In this document: in pieces, positions 1 through 35,542 of the stretch
Layout of the letters: the number at the start of each line of letters is the position of its first letter
Position numbering within the stretch: position 1 is the stretch's first letter
Source: a virus
Reading direction: 5' to 3' (one strand)
IMG/VR virus record: IMGVR_UViG_3300048588_000590
Location: 1 to 35,542 of that record
Length of the DNA: 35,542 nt
Made by a program: the position numbers and the translations under genes
The notes under the pieces: generated by a model
What the model was told of the DNA's origin: nothing
Database searches by the model: none
What the model saw: only the letters and a program-made list of their open reading frames with translations

Positions 1-127
1 GGAAGAGCGGGAACTTGTATTTCGAGGATGCCACCGTCGAGACCTTGAACGATAGTGATTTCTTGCCCTTTCCACCGGAAGAACTTGTCCGGCATTGGCG
101 CCGTGCCGACGTAGTTCGACCAAGTGC
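1..127. repeat. Left copy of 127-bp terminal direct repeat
   Basis: Bases 1-127 are identical to 35416-35542. The repeat lies inside one open reading frame that reads cleanly across the junction. An odd length of exactly 127 is the largest k-mer used by common de Bruijn assemblers. It is best read as assembly overlap of a circular or circularly permuted molecule, not as a biological terminal repeat. Confidence 0.95.
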
Positions 128-239
128 TTTGGCTATTGGCGTTCTGGTCGAGGCGATACTTCACTGCTTTCTCGTTGTACGCTTCGAGAATGACTTTCTT
201 TGTTGTCTTTGTTTCCGTGTTTGGTGTTGGTTCGTTCAT
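1..239 (-). CDS. Early protein, possible ssDNA-binding protein (5' part, cut by contig start)
   Basis: This is the N-terminal part of a gene split by the artificial ends; the rest is at 35157-35415. Joined, it encodes 165 residues from ATG 239, which overlaps the preceding stop as ATGA. The first 15 residues are Thr/Asn/Lys-rich and low complexity. A compact region follows (residues about 16-80) with the motifs FFRWKGQEITIVQG and GILEIQVPALP. After a Ser/Pro linker comes a helical C-terminus (ARQACLNTATNIYSEA, then EIIRIAEQLEEWVF). Viral ssDNA-binding or annealing proteins often have a beta-rich domain plus this kind of helical tail. The neighbouring coiled-coil and TOPRIM genes fit recombination or replication. 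The function is an inference from context; I see no diagnostic motif. Confidence 0.85.
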   Translation of the reverse strand, partial: MNEPTPNTETKTTKKVILEAYNEKAVKYRLDQNANSQSTWSNYVGTAPMPDKFFRWKGQEITIVQGLDGGILEIQVPAL

Positions 240-919
240 CGCTTCCTCTTGATTATGTTGATGACTTTGTCTTGGAGTTCCGGTGTGAATACTTTGTCGC
301 GTTTGAGTTCGTTCTCTCTTTCAGCAAGCCATTCAGGACTTGGTTCGATGGCGTTTTCGAGACCGTAGATTGTCTTTTGTAGTTGCGACAACTCGTCTTC
401 GATGCTGTGTTTTGTGCGCAGCAAACCACCCGTCTCTTCTTCGAGAGCGAAGAGCTCTTGGTTGTAAACAGCGAGTTCTCCTTCTATTTGCGTGAGCCCG
501 TGCAAGCGCATATCCCGGTCGATGATTCCCCGAACACAACGCTCAACGTCGTCTGTCGTCAATAAGTTCCACGCTTCCGGCGCAGCTTTCCTTATCGCGA
601 AGACGGTGTCGCTTCGGATGTTTGTTCGTTCTACTTGTTGGGTTCCTCCGTCCATTGTTTGGTATTCTGTGCTCGACCAAACAGGAGACGATAGACCATC
701 AGCGAGGTATTTCGCCGTCGTTTTTTCTTTTAGCTTGCGACGCTTCGTGTTCAACGATTCAACTCGTCGGCGTATCTTTGCTGCTTCTGCTCGTCGCTTC
801 TTGATTTCTGGCTTGTTGAGCTGTTTCTCGACTATCGATAGTTCTTGTTCGAGCGAGAAGCGTTTCTCTTTGGCGCTATCGAGATGTCGCCGTAGGAACG
901 CTTTGTTGTCCGGCGTCAT
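236..919 (-). CDS. Coiled-coil early protein
   Basis: The protein has 227 residues and I do not recognise a family. Residues 1-66 are a long charged helix (AKEKRFSLEQELSIVEKQL, then Lys/Arg-rich). Residues about 70-135 look globular. A second coiled coil (about 140-200) precedes a basic tail ending IIKRKR. The start ATG overlaps the stop of the 34-residue gene upstream (ATGA), and its own stop overlaps the ATG of the SSB-like gene, so the three are translationally coupled. Position suggests a DNA-metabolism accessory, but that is inference only. Confidence 0.85.
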   Translation of the reverse strand: MTPDNKAFLRRHLDSAKEKRFSLEQELSIVEKQLNKPEIKKRRAEAAKIRRRVESLNTKRRKLKEKTTAKYLADGLSSPVWSSTEYQTMDGGTQQVERTNIRSDTVFAIRKAAPEAWNLLTTDDVERCVRGIIDRDMRLHGLTQIEGELAVYNQELFALEEETGGLLRTKHSIEDELSQLQKTIYGLENAIEPSPEWLAERENELKRDKVFTPELQDKVINIIKRKR

Positions 920-1020
920 TTCTTCGCGAGCTTCTTCGTTATTGCTCGGAGTTCTTCGGGCGTTGCTGTGGCGAGTTCGGCGTCGACCTCGTCCATATAT
1001 GTTGGGTATAGTTTTTTCAT
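916..1020 (-). CDS. 34-residue early leader protein
   Basis: This short frame begins at ATG 1020 and encodes 34 residues, starting MKKLYPTYMDEVDAELATAT and ending KKLAKK. Its TGA overlaps the ATG of the coiled-coil gene (ATGA), the same coupling used throughout this genome. It is the first gene after a TATA box at 1057-1070 with an operator-like palindrome at 1035-1053. No domain is recognised. It could simply couple translation of the downstream cistron. Confidence 0.6.
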   Translation of the reverse strand: MKKLYPTYMDEVDAELATATPEELRAITKKLAKK

Positions 1021-1034
1021 CGTGGGACCTTTCT

Positions 1035-1053
1035 TATGCTGTGTCACGTCATA
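1035..1053. promoter_or_regulatory. Operator-like site, early promoter III
   Basis: The 19-mer tatgctgtgtcacgtcata lies six bases from the TATA box, over the expected transcription start. It matches the near-perfect palindrome at 2953-2971 at 14 of 19 positions and sits at the identical distance from its TATA box. A common repressor, possibly the ribbon-helix-helix protein encoded at 3236-3580, is the natural reading. Confidence 0.55.
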
Positions 1054-1056
1054 AAC

Positions 1057-1070
1057 AGTTTATATTTATT
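1057..1070 (-). promoter_or_regulatory. Archaeal TATA box, early promoter III
   Basis: On the minus strand the sequence reads aataaatataaact. Its centre is about 43 bases before ATG 1020, which predicts a leader of about 16 bases. It overlaps the stop codon of the gene ending at 1066. It probably drives the 34-residue gene and everything after it, across the contig junction into the 35-30 kb early genes. Confidence 0.6.
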
Positions 1071-1464
1071 CCGGTTTCTCCCGCAAAGCGTGCAAGTCGG
1101 GAAGAGCGCGGATGTACGTCTTAACGGCGGAGAAACGATTGCGAAGCAAATCAAGGTCGGCACTCGCGTCTTCGATTTTCTCGCGAAGCTCCTTTTGCTG
1201 CGAACGAACCACCCTGTATCCCTCGTCTTCCGAAAGAGCCTTCTTCGCTGCGTTCTGCCTTTGCTCTGCGTTCGTGTGCACGGGCTTTCCCGTTTCAGGA
1301 TTCGTGAGTGCGCTCACGTGCAAGAAAGCTTCTGCGTTCGCGTCTTCGATTTTCTCGTTGAGTACCAAAGCTTCTCGTTGGAGAAGGTTGAGTTGTGTTG
1401 CGAAAGCGTGCATCTGCGCAGGCAGTGCGAGCATTTCTTCTGATAATTCTTCGTTGGTTTTCAT
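1066..1464 (-). CDS. Coiled-coil protein of viral recombination neighbourhoods
   Basis: The protein has 132 residues and is almost entirely helical. Heptad-like stretches at residues 1-45 and 85-120 flank a conserved-looking loop containing LTNPETGKPVHTNAEQRQ followed by ALSEDEGYR. I recall this loop-plus-coil arrangement (a TNPETGKP-type loop, then an LSEDEEY-type helix) from small phage proteins next to ssDNA annealing and binding genes. Their function is not established. The start overlaps the stop of the TOPRIM gene (ATGA). The TATA box for the next unit lies over its own stop. Confidence 0.85.
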   Translation of the reverse strand: MKTNEELSEEMLALPAQMHAFATQLNLLQREALVLNEKIEDANAEAFLHVSALTNPETGKPVHTNAEQRQNAAKKALSEDEGYRVVRSQQKELREKIEDASADLDLLRNRFSAVKTYIRALPDLHALREKPE

Positions 1465-2357
1465 AGTTCTTCCTCCGCGCGGTCGCGTTCTTGGTCCGCG
1501 TACTCGCTTATTCTGTCTTTGTCTTCGTCTTCTTTTTCAAGAATTTCTCTGTACTTGTCGAGGTCGATTAGGTTTTTGATTGCGTTCTCGACCAGTTTGT
1601 GAAGCACTTCTGGTTTGAGCGCGTCTACTTCCCAGCTCGTACGCCCGAAGTCGCGAACGTAGTCTTTGGCTCGTGGGTCGCTGAATTTCGCCGGGTTTGG
1701 TGGCGGGTTGTACTGCCGAACTTGCGCGGTCGTGAGCGCGATTGGTGTGACTTTGAGCTCGACACCGAACTCTAATAAGCGGTCGCGGATGTCCCGTATC
1801 ATATCCAAACCGCTTGGGTCGTGGTCGCCAAGATAGAGGATGTGCAAATCCTTCCCGTCTTCCGCCGCGCTCTCGAACCGCTTGTAGCTGTCATACATAG
1901 CGCTCGCGCTGCTGTACCCACGGTTCACCATTAAGTGGACGTGGTACGGTTGCGTAACTCGCTTGAGAACCCCTGAGAGCGCATCCTTCTCAACCCACAC
2001 TTCAATGTACACGTCTTGATTAGCGAGGCGGTTACGGCGGAACTGTTTCGCGCACGCTTCAAGAATGTCGGCTGGGCTTTCCCACGCTGAGGGAATATTC
2101 GGTACGCGTACACGGTCTTCGATAGCGTCCCAGTCTACAATACCCGCCATACGTCCCTTCACAAGTAAGCCCGAAAGCTTTGCATACTCTCGTTGGTCGT
2201 TTGCGATGACGTTCTTCGTGACGAGCTGATAATAAAGCTGGCGAAGTGTGAGCTTATAGCCCTGCTCTTGGTAGCTCTCGATGATGGAGTTAATTATTTG
2301 CAAGCGTTCGAAGTTAGCTTTGTTCAAACCAATTTTTTCCCGGAAGCGTTCTTTCAT
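1461..2357 (-). CDS. Spo11/topoisomerase VI subunit A-like TOPRIM protein
   Basis: The protein has 298 residues. The N-terminal helix-turn-helix-like region holds LTLRQLYYQLV (Tyr42/Tyr43), resembling the motif around the DNA-cleaving tyrosine of TopoVI-A/Spo11. A conserved segment GIVDWDAIEDRVR follows. The TOPRIM domain (about 115-210) has its metal-binding Glu123 in VEKDALSGVL and Asp178/Asp180 in YLGDHDPSG. The C-terminus is a charged helix. No TopoVI-B (GHKL ATPase) partner is present. The start ATG 2357 is chosen because it forms ATGA with the metzincin stop and has GAGGTG just upstream; a longer open frame reaching 2576 would run over the neighbouring gene. Relatives occur in many viruses, and nicking or double-strand break formation is plausible but unproven. 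Confidence 0.9.
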   Translation of the reverse strand: MKERFREKIGLNKANFERLQIINSIIESYQEQGYKLTLRQLYYQLVTKNVIANDQREYAKLSGLLVKGRMAGIVDWDAIEDRVRVPNIPSAWESPADILEACAKQFRRNRLANQDVYIEVWVEKDALSGVLKRVTQPYHVHLMVNRGYSSASAMYDSYKRFESAAEDGKDLHILYLGDHDPSGLDMIRDIRDRLLEFGVELKVTPIALTTAQVRQYNPPPNPAKFSDPRAKDYVRDFGRTSWEVDALKPEVLHKLVENAIKNLIDLDKYREILEKEDEDKDRISEYADQERDRAEEEL

Positions 2358-2689
2358 CGGCGCACCTCTTGAAGCTTTTCTGTGTCGTCGGCGTAGTCTT
2401 TCGGGTCGTAGTGGCAGCTCATCAAGCCGTTTCGTTCGTGGCGCATTCCGAGAGTGTGCATTATTTCGTGAATGAATACGTCGGTGAATAGTCGCAATGA
2501 GCAGCTTTCTTTTGGCAAGCGCATTCGAATCCATTTCTTCCCGATGCCTGCGCGCCCCGATAGCCCAGTGCGGCAATAAACAACAGTTACTTCATAGCCT
2601 GTATGAACAACTCCTTCGGAAGCAAATATTTCGGTCATAAGTTGCTTCAATTCGCGATTGTTATACTGCGTTTTATTGGTGAGTTTCAT
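2354..2689 (-). CDS. Minimal metzincin-like zinc metalloprotease
   Basis: The protein has 111 residues. Residues 74-84 read HEIMHTLGMRH, a complete HExxHxxGxxH zinc-protease signature (His74, His78 and His84 as ligands, Glu75 as catalytic base). Met90 in GLMSCHY could form a Met-turn, although it lies closer to the zinc site than usual. There is no signal peptide, so it would act in the cytoplasm or as a virion component. The start has a GGAGG ribosome site. It is translationally coupled to the genes on both sides. It is very short for a metzincin, with little more than the active-site helix and one small subdomain. The substrate is unknown. Confidence 0.85.
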   Translation of the reverse strand: MKLTNKTQYNNRELKQLMTEIFASEGVVHTGYEVTVVYCRTGLSGRAGIGKKWIRMRLPKESCSLRLFTDVFIHEIMHTLGMRHERNGLMSCHYDPKDYADDTEKLQEVRR

Positions 2690-2835
2690 CGGCGCGCCTC
2701 CAACGTCCAGCCGTTTTCGGTTCCGATTGTGTCGCCCGCATCCATTTCAGCAATGTCGTTCTCCGCTATTGCAAAGAGTTTGCGCGAGAGTTCGGGTAAG
2801 GTTTTCGCGTACACGGTGAGTTTGAGGTGGCTCAT
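2686..2835 (-). CDS. Small early protein (49 residues)
   Basis: The protein begins MSHLKLTVYAKTLPELSRKL and ends WTLEARR. The start at 2835 is supported by an AAGGAG ribosome site and an ATGA overlap with the 28-residue gene before it; a longer frame to 2970 is rejected on that basis. The composition looks like one beta strand, one helix and an acidic turn. No family is recognised. Its stop overlaps the metzincin start. Confidence 0.65.
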   Translation of the reverse strand: MSHLKLTVYAKTLPELSRKLFAIAENDIAEMDAGDTIGTENGWTLEARR

Positions 2836-2918
2836 TGGCGCAGCTCCTTTGGGATTGTTCCGTTGTATTCTTGGTTTGTGAGTTCGAGGGCGAATCGGTT
2901 GTATTGTTGGTTGTTCAT
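2832..2918 (-). CDS. 28-residue early leader protein
   Basis: This frame from ATG 2918 encodes MNNQQYNRFALELTNQ followed by EYNGTIPKELRQ. Its TGA forms ATGA with the next start. It is the first cistron after the TATA box at 2976-2988 and the operator palindrome at 2953-2971. That parallels the 34-residue gene at 916-1020, which also opens an operator-controlled unit. No function is recognised. Confidence 0.55.
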   Translation of the reverse strand: MNNQQYNRFALELTNQEYNGTIPKELRQ

Positions 2919-2932
2919 CGTGGCTTTTCTCC

Positions 2933-2951
2933 GTGGTTTCTGACAAACCAC
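2933..2951. repeat. Short inverted repeat in early leader
   Basis: gtggttt and aaaccac form seven-base arms separated by five bases, between the operator palindrome and the 28-residue gene. In RNA it would make a small hairpin about 15 bases before the start codon. It could modulate translation or be a second protein site. Confidence 0.4.
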
Positions 2952-2952
2952 T

Positions 2953-2971
2953 TATGCTATGACATAGCATA
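2953..2971. promoter_or_regulatory. Palindromic operator, early promoter II
   Basis: The sequence tatgctatgacatagcata is a perfect inverted repeat around a single central base. It covers the transcription start expected from the TATA box at 2976-2988. The site at 1035-1053 matches it at 14 of 19 positions with the same spacing to its own TATA box. Binding here would block RNA polymerase, so this is a likely repressor operator. Confidence 0.65.
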
Positions 2972-2975
2972 TGTT

Positions 2976-2988
2976 ACTTATATATTTT
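2976..2988 (-). promoter_or_regulatory. Archaeal TATA box, early promoter II
   Basis: The minus strand reads aaaatatataagt. Its centre is about 64 bases before ATG 2918, giving a predicted leader near 37 bases that begins inside the operator palindrome. The expected unit is 28-residue gene, 49-residue gene, metzincin, TOPRIM protein and coiled-coil protein. Confidence 0.6.
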
Positions 2989-3047
2989 CTGCTTTTGCAG
3001 TAAACTTCCATATGGAGAATAAGTCAATACTCACAAATATAGCCAGT

Positions 3048-3239
3048 TCAACGCCGAGGAAGGAGCACCATTCCACAAGCCCCGCACGAGTGCGGCGGGT
3101 TCGGGTTGATGCCTCCGCAGTTGTCGCAGTGCGCGAATAGCTCGTAAGTGGCGGTTCGAAGACCTCCTTTTTTAGGCACTACGTCAAGTGCCTTGAAAGC
3201 CCTCTCAACAGCGTCCCGAGACCGTATCTCGACACTCAA
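3048..3239 (-). CDS. Small zinc-ribbon protein
   Basis: The protein has 63 residues. The C-terminal half carries CDNCGG and CGACG, a four-cysteine zinc ribbon with a Pro/His-rich spacer. The N-terminal half is helical and basic. The start is TTG at 3239, overlapping the regulator's stop (TTGA), with GAGG seven bases upstream. It is co-transcribed with the ribbon-helix-helix gene. Small zinc ribbons are abundant in archaeal viruses and often bind nucleic acid or RNA polymerase; here that is only suggestive. Confidence 0.75.
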   Translation of the reverse strand: MSVEIRSRDAVERAFKALDVVPKKGGLRTATYELFAHCDNCGGINPNPPHSCGACGMVLLPRR

Positions 3240-3580
3240 GAGAACGCCTCAAGAACGATTTCCTCGCCTGTTTGAGCCTTGTGAATCTCGCGCGCCTTCG
3301 CGAAGATGACCTCGTCATAGCGAGCTTCAAGCTCCGCGAGAGCCTTCTTCTTGACTTGCTGCGCTATCACATACTCCTCTTTGAGCACTGCGAGACGCTG
3401 TTCTGGGGCGAGTGCGTTGCCGTAATGGAACCTTAGTTGGTTGCGTACCCATTCGCTCATATTGTCGTACTTCTTACGCGTCGACCATATCCGCGCTGTT
3501 TCTGCGTCGAGTTGTACGAGTACGGTGTGTCCTTGCTTTTCGTGTTTTGCTTTGCCTTTGAGTTTCGTGTTTCGTGCCAT
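3236..3580 (-). CDS. Ribbon-helix-helix transcriptional regulator
   Basis: The protein has 114 residues with a basic N-terminal arm. Residues about 18-52 (HTVLVQLDAETARIW, then NMSEWVRNQLRFHYG) match the Arc/MetJ pattern of one beta strand followed by two helices. The C-terminal 60 residues form a charged coiled coil for dimerisation. It is the first gene after the regulatory gap and appears leaderless, with a TATA box centred 26 bases before its ATG. It is the best candidate to bind the palindromes at 1035 and 2953, and perhaps the one at 3633. Confidence 0.8.
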   Translation of the reverse strand: MARNTKLKGKAKHEKQGHTVLVQLDAETARIWSTRKKYDNMSEWVRNQLRFHYGNALAPEQRLAVLKEEYVIAQQVKKKALAELEARYDEVIFAKAREIHKAQTGEEIVLEAFS

Positions 3581-3586
3581 TTTTTG

Positions 3587-3611
3587 CTATATATTCTCAA
3601 GTTATATATCC
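3587..3611 (-). promoter_or_regulatory. TATA box pair, early promoter I
   Basis: Two TATA-like elements, gatatataac (3601-3610) and gaatatatagc (3587-3597), precede the regulator ATG at 3580. The distal one is centred 26 bases away, the ideal spacing for a leaderless archaeal transcript. The proximal one is too close to serve this start. Confidence 0.6.
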
Positions 3612-3632
3612 GGGAGAATCTTTCAATACGTC

Positions 3633-3647
3633 TCCAGCATAGCTGGA
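3633..3647. promoter_or_regulatory. Palindrome upstream of regulator promoter
   Basis: tccagcatagctgga has perfect six-base arms around a three-base centre. It lies about 25-40 bases upstream of the TATA box of the regulator gene, where an activator or an autoregulating repressor could bind. It shares the half-site agcata with the operators at 1035 and 2953, but is otherwise different. Confidence 0.45.
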
Positions 3648-3711
3648 AACGTGTTTTCAAGCTTTCTTCTTCTCTCTCCTTCTGATAGGTTCGAAGACGA
3701 TACTTGCGAAT

Positions 3712-3722
3712 GATATATAAAG
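3712..3722 (+). promoter_or_regulatory. Plus-strand TATA box
   Basis: gatatataaag is a good archaeal TATA sequence reading on the plus strand, opposite to every gene. It would start a transcript near 3738-3741 that ends at the hairpin and T6 run 100 bases on. No plus-strand gene follows, so any product would be a small RNA. Confidence 0.4.
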
Positions 3723-3726
3723 AACG

Positions 3727-3767
3727 AGTGCTACTCCTACCGTGTCCAGCGGTGTAACGGGAGCACT
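3727..3767. repeat. Bulged inverted repeat
   Basis: agtgct (3727-3732) pairs with agcact (3762-3767), and inside it accg (3739-3742) pairs with cggt (3750-3753) around a seven-base loop. The element stands alone next to an AT-rich block. It could be a protein-binding or replication structure. The predicted start from the adjacent TATA box falls inside it, which argues against a complete RNA hairpin from that promoter. Confidence 0.4.
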
Positions 3768-3846
3768 AATTCTTATCCCGAATTTTATATAACTTCGATA
3801 TATATACCCATTTTTAGTTCTCCGCGTTTGCGCGCGGGTGTTTTTT
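3740..3846 (+). ncRNA. Candidate plus-strand small RNA
   Basis: The interval runs from the start predicted by the plus-strand TATA box to the T6 run of a terminator-like hairpin, about 105 nucleotides. It contains no ATG and only a 16-codon GTG frame. If real, it would be the only plus-strand transcript of the genome. The evidence is positional signals only, with no conserved fold that I can recognise. Confidence 0.22.
3822..3846 (+). terminator. Hairpin plus T6, plus-strand terminator-like
   Basis: ccgcg (3822-3826) and cgcgg (3833-3837) form a GC stem with a six-base loop, followed after three bases by six T and further T-rich sequence. It fits termination of the putative plus-strand RNA. 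Confidence 0.4.
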
Positions 3847-3895
3847 GTTGGTGTTTCTTATTTAAAAAGATTGTAGTGAGAAGGGAAGTGTAGAA

Positions 3896-3907
3896 AATAA
3901 AAAAGAT
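3896..3907 (-). terminator. T-rich terminator of late transcript
   Basis: On the minus strand this reads atcttttttatt, about 45 bases after the holin-like gene stop. Archaeal polymerases terminate at T-runs without needing a hairpin. A small inverted repeat (accgt/acggt) overlaps the upstream stop codon. This is the expected end of the late transcription unit. Confidence 0.45.
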
Positions 3908-3949
3908 TTACTATATGGAAACTATGTCTTGCTTACGCAGACAGACCGT

Positions 3950-4195
3950 TTAAAGACGGTTGCGCCACTTCGACACGCTTGATTGAGCGGTCGCGCGCTG
4001 GCTCCGAACGACTGGTCCGCGGTTGCTGTCAGCGAACGACATAACAACCTCAAGAGCGCCTCGTACGGCTGCGGTGCCTGCGGCAATAAAGACGGTGGTG
4101 TTCCAAGCTTGCGAAGCAAGGAGAGCGGCTACGCCTGCGTACAAGCCCGAGAAGAGCATACGCCAAGCGACATTGATGAGTTCTTGTTTGTCCAT
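3950..4195 (-). CDS. Small holin-like membrane protein
   Basis: The protein has 81 residues. A hydrophobic span at residues about 10-28 (WRMLFSGLYAGVAALLAS) and a second, weaker one at 34-52 (TVFIAAGTAAVRGALEVVM) are followed by a basic, polar tail. Size and topology suit a holin or other egress factor inserted in the cytoplasmic membrane. The start ATG 4195 is chosen over TTG 4276 because a TATA-like element at 4277-4290 would place the transcript start below 4276, and GGAG precedes 4195. It is the last gene of the late region. Its leader holds a strong hairpin around the ribosome site. No sequence family is recognised with confidence. Confidence 0.7.
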   Translation of the reverse strand: MDKQELINVAWRMLFSGLYAGVAALLASQAWNTTVFIAAGTAAVRGALEVVMSFADSNRGPVVRSQRATAQSSVSKWRNRL

Positions 4196-4207
4196 AGTGG
4201 TTTTTCT

Positions 4208-4241
4208 CCGGCGCGAGAGTGAGCGCTTCAATACGCGCCGG
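4208..4241 (-). promoter_or_regulatory. Leader hairpin over ribosome site of holin-like gene
   Basis: ccggcgcg and cgcgccgg are perfect eight-base GC-only arms with an 18-base loop. On the minus-strand RNA the 3' arm overlaps the GGAG ribosome site of the holin-like gene, so the folded state should hinder initiation. This would let the virus delay synthesis of a toxic membrane protein. Confidence 0.5.
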
Positions 4242-4276
4242 GTTTCGCGACCTTGTCTATCGAATCGGTGTTTCAA

Positions 4277-4290
4277 GGATTTAAATGTGC
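4277..4290 (-). promoter_or_regulatory. TATA-like element before holin-like gene
   Basis: The minus strand reads gcacatttaaatcc, matching the cATTTAA variant also seen at 12762-12773. It lies in the short gap after the gene ending at 4297 and would give a leader of about 60 bases containing the hairpin at 4208-4241. Confidence 0.4.
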
Positions 4291-4296
4291 TGGGTT

Positions 4297-4692
4297 CTAC
4301 GCGCAGTCTTCTTCGTGGTCGTCGCTCGCAACGATGTCTTCGAGCAAGTGCTTATAGTAGCCAGTGTATGCTCCGTTGAGAGTTGCGTGGTCGAGCGCCG
4401 CATAGTACGCTTTGCATTCCCTTTCTTCAACCGTGAACGCTCTGTCTGGGTGGAACGCGCGCAAGAAAACAGGGTCTATGTCTATCCATCGCTGTATCGC
4501 GGCGTTGTAGCACTCGTCGAGCCACGTGTGAAGAGAATATCCCTTCGGCTTGAAGTGACCGAGCATATCATCAAGAGCGAGGAAACGGCTTGCACGGGGC
4601 GCGTACACGATGTCACCCATAAGGATTCTATTCAATCGGTAACGGTGTTTCGGCGTGGCTCCTTCAATTTCTTCTGGTGGTTCCCAAGTCAT
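4297..4692 (-). CDS. Conserved-looking late protein, possible transglutaminase-like fragment
   Basis: The protein has 131 residues. Residues 55-74 contain HTW, then CYN, then RWIDIDP. That spacing recalls the His and Asp parts of the transglutaminase/papain-like core (H-x-W ... W-x-x-x-D-P). However, no upstream cysteine nucleophile exists (the first Cys is 61), so enzymatic activity is doubtful. The C-terminus is acidic. The start ATG 4692 overlaps the stop of the phosphoesterase (ATGA); a longer frame to 4872 would run inside that gene. Placement between the phosphoesterase and the holin-like gene suggests a role late in infection. The assignment is weak. Confidence 0.7.
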   Translation of the reverse strand: MTWEPPEEIEGATPKHRYRLNRILMGDIVYAPRASRFLALDDMLGHFKPKGYSLHTWLDECYNAAIQRWIDIDPVFLRAFHPDRAFTVEERECKAYYAALDHATLNGAYTGYYKHLLEDIVASDDHEEDCA

Positions 4693-5504
4693 ACACTCAC
4701 TCGAATCATATACTCGTCGCCGTGAAGCTTTACTTTCGGCGTGCCCATCTTGCTTGGAGGCATCGACTGGGCTTGCGCGTAGCTGTTCTCCCAGCCGAGA
4801 TAATGACCCGTGAGGACGAAATGACGCTCTTTTGTGCGGACTGTGCCGGAGCGGTTGTCGATATAACGGCATTCCATCGCTGTTGCTGCTTTCTCGTGAA
4901 CGTGTCCCATCAAGTACACGTCCGCGTCAATGAAGCGCGATAGTTTGAGGAGCGGGAGCATTTTCTGTGTTGGTTCACGCGCTCCGCTGCTTCCGTGCGT
5001 CGCGTACAAATGATAGTTCTGCGAGCCGACGCGCATCTTCACGAAACCGCCGTTCCGATAATACGGTACGCCAAGCATTCCAGCGAGCGCAGCGCTCACG
5101 TCCACGCCCGTTTCTTTGAACACGCGGTCTTCGTGGTTCCCGTTCGTGGTGCCGATGATGCGTCCTTCTTCCGCGAACGGTTTGAAAACGCTGTACGCCC
5201 AGTCGATTTGTTCCCCTGCCGTCATTCGTTGCTCGTAAACGCCGCTCCCAACGCTGTATCGGGTGGCGGCTTCAATCAAGTCGCCGTTAAGAATTAAGAC
5301 GACGTCGGGTTTGTCCCAGCACCACTCAAGATTCTCCATAAAGAGCTCTTCGCGGAAGTTCGGGCTTCCCTTGTGAAGGTCGCTGAAAGGAACGAGAGTT
5401 GCTTTGTCAAGATGAGAAAAATCAGCGCTGATAAAGTTTGTTGGTCGAGCGTTGCGTGCCGCGTGCTCCTCGATTATTTCTTGGAGCGAGCGGCGGCGAG
5501 CCAT
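4689..5504 (-). CDS. Calcineurin-like metallophosphoesterase
   Basis: The protein has 271 residues with the full set of metallophosphoesterase motifs in order: SDLHKG (Asp42, His44), NGDLIE (Asp75), NGNHED (Asn123, His124), ATHG (His170) and MGHVHEK (His201, His203). These bind two metal ions and hydrolyse phosphomonoesters or diesters. Closest in style are viral and archaeal members of unknown substrate; DNA-processing Mre11-type enzymes are larger. It is encoded between two membrane proteins, which may be coincidental. It follows the coiled-coil membrane gene by three bases and overlaps the next gene by four. Confidence 0.92.
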   Translation of the reverse strand: MARRRSLQEIIEEHAARNARPTNFISADFSHLDKATLVPFSDLHKGSPNFREELFMENLEWCWDKPDVVLILNGDLIEAATRYSVGSGVYEQRMTAGEQIDWAYSVFKPFAEEGRIIGTTNGNHEDRVFKETGVDVSAALAGMLGVPYYRNGGFVKMRVGSQNYHLYATHGSSGAREPTQKMLPLLKLSRFIDADVYLMGHVHEKAATAMECRYIDNRSGTVRTKERHFVLTGHYLGWENSYAQAQSMPPSKMGTPKVKLHGDEYMIRVSV

Positions 5505-5507
5505 TTG

Positions 5508-5876
5508 TCAGAAGAGCCTCCCTGCTGTGATGATTGCGAGCCAAACGAGGATGACCGCGTCTTTGAGATATGGAAGAAATTTTGTTACGTATTCAAGCCA
5601 CCATCGGCGGTCGGCTTTGACTTCTCCGGCGGCTTTGGTTTCGAATTTGCTTCTCAAACGGTCGCGAGAAGAACGAGTTTCTATCGAAGAAACCCTGTTG
5701 ACGATTAGTTCCGCGTGTTCACGCATCCCCTTTATGTCTTGCTCTGCGCGCGTTACCCGACCATTGGTTGCGGTCACTTGAATTTCCACACGGTCAACTT
5801 TGGAGTGTAGGTCTCGTATGTCGCCTTTGAGAGAGCGGAGTGCCTCAAGAACGAGTGTTTGGTCTCCGCGAGGCAT
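5508..5876 (-). CDS. Coiled-coil protein with C-terminal membrane anchor
   Basis: The protein has 122 residues. Residues 8-75 form a heptad-rich coiled coil (LRSLKGDIRDLHSKVDRVEI). A basic linker with RRWWLEY and one C-terminal transmembrane segment (about 102-120, YLKDAVILVWLAIITAG) follow. The layout is like XhlA/haemolysin-type holin accessory proteins. The start ATG 5876 is favoured over an upstream in-frame start at 5921 because a TATA box is centred 27 bases before it, giving a leaderless message. Likely role: lysis or egress, or a membrane tether, together with the holin-like protein. Confidence 0.75.
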   Translation of the reverse strand: MPRGDQTLVLEALRSLKGDIRDLHSKVDRVEIQVTATNGRVTRAEQDIKGMREHAELIVNRVSSIETRSSRDRLRSKFETKAAGEVKADRRWWLEYVTKFLPYLKDAVILVWLAIITAGRLF

Positions 5877-5897
5877 AGTGAAGAAAGGGAAAAACTT

Positions 5898-5910
5898 GTT
5901 TATATGGTTT
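5898..5910 (-). promoter_or_regulatory. TATA box of leaderless membrane-protein gene
   Basis: The minus strand reads aaaccatataaac, centred 27 bases before ATG 5876. This strong match to the genome's late consensus starts an egress unit: coiled-coil membrane protein, phosphoesterase and the gene at 4297-4692. Confidence 0.65.
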
Positions 5911-5921
5911 AGCATAGGCAT

Positions 5922-6236
5922 TCAGTAAACGCACGCGACGAGGTTGCAGGAGCACTCCGGCGTGACGTTTTCTCCGCAGTATCCCGTCCAGTCCCATTCG
6001 CTTTTCTGTCCATCGCACGAGTGAACGTCCATCAAGTCTTGACATAGTTCCATACAAGCGCTGTTGTTGAGCCCTGTGTAGTTCTTCACTGCGTTCGTGT
6101 TTCCTATTTCGTAGCATACGCTCGTTGCTTTCGGGACGCAAGTGAGGTTTTCTGGGCAGGCTGTCGGGGAAACGGGAGTGCAGGCTGTCATCACGAAAGC
6201 TGCTGCGAACAACCAAGCAAGGGTCTTCAAGTTCAT
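5922..6236 (-). CDS. Cysteine-rich secreted lipoprotein
   Basis: The protein has 104 residues. Residues 1-18 are a signal peptide ending in the lipobox-like VMTAC, with Cys19 the expected lipidated residue. The mature part has ten further cysteines and sequons NYT, NNS and NVT, as expected of a disulfide-bonded, glycosylated surface protein. The start overlaps the stop of the larger lipoprotein (ATGA). No enzymatic motif is visible. Viral lipoproteins are often superinfection-exclusion factors, a guess here based on topology. Confidence 0.85.
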   Translation of the reverse strand: MNLKTLAWLFAAAFVMTACTPVSPTACPENLTCVPKATSVCYEIGNTNAVKNYTGLNNSACMELCQDLMDVHSCDGQKSEWDWTGYCGENVTPECSCNLVACVY

Positions 6237-6853
6237 CGTAATCGCACCACCGGAGTTTCTGGTTCTTCGTCTTTCCCGAGCACAGGCACGTCGGTCGATA
6301 ATGGCGGGCGTGTGCGCTCACGGATAAGTTCTTTTACTGGTTCGAGGTCAACTGCTCGAAGGTCTTTCTTGAATGAAAGCTCTGTGGAATTTCCTGTCAC
6401 GGGGTCTGTGCAGCGCCACACGAAGACGTGCGTGTACTGGCTCCGTGCGTCTTCGCTTGTGAGAAGCGCTTTCCGTGAACAAGTTGAAATATTTACGCGG
6501 TTGCTCGTGTTGAGGCGTTCGTATTCAAGTTCCCAAGCAGCGGCGACCGTCAAGTAGTCGACGCGTGTTGAAGTGTTTGCATCAACGAATATTTCGTACG
6601 GGGCGCGGCGGTCTCCTGTCGATACGTTGCCGACGACTTCTGCTTCTGTGAATCGCTCTGTTTTGTTTTCTATCGTTCGATTGAACGCCGTTCGGATGGG
6701 GTTTTCGTCGATGCTTGTGATGTTTTTTTGCGCGGAAGCTGTGGGTGTTTGAGCGCATCCAGTGATTAAAACGACAAGAAACAGCGCTGCGACTGCTATG
6801 AAGCACACTTTGAAGAGGCTTGGTTTGATGTCAACTTTTCTTGGTGTGCTCAT
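6233..6853 (-). CDS. Membrane-anchored lipoprotein with many glycosylation sequons
   Basis: The protein has 206 residues. A positively charged N-terminus precedes a hydrophobic stretch (residues 14-31) ending LITGC, a lipobox at Cys33. The mature domain has eight N-x-S/T sequons (for example NIT, NRT, NKT, NVS, NIS) and two cysteines, and ends in a Pro-rich acidic tail. It overlaps the LamG protein stop and the small lipoprotein start by four bases each, so it belongs to the surface module. Either it anchors the secreted LamG protein or it alters the host envelope; I cannot decide which. Confidence 0.85.
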   Translation of the reverse strand: MSTPRKVDIKPSLFKVCFIAVAALFLVVLITGCAQTPTASAQKNITSIDENPIRTAFNRTIENKTERFTEAEVVGNVSTGDRRAPYEIFVDANTSTRVDYLTVAAAWELEYERLNTSNRVNISTCSRKALLTSEDARSQYTHVFVWRCTDPVTGNSTELSFKKDLRAVDLEPVKELIRERTRPPLSTDVPVLGKDEEPETPVVRLR

Positions 6854-9807
6854 TCTATCGCGAACTCCGGGTTGTCATCCCATAGGTGAAGGTCTACTTC
6901 TGCATCGGCTACGGGTAGAAGATAGCTAAAATTGTATCGGTCCTCGTCCGTCACGTTACGGTAGAGAATGGTTGCGCGAGCCATTGTTCCATCCCAGTTG
7001 TTGAACGCTGTTCCTTCCGAACCAATGATGACGGTGTTTCCTGTGCTGTTGCGTCCGTATGCTGCGGTGCTGTTTCGTACGCTGAATCCGTCCACCCACA
7101 TTTGAAGACGGTCATCGCCGTCAAACGAAGCGACTACGCTGCACCATTCACCAACGGCACACCTTCGAGAGCTGTTTCCGTTGTGGAATATCCCCTGCGG
7201 GCTTATCCATTGAACGTCGCATTCGCTCGCGCTGAAATCGTTTGTTGGGCGCAAGTCATATCCGTTGCTGCTTCCATAGCTGTATAGGTGGTTGATGTAG
7301 TTGCGGACGTTGCAGTTCTCGTGCTTCACGATGAACATATACGTTATTGGCTGCGTGTCCGTGTAGCTCGGTAGAGGGTCCCCTGCGCCGAGAGCGCTTG
7401 AAAGGTAGAGGCTGCTGTCCACGCTGTCTTGGAAGAACTTTCCGTCGTCACGCTGTACTGCTCGGTAGTTCATAAAGTCGTGGTCGCTGCCGCTTCTGTC
7501 GGTGGTTCGGTATAGTCGCGGCTCGAACCCGCTTCCGTCGCAAACTTGTTTGTCCGTGTAGTTGTTGAAGCGCCACAAAACTTCGAGGTTCGTCGTCATA
7601 TCAGTCAAGAGGCTTCCGTTGTGAAGGACTTCTGCTTCGTCCGCACTCAATTCTCTTCCGTACCAGAAAGCGACGTCATCAACACCGCCCTCGTATAATT
7701 GGCTTCCGTACTCGTTGCACAAACGGAGGTCGTTGTTGCCGTTGTTGCCGTTCTTCCCGGTGATGATGTTGTCGACTGCGAGGCAGTTGTTCACGTAGAG
7801 TTGTTGAAGACCGCTTGAACCGTTGAACGTGTGCGTCACGCTGTTCCAACTGTCGATGGCGTACTGGCAGTCTTCTCCGCCATAGTAGAAGTCCACCCCG
7901 TAAACGACGACTGCTTCTGAAAGACCGGACAAGCTTCCGTCGACAAATAGGTTGTATCCTTCGTTTGCTCCGTAGTTGAAACGGTTCACCAACACGCTTT
8001 GGAAAGCGACTTGTCCCGGTTGTACTTTGAAGTGCGTGCTGATGACGTCGCTGCTTGTGTAGTCTGTGGTGACTGCGTCGCCTTCGATGTAGTCGTTCAC
8101 TCCGTCGCAATAGTAGAACCCGTACCCGTTACTTTGATTTATCCACGCTGCGTCGATGGTTGTGACGTCGTTGTTGTTTCCGCTCTCGTCATCAAGAGGA
8201 CCTACGTCGGTGAGGTTCACGACAGAACAGAAGTTCGTTCCTTCGCCGTTTGTGGAAAGAACCCCGCTTTCTTGAAGATTGACTTGCTTCGCTCCGTCAA
8301 CGCGGTCAATCGTCACTTCGCCATCGCCAAGCACTGTTGCGGTGTTTCCTTTGAGGTCGATGCTTTCTTGGTTGCACAAGAGTTCTCCGTCCACAGAATA
8401 ATCGCCGTAACCAACATAATTGCATCCTTCGTCATTCGCTGCGCGTCCTTGACGGTATAGTTCTCGAACACCGAAGTATCCGATGTCCCTGTCGTATAGA
8501 CGAACGTCGTCAATGGCTCCATCCCACCCGCCTCCACTCACTCCCCATCCTGCGAAGAAGTGGTCTTCATCAGCTTCTACTTTGTCGCCTGCGAAAGTCC
8601 AGTTGTTCGTTATGATGCCGTTCGTGTAGAGGAGCGCTTTGTCGTCCTCGTAGTTTGCAGTCATACAAAGGTGCGTCCACGTCTGCGCGGGAACGGGGTT
8701 TGTTATGTCGCTCGTGCATCCGCTGAACCATCGGCAAGAGTATTCGGTGCTTCCGTCGTCCCATATCTGGAGGTCGTACACGCTGTTTCCGCTGCTGTTT
8801 CCAACGGAGAGCTTCCAAGCGTAGTTGCTTCCGCTGCTCTCGCTTCCCATAACTACTCCGTACGTGTTCATATTCGCCCACGTGCACGCTGTGAAGCCGT
8901 TGCGGTAGTCGATGATGGTGTTTGTTGTTCGAGAGAGTTTTTGTCCGCTTGTGTGTTCCCAGCTCGTGTCGGCAGAGTTCCAAGTTCCGCTTACTGTGTC
9001 AAGCGCTACGCTGTTTCCGCTGCTGTCTGCGACGGTGCTTGCTGTCGTGAAGGCGGGAGTGAAGCTGTATCGAAGAATGAGGTCGTTTTCGAGGTCTGCG
9101 ATGGCTGGGCGAATTGGAGAAGGCTTAACGGCAATGGTGACAACACCTCCGCTCACAGTGTCTGCATCGCTGAATGTTCCGGGGTTCACTGTTTGCGTTC
9201 GCTCTTTGTACCAAGCGACTTGTGCAGCGGCGTTACTGGTTCCTGTGCCGCTGTTAACGTGTTGTCCGTTCACGAAGCCGCTCGGGTAGGTCGTTACTCC
9301 TGTGTTCGTGCTGCTTCCGAAGTAAGCGAACCAAGTGTTTTCCGCGACTTGCCAATCTGTCGATAGGGAAGGCGGGTCTGGGCTTGCTGTTGTGCCGCCC
9401 GGGTCTGCTGTCGCGCAGTCGATTCCGCCCGCGACTTGTCCGTGCCAACTACCTTTGCGTATGCGATAAGTAATTGAAGCGAAAGCCTCGTCAACGGTGT
9501 TTCCTACCGTGACGCTGCTTCCTTCTGTTCCGTCGGCTCGTTTCGCGAGAACGTGCGCTGTTGCGAAAGTAGAACGAGACTGTGAGCATATAACGTCCCA
9601 CCCTGTGCTGCTCGGGACACCGACCCCGTCGCTTGTGAAGAACATAAGAAGCAAGTCGCCGTCTTCCGCTGCGGGGACGTCCACGGAGTAGCTTGTACCG
9701 CTCGTGGCGCTATCCGTCACTCCTGCGCCTTTCACTACTGGGTAGAGCGCGAATGCTCCGGGCAGCGCGAAGAGAAGCGCTACTACGAATATTATTGGTT
9801 TGCGCAT
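6850..9807 (-). CDS. Large secreted LamG adhesin / tail-fibre-like protein
   Basis: The protein has 985 residues. A Sec signal peptide (RKPIIFVVALLFALPGAFA) begins it. Residues about 25-230 are a beta-rich domain typical of viral and surface adhesins. Three LamG/concanavalin-like domains follow: about 240-455 (WDGAIDDVRLYDRDIG), 525-745 (GGVDDVAFWYGRELS) and 755-985. These folds bind glycans. Several cysteines and NxS/T sites fit an extracellular location. The start ATG 9807 follows GAGGGAG and overlaps the previous gene by 16 bases. It sits where tail fibres sit, but the signal peptide implies export. It is therefore either a host-surface protein or a fibre matured outside the cytoplasm. Confidence 0.88.
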   Translation of the reverse strand: MRKPIIFVVALLFALPGAFALYPVVKGAGVTDSATSGTSYSVDVPAAEDGDLLLMFFTSDGVGVPSSTGWDVICSQSRSTFATAHVLAKRADGTEGSSVTVGNTVDEAFASITYRIRKGSWHGQVAGGIDCATADPGGTTASPDPPSLSTDWQVAENTWFAYFGSSTNTGVTTYPSGFVNGQHVNSGTGTSNAAAQVAWYKERTQTVNPGTFSDADTVSGGVVTIAVKPSPIRPAIADLENDLILRYSFTPAFTTASTVADSSGNSVALDTVSGTWNSADTSWEHTSGQKLSRTTNTIIDYRNGFTACTWANMNTYGVVMGSESSGSNYAWKLSVGNSSGNSVYDLQIWDDGSTEYSCRWFSGCTSDITNPVPAQTWTHLCMTANYEDDKALLYTNGIITNNWTFAGDKVEADEDHFFAGWGVSGGGWDGAIDDVRLYDRDIGYFGVRELYRQGRAANDEGCNYVGYGDYSVDGELLCNQESIDLKGNTATVLGDGEVTIDRVDGAKQVNLQESGVLSTNGEGTNFCSVVNLTDVGPLDDESGNNNDVTTIDAAWINQSNGYGFYYCDGVNDYIEGDAVTTDYTSSDVISTHFKVQPGQVAFQSVLVNRFNYGANEGYNLFVDGSLSGLSEAVVVYGVDFYYGGEDCQYAIDSWNSVTHTFNGSSGLQQLYVNNCLAVDNIITGKNGNNGNNDLRLCNEYGSQLYEGGVDDVAFWYGRELSADEAEVLHNGSLLTDMTTNLEVLWRFNNYTDKQVCDGSGFEPRLYRTTDRSGSDHDFMNYRAVQRDDGKFFQDSVDSSLYLSSALGAGDPLPSYTDTQPITYMFIVKHENCNVRNYINHLYSYGSSNGYDLRPTNDFSASECDVQWISPQGIFHNGNSSRRCAVGEWCSVVASFDGDDRLQMWVDGFSVRNSTAAYGRNSTGNTVIIGSEGTAFNNWDGTMARATILYRNVTDEDRYNFSYLLPVADAEVDLHLWDDNPEFAIE

Positions 9808-12110
9808 ACTCCCTCGTCGCCACTCGGACCACAGAACGAGGTTTCCGTGGCGTTCCAGCAGTAAATCGCTCGTCCGCCCGCGTAGGAACAACCCGTCGTG
9901 CTCGTCACAGTGATATTCTGTGTTGCAACGAAACTCTCGGCGTAAGTGTCGTTCTGAACATACAAGTTTGCCTTGCCAGTGTTCGTGTTGGTTATGTTGA
10001 TAGCTGTGTTACTTGTGCTAAAAGAACGAAACTCATTATTGGTGTTTGCAAGCAGAATGTATTGATAGTTATCCCATTCCACGGCTTCACCGCCACCGTT
10101 AATATATAACCGAGGAGAATACGAAGGACTTTTACTAATGTATGCTGTTCCAGAGTCGCTGGTGTATAGCTTGTAGTCGCCGAGACGGATGTCTTTCGTC
10201 AAGTTTGCCGACGCGTCAAATGGTGAATCCCCGCTTCCACTGCCAGCTTCTTTTGGAACATAAACGCACTGCACGCCGCCCGTTGTTGTGTTTTGCGTTA
10301 CTGCGTAGTGTGTGCTGTTGCTTCCGGCGCAGTTTCCGGTTCCTGCTTTCGCGTTCCAAGTTGAAGCGCTTGATATGTAGCTGTCGCCGATGGCGTTTCC
10401 TTGATACGTCGCGCCTGTGATTACTCCGTTCGTTACGTCCCAAGTGTCGGAGGCGACGTCTATCCTGTCTCCTCCATCGCCCACTGTGAGAGTTCCTGTC
10501 GTGGTGAGGGTTCCGCTGATGCTGTTGCTACCGATAGTGCCGCCGCTCACCGTGAGCGCGTCTGCTACGTCCGCGTCAACAACGTCTGTTCCGCCGATGC
10601 GGTAAACGTAGGCTCCGCCGATTGTGACTGCTGTCGGAATGTCTGTTGCTATGCTTGGAACTCCTGCTCCGCTCGTTACGAGAACGCCGCTGTTTGCTGT
10701 GGTTATTTGTCCGACCACGTTTGTTGCGCTGCTGTAAAGGATGCGGTTGACTGTCGTGCTCACTGGGTACGTTGCACTGCTCCACGCTGGAAGAGCACTC
10801 GCTCCGCCACTTCGAAGGACTTGACCGCTGCTCCCTGTTGCGAGAGTTTGATGCGCCCCGGTGGCGGTTGTTCCTGCCGCGATGAGCCCGTACGCAGTCG
10901 TGCTCGTACTGCGACCAGTACCGCCGTCGGAAACAGGGACGTCTGTACCGCCTGCGCTGTAATACGTTCCTGCTGCTTGATACACGCTGCTTATGTCGTC
11001 GCAGTTCCCTTCGCCGTCAAGGTAAGTGGTTGTTCCACTGCATATAGTGTTCGCGTTTGTGTTGTCGTCACCGTCGCTCAATCCGCTCGGGATGCTTGTT
11101 AAGCTACTGAAAACGCCGTCGAAATCGTTTGTGCTGTCAGTGTCAAGGTTCGGGTACGTTCCGTCAACAGCAGCAACAATCTCGGCAGTGGTATTGCCGC
11201 CTCCTGTTGCTGTGCTGCTTACGATGATGTCATTTCCTGAAAGAACCACTGTGACGCCTGTTCCGTTCTTTACGCGTATAGTTTCTCCGTCACCGATGCT
11301 CGTGCTGCTTGTTTCGTTCCCCCAGTTGAAAGAAGCGATGCCACTGCTCGCGCTGTTGTCGATTCCGCACTGCCAAGCTCCGCTCGTGCTGTTCCACTCA
11401 AGAATCTCTCCGTCGGAACAACCTTGCGCTTTATCGAGCTTCGATGCGTTGATGGATGCGATACTCGCGTTCTGTGTTGCGTCGACTGCTACTGCTGCGT
11501 TTGCTGTGCTTTGAGCGGTTGCTGCGTCAGCGAGCGCTTGTACTGCGGTATCGTTTACTGTTCCGAGCCCTGTTTGGAGTGCTGTGATGTTCACTTGAAG
11601 CGCTGAAAGAATGGTTGTGAGACCTTGAACTGCTCCTTGAGAGATAGAAATAGCTACGTTCGTGAAAAGGGTTGCTCGTCCGTCTTGGTCGAAAGTACCT
11701 TGCGCCACGTGTGAAGCGTTGCCGTAAGTTCCGGGAGTTACTGCTGTGTCTTGCAGTGCTGTTGGTGAGACGACGCCTGTTCCTTCGTTGATGTAGCGAG
11801 CGTCTGCCCACGAGGTGTTCACTGAAAGGTTCTTGTACGTGTCGTTCCCTTGCACTATGACTGTGTTGTCGGCTGCTACGAGACCAGAAAAGTTCGCTCC
11901 CGAGCCACTGCCGCCGCTTCCGCTGCCGTTTACTTCGCTCCACGAATTGATGCACCCGCTCGTGTTGAGGCATAGCCACGCTGCGTTGTTGATGCCGTAG
12001 TTCGTTCTGAATGTGATGTTCCTGTCGCTGTACTGGTCGGAGAGCGCGGAGACTGATGCGACCATAGTGACGGCGAAGATGATTGCTGCGATTAGTGGGA
12101 GGTTTTTCAT
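9792..12110 (-). CDS. Tail-fibre-like protein with N-terminal signal peptide
   Basis: The protein has 772 residues. Residues 1-22 (MKNLPLIAAIIFAVTMVASV) form a signal peptide. The body is Ser/Thr/Gly-rich with fibre features: a GSGSG-linked region, a helical Ala-rich stretch (about 145-210), the phage-fibre signature VSDGGTGRST and SSGQVLRSGG, then beta-repeat segments. The C-terminal 30 residues hold a Cys pair motif (CSYAGGRAIYCW, CGPSGDEGVC) and sequons. The start ATG 12110 forms TAATG with the upstream stop. The text reads as a receptor-binding fibre, yet it should be secreted. That mismatch links it with the LamG protein downstream. Confidence 0.88.
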   Translation of the reverse strand: MKNLPLIAAIIFAVTMVASVSALSDQYSDRNITFRTNYGINNAAWLCLNTSGCINSWSEVNGSGSGGSGSGANFSGLVAADNTVIVQGNDTYKNLSVNTSWADARYINEGTGVVSPTALQDTAVTPGTYGNASHVAQGTFDQDGRATLFTNVAISISQGAVQGLTTILSALQVNITALQTGLGTVNDTAVQALADAATAQSTANAAVAVDATQNASIASINASKLDKAQGCSDGEILEWNSTSGAWQCGIDNSASSGIASFNWGNETSSTSIGDGETIRVKNGTGVTVVLSGNDIIVSSTATGGGNTTAEIVAAVDGTYPNLDTDSTNDFDGVFSSLTSIPSGLSDGDDNTNANTICSGTTTYLDGEGNCDDISSVYQAAGTYYSAGGTDVPVSDGGTGRSTSTTAYGLIAAGTTATGAHQTLATGSSGQVLRSGGASALPAWSSATYPVSTTVNRILYSSATNVVGQITTANSGVLVTSGAGVPSIATDIPTAVTIGGAYVYRIGGTDVVDADVADALTVSGGTIGSNSISGTLTTTGTLTVGDGGDRIDVASDTWDVTNGVITGATYQGNAIGDSYISSASTWNAKAGTGNCAGSNSTHYAVTQNTTTGGVQCVYVPKEAGSGSGDSPFDASANLTKDIRLGDYKLYTSDSGTAYISKSPSYSPRLYINGGGEAVEWDNYQYILLANTNNEFRSFSTSNTAINITNTNTGKANLYVQNDTYAESFVATQNITVTSTTGCSYAGGRAIYCWNATETSFCGPSGDEGVCANQ

Positions 12111-12364
12111 TATGCGTCGTTGAGGATTATTTCCTTCCAAGAGGTGTTCGTGAGACCTACTGCGTAGTACACTTGGTCGGTGTCCGTGTCTGTGTAAGTC
12201 TGCCCGCGGTACGCGGGAGTGGTTACTCCTTGCGGGCTTCCGCTGCCGTTCAAGGCTGCTCCTTGTACAGTGAGGTTTTCTACGATGTTGAGTGTGATGT
12301 TGTCGAGTTCCGTGATGGTTGCGTCGATGGAATCGTACTCTGTGATGGTGAGTGTCACTGCCAT
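12110..12364 (-). CDS. Small baseplate/fibre-associated protein
   Basis: The protein has 84 residues. The N-terminal half is beta-rich with alternating hydrophobics (LDNITLNIVENLTVQG). The C-terminal half has GQTYTDTDTDQVYYAVG, then NTSWKEI, which resembles the short GxxYxDT...YxxxGTxxxW unit common in phage tail fibres. The start has GAGGTGAGC just upstream, at the end of the preceding gene. It probably trimerises with or caps a fibre. Confidence 0.75.
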   Translation of the reverse strand: MAVTLTITEYDSIDATITELDNITLNIVENLTVQGAALNGSGSPQGVTTPAYRGQTYTDTDTDQVYYAVGLTNTSWKEIILNDA

Positions 12365-12366
12365 TT

Positions 12367-12738
12367 TCAGCTCACCTCGGTCACTCGCGGAACAAGAGTT
12401 ATTTTTCCCCCGAGGAGGCGTTTCGGCGTGCTTGAACCGTCGATTGAGAATAGGTCGTAGCTTGCGGTGCTGAAAGAGAGGTCGTTCACGTCGTCCTCGT
12501 CTATGAGTAGCTGGAATACTCCGTCGGGTCCGTCTACGATGGTGATGCGTCCGTTCGCGCTTGTGAGGGCGATGTACGTTGTCGCGCTCCCTGCTTTGGG
12601 TTTGACGCTCATTGAGAAAGTGTAGGTCGATATGTCTATGGGGTCGCCAGTAGATGTATCTGTGACGCGTATGCGTCGGCGCCACGGCATCCCTTGCTTC
12701 ATTGTTGTATTGTAGGGTTGCTCAACGATAACGACCAT
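12367..12738 (-). CDS. Baseplate protein, BppU N-terminal-like
   Basis: The protein has 123 residues. The pattern KQGMPWRRRIRV, then DPIDISTYTFSMSVKP, then DGVFQLLIDEDDVNDL matches the beta-sandwich at the N-terminus of upper baseplate proteins (xQGxxxxxxxxxxDxxGxPxDLTGYxxxxxxR). The ATG 12738 would be leaderless from the TATA-like element at 12762-12773. An in-frame ATG at 12702 lies downstream of a second TATA-like sequence (gtataaaag, 12741-12749) and is an alternative start. Confidence 0.75.
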   Translation of the reverse strand: MVVIVEQPYNTTMKQGMPWRRRIRVTDTSTGDPIDISTYTFSMSVKPKAGSATTYIALTSANGRITIVDGPDGVFQLLIDEDDVNDLSFSTASYDLFSIDGSSTPKRLLGGKITLVPRVTEVS

Positions 12739-12761
12739 AGCTTTTATACGCCTCTCTTCGC

Positions 12762-12773
12762 CTTAAATGTTTT
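12762..12773 (-). promoter_or_regulatory. TATA-like element before baseplate gene
   Basis: The minus strand reads aaaacatttaag, centred about 28 bases before ATG 12738. It shares AAACAT with the other late promoters. It probably adds expression for the fibre and surface module. Confidence 0.45.
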
Positions 12774-12781
12774 GCTTTGCT

Positions 12782-13732
12782 TTATAGGAACTCGAACCCG
12801 AGCTCTTCTACTACGAGCGGCATCGGGATTGCCATTGAGAACTGGCTGCTTCCTGCGAAAACGAGACCTACCGCTGCTTGGTCTGTGCGGCTTACGAGGA
12901 CGCTTCCGCTGTCTCCGCGGTCGCTCATATAAGAGTATAGGTCTACGCCTGTGAATGTGAGGGGTTTTTCGAGCCCGTAGTCGATGGTGACGGTCACTCC
13001 TCGGTCTCGGAGTGCTCCGAAAGTGTACTCCGTTGTTCGCCCGTACTTGTGCACTACTTCGTTACTCGCGGGTTCTCTGTATCCTTTGATGCTCCCGACT
13101 TTGATGATGCTCGCAACTGGCTCTTCATTCAGAGCGACTATTGCTGCGTCGATTTTGTTGTTCGCGGCTCTTTCGAGTGCTGGGCTGCACGCTACGGTTC
13201 CGATTACCCTGCCGCTTATCCCGGGCTGGATAATGCTTGCTCCGAGAACTGGTCTTGTTGGGTCGCGGTTCACTACGTGCGCGTTCGTAAGAAGACCTCG
13301 GCGCATTTCTACGTCATCGCCGCGTGCGCGGAATAATCGCAGGAAGCCTCCGAGGAATCGTCCGAGAAGCGATGTTTGTTTGTAGACCGCGTATTGTATG
13401 GGTGCTCCTGCTGTTCCCATAAAACCTTCTCCGCTCGGTCCTATCTCGCATCCGCCGCGAATTGGTTTGTAGCTTTTCCTGTCTGCGAGCGCGCGTACGT
13501 TTCCGAGTTCGATGACTTTCGTTGGCTTGCTTTTGAGGACGCCTGTCTTGATTGTTTCCGGGACGATGTCTTTTTCAGTCCAGTTCGGAAGCGAAGGGTC
13601 GCTTACTTTGCGTTGCAGCGTTGGCATCTTCATTTTCTTCTGCACGTACACGCGAACTTCTGCTTTGTCTTCTTTGAAGCCGACGACGTTGTAGTTCGTT
13701 TCGTCGAGGAATTTCTTTAAGTGACGATTCAT
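12782..13732 (-). CDS. Trypsin-like serine protease in tail module
   Basis: The protein has 316 residues. The chymotrypsin-fold triad is complete: His152 in LLTNAHVV, Asp195 in NNKIDAAIVAL and Ser275 in SDRGDSGSVLV. Residues 1-100 form a basic N-terminal region with no signal peptide, followed by a glycine-rich entry to the protease domain. It is encoded between baseplate and fibre genes, so it may be a virion-borne protease that processes tail proteins or cuts host surface (S-layer) protein during entry. It could also be a cytoplasmic maturation enzyme. The fold call is firm; the role is inference. Confidence 0.9.
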   Translation of the reverse strand: MNRHLKKFLDETNYNVVGFKEDKAEVRVYVQKKMKMPTLQRKVSDPSLPNWTEKDIVPETIKTGVLKSKPTKVIELGNVRALADRKSYKPIRGGCEIGPSGEGFMGTAGAPIQYAVYKQTSLLGRFLGGFLRLFRARGDDVEMRRGLLTNAHVVNRDPTRPVLGASIIQPGISGRVIGTVACSPALERAANNKIDAAIVALNEEPVASIIKVGSIKGYREPASNEVVHKYGRTTEYTFGALRDRGVTVTIDYGLEKPLTFTGVDLYSYMSDRGDSGSVLVSRTDQAAVGLVFAGSSQFSMAIPMPLVVEELGFEFL

Positions 13733-13735
13733 ATT

Positions 13736-14830
13736 TTATGCCTCGTAAAAGACCGCGAGTTCCACGACCTTTGATGAAAATAATGCGCTTCCGTTCGAGC
13801 GAGTTTCGATGATTCGAGCGCACAAGTTGTTCCCTGTGTTCGCGAACTCAACCCATTCTCCGTTGTTGACGGTGGTCCAGTTGCTCCCTCCGTTCGCGGA
13901 TAGATAGATGACGCGTGTGAGCGCGCTTGCAGCGGCGCCGCCTTTAATTGTTCGTACGTTATCGAAACGCCCGGTCCAAGTGTACGTGCGCGAACCCCAG
14001 CCAATATCATTTATGACAACGCGAAGAGTGATTGTTTGGTTTCCTTCGAGGGCTTCTACGTCTATGATGAATGTTCCGCTTGTACTATCGGAGCCCCCTG
14101 TCATAGCGACGCTGTCGCTCGCTGATACTCCTCCAACGTCAATTGATATTGTTGCTCCGTGAGCGAGTGCTGCGCCCGCTGTCTGGGTCATTGTGAGAGA
14201 GTAATCGACGGAAACGTATCTTATTCCTGTGACGTTTATTGTTTGCGTGAGTGTTGAGTATGAAGGGTCGACGCCGCTGTTTTGGTTTGTGATGCTTCCG
14301 TTGACTTCTGCGCAATAGGTTCCTTCTGTTTCTCCTGTGGTGCTGCGCGTCCAAACCACAGTTCCAGTATTTCCCGTCACTATATCTGCCGCTTCGGTCC
14401 AGCTTCCGAATACGTCAAGACCGCCGCCGCCCGCTGTTTCGAAGCCTTTGTTTGCGACTATGCCTGTGTCTTCGTCTCCTGCGTCGTAGAACTCGAACCA
14501 CACGCAAGCCGCGCGTATTGTTGGGGTCTCGTTCTTTTGCGCGCCGGAGAGCATATCGCTTATGACGAGTGTTGCTTGCGCTGTTTGTGTGTTCGTGTAC
14601 TGGTCGCCTGTTCCGTCGTAAGTCCAGTTCGTCTTCGTTGTTGCTGTGTCGCTGTCGAAAAGGTCGTGTACTGCTTTGTGGAGTTTCGTGAGAGTGTAGC
14701 CGCTCGTTACGTCGAGCTTTTGCAGATTGAGGTACGTTCCGAGAAGGCGTTTTGAGAGGCTGTTGAAATTGTCATTCACCTCTTGCGCTTCTCCGTCCGT
14801 CGCATCTACGAATTTAGTGAATTCTGCCAT
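13736..14830 (-). CDS. Baseplate / receptor-binding tail protein
   Basis: The protein has 364 residues. The N-terminus (VDATDGEAQEVNDNFNSL) is of the kind that attaches fibres to baseplates. A linker leads to a long Gly/Ser/Thr-rich beta region (about 60-300) resembling a carbohydrate-binding jelly roll, with FETAGGGGLDVFGSW and FDNVRTIKGG near its ends. The C-terminus carries SANGGSNWTTVNNGEW. There is no signal peptide, in contrast to the two fibre-like proteins downstream. It is preceded immediately by a small baseplate protein. Confidence 0.82.
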   Translation of the reverse strand: MAEFTKFVDATDGEAQEVNDNFNSLSKRLLGTYLNLQKLDVTSGYTLTKLHKAVHDLFDSDTATTKTNWTYDGTGDQYTNTQTAQATLVISDMLSGAQKNETPTIRAACVWFEFYDAGDEDTGIVANKGFETAGGGGLDVFGSWTEAADIVTGNTGTVVWTRSTTGETEGTYCAEVNGSITNQNSGVDPSYSTLTQTINVTGIRYVSVDYSLTMTQTAGAALAHGATISIDVGGVSASDSVAMTGGSDSTSGTFIIDVEALEGNQTITLRVVINDIGWGSRTYTWTGRFDNVRTIKGGAAASALTRVIYLSANGGSNWTTVNNGEWVEFANTGNNLCARIIETRSNGSALFSSKVVELAVFYEA

Positions 14831-14831
14831 T

Positions 14832-15200
14832 TTATGCCTGTGTGATGTTGATTCCTATTTCTGTGTCGCACCAAAGTTCTTTAAGGCTTGTTTTGGCGAC
14901 TGTTTCGTTGAGTAGTCCGTGGTGGTAGCAAGTCCCCGCGCTTGGGTCGTCGAACCAACCGTTTTCCGCGAGAGTGACTGCGTTCGCTTCTCCTGTTGTT
15001 ATGAAGAGGCTGAACGTGATGCTGTCTCCTGCGTCGAAGCTTTCTTGGATTGTTTTGCGAATCGTTTCTGTTGTTAGTGTCGTGTCGCTCGCGGTCGGAG
15101 CGGTTGTTCCTGTTCCTACTGCTCCGTGAGTGAATTTCGCGAGTAGTGCTGTCTTCACTGCTTCAAGTGCTTCCGAGATTGCGGGTGTAGTGAGTACCAT
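14832..15200 (-). CDS. Small tail/baseplate protein
   Basis: The protein has 122 residues. The segment AVGTGTTAPTASDTTLTTET, followed by an Arg and a beta-rich C-terminus, is a recurring pattern in tail proteins of tailed viruses (GxGTTxPxxxDTxLxxExxR). It stands directly after the hub gene and before the receptor-binding protein. No catalytic residues are visible. Confidence 0.78.
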   Translation of the reverse strand: MVLTTPAISEALEAVKTALLAKFTHGAVGTGTTAPTASDTTLTTETIRKTIQESFDAGDSITFSLFITTGEANAVTLAENGWFDDPSAGTCYHHGLLNETVAKTSLKELWCDTEIGINITQA

Positions 15201-15209
15201 TGGGTGTTC

Positions 15210-17768
15210 CTATGCTTTGCTCCACACGTCGCAGCGACGCACTCGGGACGCGTTCGTGTCTTTGGAGCCGAGCACTACCGACCCGGCGGCGGTGATGCTC
15301 GTGTCAGTCTCTTTGATGAACCGGGTGTCGCTATTTCGGACTTGGTGAACCCCGTTTATATATTTGACTGTGAACGTCTCCGCCTCGCTGAATGTGTGCG
15401 CGGTGGTCGATAACTGTGTGCGTGTTCCACCAACGATTTTTGACAGCGTCACGCTTCCGCTTGTTGCGTCGAGGTCGAGCTCGTAGTGGTTCTCGAAGTC
15501 TGTGAACTGGTATAGCACGAGGAGTTGTCCGTCGCCGCTCGGGAAGTCTGTTTCTACTACGAGGCGTCCTTCGCTTTGCGTGAACGCGCTCACGTCCCAG
15601 CCGTCATATACTCCGAAGCTTCCGAGATTCGCGTACGTGTTCCCGAGGTTGTTGTTGTAGCGCAGAGCGACTGCTCCCGCTTTGAGGGTGTGACCGCTAT
15701 ATGCCGCTACGTCTTCAATGAGACCGTCGAAGTATTGACCGCCCGCGAAGCTTCCTATGTATGCGGGACCAGTGCCGAAACCGGAGAACGTGCTCGCCCA
15801 TACTGTCGGGCTTCCTCCGTTCACGTACGCTCGGAAGTTTGTTCCGTCGTAAGTGACTACTACGTGGTACCAAGTCCCGGCGACGAAGCTCGCGCTCACT
15901 TGCTGTGCGAGCAGACTTCCTCCTCCGTTCCTGTATCCGACGTATATCCCGTCGGTTTCTTGTCTTATGTGAACTGCCGTGCTTCCTGCTGTTGTCGCGA
16001 AGTTCACTATGCGTCGTCCGCTTCCTGCTCCGTCGGCTTTGAAGCTCGCTTCTATCGTCCAATTCGAGTTGTTCGTTATTATCGTGCTGCTGTTCGGGAG
16101 AGTGATTTGGCTGCTTGAACCGTTGAAATTTCCTGCTTGTCCCGTGCGTCCGGTCGCGTACGCCATACTTGTTGGTGTTCCGTTGTTGCTTCCGTGACTG
16201 TCGTTCGCGTTCCCGTCGAGCGCCCAGTACCCCGCGCATTTGCTCGCGTTGAATTGCAGAAGGAGCGCGCTGTCGTTCACGTCGTCATAGAGTGATGATA
16301 GCAATAAGTTCCATACGTCTTCGAGGTCGTACGCTCCGGCTGTTGTGTTGAAGTTCGAGAAAGTCCCTCCTTCGCCTCTCTTCCCCCATTTGGCGTTGCC
16401 CCATTGCGACGTCCCCCATATCCAGCCCGCGTTGAGCTCTCTTGCGAAGTTGTCTTGTGTGACCGCGAGTTCTATATTGAGGTCTTCGTGCACCACGTCG
16501 TAAAGAGAGAGTATCTCGCTTTCGCCGTCTTTTTCTTCGAGTTGGCGCACGCGCTCTTGTGCTTCCGCGAACCAGTCGAAGAGCTTGACGTCTTTGCTTC
16601 CGACGCTGATGATGCTCGTGTTTTGCGGATAAGCGAACTGCACTTCATCAACGACGAGCTCTTCATTGACTGAATCGGTTGCGTCAACGACGCGTACGGA
16701 TACTCCGCTGCGTACGTTGTTCTTGAAACCAATCACCGGAAGAGGGGCTCTTTTTGTTGGTAGAGCGTGGACGTCCAAGTATTCTTTCGCGAGCTTGCGC
16801 GCTTCCGAGAATGCAGTGACGCCTTTGACTTTGAATTTCCTTTGCTTGCGACCGCTTCCGCGCGTGCTCGTCACTCTGATAGGCACTGCTCGTTCGTACG
16901 AGATGTTTATTGTGTGCCCTGCTGTTCGTCCGCTTGAGAAAGTCACTGTCTTCGCTCGGCGGTCGAGCGTGTAGCTTCCAGTAGTTGCTCCGGTAATGAT
17001 GGGGTTTTGGAGTGCTCCGTTGTCTGTCACGAGCACGTTTCCGATTGGTTCGTACGTGAGGTCGAACACTGTTTGCGATGCGGTTGCTGTGAATGTGTCT
17101 GGTTGGTTGAAGAGCGCTGTGTCGCCTTCGATGATTACTCTGTTCACGACCCAGTCCGAGTTCTCTTCCCATACTGGCTTCTCGTAGATGTCAGTCCCAA
17201 CGGTGAGCGTTACTCCGCTGCTTTCAACGCCGCTTGGTTCGAGGTAAGCGTTTTTTTGCGGGTCTGTTCGGAAGCGCCAACCGAGTATGTCTCCGACGAT
17301 TGTTTTGAGGAATTCTGAAATGCGCTTGTCTTTGAAAACAACTGGACCGTCGACGCCGATTGTCAAGCCGCTACTCGTAGTCGGTGCTACGTACGTTAGG
17401 TCTGTGTAGTTCGTGATGACGTATTCCACCGCTGCTTCGGGTGTTGTGTTTCTGAATACTTCGTTGACGTATTTGTCGAGGAATTCTGTTCCGTAGCTGT
17501 AAGCAACTACTGCTATGTACGGGTAGTCTTTGAGTGGTTGGTCTATGCGTCCACCGAAGCGGGGAGTGCTCGCTCCGTCCGGCGTCCAGCGTATTTCTCG
17601 GTCGTACACTGGCGTCGCGGTTTCAGCGAGGAGTTCTCGTTTGAAGTAGACTTCGAGCTTGTCCGTTGCTTTGTCGCCTTTGTCGTAGAAAGCGAATGCA
17701 GCGACGAACTCCATCACGTCCGTCCAAGTCACACCGTCGTCTTCGAGAAGCTCTATGACGTGCGCCAC
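15210..17768 (-). CDS. Tail hub/baseplate protein with fused LamG domain
   Basis: The protein has 852 residues. Residues 1-400 resemble tail-hub proteins, with an N-terminal beta domain, a central domain with WRFRTDPQKNAYLEPSG and a closing VVDEVQFAYP. Residues 400-440 are a helical hinge, followed by the tryptophan-rich motif WGTSQWGNAKWG. Residues about 512-715 are a LamG lectin-like domain (YWALDGNANDSHG, then GLIEDVAAYSGH), and a further beta domain ends the protein. The fusion puts a glycan-binding module on the tail tip. The start is GTG at 17768, four bases after the previous gene. Confidence 0.85.
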   Translation of the reverse strand: MAHVIELLEDDGVTWTDVMEFVAAFAFYDKGDKATDKLEVYFKRELLAETATPVYDREIRWTPDGASTPRFGGRIDQPLKDYPYIAVVAYSYGTEFLDKYVNEVFRNTTPEAAVEYVITNYTDLTYVAPTTSSGLTIGVDGPVVFKDKRISEFLKTIVGDILGWRFRTDPQKNAYLEPSGVESSGVTLTVGTDIYEKPVWEENSDWVVNRVIIEGDTALFNQPDTFTATASQTVFDLTYEPIGNVLVTDNGALQNPIITGATTGSYTLDRRAKTVTFSSGRTAGHTINISYERAVPIRVTSTRGSGRKQRKFKVKGVTAFSEARKLAKEYLDVHALPTKRAPLPVIGFKNNVRSGVSVRVVDATDSVNEELVVDEVQFAYPQNTSIISVGSKDVKLFDWFAEAQERVRQLEEKDGESEILSLYDVVHEDLNIELAVTQDNFARELNAGWIWGTSQWGNAKWGKRGEGGTFSNFNTTAGAYDLEDVWNLLLSSLYDDVNDSALLLQFNASKCAGYWALDGNANDSHGSNNGTPTSMAYATGRTGQAGNFNGSSSQITLPNSSTIITNNSNWTIEASFKADGAGSGRRIVNFATTAGSTAVHIRQETDGIYVGYRNGGGSLLAQQVSASFVAGTWYHVVVTYDGTNFRAYVNGGSPTVWASTFSGFGTGPAYIGSFAGGQYFDGLIEDVAAYSGHTLKAGAVALRYNNNLGNTYANLGSFGVYDGWDVSAFTQSEGRLVVETDFPSGDGQLLVLYQFTDFENHYELDLDATSGSVTLSKIVGGTRTQLSTTAHTFSEAETFTVKYINGVHQVRNSDTRFIKETDTSITAAGSVVLGSKDTNASRVRRCDVWSKA

Positions 17769-17771
17769 TGT

Positions 17772-18221
17772 TTATTGCCCCGGCACTACTCCGACTTTGA
17801 AGACGAACTGCACTTCCCACTTGACGGGGTCGTCTGCTGTGCGTCGGAATCGAAGCCTTTCGAAGCGCCCTATGTAGTCGTTGTTATACTCGTCTTTGAA
17901 ATCGTGGTAGCCGCCGGGTTTGAAGATGCGCGTTTTGAGATACTGCACTTGTGCGTCTGCGCTGTATGGAGCGCTTCCTACGCTGTGGCTTCCGTTTGAG
18001 TAGTCGTCCGCGCGCTCGTCGAAAACGAGGAATGTTCCGTTGAGGATGAGCTTTTGTCCGAAGAAGCTGTTGAGGATTGCTGGGTTTGGTCCGTTTCCCG
18101 GGAAAGATAGTTGCACGGTGTTTTGGCTCAAATCTTCCTCTATGTCGAACGCTCCTTGCACAACGAACTCTTTCTGCGTTGCTCCGTCGATGGAGTATAT
18201 GATGATGTCAAAGAGCGCCAT
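17772..18221 (-). CDS. Distal tail-like protein
   Basis: The protein has 149 residues and is beta-rich (FVVQGAFDIEEDLSQ, VQLSFPGNGPN, FERLRFRRTADDPVKWEV). Its place between tape measure and hub, its size and its fold pattern suit a distal tail or tube-hub adaptor. The ribosome site GAGGTGG lies just before ATG 18221. The family assignment rests mostly on gene order. Confidence 0.75.
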   Translation of the reverse strand: MALFDIIIYSIDGATQKEFVVQGAFDIEEDLSQNTVQLSFPGNGPNPAILNSFFGQKLILNGTFLVFDERADDYSNGSHSVGSAPYSADAQVQYLKTRIFKPGGYHDFKDEYNNDYIGRFERLRFRRTADDPVKWEVQFVFKVGVVPGQ

Positions 18222-18224
18222 CTT

Positions 18225-19421
18225 CTACCACCTCGCGTAGCTATCCAGCTCTCGTGCAAGCTTGTTCGCAAGCTCGTCAACGATGCTCGGGTGCATATTC
18301 CCGTTTACCGTGATGTTGATGTTGTTGCCGCCGCTTGGTCGGCTTGAACGTGGGTTGCCGCTCACAGTCTCGCCCGCGTGCAGCATATAGAGCCCTGTTT
18401 GCGGTACTGTGCCGCCGAACGCTTTGCTTCCAGTGATTGCTCCGCCTATTACGGGGATGCGGCTGATGGCGTTCTTGATGCTGCTCGCGACGCTTCGTAC
18501 GCTGTCGACGAGCTTGTCGAAACCGGGTTTGAGGATTTCAGTCCATATCTTCGTGCCGACGTCTTTGAGGAAGTCCCAGCCGGGTTTGATGAGTTGTTCC
18601 CATACCCACGTGCCGACGTTCTTGAGGTACTCCCAAGCTGGCTTGATGTATTCAGTCCAGATTCTTTCTCCGACGCCTTTGAGTGTTTCCCAAGCGGGCT
18701 TCACGTATTCGTCCCAGATTGCTTTGAAGCGTTCTTTAAGTACTTCCCAAGCTTCTTGTACGCGGTCCCAAGCTGCGATGAGCCCTTCTTTGACTGTGCT
18801 CCAAGCTTCTTGTACGCTTTCCCACGCTTCGAGAAGGCTTGTTTTGATGTTTTCCCACGCTTCCGCGAGGCGTCCTTTTGCTTCTTCGAGGGTTTCTCCT
18901 GTCTCTTCGATTGCTTCCTTGACTTTATCCTTCGCTGCTTCGAGGGATTCCGTCACTGTTTCTTTTGCATTCGCGAACGCGTCTTTGAGTTTGTCTTTGA
19001 CGTCCCCGAATAATCCGACGAGGTCTTTGATGTACCCGATGAGTTCTGCGAACCCGAGGAAGGCGAGGTATTCTATCGCGTCGAGAATGGGTGATAGCAC
19101 GTTGCGCAGTGATGTCAGTACGCCGAGGATTCCTGCGAGCTTCCCGACTGCCGCTCCGAATCCGTTCTCTTGAACGCCTGTGCTCTTCGATAGTTCTTTG
19201 CGTGTCTGGTCTTGTTGCTTAACGAGCTCGCGCAGCTCTGTTGGGTCTGTCGCGTTTTCTATGCGGTCGCCGAGGTCTTTGAGTTGCGACTTGAGACCCG
19301 AGACTATTCCTGTCCCGCCGCTCGCTGCTCCTCCGCCTGCTACGTTTACTCCGCCTCCCGTCGCTTGCGATAGTTGTTTGCGGTCTACTATGAAGCGTAC
19401 GCGCACCGGGAAGTCTATCAT
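18225..19421 (-). CDS. Tail tape measure protein with Trp-rich 19-residue repeats
   Basis: The protein has 398 residues. A Gly-rich N-terminus is followed by helices with a hydrophobic segment (about 92-135). Then come long helical repeats (about 140-310) and a Gly/Pro/Ser tail with GGTVPQTGLYMLHAGETVSG and NNINITVNG, typical tape-measure C-terminal motifs. Four 19-residue units start at residues 235, 254, 273 and 292 with the consensus (I/V)WxExxKPxWexLkxVGxx; degenerate units precede them. At roughly 0.15 nm per residue the tail would be near 60 nm. It follows the tail chaperone pair. Confidence 0.9.
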   Translation of the reverse strand: MIDFPVRVRFIVDRKQLSQATGGGVNVAGGGAASGGTGIVSGLKSQLKDLGDRIENATDPTELRELVKQQDQTRKELSKSTGVQENGFGAAVGKLAGILGVLTSLRNVLSPILDAIEYLAFLGFAELIGYIKDLVGLFGDVKDKLKDAFANAKETVTESLEAAKDKVKEAIEETGETLEEAKGRLAEAWENIKTSLLEAWESVQEAWSTVKEGLIAAWDRVQEAWEVLKERFKAIWDEYVKPAWETLKGVGERIWTEYIKPAWEYLKNVGTWVWEQLIKPGWDFLKDVGTKIWTEILKPGFDKLVDSVRSVASSIKNAISRIPVIGGAITGSKAFGGTVPQTGLYMLHAGETVSGNPRSSRPSGGNNINITVNGNMHPSIVDELANKLARELDSYARW

Positions 19422-19652
19422 TCAAAGCCCCCGAGCGGCGCTGCGAAGCTCTTCTTTTCTGCGGCGTGCTTCTTGCATTTCGAAAGCGTATGCTTCGAGA
19501 TATGCAGCATCACGAGCGGAAAGGTTGGAAGCATCAATTGTCACCCCTATTTGGAGTAGGTTGTGTATCTCCGCCGTTTTTCTTATCTGTGGGTTCGACG
19601 TCTTTTTTGTTGCTACTGCGAGCATCACTTCCATTTTTTCCTTTGATGCCAA
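19422..19652 (-). CDS. Tail assembly chaperone 2 (GT-type second frame)
   Basis: The protein has 76 residues from TTG 19652, or 70 from ATG 19634. It overlaps the 3' part of the preceding gene by over 100 bases in another frame, the classical arrangement of tail chaperones G and T. The C-terminal helix (YLEAYAFEMQEARRRKEEL) fits. The frame is +1 relative to chaperone 1. A run of six A (19636-19641) lets a Lys tRNA shift +1 so that the next codon is ATG 19634 of this frame. It may be expressed alone, as a fusion, or both. Confidence 0.75.
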   Translation of the reverse strand: MASKEKMEVMLAVATKKTSNPQIRKTAEIHNLLQIGVTIDASNLSARDAAYLEAYAFEMQEARRRKEELRSAARGL

Positions 19653-19923
19653 AACTCCCCAGAAATGATTCGAGACGTTCGAGTATCACGTCGTTAAGAC
19701 TGCTTCCCTCCACTTCTTCGATGGATACGTTCTTGTCCGCCCACACTTTCTTCGCGAGTTCCGGCACGACTTTGATGAAGTCGTCTCCTTTGTCGTCCGC
19801 GACGAGCTCTAATAGAGCGTACTTGTCGATGATGTTGAGATATTTCTTGATGACGACTTCGGTCTCCTCTCCGTTGATGAGGGTGACTTTCACTCGTTCC
19901 GTCGATGCAGTAATGTTCGCCAT
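19534..19923 (-). CDS. Tail assembly chaperone 1 (G-type)
   Basis: The protein has 129 residues. A small alpha/beta domain at residues 1-98 (VKVTLINGEETEVVIKKYL, LERLESFLGSFGIKG) precedes a low-complexity tail rich in Asn, Asp and Lys, which is the region overlapped by chaperone 2. Position between tail tube and tape measure is the standard place. A GC hairpin with loop AAGCG lies just before the start, beside its ribosome site. Confidence 0.82.
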   Translation of the reverse strand: MANITASTERVKVTLINGEETEVVIKKYLNIIDKYALLELVADDKGDDFIKVVPELAKKVWADKNVSIEEVEGSSLNDVILERLESFLGSFGIKGKNGSDARSSNKKDVEPTDKKNGGDTQPTPNRGDN

Positions 19924-19938
19924 AGTTTGTTGCTCCCC

Positions 19939-19953
19939 GCCCCCGCTTGGGGC
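19939..19953 (-). promoter_or_regulatory. GC hairpin with AAGCG loop before tail chaperone gene
   Basis: On the minus strand gcccc-aagcg-ggggc forms a five-base stem. It is followed directly by GGGGAG and, 10-15 bases later, by ATG 19923. The same hairpin type with the same loop precedes the gene at 22326-22703. It could reduce expression after the highly expressed tail tube gene. Confidence 0.5.
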
Positions 19954-19988
19954 TTGGTCTGTTCTTCTATTTCAAAGCTTGACGGCTT

Positions 19989-20900
19989 TTAGTAGGTTCC
20001 GCTTCCGGCGATTGTGAGACCGACGCCCGCGAAGTCCATCATTGCGATTTCTTGTGTTTTTTCAAGAACGCGCTTTCCTGTTGTGAAGCGACCGCCTGTG
20101 ATGGTGAGTACGAGGGTGTTCGTGCTGTTGCCGAGAGTGACTACGAGGTTTTTGTCTGTGCGAACGTCGACGAGGCTTGTTCCGCCGCGTAGTTCGTCGA
20201 TGACGTCTTTGCGTGCGGAGAGTGTTCCTGATACGAGGATGTTTGCGCTTCCTTCAACGATTTCTGTGATGAGGCGTTTGCTTCCCGCAGAAGTGCTCCT
20301 GATAAGGCGCCGCGGAGATAATACTCGTTGGACTTCGAACACGAGGTTTTCTATGTCCGCGTACGCGCTGCCTCCTTTCGTGAAGCTTGCGTCGAGGTAG
20401 ATGAACGGGTTCCTTGTTGGCGGGACTGCGGTGAACGTGCTTCCGTCTGTCACGTGACGACCGAACCACTGGCTCGATACAAGAACTGGCGTGTCGCCTC
20501 GTGCGATGGTGATTGTGGTGTTGCCGTACTTGACGCCGTCAACTACTCCCCATTCGCTCGCGTTCAGGAATACTTTGTGCGCCCAGCTCGGGAGCGTCTT
20601 CGTGTGCGCGAGAGTGAAGCTTCCTGCTCCTCCGTCCGTGAGGCTTCCGAGGAACGCTTCGAATTCTCGACCATCGGTTGGATACCATTCGTGGCGACCC
20701 GCGACAGAGAATACTCCGTCCACGTTTCCTGCTGGGAGAGCGGAATCGTTTTCGAGGCTGCGCCACTGCGTCGTGTTCGTGTCAATGTTGACTTCGAATA
20801 GTTGCGTGTAGCCGAACGTCTTTTGCGTCGCTCCGCTCACGCCTGCTCCGAAGCTGGCTTCCTTGTAGGAAAGGATGATGTCGCTTATTCCGCTCTGCAT
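19989..20900 (-). CDS. Major tail tube protein
   Basis: The protein has 303 residues and is dominated by beta segments without cysteine. The N-terminus (SDIILSYKEASFGAGVSG) and C-terminus (KTQEIAMMDFAGVGLTIAG) are of the tail-tube kind. It stands between the tail terminator and the chaperones, as in siphoviruses. There is no sheath gene nearby, which argues for a non-contractile tail. AGGTGA precedes ATG 20900 by seven bases, the strongest style of ribosome site here, consistent with high expression. Confidence 0.85.
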   Translation of the reverse strand: MQSGISDIILSYKEASFGAGVSGATQKTFGYTQLFEVNIDTNTTQWRSLENDSALPAGNVDGVFSVAGRHEWYPTDGREFEAFLGSLTDGGAGSFTLAHTKTLPSWAHKVFLNASEWGVVDGVKYGNTTITIARGDTPVLVSSQWFGRHVTDGSTFTAVPPTRNPFIYLDASFTKGGSAYADIENLVFEVQRVLSPRRLIRSTSAGSKRLITEIVEGSANILVSGTLSARKDVIDELRGGTSLVDVRTDKNLVVTLGNSTNTLVLTITGGRFTTGKRVLEKTQEIAMMDFAGVGLTIAGSGTY

Positions 20901-20906
20901 AGTGTT

Positions 20907-21380
20907 TCACCTGATTAGCTGATTTTTAAATGTTAGTTGTTTTCCGATACTCGCGTCGTCTTCAAGGAGGTTTTCGGTGATTGGGACTGTGGATAGTACG
21001 TTGCAGTTCGTGAGCAAGTCGCTTCGGAAGCCGCTTGTCTTCACGAGGTCCGATACTGCTTTCGCGAGGTAGTCGAGCATTTGCAAGTCTCTCTTCTCTG
21101 TCGTTCCTACGATGTACTTCGAGCCTCTCTTGACGCGCACGACGACAACAGTGAACACGAATAGTTCTTCGTGAGTGTATCCCACGTCGAACGGGAGGTT
21201 GTCGGTTGTCGGCGCCGATACGCCTATGCGCGGGTACCCGCTCATATCTGCTCTTGGTAGGTCGTCGTAAATCCATTTACCGCCGGAGAGCTTCCTTTGC
21301 ACGTTGTAGTCTGTGAGGTTCGCTTCGAACTGCGCGACGTACCTTTCCACGACGTTTTGTGGTGTTTCGAGGAGCGTCAT
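20907..21380 (-). CDS. Tail terminator / tail completion protein
   Basis: The protein has 157 residues of mixed alpha/beta type. An N-terminal helix (VERYVAQFEANLTDY) is followed by FVFTVVVVRVKRGSKYIVG and a helix (LAKAVSDLVKTSG), the strand-helix layout of tail terminators. Its ATG overlaps the stop of the HK97-gp10-like gene. The call relies on size, predicted fold and gene order. Confidence 0.78.
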   Translation of the reverse strand: MTLLETPQNVVERYVAQFEANLTDYNVQRKLSGGKWIYDDLPRADMSGYPRIGVSAPTTDNLPFDVGYTHEELFVFTVVVVRVKRGSKYIVGTTEKRDLQMLDYLAKAVSDLVKTSGFRSDLLTNCNVLSTVPITENLLEDDASIGKQLTFKNQLIR

Positions 21381-21667
21381 CGCTTCAATGCCTCTGCGAG
21401 TGCTGCTCGCGCGTGTATTGCTCCTTTGAGGAACATATGCCGTCCTGCCATCCTGCTTGTTCCTGCTTCAACGTGTTCCGCGTATGGAACGTTTGTTCCT
21501 ATGATGTACCCTTGCTCGTCTTCTTCGACAACGATGCTTCCTCGAAGGCGTCCCGTGCGCACTGGTGTCGCTTCAATGATGACCCTGTGTGTCGAGAATA
21601 CTGCGTCGCGTATGCGTCGGTTGAGTTCTTCTTCGAAGATTTTCTCTTCGCGCGCCACTACTACCAC
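21377..21667 (-). CDS. HK97 gp10-like head-tail connector
   Basis: The protein has 96 residues. The family signature is clear: TPVRTGRLRGSI, then GTNVPYAEHVEAGTSRM, then GRHMF and an Ala-rich final helix. This family sits at the head-tail joint. The start is GTG, either at 21667 or three codons later at 21658, where GGAG spacing is better. It overlaps the adaptor gene slightly. Confidence 0.88.
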   Translation of the reverse strand: MVVVAREEKIFEEELNRRIRDAVFSTHRVIIEATPVRTGRLRGSIVVEEDEQGYIIGTNVPYAEHVEAGTSRMAGRHMFLKGAIHARAALAEALKR

Positions 21668-22209
21668 TCTCCGTCTTCGCGGTGGTCTACACTCGCTCCG
21701 ACGTATGGCTTCGCTTCAATCATTTTCGCGTAGCGGCGGGTCTCGTCGCGGAGCATTTGTTTGATTGCGATGTTCTCGCTTGCTTCGCTCCTGTTGAGGA
21801 GTTTCGTTTGAGCGATGCGCGTCGCTGCGAGGTAGTTCGCATAATCATCATAGATGCTTGGTGTGTACTTCGCGTCGATGCGTTCTCCGTCGTTGAGGAT
21901 GAAAGAAGAGTTTATCGTCACTTCCCGCCCGGAGAGAGTGTAGTCTGTTGATAGCGTCATCAACACCCCGCCGTGATAAAGGCGCAGTGTGCCTTCTTGC
22001 GGTTCAAAGTAAAGCGTGAGCTCGCGTATCGCGGCGCCGCTCTTCTGTGCTGTTGCTACAAAGAACTTGTCCCACACGTACTGTCCGTGCTCGTCGTGGA
22101 TGTATCTCGTTGCTTCCGCGAGGAATGAAGAAATCTTTGTGTCTGGGAGACTGTTGTCTTCGCTGTCAAGAATGAGCCTTACTTGGTCCGCGCTGCCGTA
22201 GTCCGCCAT
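21661..22209 (-). CDS. Head-tail adaptor protein
   Basis: The protein has 182 residues. The N-terminal helices (SADQVRLILDSED, then KISSFLAEATRYIHDEHG) and the C-terminal helix (YLAATRIAQTKLLNRSEA) surround a beta insertion (about 65-115). This resembles gp6/gp15-type connector proteins with an added beta hairpin domain. It is the first gene of the connector group, after a 116-base gap. Confidence 0.78.
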   Translation of the reverse strand: MADYGSADQVRLILDSEDNSLPDTKISSFLAEATRYIHDEHGQYVWDKFFVATAQKSGAAIRELTLYFEPQEGTLRLYHGGVLMTLSTDYTLSGREVTINSSFILNDGERIDAKYTPSIYDDYANYLAATRIAQTKLLNRSEASENIAIKQMLRDETRRYAKMIEAKPYVGASVDHREDGEW

Positions 22210-22325
22210 AGTGTGTTATTTGTTACTCCCTCCCGGGCGAAGCGCATCAAAACGATTTGGGTTGGGGGGTGATATGGGCAAAGAAGTTCTTCGCCCGAGG
22301 GGAGTTTGAGGTGATGGTGAGTTGT

Positions 22326-22703
22326 CTACTCTTCGTCCTCATCGACTGTGTCGTCTTCCGAGGGTTCGTCCTCATCGACTTCGGCGGTTTGCTTCTTACC
22401 GCGCGCGGCTGGCTTAACAGGCGCTTCCGGGGCTGCTTCGGCTTTCGATAGCGCTTTTGCCTTCGCTACGTCTTCGCTGCTTGCCATTTGAAGAAGACCG
22501 TTCTCGATGCACTCTTCAACTGCCGGGATGAGGAATAGCTCCTTCGTCTCGCCGGGCTTCACGTAAACAAGGCGTCCTTCGAATGGACCGTTGTCGTCTT
22601 GTCGACCGAGGTTGAGAATCGTTGCTGCTGGGTTGCGTACCCACGCCGTCTTCACGTTCGGAGTTTCGGCGGTTTCTTTGTTCGAGGTGTTTTTCTTTGA
22701 CAT
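22326..22703 (-). CDS. Acidic-tailed virion or head-completion protein
   Basis: The protein has 125 residues. A core domain (about 17-75) with LVYVKPGETKELFL and IENGLLQM resembles small phage proteins found just after the capsid gene, whose role is unclear. An Ala/Lys linker follows, then a very acidic tail of about 25 residues. A GGGGAGGT ribosome site lies eight bases before the ATG and is part of a GC hairpin. Confidence 0.75.
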   Translation of the reverse strand: MSKKNTSNKETAETPNVKTAWVRNPAATILNLGRQDDNGPFEGRLVYVKPGETKELFLIPAVEECIENGLLQMASSEDVAKAKALSKAEAAPEAPVKPAARGKKQTAEVDEDEPSEDDTVDEDEE

Positions 22704-22715
22704 TGTTGAGTACCT

Positions 22716-22730
22716 CCCCGCGCTTCGGGG
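22716..22730 (-). promoter_or_regulatory. GC hairpin with AAGCG loop before acidic-tailed protein gene
   Basis: On the minus strand ccccg-aagcg-cgggg forms a five-base stem whose 3' arm runs into the GGGGAGGT ribosome site. Loop and stem length equal those at 19939-19953. Both follow strongly expressed structural genes. Confidence 0.5.
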
Positions 22731-22755
22731 CTGTTGTGAATTGGAATAAAGAGAT

Positions 22756-22762
22756 AAAAAAA
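22756..22762 (-). terminator. T7 run after capsid genes
   Basis: The minus strand has seven T followed by more T-rich sequence in the 80-base gap after the small virion protein. It is one of only two long minus-strand T-runs I noticed between genes. It may partially terminate the capsid transcript so that connector genes are made in lower amounts. Confidence 0.4.
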
Positions 22763-22783
22763 GATGTTGGTTTTGTGCCTTGC

Positions 22784-23068
22784 CTACGTGCTGTTCGTAA
22801 GGATTACGTAGTCGAACTCAACTGCTACTGGGAGTTGACCTCGGCTCGCGTATGCGGTGAAGCCTACGCCTGCTTCCTTAACGATTTGTACGTCGAATGC
22901 GCCGCGCACGTCGTCCGGCATCACTTGGAGTGAAGCCTTGCTTGGTGTGCATACGATTCGGTCGGTGGCTGCTACGCTTGCGAGGGCTACGGCTACACTC
23001 GACACTTCTCCCGCGTCAGACGCAGGGAGTGTGAATGTTCCGCTCCATCGAATGGTGCCTGCTGCCAT
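22784..23068 (-). CDS. Small capsid-associated (decoration-like) protein
   Basis: The protein has 94 residues and is beta-rich. It begins with AGTIRWSGTFTLPASDAGEV and has no cysteine apart from one in the centre. It lies directly after the major capsid gene, where decoration or stabilising proteins are usual. The function is inferred from position and composition only. Confidence 0.7.
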   Translation of the reverse strand: MAAGTIRWSGTFTLPASDAGEVSSVAVALASVAATDRIVCTPSKASLQVMPDDVRGAFDVQIVKEAGVGFTAYASRGQLPVAVEFDYVILTNST

Positions 23069-23086
23069 TGAGAGTTACCAGACCGC

Positions 23087-24079
23087 TTATGCGGCGTTGT
23101 TCTCCCTGATGGCGTACGCTGCTTTTGGCTGCACGATTGCAACTCCGTAAGCAGTCGCACCGATGACTTCGTAGTTGAGCTCGCCGCTGCGTCGACCGTC
23201 GAAGGTCTGCGTTGGCGCGCCTTCGAGGAAGTAACCGAGGCGGGCGGTGTCGATAAGGTAGCTCGTGCTCGCGCCGACTTGTGGGCTCACAAGAACGCGC
23301 ATATTCAAGAGCTCGGTAACGCCCGGAAGGATTCGTCCGCCGTCAGAGCTGCGCGCGAGCGCGGTCTTTACGTCGGTGTCCTTGATGAGCGTGACCCAAG
23401 TCGTAGGGTTCGTGAGGAACACGTCCGGCATTGCGTAGAGCGCCATATGCGCTCCGAGTGCGTTCGCGAAGGCAGTGAACGTGATGTACGTTCCGACACC
23501 GAGGTCGATGTCGTTGCTGTTGCCTGCGGTGCAAGCTGCGTCGATTGCTGCGATGATGTCGCTGTCAATCTTGCGTGCAAGTGCGTCGCCGATTTCTCCG
23601 AGCTCTTCTGCCATCAATTCAACGGCGCTGTGCTGGATAAGCTCGTGACCGAGCTTGTTCGCAGCATAAATCCATCCGATGGTGATTGGGACGTTGCTGT
23701 ACGTTCCGTTATCATAGGATAGAACTCCGTTGTCCGGTAGCGTTGCTGCTGTGATGAGCGCGCTGCGGATTGGTACTTTGATGCTGTTGAAGCCCTTCAT
23801 ACGGAAGTCCGTGATGTGGCGGATGACGCCGCTCGCGAGCAGCACTGGTCGCAGGCGCTTCTCGACGAAGGCTGAGACAGCGGTCGTGTAGAGGCTTGCG
23901 TTGTTGTCGAAAGTAAGGTCTTCTTTCGCTACGCCGTGCTTCTTATGGAGGATTTCCTTGAGAGGCTCCAATTCGTTTCGTTGTTTCAGCGCTTCAATCA
24001 TTGAGCGACCGACGCGCGCTACTCCCTCACGAGAGAACTCGCTTGCGGGACCGTCTACTTGGGTTAGGTTTGCTTTCAT
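23087..24079 (-). CDS. Major capsid protein, HK97 fold
   Basis: The protein has 330 residues. A helical N-arm leads to the shell domain: VPIRSALITAATLPDNG (E-loop region), a long spine helix (ELIQHSAVELMAEELGEIGDA), the central ALARKIDSDIIAAID, a LTNPTTWVTL stretch in the A-domain and a C-terminal P-domain strand (YGVAIVQPKAAYAI). No long cleaved delta domain is present because scaffold is supplied by the upstream protease fusion. GAGGTGA precedes the ATG by ten bases, consistent with abundant expression. Confidence 0.93.
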   Translation of the reverse strand: MKANLTQVDGPASEFSREGVARVGRSMIEALKQRNELEPLKEILHKKHGVAKEDLTFDNNASLYTTAVSAFVEKRLRPVLLASGVIRHITDFRMKGFNSIKVPIRSALITAATLPDNGVLSYDNGTYSNVPITIGWIYAANKLGHELIQHSAVELMAEELGEIGDALARKIDSDIIAAIDAACTAGNSNDIDLGVGTYITFTAFANALGAHMALYAMPDVFLTNPTTWVTLIKDTDVKTALARSSDGGRILPGVTELLNMRVLVSPQVGASTSYLIDTARLGYFLEGAPTQTFDGRRSGELNYEVIGATAYGVAIVQPKAAYAIRENNAA

Positions 24080-24104
24080 AGGGTTGCTGTCACCTCGTGG
24101 GTGT

Positions 24105-24545
24105 TTACTGGTTTGCGTATCTGCTCTTGGTGCTCACTATTTCAGTGATTGCTTCCTTGAGTGTCTTTTCTGTGAGCGGCTTGTTTGAAGCCGATTCGCT
24201 TTTGACGTGACCGGAAGGTACAGTGGCTTTCTTGCGCATTGCTTCCTCCGCTTTCTTTTGGTCTTCTTCGTCGTCTTTGGCGTCGTCTTCTTCGGAAGCT
24301 TTGTCGTCTTCCTTGTCGTCTTCGCCTTCGCCCTCTGCGGGGTCTTCTTTCTTGTCTTTGTCTTCGGGAGTGTCATCAGCTTCTTCCGCGTCGTCGTCTT
24401 CGCCGTCGCCGGATTCGAGCTTCGCGACGCGTGCAGAGACTTCTTGCAGTTGGGCAGTTACCTCGTTGAGGCGGTCTACCATTTCTTGCATTGGGTCTTT
24501 TTCTTCGTCGCTCTCCTTGCTTTGGGGTTTGTTTGCTTTTGGCAT
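24105..24545 (-). CDS. Nested scaffold start inside protease-scaffold gene
   Basis: Met206 (ATG 24545) is preceded by GGTGA with a five-base spacer, an excellent archaeal ribosome site in the middle of the frame and exactly at the boundary between protease and scaffold. Translation from here gives 146 residues of scaffold without protease, as known for the lambda C/Nu3 pair. Protein evidence is lacking. Confidence 0.5.
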   Translation of the reverse strand: MPKANKPQSKESDEEKDPMQEMVDRLNEVTAQLQEVSARVAKLESGDGEDDDAEEADDTPEDKDKKEDPAEGEGEDDKEDDKASEEDDAKDDEEDQKKAEEAMRKKATVPSGHVKSESASNKPLTEKTLKEAITEIVSTKSRYANQ

Positions 24546-25160
24546 TGTGTTCACCGTGGGAGAGTTCTTCACGCCTTCTGATGGCTGTGAGTGGGATTTC
24601 TGTGATGCTGCGCGGAAGCTTTCAACGACTGCTGCGCTCGTGTCTACGAAGCCGGGCGTGCTTACGTGGCTTATTTCGATGAATTCAGTCACCCAAGCGC
24701 TCACGACGCCTTTTTCTTCATCGTACGTGCTTCGCTCTGGGTCGTAGCTGCACTTGATGGAAACCTTTGAAAGGTCTCCTCGGCGTATGCTATCAACGAA
24801 CTTCACGCCTGTTTCTTTGTTGACTGCTTCGGGGTTGATGTCGTTCTCGTATTGGAGACCGCTTTGAGGGTTGAACGGGCTGTCCTTGACGTGACCGATG
24901 ACGACGTCTTCTCGGTGGTTGAAAAGAACGCTGCACCCTTTCAGTGTAGGCGCTGCTTCGGCTACGCTTTCCGTGATGTAGTGGAAGCCGTTCCTGCTCA
25001 CTTGTTCTACTGGAAGCGCTTTTCCGACGACACGCGTGCCGCCGCCTTCCATTTCTTGGACTGTGAACTTCTCTGCGGCAAGGCGTACGACGTTATTGCG
25101 AAGTTCTTCTGCGACAACGGGGTTCGCCTTCAATCGCTCAATCAGGAGTTTCTGGTCCAT
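24105..25160 (-). CDS. Prohead protease-scaffold fusion
   Basis: The protein has 351 residues. Residues 30-185 are an HK97-type (S78-like) prohead protease with His82 in LFNHRED, Ser134 in LSKVSIKCSY and the closing motif ISHVSTPGFVDTSA. Residues 206-351 are a scaffold: a coiled coil (MQEMVDRLNEVTAQLQEVSA), then a strongly acidic Asp/Glu/Lys stretch and a basic capsid-binding tail. An internal start at 24545 could yield the scaffold alone. The promoter TATA is at 25188-25201. Confidence 0.9.
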   Translation of the reverse strand: MDQKLLIERLKANPVVAEELRNNVVRLAAEKFTVQEMEGGGTRVVGKALPVEQVSRNGFHYITESVAEAAPTLKGCSVLFNHREDVVIGHVKDSPFNPQSGLQYENDINPEAVNKETGVKFVDSIRRGDLSKVSIKCSYDPERSTYDEEKGVVSAWVTEFIEISHVSTPGFVDTSAAVVESFRAASQKSHSQPSEGVKNSPTVNTMPKANKPQSKESDEEKDPMQEMVDRLNEVTAQLQEVSARVAKLESGDGEDDDAEEADDTPEDKDKKEDPAEGEGEDDKEDDKASEEDDAKDDEEDQKKAEEAMRKKATVPSGHVKSESASNKPLTEKTLKEAITEIVSTKSRYANQ

Positions 25161-25187
25161 AGCTATAAACCTTTTAAGCCCGTGGCT

Positions 25188-25201
25188 GGCTTATATGTTT
25201 T
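25188..25201 (-). promoter_or_regulatory. TATA box before protease-scaffold gene
   Basis: The minus strand reads aaaacatataagcc, centred 34 bases before ATG 25160. It is nearly identical to the portal promoter. It would give a separate strong unit for protease, scaffold and capsid. Confidence 0.65.
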
Positions 25202-25203
25202 GC

Positions 25204-25461
25204 TCAAAAGGGCGGGTCGCTTGGTTCTCGATAAAGATAATAGAATCGCCTGTGAGACCCTCTTCCGCATTCGTTCTCCGCGTACTCGATAGAGAGTTGT
25301 ATGCCTGTGCTTTTCATACGCGCGAGCTTGCGCAACGCTGCTCGCACGTTGTTCATATTTACTGTGCCGCGCTTCTCTACGAGGTACGTTTTTATCTCTT
25401 CCGTCGATACGCGTTCTCTCGGGCGTGTTTGGAGGTATTCGAGTATCTCGAACCAGTACAC
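25204..25461 (-). CDS. Small winged-helix-like protein
   Basis: The protein has 85 residues. Helices (YWFEILEYLQTRP, then STEEIKTYLVEKRG, then NNVRAALRKLARM) and a beta wing (RRFYYLYRE) suggest a winged helix. The start is placed at GTG 25461, which overlaps the TAG of the preceding gene and has GGAG seven bases before it; a longer frame would overlap the zinc protein gene. It may regulate the capsid promoter just downstream, but that is conjecture. Confidence 0.65.
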   Translation of the reverse strand: MYWFEILEYLQTRPRERVSTEEIKTYLVEKRGTVNMNNVRAALRKLARMKSTGIQLSIEYAENECGRGSHRRFYYLYREPSDPPF

Positions 25462-25703
25462 TATCGCAGCTCCGGCTTCTGCCCGCTTTTCTTCATTAAC
25501 AAGTTGTGTCCGAGGCATTTGTCTTTGGGTTCGTGGCATATGCGACAAGCTCCTTTCGGCGCGTTCGCGTAAGGTGAGAAGTGGCTTCCGCCACCGCGTG
25601 GTCCTTGATATTTTCCTATGCGTCCTTCTTTGACTGCGCACGGAAAGCAAGTCTTCGCGAGAGGAGACTTTGGTTCTTTGCAGGAAGGGCACACTCTGCG
25701 CAT
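25461..25703 (-). CDS. Zinc-binding protein with paired CxxC knuckles
   Basis: The protein has 80 residues. CPSC and CFPC (residues 5-22) form one site. CRICHEPKDKC, then GHN (about 53-67), forms another. The second half recalls HNH-like or treble-clef zinc fingers, though catalytic residues are not clear. ATG 25703 overlaps the stop of the head morphogenesis gene (TGATG). Its location among packaging and head genes suggests a DNA-related virion assembly role. Confidence 0.72.
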   Translation of the reverse strand: MRRVCPSCKEPKSPLAKTCFPCAVKEGRIGKYQGPRGGGSHFSPYANAPKGACRICHEPKDKCLGHNLLMKKSGQKPELR

Positions 25704-26449
25704 CAAGCCGCCACCACCACGCAGCGGCAGTTCGGGTGAGTGTCCTTGACTGGGAGTGGACCGTTCCCTATGTCGTAGCGTTTCCTGTGAAAGTTAAGAC
25801 ACACTGGGCAAGGCTTCGGTGTTCCTGTTGTTGCTGCAACCCATACGTACTTGCTTATCCCGTTTTGTTTCATCACGTCCATCATTGCTTGAGAGTTCGC
25901 TCTGCTTATCTCTGTTCGAGCGATTGTTCGTGCTCTCTTGAACGCGAGGTCTTTTGCTTGTGCTGTGGCTGTCTGCGCTATTTGGTTGTACGTTTGTCCT
26001 GTCTTCACTCCTTGTTCGATTGCTTTAATCATTACTTCGCGCTGCTTGTTTGCGAGCTTCTGCACGTGGAGGAGGTTGTCTTTAACGAGCAGTCCCACGG
26101 CTCCTTTGTATGTTGGCGTTGCGAAGCGCAGGAACTTTCCTTGCTTGTCCATTACTTTTGAGCCTCCGTGTTCGTACACGGTCGAGAAAAGTCCTTCAAG
26201 ATACTTTGATAGTTCTACGAGGCGCCTGTTGAGTTGGTCCCATATGTCATCAAGGAGTTCTTTTGTTTGCGTTCGGGTGTAGTCTTCAACGCGTCGAAGA
26301 GCCTCGTCGTAATCGAAGAGCTCCGCGATGCGCCGACGATATTCTTGCTCGTGTTTGAAAAGCCCTCTGCGGCTACTCGCGATTATCTTCGTCACTTTCA
26401 CCAGCGTCGCTGCTTGGCGTCGTTCCGAAAGAATCTTGTGTTGGTTCAC
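25703..26449 (-). CDS. Mu F-like head morphogenesis protein
   Basis: The protein has 248 residues. The C-terminal signature is typical of the SPP1 gp7/Mu gpF family: RARTIARTEISRANSQAM, then PKPCPVC, then DTHPNCRCVVVA with paired cysteines and His. The N-terminal 150 residues are helical. The GTG start at 26449, supported by GAGGT eight bases upstream, makes it overlap the portal gene by 77 bases. A later GTG near residue 19 is possible. The product is a minor capsid protein acting at the portal vertex. Confidence 0.9.
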   Translation of the reverse strand: MNQHKILSERRQAATLVKVTKIIASSRRGLFKHEQEYRRRIAELFDYDEALRRVEDYTRTQTKELLDDIWDQLNRRLVELSKYLEGLFSTVYEHGGSKVMDKQGKFLRFATPTYKGAVGLLVKDNLLHVQKLANKQREVMIKAIEQGVKTGQTYNQIAQTATAQAKDLAFKRARTIARTEISRANSQAMMDVMKQNGISKYVWVAATTGTPKPCPVCLNFHRKRYDIGNGPLPVKDTHPNCRCVVVAA

Positions 26450-27788
26450 TTGCCCGTACCTCGAAGGAGTAGAAATTGCCGAGAGCTTCGTCTGCGTTGA
26501 GACTGAATGCTTTGCGGACTTCGTTGAGTGTCAGTATTCCCGCGACCCACGCTTTCAAAGCTTCCTCTCGCTTCGTTTCGTCTTCGTATGGGTCGAAGCT
26601 GCCGAACTCGACCGTGAAAGGAGCGTATAGCTCGGGGTAGTTGAGAAGGAAGTTCTTGAGTTCTTGTTCGATGAAAGTGCGTACTTCGTCGCGTGCGCTC
26701 TTCGCTCGTAGGTAGAAGCCGCTCTTTTGTTCTTTGCTTGTTGCCCTGTTCGTGTCTTCGCCGTGGATGATGTATTCTGGGGCGAGCGCGACGGTAAGCT
26801 TTCGCTTGAGGTAGTCCACGAGTGGTTGCAAGTTGAGGTCCTTGCCTGCGTACGAAAGGTCGTCCACCTTGACAGTCAAGTTCGTCACTGGGTTCTCGTT
26901 GTCTCCGAGGTTGTTGAGGCTCGCTGTGAGCTGCTCGCTTTCCTTCGGGTTGTGACCGGGCGTGCTGATGAGCTTCTTCGGGATTGCTTTGTAGCGCGCC
27001 ATAACTGCCATCGCTCTTTCGAGTTCGAGCAATACTTCCGCGTCGTTGATGATGGTCGCGACCGCTCCTCGTCCGTACGAAGGTATCGTGCTCTTCTTGA
27101 GCTGGCTGTGAATGAGCGTCTCCTTCGCTACGCGGAAGCCTTTCACGGTCGTCTTCATATCACCGTAGTAGGTGATGTGCACGAATTCTCTTCCGGTGTA
27201 GCTTTCAGCAGGAACTTCAATTACGTATCCTATAACGTAGCCGTTTGGGTCGAGTTCGTGATACACTCGCTCCGGGTTCGCTATGTGGCGGTACATAATG
27301 ACTTGCTTGTTCTGGTACTTGCCGCCGCGCTCTACTTCCACTTTTTCTGCGTAGAAGTTACCGAACACTATGCGGTCGCGAAAGATTTCTGGAGTGAGAC
27401 TTTTGAGCTTGCTGTCCTCGTAGTACGCGGAGAGAAATTTCTGCGTTGCTGGGTTCTTGCTTTTGATGGTGACTTCGCCGCCGACAAGGAAGTCGACGAG
27501 AGTGTCTGCTGCTGCTTGGACGAAGCTATTGTAGAAGTACACCCTGCGGCTGAAACTCATTTCTTGGTGCGGGTAAAGAACCTTTTCTCCGTAAACGTCA
27601 GAGATGAAAGTGCTCTTCCAACCCCCGGCGTGGATGCGTTTTATCTGCGCTGCGAGGTTCGCGTTCTCTGTTGCGATGGCTTTGACCTTTGAAGAAAGTT
27701 CTTTGCGCAAACGACTTTTCTCTGCGCGGACTTGGTTCGATACTTGTTTTTCCACCACTCGTCCGATTGCTTTATCGAGAAATCCCAT
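26373..27788 (-). CDS. Portal protein
   Basis: The protein has 471 residues. The N-terminal helices are charged. The crown/wing region includes RRVYFYNSFVQAAADTLVDF. The stem segment includes SYGRGAVATIINDAEVLLEL, a classical portal motif. The clip and later helices include YLKRKLTVALAPEYIIHGED. It forms the dodecameric DNA channel and the packaging motor dock. A TATA box is centred 35 bases before ATG 27788. The acidic, Ser-rich C-terminus overlaps the start of the head morphogenesis gene. Confidence 0.92.
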   Translation of the reverse strand: MGFLDKAIGRVVEKQVSNQVRAEKSRLRKELSSKVKAIATENANLAAQIKRIHAGGWKSTFISDVYGEKVLYPHQEMSFSRRVYFYNSFVQAAADTLVDFLVGGEVTIKSKNPATQKFLSAYYEDSKLKSLTPEIFRDRIVFGNFYAEKVEVERGGKYQNKQVIMYRHIANPERVYHELDPNGYVIGYVIEVPAESYTGREFVHITYYGDMKTTVKGFRVAKETLIHSQLKKSTIPSYGRGAVATIINDAEVLLELERAMAVMARYKAIPKKLISTPGHNPKESEQLTASLNNLGDNENPVTNLTVKVDDLSYAGKDLNLQPLVDYLKRKLTVALAPEYIIHGEDTNRATSKEQKSGFYLRAKSARDEVRTFIEQELKNFLLNYPELYAPFTVEFGSFDPYEDETKREEALKAWVAGILTLNEVRKAFSLNADEALGNFYSFEVRASEPTQDSFGTTPSSDAGESDEDNRE

Positions 27789-28078
27789 AGGCTATGGTTC
27801 TTAACTGCGCGCAGCGGGTTTATATGTTTTCGCCCGTAGGGGCGGGGCGGAAGACGAGGCGGACGCGACAAAAGAACCAGTTACTGGCGCGGAACGGTCA
27901 ATCCCCAAAGGTCAGAGGGACTGGTGTTCTCCGCTTGCTGGAATGTAGTGAGCAGACGAGCAACAAAGCCTTTCCGAATTCTCTTGTGCGTTTTGTGTCC
28001 TGTTTCCGCCCCCGAGCCACGATTAACTCGGCAGCAAGAAGACTGCAATGCTTGGACGGTTGTTTGCACCTTAAATAT
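27789..28078. other. 290-bp gap between terminase and portal
   Basis: In this otherwise packed genome these 290 bases have no ATG on the coding strand before the portal start. They contain a TATA-like element (28069-28082), a GC hairpin cgccc-gtag-gggcg (27831-27844) and the portal TATA box. A 62-codon GTG frame (27881-28069) has unlikely composition and begins inside the TATA-like element. The region could be a structured RNA, a packaging site (cos or pac) or both. Confidence 0.55.
27816..27830 (-). promoter_or_regulatory. TATA box before portal gene
   Basis: The minus strand reads aaaacatataaaccc, centred 35 bases before ATG 27788. It matches the late consensus AACATATAA seen at 25194 and 30035. 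Confidence 0.65.
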
Positions 28079-28082
28079 TTAG
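28069..28082 (-). promoter_or_regulatory. TATA-like element after terminase
   Basis: The minus strand reads ctaaatatttaagg, overlapping the terminase stop codon. A start would fall near 28048 and the RNA would cross the ATG-free gap toward the portal gene. Confidence 0.35.
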
Positions 28083-29485
28083 CGGAAGCTGTTCACGCCG
28101 CCCGCGTACACTGCCCAGTAGACCGTGGACAATAGGAGCGCGTCGAAGAAGTCAGGGCTCTTATCAGACGGGTCAACGACCTTTATTCGTCCGTGACTGT
28201 CGAACTCGTACTTCTCATTCTGGAGCTGCTCGATGAGCTTCGCGTGGTTCGGTATGGAAACTCTTCCTTCGATGAAAGCCGTTCGTAGCTCCCACGCTTG
28301 TTCGCTCTTCGCGTTTGCGAAGTGCTTATCATCCCTTGCTTTCTTGCTTGCAATGAACGCCGTTACTGGCACGTCTCTTTCTTCAAGGAAGTCTGTGACG
28401 CCGCCGCCTACGCCGAGGTCGTCTACGGTTGCGTTTCTGTATGGTTTTCCTTTCTCTGCTGCGCGGCTGAATTCGTTTATTACGAGACCTACGGTGCTTG
28501 TGACGCTCGTCATAGGGTGCGATTGTGGTGTCAGGAAGCGGAAGAGTTCTGTTGTTCTCCTCACTGGTTGGAGGACCGTGAGGTCTGTTCCGTAACGCGC
28601 CACGTCTACGCCGAGGTCTTTCCACGGCTTCTCGCCCACGTCTGGGAACTCTATTTTCTTATCAATCGCTTCTTTTATCGCGGAAAGCGGTATGAGCGCT
28701 CCTGTTACTTCTTCAACGAAGTCTGCTCCGTAAAGCATACGGTACAAAGGGCTTTCTTTGCCGCCGAGTTTGCGTGCTGCTTCTTCAATGAATTCTGGTG
28801 TGAACCTTCCTTCTGTGAGCGCGTCGTCTGCTGTTATGCGAAGTTGGAGGTTGCTTTTGTCTGTGAAGTCTTTGTAGAAGTGACCGAGGTTGACGGGGTT
28901 TCCTATCTGCACGAACACGGTCTCTGGAGTGTCTGCAAGCATACGGAATACGTAAGCGTTGAAGACCTCGTCATCAATGAGTGGGCTCTCGTCCACGATG
29001 AGAAAGTCTCCTGCTCCTTTGCCGAGAAGGTTTTTTCCTTTGCTCCCCGGCGCTCCGTGGGCTGCTACTACGCGGACTTGGCTTCCGTTCTTGAAAGTCA
29101 CTCGTCGGCTCGTGTACTTCTCCCCGGGCTTGCGCTTCATAGGAGAGACTTCGGGAAGGAGCGCTTGTATCTCTGGACTGTCGCCGAGCCCTTCGAAGAA
29201 GCTTTCTGCGAGCAAGTCCGCGCGCGGGTAGTCTGGACCGAGTAGGGTTATTTTTATTCCGGGGTACTTGATGGCGAGTATTATCGGAACTCTTCCTATT
29301 GCGAAGGTCTTCCCGACACGCGTGCAAGCACTTATCACGATGCGTTTGTGCTCGCGATTGATTATTGGACGCACGATATTCGCTTGGTAGTTATACAAAC
29401 GAAGAGGCTCGCCGTTCCACTTGAAGTAGTAAGCGAAAAGAGCCTTGACGCCCTCGTTGCTCATCCAAACCTTACGCTCGACCAT
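28079..29485 (-). CDS. terL: Terminase large subunit
   Basis: The protein has 468 residues. The ATPase domain has Walker A ACTRVGKT (residues 53-60), Walker B FLIVDE (161-166) and a coupling motif near QIGNP (193-197). The RNase H-like nuclease domain starts at LGVDVARYGTD (Asp294), continues with TVDDLGVGGG and ends with KSPDFFDALLLS. It pumps DNA into the prohead through the portal and cuts concatemers. Its ATG follows the small-subunit stop directly. Confidence 0.95.
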   Translation of the reverse strand: MVERKVWMSNEGVKALFAYYFKWNGEPLRLYNYQANIVRPIINREHKRIVISACTRVGKTFAIGRVPIILAIKYPGIKITLLGPDYPRADLLAESFFEGLGDSPEIQALLPEVSPMKRKPGEKYTSRRVTFKNGSQVRVVAAHGAPGSKGKNLLGKGAGDFLIVDESPLIDDEVFNAYVFRMLADTPETVFVQIGNPVNLGHFYKDFTDKSNLQLRITADDALTEGRFTPEFIEEAARKLGGKESPLYRMLYGADFVEEVTGALIPLSAIKEAIDKKIEFPDVGEKPWKDLGVDVARYGTDLTVLQPVRRTTELFRFLTPQSHPMTSVTSTVGLVINEFSRAAEKGKPYRNATVDDLGVGGGVTDFLEERDVPVTAFIASKKARDDKHFANAKSEQAWELRTAFIEGRVSIPNHAKLIEQLQNEKYEFDSHGRIKVVDPSDKSPDFFDALLLSTVYWAVYAGGVNSFR

Positions 29486-29995
29486 TTAAGATGCAGGCGG
29501 AGGAGGAGGGTGAGGGTCGTTGAGAGCTTCCTTAATACGGCGCTCGACCTCCTCGTACGAAGCGCCCGCACTCACCTCAACACGCTCCGCAACCTTATTC
29601 TTCGCGCCGTAACTCTCAAGAAGATTCGTGTAGTGGTCGGACAACTTGCCAAGAGCACGGGAAGCTTGAATGCGAACATTCGCGTTGCGGCTCTTAACGT
29701 CTTTATCAAGAACTTGAATCGCCCTGCCGAGGCTACTGCGCAAACTCACGAAAGTCTCGTTAAGGTCCTCTGGGCGCAACTGGTCGTAAATTACTTTCAA
29801 GTCTTCGTAGATGGTGCTTCTGTGCACGCCGAAGTTTTCAGCAAGAGCAGATTTATTGATGTTCCAAGCCCCGAACTCTTCTATCGCTTCGAGAATGGCT
29901 GCTCGGCGCTCTTCTGTGCTTATTGTTGGGTTTTTGTCGGAGCGCGTCGTTGTCTTCGTGTTTTTCTTTGTTCGGGTCTTTTTCTTTGCTGCCAT
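29486..29995 (-). CDS. terS: Terminase small subunit (HTH)
   Basis: The protein has 169 residues. A Lys/Thr/Arg-rich N-terminus is followed by a helix-turn-helix (KSALAENFGVHRSTIYEDLK, about 48-67), a central helical oligomerisation region and a C-terminal tail with five prolines. It recognises viral DNA and stimulates the large subunit. It is the first gene of the late region, with a TATA box centred 40 bases upstream. Confidence 0.88.
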   Translation of the reverse strand: MAAKKKTRTKKNTKTTTRSDKNPTISTEERRAAILEAIEEFGAWNINKSALAENFGVHRSTIYEDLKVIYDQLRPEDLNETFVSLRSSLGRAIQVLDKDVKSRNANVRIQASRALGKLSDHYTNLLESYGAKNKVAERVEVSAGASYEEVERRIKEALNDPHPPPPPAS

Positions 29996-30155
29996 CGTTT
30001 CCTGCTATGTCCTGCTTGCTCAATGGTTTATTTATATGTTGTGCCTCGACACTTAAGATTTTGATTAGCTCGGCTTGTTTCCTTGTCGTGTATTGTCTCG
30101 GCGTCACTCTTCGGGGTGTATTATTGCGTGGAGTTTGCATCTTGTGCAGCGGCAC
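29853..30155 (-). CDS. Doubtful overlapping frame upstream of terminase
   Basis: This frame (100 codons from GTG, or 95 from ATG 30140) has a reasonable N-terminal half (RQYTTRKQAELIKILSVEA, then NKPLSKQD), but its second half overlaps the small terminase by 143 bases in another frame and is low-complexity basic. No ribosome site precedes it, and the late TATA box lies inside it. It is recorded because it fills the 172-base gap. It may be a decayed gene or chance. Confidence 0.25.
   Translation of the reverse strand: MPLHKMQTPRNNTPRRVTPRQYTTRKQAELIKILSVEAQHINKPLSKQDIAGNDGSKEKDPNKEKHEDNDALRQKPNNKHRRAPSSHSRSDRRVRGLEHQ
30029..30040 (-). promoter_or_regulatory. Main late promoter TATA box
   Basis: The minus strand reads aacatataaata, centred 40 bases before ATG 29995, so the leader is short (about 13 bases). 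It marks the boundary between early genes (ending at 30168) and late genes. Confidence 0.65.
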
Positions 30156-30167
30156 GTTTTCTTGTAG

Positions 30168-30401
30168 TTATGGCTCTTCCGCATCTTTCCACCTCACGAA
30201 GTCGAGGTCGTATGGTTGAACTCTGCCTATGCTTATTCCGTCAGCTTCTATTTTGAAGCCTCTCCACTTGTCCTTGATGGTGACTTCCACGCGTGCGAGA
30301 ATTACGCCACCGCCATTGTTGCGAATGATGCGCCTTGTTCGTACGACTGCGCGCTTCCACTTTTCCAAGCTGTACCTTTCGTATTCTTTTCGGGTAATCA
30401 C
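30168..30401 (-). CDS. Small basic early protein (77 residues)
   Basis: The N-terminal helix (KEYERYSLEKWKRAVVRTRR) is strongly basic. The rest is beta-rich (GGGVILARVEVTIKDKWRGF, then FVRWKD). The start is GTG 30401 in a GTGA overlap with the preceding stop, with GAGGAGGT five bases upstream. It is the last gene of the early unit. No family is recognised; a small nucleic-acid-binding protein would fit the charge. Confidence 0.72.
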   Translation of the reverse strand: MITRKEYERYSLEKWKRAVVRTRRIIRNNGGGVILARVEVTIKDKWRGFKIEADGISIGRVQPYDLDFVRWKDAEEP

Positions 30402-30676
30402 GATAACCTCCTCTGCGCAGGATTGCTGGCGGCTGTTGCGAGCGATTCAAGGCTCTTCCGAATAATGTGAGGGTCTGTTGGTGTGTGACTTTCCTCGCAC
30501 TCCTCGGCTTCTTCAAAACGAACGTATCGTTGTTTGCAATGCTCGCAATCGAAAGCCTGCATCTCATCAATATCTTCTATATCGACGCATTCAGAAGCGC
30601 AAGCGAAAGCATCACTGTGAGAAGTGTACTCTTCTTGGCAGTACGGGCAAACGAACAGCTCTACTTCAAGAACCAC
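30398..30676 (-). CDS. Double zinc-finger protein
   Basis: The protein has 92 residues. The first finger has CPYCQEEYTSHSDAFACASE, then C. The second has FDCEHCKQRYVRFEEAEECE, then H. Each looks like a C2H2/C2HC-type unit common in archaeal viruses. GTG 30676 is chosen because GAGGTG sits four bases before it; a longer frame to 30742 would overlap the neighbour by 77 bases. It may bind DNA or RNA. Confidence 0.75.
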   Translation of the reverse strand: MVLEVELFVCPYCQEEYTSHSDAFACASECVDIEDIDEMQAFDCEHCKQRYVRFEEAEECEESHTPTDPHIIRKSLESLATAASNPAQRRLS

Positions 30677-31085
30677 GAGGCACCTCTGCGTGTTTTGCGT
30701 GGTCGTCGATGGCTTCGCAGTTGTCAGCGTGACACTCTTCACAGAGAACGGCTTCTACCTTGAGAGCCTTCGAATAATCAAAGGTCACTGTGTCTGGTTC
30801 GAAACCGCAGCACTCGCAACGTATCTCGCAACCGGAAAGCCACGAAGTAATGCGTCGGCGCAAAGCAGTCTCATCCCAATCGTACCAACCTTTCGGAAGG
30901 TCCTTGATGCCAGCATTACGAATCCACTTGACACGCATACGAATATACTCTCCGTCAAAAGAAGAGTGGACGTCAGGATGACTTCTCCAAGCAATCTTGC
31001 GAGCTTCGCGGGAATTGTCAGCGATGACGTAACCGAAACTCCCGCAATCGTACTCTTCTTGCTCCTGCACAGCGTACGCTCTCAT
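30666..31085 (-). CDS. Early protein with cysteine cluster
   Basis: The protein has 139 residues. The N-terminal part (FGYVIADNSREARKIAW) looks like a small alpha/beta domain found in other viral accessory proteins. Residues about 86-126 contain CEIRCECCGFEP and CEECHADNC, a probable zinc site. I recognise no function. The start overlaps the coiled-coil gene stop (ATGA) and is preceded by GGAGAG. Confidence 0.78.
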   Translation of the reverse strand: MRAYAVQEQEEYDCGSFGYVIADNSREARKIAWRSHPDVHSSFDGEYIRMRVKWIRNAGIKDLPKGWYDWDETALRRRITSWLSGCEIRCECCGFEPDTVTFDYSKALKVEAVLCEECHADNCEAIDDHAKHAEVPRGS

Positions 31086-31366
31086 CGGAACTCTCCTTCG
31101 ACAATCTCGATTGCGTGGGTCTTCGCGTAACGGCGTGTCTCGGAAGGAAAGCGCTTTATCTTGCCCTCAACAGTTTTGAGCATATCCTTGACCCTCTTGC
31201 GGTCACGAAGGTTCGCATTCATAGACCTCTTCGCTTGGGACAAACGCTGCTCTTGTATCTTCACGCTTTCTTTCGCGTTGATGAGGTCTCTTCCGAGAAT
31301 CTCCAAACGCACTTTATAAGCGTCCCTTTGTCGTTTAAGAAACTCTATGTTGTCGCGCACTCCCAT
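31082..31366 (-). CDS. Small coiled-coil protein
   Basis: The protein has 94 residues, nearly all one helix with heptads (NIEFLKRQRDAYKVRLEIL, RLSQAKRSMNANLRDRKRV). It has a net positive charge. The start overlaps the previous stop as TGATG. No homologous family is evident; dimeric DNA-binding or structural roles are possible. Confidence 0.78.
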   Translation of the reverse strand: MGVRDNIEFLKRQRDAYKVRLEILGRDLINAKESVKIQEQRLSQAKRSMNANLRDRKRVKDMLKTVEGKIKRFPSETRRYAKTHAIEIVEGEFR

Positions 31367-31791
31367 CAGTCGTCCTCCGGTGCTTCCGCCACTTCGAGAC
31401 GGTCGAGATTCATTTTCTTCGCGAGTTCGTCGCTCGCTTCAAGAGCGCGCACAATCGCTATCGTGTCGTGAATATCGTTTTGACCCACCCACGAATAGCC
31501 CGAGTTCTCTTCTTCGCCGCTTTCGTGAACGAGACCGATGAGACCGCCCGCCATAAAAGGCATATGGAGCGGACAACAAGGCATCATCACTGAAAGAGAA
31601 GAAGACGGTCTTCCTTCTTGGTCGCGCTCTTCGTACGCAGCGAACAACCCACCGTTCTCCGTTCGTTTAAGAATCGGAACTCCGACGTTGATGAATTGTT
31701 TTCGTTTGCAGCCCGGGAAACTGCACGGAGCTTCCTTCAATTTCTGCACTTGCTCTTTGAAATCCTTCTTTGCTTTTTCGTTGCGGTCCAT
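31366..31791 (-). CDS. Early protein with C/H-rich core
   Basis: The protein has 141 residues. A charged N-terminal helix is followed by CSFPGCKRKQFINVG and MMPCCPLHMPFMAGGLI, which may bind zinc with Cys23, Cys28, Cys72, Cys73 and His76. The C-terminus is a helix (IHDTIAIVRALEASDELAKK). The arrangement of CxxxxC, then a polar stretch and CCPLH, resembles viral proteins of unknown role. GAGGAT precedes the ATG. Confidence 0.78.
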   Translation of the reverse strand: MDRNEKAKKDFKEQVQKLKEAPCSFPGCKRKQFINVGVPILKRTENGGLFAAYEERDQEGRPSSSLSVMMPCCPLHMPFMAGGLIGLVHESGEEENSGYSWVGQNDIHDTIAIVRALEASDELAKKMNLDRLEVAEAPEDD

Positions 31792-31803
31792 CGTGTGTAT
31801 CCT

Positions 31804-32184
31804 CTATTTGAGCCCGTTCGCCGCTTTGATAAGAGCGAGAGCCTCGTTAAAATCAGCGGGCACGAAAAGCACGGAAACACCCGCCTTATCGAAAAGGGCT
31901 TCCTTGCGCTTCTTGCTCGCATCCGTTTCAGTGTCACAAATCTCTATTACTTGGCTGCCGTAAAGCTCGGGAACAAGCACGTCAGCACGCAAAGGGCATC
32001 CGAGCATACGGACTTCGACAGCGTGGTCGTACCCTTCATCAACAAGCCACAAGAGAAGCTCCGCAGTAGCGCGCCGGGTTGCGGGTGTCCAGTTGCGGCG
32101 GAACACAGGGTTCCAGTGCACGCGCGCCATTGGTTCTATGTGGTCTCTGGCGAAGCGTGCTATGAAGGCTTGGTCGCTCGGCAC
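31804..32184 (-). CDS. Possible PD-(D/E)XK nuclease-like protein
   Basis: The protein has 126 residues. The helical N-terminus leads to a core with VEVRMLGCPLRADVLVPEL, QVIEICDTETDASKKRKEAL and GVSVLFVPADF. The succession Glu, Asp-Val-Leu-Val, (I)E-x-x-D-T-E and a closing strand-turn resembles restriction-endonuclease-like folds, but the expected ExK lysine is not present, so catalysis is uncertain. The start is GTG 32184, after GGAGG. It could be a recombination nuclease or an inactive relative. Confidence 0.72.
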   Translation of the reverse strand: MPSDQAFIARFARDHIEPMARVHWNPVFRRNWTPATRRATAELLLWLVDEGYDHAVEVRMLGCPLRADVLVPELYGSQVIEICDTETDASKKRKEALFDKAGVSVLFVPADFNEALALIKAANGLK

Positions 32185-32187
32185 CTT

Positions 32188-32466
32188 TCATTCCTCCACG
32201 AGCTCGAAACCGAGGTCGACAATGCTTTCGGGAAGAGGGTCGGGTGGTCGGCTTATCGTGATGGCAATGCTTGTTAGACAGTAGTTGCAATTGTACACGT
32301 GCTCCACGTCGAAGTCTTCGTTCTCCCAGTCAGGGTATTTCCCATTGACGCAAGGAAGTATTCCTGCGCGAGAGAACGACATTTTATTCGTTCCGCACAC
32401 AGGGCAAATCCTGTTGAATCGCAAAGGATGCGTCTTTGCTGGCAGGCGTTTCTTACTTCTTGACAA
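32188..32466 (-). CDS. Zinc-ribbon early protein
   Basis: The protein has 92 residues. CPVCGTNKM (Cys21, Cys24), a further cysteine at LPCVNGK and CNYCLTS near residue 60 give four or more zinc ligands around an acidic insert. The start is TTG 32466, supported by GAGGTG four bases upstream within the end of the small membrane gene, the same design as GTG 30676. Function is unknown. Confidence 0.75.
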   Translation of the reverse strand: MSRSKKRLPAKTHPLRFNRICPVCGTNKMSFSRAGILPCVNGKYPDWENEDFDVEHVYNCNYCLTSIAITISRPPDPLPESIVDLGFELVEE

Positions 32467-32605
32467 GCGGCACCTCTTTGAAGACCGTCCTTCGGCGTAG
32501 GAAGTAGTACACTATCGCGAGCGGGAAGAAAACAATCGTCCAGAAAACGAGCGTCCACTTGCTCCCGTAGAATTCGGTGACAACGGCTTTATACGTGCGT
32601 GTCAT
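32453..32605 (-). CDS. 50-residue membrane protein
   Basis: A short frame from ATG 32605 encodes a 17-residue polar start, one transmembrane segment (WTLVFWTIVFFPLAIVYYFL) and a basic tail ending PLVKK. TAATG joins it to the clamp gene, and it overlaps the zinc-ribbon gene by 14 bases. It would insert in the cytoplasmic membrane early in infection. Possibilities are superinfection exclusion or tethering of replication, with no direct evidence for either. Confidence 0.75.
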   Translation of the reverse strand: MTRTYKAVVTEFYGSKWTLVFWTIVFFPLAIVYYFLRRRTVFKEVPLVKK

Positions 32606-33030
32606 TATTCAATCCTCGGGGCGAGCCATAATGCGAAATGCTCGGTTTTTATAGCGATGGGTGTGTTCTTTCCCATTTCGAACGATGCTGATTCGTCCAT
32701 TAAGTGCGCTGCCGTAACGATTTTTTGTACGTACTCAAGAGAGTAGCGCGTGCTCACAAGCTTCGAAACGGGCGGGTCAGCGACTTTTTCAGTCGCGTCG
32801 CGAGACGGCGCTTTGCTTGCGTGGCTCCACCACGGGCGCAATACTTGCTCTGCTTCGGAAGTGAGCGGCACTACTGCGCAGACGTTCGCTGCGTCCATTA
32901 CGCACCACTCTTCTTTGAGGCGTTCGCGCGGGTTCACGTCTTGGTGCTCCCTGTACCCTTCAACTGGGATTATTGTTGCGAGGGCTTGCTGCACTCGAAG
33001 GCAGCTCCGACCGATAGGTTCTGGTTTCAT
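32605..33030 (-). CDS. Short PCNA-like sliding clamp (single-domain size)
   Basis: The protein has 141 residues, against about 245 for archaeal PCNA. Residues 41-58 (EWCVMDAANVCAVVPLTS) match the first-domain motif around AMDPSHVALV. Residues 94-141 match the extreme C-terminus: TRYSLEYVQKIV, NTPIAIKTEHF and the terminal LAPRIE. The middle two quarters of a normal clamp and the interdomain loop appear missing, replaced by a basic and polar linker (about 65-93). It probably interacts with host replication factors or forms a ring by higher multimerisation. The sequence motifs are clear to me; the architecture is inference. Confidence 0.8.
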   Translation of the reverse strand: MKPEPIGRSCLRVQQALATIIPVEGYREHQDVNPRERLKEEWCVMDAANVCAVVPLTSEAEQVLRPWWSHASKAPSRDATEKVADPPVSKLVSTRYSLEYVQKIVTAAHLMDESASFEMGKNTPIAIKTEHFALWLAPRIE

Positions 33031-33446
33031 TCTTTCTTCTCCGTGTCTTTCGTGGCGTTGCTTTGTCGTTCTGCTTCCTCTTCGATGCGCGTTATCTGGT
33101 GCATCGAACGATAAACAGTCTCCGAGACCCTTATCAAGTCGTGCGGCGCCGTTATCTTGAGATTCTTGCAGTCTTCCTTCTCCGTGACGAGAAACAAGTC
33201 TCCGTCTCGCGCGAGATTGATTGCGAGGACGTTATGGTGGAAGCAGAACGGAACAGGGATTGTCTTGTTCTCGATGATGCGAGGCTCTTTGCCGTCTTCG
33301 ACCATCACCACTTGAAGAGGAACGTGAATCCTTGCTGGGCGTGTGCAACGGTTTATTCCGCAGGGATGGTCTTTTTCCATATGCTCTTGAAGGCGTTGCT
33401 CTGGTGTTTTTTTGTCAATGCTTGCTTTTTGTTTAATCGTTTCCAT
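33027..33446 (-). CDS. Early protein with possible zinc site
   Basis: The protein has 139 residues. CGINRCTRPARIHVPLQVV (residues about 29-47) and FCFHHNVLAI (about 68-77) could bind one zinc through two Cys, one Cys and two His. The C-terminal third is helical and highly charged. It lies just upstream of the clamp gene and overlaps it (ATGA), so co-expression is certain if the clamp is made. No function is recognised. Confidence 0.78.
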   Translation of the reverse strand: METIKQKASIDKKTPEQRLQEHMEKDHPCGINRCTRPARIHVPLQVVMVEDGKEPRIIENKTIPVPFCFHHNVLAINLARDGDLFLVTEKEDCKNLKITAPHDLIRVSETVYRSMHQITRIEEEAERQSNATKDTEKKE

Positions 33447-33448
33447 AG

Positions 33449-33940
33449 TTAGTTGACCTCGGGTAGTTCTTCTCTTGTGAGAAGTTTTATCGGTATGCAG
33501 TACGTCCTCTCTTGAAGTCCTCCTGTGCGGACGCCTTCGCGGATGTAGCTGTTCACTTTGTTTTGTGTTCGTATAAGACCGTTCTCCGTGCAGAAAGCCC
33601 GCAAAGCGTTCGGTGTCGTGCTGTACGCTCTACCGTCCGGGTGAACGAACACTACGCGTTGAGCGCCGAAGCGTATCGCGAGGTCAAGGTTTTCCTCGTT
33701 GATGCTCTCCGCGTACCCTGCGAGGCTTGGTTCTTTGCGCGCGAACTCCGGGAATTGTCTTCCGAACGTGATGAAGTATTCTCGCTTGAAGAGAGCGTAG
33801 AGCGTCTCCCCTGTTTCTTGGTTGCGGATGATGACGTGCCTGTTGTGATTGAGCGGAGTGCGTTGGTAAAGAGAACTTTCCCTTCTTGTGAGCGCGCGGC
33901 ACAGCCAAGCGAAAGCGTCGTTCGCATCGTAGAACTTCAC
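33449..33940 (-). CDS. Early protein of unknown function (163 residues)
   Basis: It is an alpha/beta protein with VVFVHPDGRAYSTTPNALRA and ENGLIRTQNKVNSYIREG in its second half. The pattern of a short strand-turn-strand plus helices resembles small homing-nuclease-associated DNA-binding modules, which could place it as a DNA-binding protein, but no catalytic motif is present. GTG 33940 has AAAGGAGG at good spacing and overlaps the HTH gene stop (GTGA). Confidence 0.78.
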   Translation of the reverse strand: MKFYDANDAFAWLCRALTRRESSLYQRTPLNHNRHVIIRNQETGETLYALFKREYFITFGRQFPEFARKEPSLAGYAESINEENLDLAIRFGAQRVVFVHPDGRAYSTTPNALRAFCTENGLIRTQNKVNSYIREGVRTGGLQERTYCIPIKLLTREELPEVN

Positions 33941-34146
33941 GTTCGAGCCTCCTTTGCTATCGAGCGGTTCCTTACGAGCGATGATGCTTCTTCGACAACG
34001 ACGCGCGCTGCCCTGCGGTCGATTCCCGCTGCTCGCGCGCTTGCGCCGATGGTTTTTCCTTCTTGCAGTCCCGCGAAGAGTTGTTCTTTTTGCGTTGGTG
34101 TGAGCTCGCTTGCTATTCTACGCGCTCTTTCTTCGTCGACGCTCAC
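33937..34146 (-). CDS. Small helix-turn-helix protein
   Basis: The protein has 69 residues. LTPTQKEQLFAGLQEGKTI, then GASARAAGIDRRAARVVVEE, is a canonical helix-turn-helix of the resolvase/sigma-4 style. The start is GTG 34146, in GTGA overlap with the upstream stop and with AAGGAG nine bases before; a longer frame to 34275 would run through the neighbour. It is a likely early transcription regulator. Confidence 0.75.
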   Translation of the reverse strand: MSVDEERARRIASELTPTQKEQLFAGLQEGKTIGASARAAGIDRRAARVVVEEASSLVRNRSIAKEART

Positions 34147-34292
34147 AGTATCTTCTCCTTCGAGCACCCAAACCGAGTGCACACGTAGCGGTTCCCTATG
34201 TCGGCTCCTCCGCCGAAGTAGTTCCTGCGCCAAGTCGCGTTGAGGAACTGCCATTTGTGCAGCCCGAGGCGGCACAGCAAAGGTTTTTTCAT
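34143..34292 (-). CDS. Small zinc-binding protein (CxxGxHxW type)
   Basis: The protein has 49 residues. LLCRLGLHKWQF at the N-terminus and CTRFGCSKE near the C-terminus form a compact zinc site (two early ligands Cys and His, two late Cys). Proteins of this size and pattern are frequent in phages and archaeal viruses, without known function. ATG 34292 forms ATGA with the previous stop. Confidence 0.72.
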   Translation of the reverse strand: MKKPLLCRLGLHKWQFLNATWRRNYFGGGADIGNRYVCTRFGCSKEKIL

Positions 34293-34462
34293 CGCTTGCT
34301 CCGCGTGATGCGACGCAGCTCGACGAGTAGCTCCGCGTCTGTTTCGTTCTTTGTGTGCACAGATGCTATTTTTATTAGCGTCGCGAGCGGAACGTCGGGT
34401 AGGCGCAGCCAAGCGCTTTCGAGTTCTTCGAGTAGTTCGTGCATATCGTCTCTTCGTGTCAT
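34289..34462 (-). CDS. Small acidic helical protein (57 residues)
   Basis: A short frame from ATG 34462 encodes MTRRDDMHELLEELESAWLR, then LPDVPLATLIKIAS and a basic end TRSKR. The L-x-x-x-W-x-x-x-PDxxLxxLI design resembles a family of small phage proteins with unknown role. It is coupled by four-base overlaps at both ends, which supports that it is real. Confidence 0.72.
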   Translation of the reverse strand: MTRRDDMHELLEELESAWLRLPDVPLATLIKIASVHTKNETDAELLVELRRITRSKR

Positions 34463-34626
34463 TGTTTGATACCAAGCTCTTTTCGCATAATGTACTTCGT
34501 TGTGCGCGTGTAGCCGTTCACGCTTTCGTCTTCAAAGAAGCGCAAGCCTCGGCGTTTCGCGTAGTCACGAAGACGTTCTTGTTCTTCGTCGCTGAAATAA
34601 AAGTTGCCTGTTACTGCATTAGCCAT
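34459..34626 (-). CDS. Small protein, possible ribbon-helix-helix type
   Basis: The frame from ATG 34626 gives 55 residues: a beta-like start (NFYFSDEEQERLRDYAKRRG) followed by a helix with NGYTRTTKYIMRKELGI. Length and layout are compatible with a CopG-type DNA-binding protein, but the second helix is not typical. Its stop overlaps the next start (ATGA), and its ATG lies eight bases inside the ADP-ribosyltransferase-like gene. Confidence 0.68.
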   Translation of the reverse strand: MANAVTGNFYFSDEEQERLRDYAKRRGLRFFEDESVNGYTRTTKYIMRKELGIKQ

Positions 34627-34918
34627 TGTTTTTCTCCGTACCCTCGCTGAATAACTTTGATGGTCCCGGGTCGTGGACCACCGTCACTGTGTGAATTGGA
34701 ATCGCGTTTGTTATCTCGACTTCCCACGCGTCGCCTTTGTCTTCTTCGGTGATGTCGAGTTCTGCTGATAGCACGAAGTCTCCCCATTTCTGGGCTTCTT
34801 CTTGATTGAACGCGAAGAACGTGCTTCTCGTTGCGTCGCCGGGTCTTATTCCCCATAGTACGCCTTCGTTGAGCATTTTGCGGTACTTCGCTCTCGTGGT
34901 GCCGTGAAAAATCTTCAT
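34619..34918 (-). CDS. ADP-ribosyltransferase-like protein
   Basis: The protein has 99 residues. It opens MKIFHGTTRAKYRKMLNEGV, with the HGT motif that binds NAD in many ADP-ribosyltransferases and in RNA 2'-phosphotransferase relatives. It continues with TRSTFFAFNQEEAQKWGDFV, equivalent to the strand that often carries Ser/Thr-x-x, and ends with IPIHTVTVV. Viral members may modify host polymerase or translation factors, or be non-enzymatic. ATG 34918 forms ATGA with the upstream stop; a longer frame to 35011 would run inside the neighbouring gene. Confidence 0.8.
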   Translation of the reverse strand: MKIFHGTTRAKYRKMLNEGVLWGIRPGDATRSTFFAFNQEEAQKWGDFVLSAELDITEEDKGDAWEVEITNAIPIHTVTVVHDPGPSKLFSEGTEKNNG

Positions 34919-35160
34919 CGGGTTTTCCTCTTGGCGCGTCCCGTGCTGATGTCTTCTCCGGGAAAATATTCTGTGAACGCGTCTCTCGCCACTTCCGCGG
35001 GCGTTGCCCATCGTCCTTCAATAGGAAGCTCTCCGTTTCGGTCGAGTGCGGCTGTGAGGCGTGAGCCGTCATCGTAAGCATAGACTGTCTTGTCGTTGTA
35101 GAAGACCGTCTGGAGTATTTCACGCAACGCTCTTCGTCCCGGATTCTTCGCTTTGCTCAT
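34915..35160 (-). CDS. Small early protein (81 residues)
   Basis: The protein has a basic N-terminus (SKAKNPGRRALREIL), a central YAYDDGSRLTAALDRNGELP and a basic C-terminus. No family is recognised. It lies between the SSB-like gene and the ADP-ribosyltransferase-like gene, with four-base overlaps on both sides; ATG 35160 is preferred over an upstream in-frame start at 35172 for that reason. Confidence 0.75.
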   Translation of the reverse strand: MSKAKNPGRRALREILQTVFYNDKTVYAYDDGSRLTAALDRNGELPIEGRWATPAEVARDAFTEYFPGEDISTGRAKRKTR

Positions 35161-35542
35161 CGGAACACCCACTCTTCGAGTTGCTCCGCGATGCGAATGA
35201 TTTCGAACTTCAATGCAGCGGCGATTTGCGGTGTCGCAACACTTTCGGAACTATGAAAAGTCCCGGCGTTCACCTTCAAAGCTTCCGAATAAATATTCGT
35301 TGCCGTGTTAAGGCACGCTTGACGGGCTATGCGCCGGGTTTCCTCCTCGCTCCTTCCGGGTCGCCATCCCCCAGATGACGAACGCGGACTGCTCGTAGGA
35401 TTGCCGGATGAGGCGGGAAGAGCGGGAACTTGTATTTCGAGGATGCCACCGTCGAGACCTTGAACGATAGTGATTTCTTGCCCTTTCCACCGGAAGAACT
35501 TGTCCGGCATTGGCGCCGTGCCGACGTAGTTCGACCAAGTGC
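35157..35542 (-). CDS. Early protein, possible ssDNA-binding protein (3' part, cut by contig end)
   Basis: This is the C-terminal portion of the 165-residue protein whose start is ATG 239. Bases 35416-35542 duplicate 1-127, so the unique remainder is 35157-35415. It includes the Ser/Pro-rich linker (SSGNPTSSPRSSSGGW), an Arg/Glu-rich helix and the terminal EIIRIAEQLEEWVFR. The frame crosses the junction without interruption, which supports circularity. The Met near 35510 is internal, not the start. Confidence 0.85.
   Translation of the reverse strand, partial: TWSNYVGTAPMPDKFFRWKGQEITIVQGLDGGILEIQVPALPASSGNPTSSPRSSSGGWRPGRSEEETRRIARQACLNTATNIYSEALKVNAGTFHSSESVATPQIAAALKFEIIRIAEQLEEWVFR
35416..35542. 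repeat. Right copy of 127-bp terminal direct repeat
   Basis: It is identical to bases 1-127. Removing one copy gives a 35,415-bp circle in which all early genes form one continuous co-directional array. Confidence 0.95.

Follow-up and report, generated by a model that had tools for sequence, protein, structure and literature searches.

A virus-encoded module of predicted exported fibre-like, lectin and lipobox proteins in a probable archaeal tailed virus

Folding and assembly of tailed-virus fibres are generally regarded as cytoplasmic. The initial annotation of the DNA analyzed here accordingly held export to be unexpected for tail parts. This is fair with respect to phage DGR proteins, which are said to lack signal peptides in the available part of one report (PMC6199706), but export is not unique to this virus, as there is a published prediction of a signal peptide for PblB, a pneumococcal phage tail protein of S. 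pneumoniae NTUH-P15 (available portion of PMC4508584). T5 Llp is a small virus-encoded lipoprotein, described in the accessible sections of its source as blocking the virus's own receptor use and adsorption to debris (PMC9586334). Among the papers listed by literature searches pairing signal peptides with tail fibres or archaeal viruses, none on an exported fibre–lectin module was found.

The window analyzed (35,542 nucleotides, the whole stretch of IMG/VR record IMGVR_UViG_3300048588_000590) carries terminase, portal, capsid and tape-measure genes, all on the same strand. Located 3′ of the tail module are four contiguous, overlapping minus-strand genes (12110→5922) encoding proteins of 772, 985, 206 and 104 aa (P0001–P0004). 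P0001 and P0002 occupy the tail-fibre gene slot, where receptor-binding fibres had been expected. P0001 (9792..12110, minus strand) has a predicted Sec-type signal peptide, fibre-like repeats and five Cys-pair stretches. P0002 (6850..9807, minus strand) combines a predicted Sec-type signal peptide, an N-terminal domain and three LamG (PF13385) stretches with 18 cysteines. P0003 (6233..6853, minus strand) has a lipobox-type N-terminus and eight N-glycosylation sequons, and P0004 (5922..6236, minus strand) has a lipobox-like N-terminus, 11 cysteines and four sequons. From sequence we obtained these four genes, their predicted export signals, paired cysteines, LamG domains and a recurring exported fibre–lectin pair; at that level, the core claim of a virus-encoded, putatively exported fibre module is supported.

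Directly 5′ of P0001 is the gene of an 84-aa protein (12110..12364, minus strand), whose C-terminus we take to be tail-fibre-collar-like and which shares a TAATG overlap with the P0001 start. The protein encoded before it (12367..12738, minus strand) matches phrog_1084, a PHROG of unknown function (E 1.5e-20), and its gene is probably the first of the transcription unit holding P0001–P0004. On the other side, P0004 is abutted by the gene of a 137-aa protein with a coiled coil and a C-terminal transmembrane segment (5508..5921, minus strand). The P0002 start has a GAGGGAG ribosome-binding site, the P0003 and P0004 starts show ATGA-type overlaps or abutting ends, and the composition of the four genes is like that of the tail module. 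A chance or misannotated start as the source of the export N-termini was rejected because the starts are coupled to neighboring genes and longer upstream starts retain the hydrophobic stretch.

Signal peptides were judged by hydropathy, charge and cleavage rules and by reading, with a basic n-region, a hydrophobic h-region and small residues at −3/−1 or a lipobox as criteria. The rule-based script (size cut 250 aa) classed both P0001 and P0002 as signal-peptide-like, in line with the signal peptides initially annotated on the 772- and 985-residue proteins. Both have n-, h- and c-regions and an A-x-A-like site, with the cut read by eye between MKNLPLIAAIIFAVTMVASVSA and LSDQ in P0001 and between MRKPIIFVVALLFALPGAFA and LYPV in P0002, although the script placed its predicted cuts elsewhere. 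P0003 and P0004 are below the size cut and were assessed by reading and hydropathy; their hydrophobic stretches end in LITGC and FVMTAC, respectively, which agrees with their annotation as lipobox proteins. Mean hydropathy above 2.2 over 10 residues within the first 40 was found for 6 of the 49 gene calls. Among those six, only P0001–P0004 have signal-peptide architecture, and the probability of four contiguous genes among 49 by chance is about 2e-4. Export of P0001–P0004 as such is very likely.

All 12 cysteines of P0001 lie in close pairs (6.3 expected), and the Cys-pair stretches include TNANTICSGTTTYLDGEGNCDDISSVYQ (aa ~351–378). Sequons exceeded the shuffled expectation in P0001 (23 versus 14.6), P0003 (8 versus 1.7) and P0004 (4 versus 1.3), and P0002 showed no excess (12 versus 12.1). 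Against the mirror motif, the bias of the pooled exported set (47 versus 36) did not exceed that of the other genes (60 versus 42). As a feature common to every exported protein of the window, sequon enrichment was rejected, since it fails for P0002 and the pooled ratio resembles that of other genes. The lipobox proteins had also been called rich in cysteine and sequons. The former suits P0004 (11 of 104 residues) and hardly P0003 (4 of 206); the latter holds for each protein against its shuffled counterpart.

The LamG assignment of P0002 scored 83.6 bits against a curated cut-off of 27.6 (E 2.1e-23, three stretches). For a same-virus comparison, a tail-module protein (15210..17768, minus strand) has one LamG domain and no signal peptide. 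Its resemblance to the P0002 LamG is weak (E 0.03), so masking through a same-ligand LamG in the tail and the exported protein is not supported by sequence, and this candidate was dropped. The N-terminal domain of P0002 had no significant similarity to the fibre of viral contig L006 (E 0.66). Against the lectin of contig L050, P0002 gave E 0.015, so the window pair is one of the same architecture and not a demonstrated orthologue. Profile searches returned no Pfam or PHROG family for P0001; its shaft repeats also occur in L015 and L016, fibre-like proteins without a signal peptide, and L015 likewise had no Pfam family match. Comparison with solved structures gave no matches for P0002 or P0003 and only non-convincing ones for P0001 and P0004, and a fold of P0004 predicted from its single sequence with no alignment was unusable (pLDDT 50). 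None of the four proteins matched the defence library.

P0001 has 15 relatives in IMG/VR. Another 17 viral contigs contain its Cys-pair motif. All of the ORFs that carry it have a signal peptide or signal anchor, assigned by rule in 12 of the 17 and by reading in 5 (three below the 250-aa cut and two without a basic n-region). L034 was excluded from the signal-peptide count, as the stretch read begins too near the motif. Over the motif the DNA has diverged (53–65 identical positions in 90 nt) but the protein has not, which places it under selection, though the search pattern itself fixes some of this invariance (DGEGNCDD). LamG is present in 6 of 18 contigs and in all six lies directly downstream of the exported fibre. 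Near-duplicates (L047/L048, L050/L051 and L083–L085) reduce the independent lineages in the motif and lectin comparisons, to about 15 and 5. The motif was not found in INPHARED with a peptide query at E 10, a search in which BLAST low-complexity filtering may hide it. It is very improbable that the hydrophobic N-termini are membrane or virion anchors instead of export signals, or that this contig and related ones include cellular sequence misassigned to viruses. The fibres of L011 and L013 and the lectins of L046 and L050, with long n-regions, do resemble signal anchors and not cleavable peptides, and terminase was detected via phrog_2 in only 6 of the 18 contigs. However, A-x-A-like sites are present in independent lineages, the same-strand head and tail genes of the window argue for a virus, and terminase, portal and capsid genes are also present in L050.

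We compared 47 viral relatives of the LamG lectin, of which 7 have a signal peptide and 40 do not, the latter including L078 and L081, for which start finding failed (9 and 2 residues). Ten of the 40 have no complete upstream gene and were left out of the upstream count. Scored automatically, an exported upstream gene accompanies 5 of 7 signal-bearing lectins compared to 2 of 30 assessable signal-less ones (p = 9e-4). After four odd rows were recoded by reading (L054 and L084 now counted as having an exported upstream gene, L071 and L090 as lacking one), the counts became 7/7 and 0/30 (P = 9.7e-8; 3.1e-6 when lineages are collapsed; 0.002 when restricted to the two new lineages, L067 and L077). 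Cysteine density was not higher in signal-bearing than in signal-less lectins (0.60 versus 0.67 per 100 aa, p 0.85), and cysteine enrichment was discarded as a general mark of exported lectins. Export of the fibre-like proteins is well supported by the signals of the motif contigs, the co-occurrence of fibre and lectin signals, the paired cysteines of P0001 and the sequon excess in three of the four proteins.

In relatives, the exported genes have a late structural context: those of L050/L051 lie between head and tail genes, and those of L005 are flanked by a collagen-like tail fibre and an endolysin. P0001 and P0002 could be virion fibres that gain disulfides and glycans outside the cell and attach to virions as these are released or later, in place of or in addition to cytoplasmically assembled fibres; we regard this as possible but rather unlikely. 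The pair sits in the tail-fibre gene slot and, in L050/L051, within the head–tail operon. The exported fibre of L005 ends in a virion tail-fibre domain (phrog_9017 and phrog_19200), and Desulfofustis phages have signal-less lectin relatives with the annotations 'virion structural protein' and 'capsid protein'. Both the genomic slot and the shared domains are typical of virion fibres and fit this role at least as well as the one we favor. Against it, no conserved N-terminal docking segment follows the signal peptides (by reading), soluble fibres would need capture by virions outside the cell, and the window retains signal-less tail proteins, one with LamG. We favor a surface or extracellular binder that would act in receptor masking or exclusion.

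The virus is likely a tailed virus with an archaeal host. As homology scans gave no informative relatives, the host was inferred from promoters and sequons. The BRE/TATA-like motif AAAACATATAA has six matches (0.31 expected), all on the coding strand, three of them 41–47 nt before gene starts. An archaeal BRE/TATA-like element, AAAACATTTAA (12763..12773, minus strand), lies about 35 nt 5′ of the start at 12738. Sigma-70 sites number 8, with 7.7 expected. Exact-peptide scans of GTDB contigs found no relatives of the terminase or P0001, and IMG/VR scans none of the terminase or capsid. The topoisomerase, which Flavobacterium, Pseudomonas and other phages share, has no discriminating value and was rejected as a host marker. 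Among archaeal tailed viruses, haloarchaeal HGTV-1 has a distantly similar terminase (28%), and methanogen viruses vir520 and vir249 share phrog_7339 with this virus. None of the genes examined in vir520 (0/19) and vir249 (0/8) has a signal peptide, so export is not general for archaeal tailed viruses.

Our best explanation as a whole, tentative and not quite an even call, is that one late transcription unit following the tail genes would produce a Sec-exported binding module in which P0001 is a fibre braced by disulfides, P0002 a lectin with three LamG domains, and P0003 and P0004 two small lipoproteins. The four proteins would cross the membrane, form disulfides and carry N-glycans in the archaeal host, and the infected cell may carry the module on or around it, anchored in part by P0003 and P0004. 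There it could bind surface glycans or receptors used by the virus itself, such that sibling or competing virions would no longer adsorb to infected cells, neighbors or debris. Taken alone, this role of blocking adsorption at the virus's own receptors is somewhat more doubtful. The initial annotation had offered coating against superinfection, cell–cell adhesion and decoration of released virions, which are indistinguishable from sequence data. A cell-surface adhesin or lysogenic-conversion cargo, altering adhesion of the infected or carrier cell in favor of the host or of prolonged carriage, is improbable. Signal peptide, LamG and lipoproteins together are a cellular adhesin architecture, and cellular DGR targets usually carry such signals (available part of PMC8144416), but no integrase or repressor was found among the subset of genes scanned, the genes overlap and share the composition of the tail module, and the context in relatives is late.

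Recurrence of the exported fibre–lectin pair in unrelated viruses suggests that the fibre-like proteins of some tailed viruses are meant to work beyond the cell interior. More speculatively, archaeal and bacterial tailed viruses might share an unrecognized exported receptor-binding machinery. Here, signal peptides would be acquired jointly by a Cys-paired fibre and a LamG lectin, whose maturation outside the cytoplasm would add disulfides in all hosts and N-glycans in archaea; the two would form a second, extracellular apparatus for adsorption or exclusion alongside the classical, cytoplasmically assembled tail. The recurrence of an exported fibre–lectin pair whose families also include a signal-less twin would imply that an adsorption apparatus is completed outside the cell or, alternatively, that late-gene capacity is spent remodeling the infected-cell surface. 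Either is directly testable and would alter the annotation of receptor-binding proteins in uncultured viruses, archaeal above all.

Set beside known systems, the exported LamG proteins of L005, L006 and L048 belong to the same lectin family as the signal-less DUF2341/LamG phage structural proteins (40 of the 47 relatives), which in Desulfofustis phages OP947159 and OP947158 are located among structural genes. Unlike the exported proteins, these have no signal peptide, many begin directly with the domain (MAWYNSNWSYR...), and where assessable they have no exported upstream gene. PblA and PblB of Streptococcus temperate phages resemble the module as phage tail-like proteins serving as surface adhesins, but PblB of S. 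mitis has a bacterial host, is freed on phage-induced permeabilization and binds other cells; the available portion of that report does not mention LamG, a Cys-pair fibre or lipoproteins (PMC4508584). Family searches of the module gave no matches pointing to PblA/PblB. T5 Llp differs in being periplasmic in a diderm bacterium, with no exported fibre or lectin partner described in the accessible sections (PMC9586334). P0003 and P0004 are like Llp in being small lipobox proteins adjoining fibre genes, and the agreement lies only in the lipobox-type N-terminus and the gene position.

The window is a virus record of 35.5 kb that has its tailed-virus genes (terminase, portal, HK97-type capsid, tape measure and tail proteins) on a single strand, the minus strand. 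Past the tail module, the same strand carries four contiguous genes between 12110 and 5922, each overlapping or abutting the next. P0001 (772 aa) and P0002 (985 aa) start with Sec-type signal peptides, and P0003 (206 aa) and P0004 (104 aa) carry lipobox-type N-termini. The module of export-type genes described in the initial annotation is real and more than chance: by our own gene calling, six of 49 window genes encode a hydrophobic run of 10 residues close to the N-terminus, and signal architecture is confined to these four. Their cysteines number 12, 18, 4 and 11, respectively, versus 0 to 3 in each of eleven tail-region genes (12110 to 21380), and all 12 in P0001 lie within 25 residues of another (6.3 expected). 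P0002 is a lectin with three LamG stretches (PF13385, E 2.1e-23). P0001 matched no Pfam or PHROG family; it is called fibre-like because of its genomic place and its repeats, which are common to signal-less fibre-like proteins of two related loci (L015 and L016). Elsewhere in the window, all on the minus strand, are a trypsin-like protease without signal peptide within the tail module (12782-13732; phrog_20754), a short protein with the zincin motif HEIMHTLGMRH (2354-2689; Peptidase_M10 E 0.0016, below cut-off) and a product (34619-34912) without a Pfam match, in which KIFHGTTRAKYRKMLNEGV is reminiscent of ADP-ribosyltransferase-like proteins.

Scanning IMG/VR with P0001 gave 15 loci, 11 of which carry a Cys-pair motif around CSGTTTYLDGEGNCDDISSVY. 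Six more contigs came from an alignment search, for 17 in all. Every one of the 17 motif ORFs has a signal peptide or signal anchor at its N-terminus, recognised in 12 by a scripted rule (for ORFs of at least 250 aa) and in five by reading of the sequence. Motif invariance is partly by construction because the searches required part of the motif; signal peptides formed no part of the search criteria. At the DNA level, the motif's coding sequences match the window at just 53-65 of 90 nt. Among the four motif-less loci, L014 has a signal peptide and L009, L015 and L016 have none. A looser DNA pattern gave 12 contigs only (the N-terminus in L034 was not assessable), INPHARED gave no matches and no match was confirmed in GTDB contigs. 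Under the same rule and length threshold, 25/86 ORFs in motif loci were signal-like compared to 6/128 in 17 control loci. Among the control hits, L020 supplies a fibre-like protein and L018 a large protein; neither was chosen for export, since both contigs came from a topoisomerase-based scan. Judged from N-termini, export of fibre-like proteins is likely, and it is recurrent in viruses. Large signal-peptide-bearing proteins, one plainly fibre-like, are encoded at L020:3585-6119, L020:7815-9920 and L018:12200-15631; the signal sequences of these phage contigs look Bacteroidota-like, and exported fibres may be present there too. L014, a contig without the motif, has five consecutive signal-peptide genes after tail-type genes (L014:9188-20141), two with beta-helix domains.

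LamG was found in six of 18 contigs (the motif contigs plus L014), in every case immediately or shortly downstream of the exported fibre; in L005 and L006 a single small gene separates the two. Four of the six lectins have signal peptides by rule, and those of L050 and L051 have signal anchors by reading. In L050 and L051, capsid/neck genes flank the pair on one side and tail genes on the other, and terminase (phrog_38), portal and capsid (phrog_1357) are adjacent; in L005 the pair sits between a collagen-like tail fibre and an endolysin. Scanning with the L005, L006 and L048 lectins gave 47 viral relatives, 40 without a signal peptide and seven with one; lectin relatives in two Desulfofustis phages also lack it. 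The upstream gene is exported for 5/7 signal-bearing lectins versus 2/30 assessable signal-less ones (Fisher p 9e-4), or 7/7 versus 0/30 with four odd rows recoded by reading. Only L067 and L077 among the seven represent lineages outside the motif set and its close kin, and these two alone give p 0.002. Signal peptides thus come as a pair on fibre and lectin. P0002 and the other exported lectins share one domain family and architecture; we do not call them orthologues because pairwise similarity is weak.

The host is quite probably archaeal, as judged from promoter-like sites and sequon counts. The element AAAACATATAA, which we take to fit an archaeal BRE/TATA element, occurs with at most one mismatch at six window sites (0.31 expected; 0/100 shuffles reach six), each of them on the coding strand. 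Three are 41-47 nt ahead of a gene start, and one variant is found ~35 nt ahead of the gene at 12738, the first in the unit that includes P0001-P0004. In window stretch 1-16000, sigma-70 sites are at chance level (8 versus 7.7 expected). Compared with shuffles, P0003 (z 5.6), P0001 (z 2.7) and P0004 (z 2.6) are enriched in N-glycosylation sequons and P0002 is not. Strong excess is seen in five of 13 relatives' fibres (z 3.4 to 11; L011, L013, L046, L049 and L050) and not in the remaining eight. L046, a probable archaeal contig, encodes type IV pilin-like N-termini by reading (2313-2825 and 7196-8118) beside its exported fibre. Despite the archaeal-looking host, the window's topoisomerase (1461-2357, minus strand; phrog_6247, E 1.7e-97) is 53% identical to those of Flavobacterium psychrophilum phages.

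Export is the best-supported step of the proposed mechanism and, on the N-terminal predictions, likely. Once the proteins are past the membrane, cysteine pairs in the fibre could oxidise and archaeal sequons could be glycosylated, and the lipoproteins may tether the exported set. We tentatively favour a role as a surface or extracellular binder that would, late in infection, occupy the receptors or glycans used by the virus itself. The LamG domains of P0002 are only faintly like that of the window's tail protein, which counts against masking, and cysteine density is equal in exported and signal-less lectins, which is an argument against cysteine bracing being general. Nearly as likely, P0001 and P0002 are fibres of the virion that are completed extracellularly, since both their domains and their place in the genome match those of virion fibres. 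A Cys-paired fibre and LamG lectin exported together was not met in the literature searched, including for signal peptides with tail fibres or archaeal viruses, and two methanogen tailed viruses have no signal peptides in the genes checked. Phage DGR proteins are reported without such signals in the portion consulted of PMC6199706, and a signal peptide has already been predicted for the tail protein PblB, as described in the part consulted of PMC4508584. The receptor-occupying role proposed for the exported module would be in the spirit of T5 Llp, as presented in the section consulted of PMC9586334.

Follow-up and report, generated by a model that had tools for sequence, protein, structure and literature searches.

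A 141-residue viral protein with the C-terminus of PCNA, possibly a stripped sliding clamp acting on the host replisome

In archaea and eukaryotes alike, DNA replication has PCNA as a hub. According to PMC8357120, its subunits consist of two domains and those of the bacterial beta clamp of three. In Haloferax PCNA the connector comprises residues 109–129, and the subunit interface strands of archaeal PCNA lie around residues 102–103 (PMC2737543); in human PCNA, residues 40–44, 117–135, 230–235 and 251–253 build the PIP-box pocket (PMC6881253). Two-domain PCNAs have about 245–265 residues, and among the matches listed from 197 archaeal genomes the PCNA frames were at least 243 residues long, except for one of 176 residues which begins at the edge of its sequence. 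The protein described here, from the IMG/VR virus record IMGVR_UViG_3300048588_000590, has only 141 residues, short of the two-domain length. In our preferred, still tentative reading, it is a PCNA-derived clamp which has been stripped of its middle and which may act on the host replisome, via PIP-box clients or host PCNA.

The window, i.e., the whole stretch of DNA analysed, comprises 35,542 nucleotides (see Table 1 for the features discussed). A sequence-only reading had taken the 141-residue protein to be a sliding clamp reduced to about one domain, and its ORF proved to be genuine: it is encoded by the minus strand, the plus strand being interrupted by stops at these positions, and its codon usage is coding-like, as in the long genes of the virus, which does not hold for the other frames. 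The ATG overlaps the TGA of the preceding gene (ATGA) and is itself preceded by GGAGAAG. The open frame extends upstream to 33231 but contains no ATG, GTG or TTG there, so that a longer start is unlikely. The gene is real, intact, and positioned as an expressed gene would be, and the ATGA overlap makes co-translation with the upstream gene probable. The upstream product was considered as the partner in a split clamp and rejected, as with 2.7 bits (E 1.6) its match to PCNA is at chance level and its look is that of a zinc-binding protein. It is weakly similar to the product of 31366–31791 (minus strand; 31% over 42 residues, E 0.03), which has the same zinc-binding look, and the two are possibly distant paralogues.

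Table 1. Positions, within the window, of the clamp-like gene, its segments and its upstream neighbour
Feature	Positions	Strand	Residues	Remarks
PCNA-related gene, 141 aa	32605..33030	minus		ATG at 33030, stop TAA; best PCNA-profile match of the 515 window ORFs
PCNA last half-domain	32608..32757	minus	92–141	profile, half-domain model, hhalign, BLASTP, AlphaFold
N-terminal part without recognizable family	32758..33030	minus	1–91	library searches, D1a+D2b test
Motif VMDAANVCAV	32872..32901	minus	44–53	moderate resemblance to PCNA AVDPANVAMV
Neighbouring gene, 139 aa, zinc-binding look	33027..33446	minus		upstream; ATGA overlap with the clamp-like gene

Since the PCNA_C model of Pfam performs poorly with archaeal clamps, giving genuine haloarchaeal PCNA merely 22–32 bits, a PCNA profile was built from 48 diverse archaeal and viral sequences. 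It matched the 141-residue ORF with E 3.3e-5 (runner-up in the window, E 0.8), and the matching part, residues 92–141, is the last half-domain of PCNA. A model of this half-domain gave the protein 21.7 bits, as compared to at most 7.9 bits among about 20,900 control ORFs, real and reversed, from this and other viral contigs; with the C-terminal segment alone the score was 25.7 bits, all shuffles staying at or below 8.5. The protein thereby scored 20.9–25.7 bits versus 15.9–17.7 bits for the PCNA of Methanobacteriales virus vir249, an annotated full-length viral PCNA which had been left out of the training set. Alignment by hhalign to the 48-sequence profile covered the same residues (90.2%, E 1.5e-6), and BLASTP against the PCNA of HHTV-1 returned 2e-6 in one single comparison. 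The segment consists of the helix SLEYVQKIVTAAH and the strands SASFEMG, TPIAIKT and FALWLAPRIE, with the last hairpin shortened in the same way as in HHTV-1 PCNA. The C-terminal PCNA landmarks pointed out in the sequence-only reading are thus far beyond chance, and these comparisons give good support to a descent of the C-terminal third from PCNA. That the protein is unrelated to PCNA and resembles it by accident is very improbable. Searches of Pfam, PHROGs and PDB sequences with the 141-residue protein did not return a match, but the profile, the half-domain model, hhalign and BLASTP all lead to the PCNA C-terminus, and Pfam PCNA_C scores even true haloarchaeal clamps low.

The middle of the PCNA profile, comprising the second half of D1, the first half of D2 and the connector loop between them, matched neither the protein nor any of the 515 window ORFs, in agreement with the earlier claim that this part is missing. 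The loss is real and includes the connector loop as well as the strands of the subunit interface; the connector and the interface positions of Haloferax PCNA both map to the part that is missing here. By alignment, and in human numbering, we take residues 45–49, 120–125 and 136–138 to be the counterparts of the human pocket segments 40–44, 230–235 and 251–253, respectively. Three of the four pocket segments are thus represented, and the fourth, the connector loop 117–135, is gone. However, these segments belong to the best-conserved columns of PCNA, and seeing just them may therefore be an effect of detection and need not reflect selection on the pocket.

The N-terminal landmark that had been proposed, CVMDAANVCAVV, stands where PCNA has AVDPANVAMV, the strand beside the PIP-box pocket, and its order and its distance from the start are fitting (about residue 44, as compared to 40 in PCNA); PCNA counterparts read SVDAANICMV in L097 and AVDLANVCMV in L148. 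While its place is as expected, its score is only suggestive. A 13-residue PSSM gave the motif 11.07 bits, a value reached by 7 of 9,937 control ORFs and surpassed by another, probably non-coding ORF of the window; with a D1 half-domain model, the protein ranked 7 of 2,000 shuffles, and 31 of 3,000 shuffles equalled its score. With p about 0.001–0.01, the motif is a probable PCNA landmark. Apart from these ten residues, neither the profile nor the half-domain models indicated any PCNA resemblance in residues 1–91. The idea of a protein built from the first plus the last quarter of PCNA found no support beyond the motif: when a spliced D1a+D2b model was used, 880 of 3,000 controls with shuffled N-termini scored as high, so the model gains nothing from residues 1–91. 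A fusion protein, in which an N-terminal domain unrelated to PCNA is joined to the last half-domain of PCNA as a module that might, for instance, bait PIP-box proteins, would fit an N-terminal part that belongs to no recognizable family and shares just a ten-residue motif with PCNA. However, the motif is correct in kind, order and distance from the N-terminus (p about 0.001), and we consider such a fusion improbable.

Structure prediction bears on the proposal that D1a and D2b join as one domain, six copies of which close a ring. AlphaFold run on the single sequence was useless (pLDDT 38.6). Provided with an alignment that had been deliberately steered towards PCNA, its N-terminal rows covering D1a, it returned a model with a mean pLDDT of 56.7 and a pTM of 0.49. 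The C-terminal half of this model contains a helix (98–111) and strands (116–119, 125–128, 132–137) as expected, with pLDDT mostly 67–78; the N-terminal part, predicted with low confidence (mostly 37–67), contains a helix (6–18) and two strands (42–45 and 50–55). Foldseek searches with the steered model retrieved no significant match and no clamp match across the whole domain, the best clamp match being 3l0x_B, a chain of split yeast PCNA (65 columns, E 0.4). AlphaFold prediction of the monomer thus gave no confident PCNA-domain fold, and a complete one-domain clamp fold of the 141-residue protein is not supported by the models.

Within an ordinary PCNA subunit, the edge strands D1 and I2 meet each other. 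Both would be retained in a one-domain clamp, and head-to-tail copies could reuse their junction. A subunit of this kind would also agree with the order and place of the N-terminal motif, with the secure C-terminal half, with the helix and strands which AlphaFold tentatively puts in the N-terminal part, and with the steered alignment, which can place residues 1–64 on D1a and 89–141 on D2b. Without the steering fragments, however, the aligner did not place the N-terminus on D1a, shuffled N-termini did as well in the D1a+D2b test, and both the pTM and the Foldseek result speak against a whole clamp domain. The claim of a complete domain in a six-copy ring was therefore not upheld; the idea of the ring rests on the ten-residue motif. 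We regard a natural one-domain sliding clamp of this type, with six subunits per ring and arisen by fusion of the first and last PCNA quarters, as unlikely. If true, such a ring would have a bearing on clamp evolution; its form would be like the one in which the common ancestor of clamps is frequently pictured.

The virus encodes terminase, portal, capsid and tape-measure proteins and is a tailed virus. Its host is probably archaeal, as suggested by the PCNA-derived gene and by the product of 6233–6853 (minus strand), which is rich in N-glycosylation sequons (8 N-x-S/T sites versus 1.7 expected); this protein is a putative, secreted lipoprotein (VLITGCAQ). Neither a polymerase nor a clamp loader nor a full PCNA was found among the viral proteins scanned, and for these proteins the earlier statement that the virus has no polymerase holds, albeit for a record which is listed as linear and is possibly a fragment. 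A topoisomerase-family protein (1461–2576, minus strand; PHROG 6247 ‘DNA topoisomerase’, E 3e-97) shares 49% identity with a Flavobacterium phage protein and 57% with IMG/VR contigs, and an SbcD-like nuclease of PHROG 7339 is encoded by 4689–5504 (minus strand). Full-length PCNA is present in other archaeal viruses, and in vir249 (L239:5964-7405) the PHROG 7339 nuclease family is found directly upstream of the PCNA gene. Relatives of the 141-residue protein were not confirmed in IMG/VR, GTDB contigs, phages or plasmids; the marginal database matches look like chance, and there was, separately, one C-terminal match to a 297-residue frame (E 0.02). Terminase, capsid and topoisomerase queries retrieved distant relatives through terminase and topoisomerase only, and these had neither PCNA nor the 141-residue protein. 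Apart from the terminase, topoisomerase and nuclease relatives, the virus is nearly alone in the databases searched, in which no close relative was found.

For the stripped clamp that we prefer, the course of events would be as follows. A PCNA sliding clamp lost its middle and would no longer form the ordinary three-subunit ring; instead, the clamp piece would act on the host replication machinery. Because three of the four pocket segments are kept and the connector is gone, the likeliest job would be either the binding of PIP-box clients or an attachment to host PCNA, as an insert or a cap, with the outcome that host enzymes are drawn to viral DNA or that host replication is weakened. A function is favoured by the intact and apparently co-translated gene and by its well-kept C-terminal half-domain, and the gene content, with topoisomerase-family protein and SbcD-like nuclease present and polymerase, clamp loader and full PCNA not found in the scanned proteins, provides a supporting context. 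If the pocket-side fragment is functional, it would show how a virus lacking a polymerase can influence the replisome of its host by means of a mere clamp piece, with the connector loop and the ring interfaces dropped. Counting against the stripped clamp are the moderate significance of the N-terminal motif, the possible detection effect in the retained segments, the low confidence of the AlphaFold fold as a whole, and the result of a PIP-box scan of the viral proteins, which revealed no clear C-terminal PIP-box and a sole, internal match in the portal protein.

The main rival of the stripped clamp is a decaying remnant, i.e., a viral PCNA gene from which an internal part was deleted and which now drifts without present function. 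A precedent is known from Halorubrum tailed virus DL_1.7, another archaeal tailed virus with a short PCNA-derived ORF (L001:1956-2264, OP630576.1). The DNA of its 102-residue stump equals the PCNA gene of the relative DL1 (L003:256-1005, OP630574.1), which is complete, for about 294 bases and, after a sharp break, is unrelated; judged from this comparison, the stump shows a viral clamp gene in the course of decaying. It keeps the N-terminal end of PCNA and has lost the remainder, whereas the 141-residue protein keeps the C-terminal end. Decay would also agree with the disappearance of nearly all PCNA resemblance from the N-terminal part. In contrast, the reading frame is unbroken, its start and the upstream stop overlap, the codon usage is normal, and the C-terminal half-domain fits its model no worse than the one of vir249 does, so that we rate a remnant as rather unlikely; if it were one, it would show how viral clamps are lost.

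Among other clamps, we know of no one-domain subunit in the bacterial beta clamp or the phage clamps, and no paper on a PCNA with a single domain was found in a literature search, which covered a limited library whose silence is not proof. What the protein might have in common with the beta clamp and phage clamps is the idea of six domains per ring (PMC8357120). This likeness is a general one; the sequence itself matches archaeal PCNA. In the split yeast PCNA (PDB 3l0x), a C-terminal PCNA piece likewise forms its own chain; that protein is a laboratory construct in which a partner chain provides the remainder, whereas no partner was seen in this virus. From the archaeal and viral PCNAs, such as HHTV-1 gp54, phiCh1 PcnA and HFTV1 gp63, the 141-residue protein differs in that the connector loop, the second half of D1 and the first half of D2 are absent and residues 1–91 are otherwise unrecognizable. 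It resembles them in the AVDxANVxMV-like motif near residue 44 and throughout the C-terminal 50 residues, which are alike down to [YF]SL[ED]Y, G....P and LAPRI.
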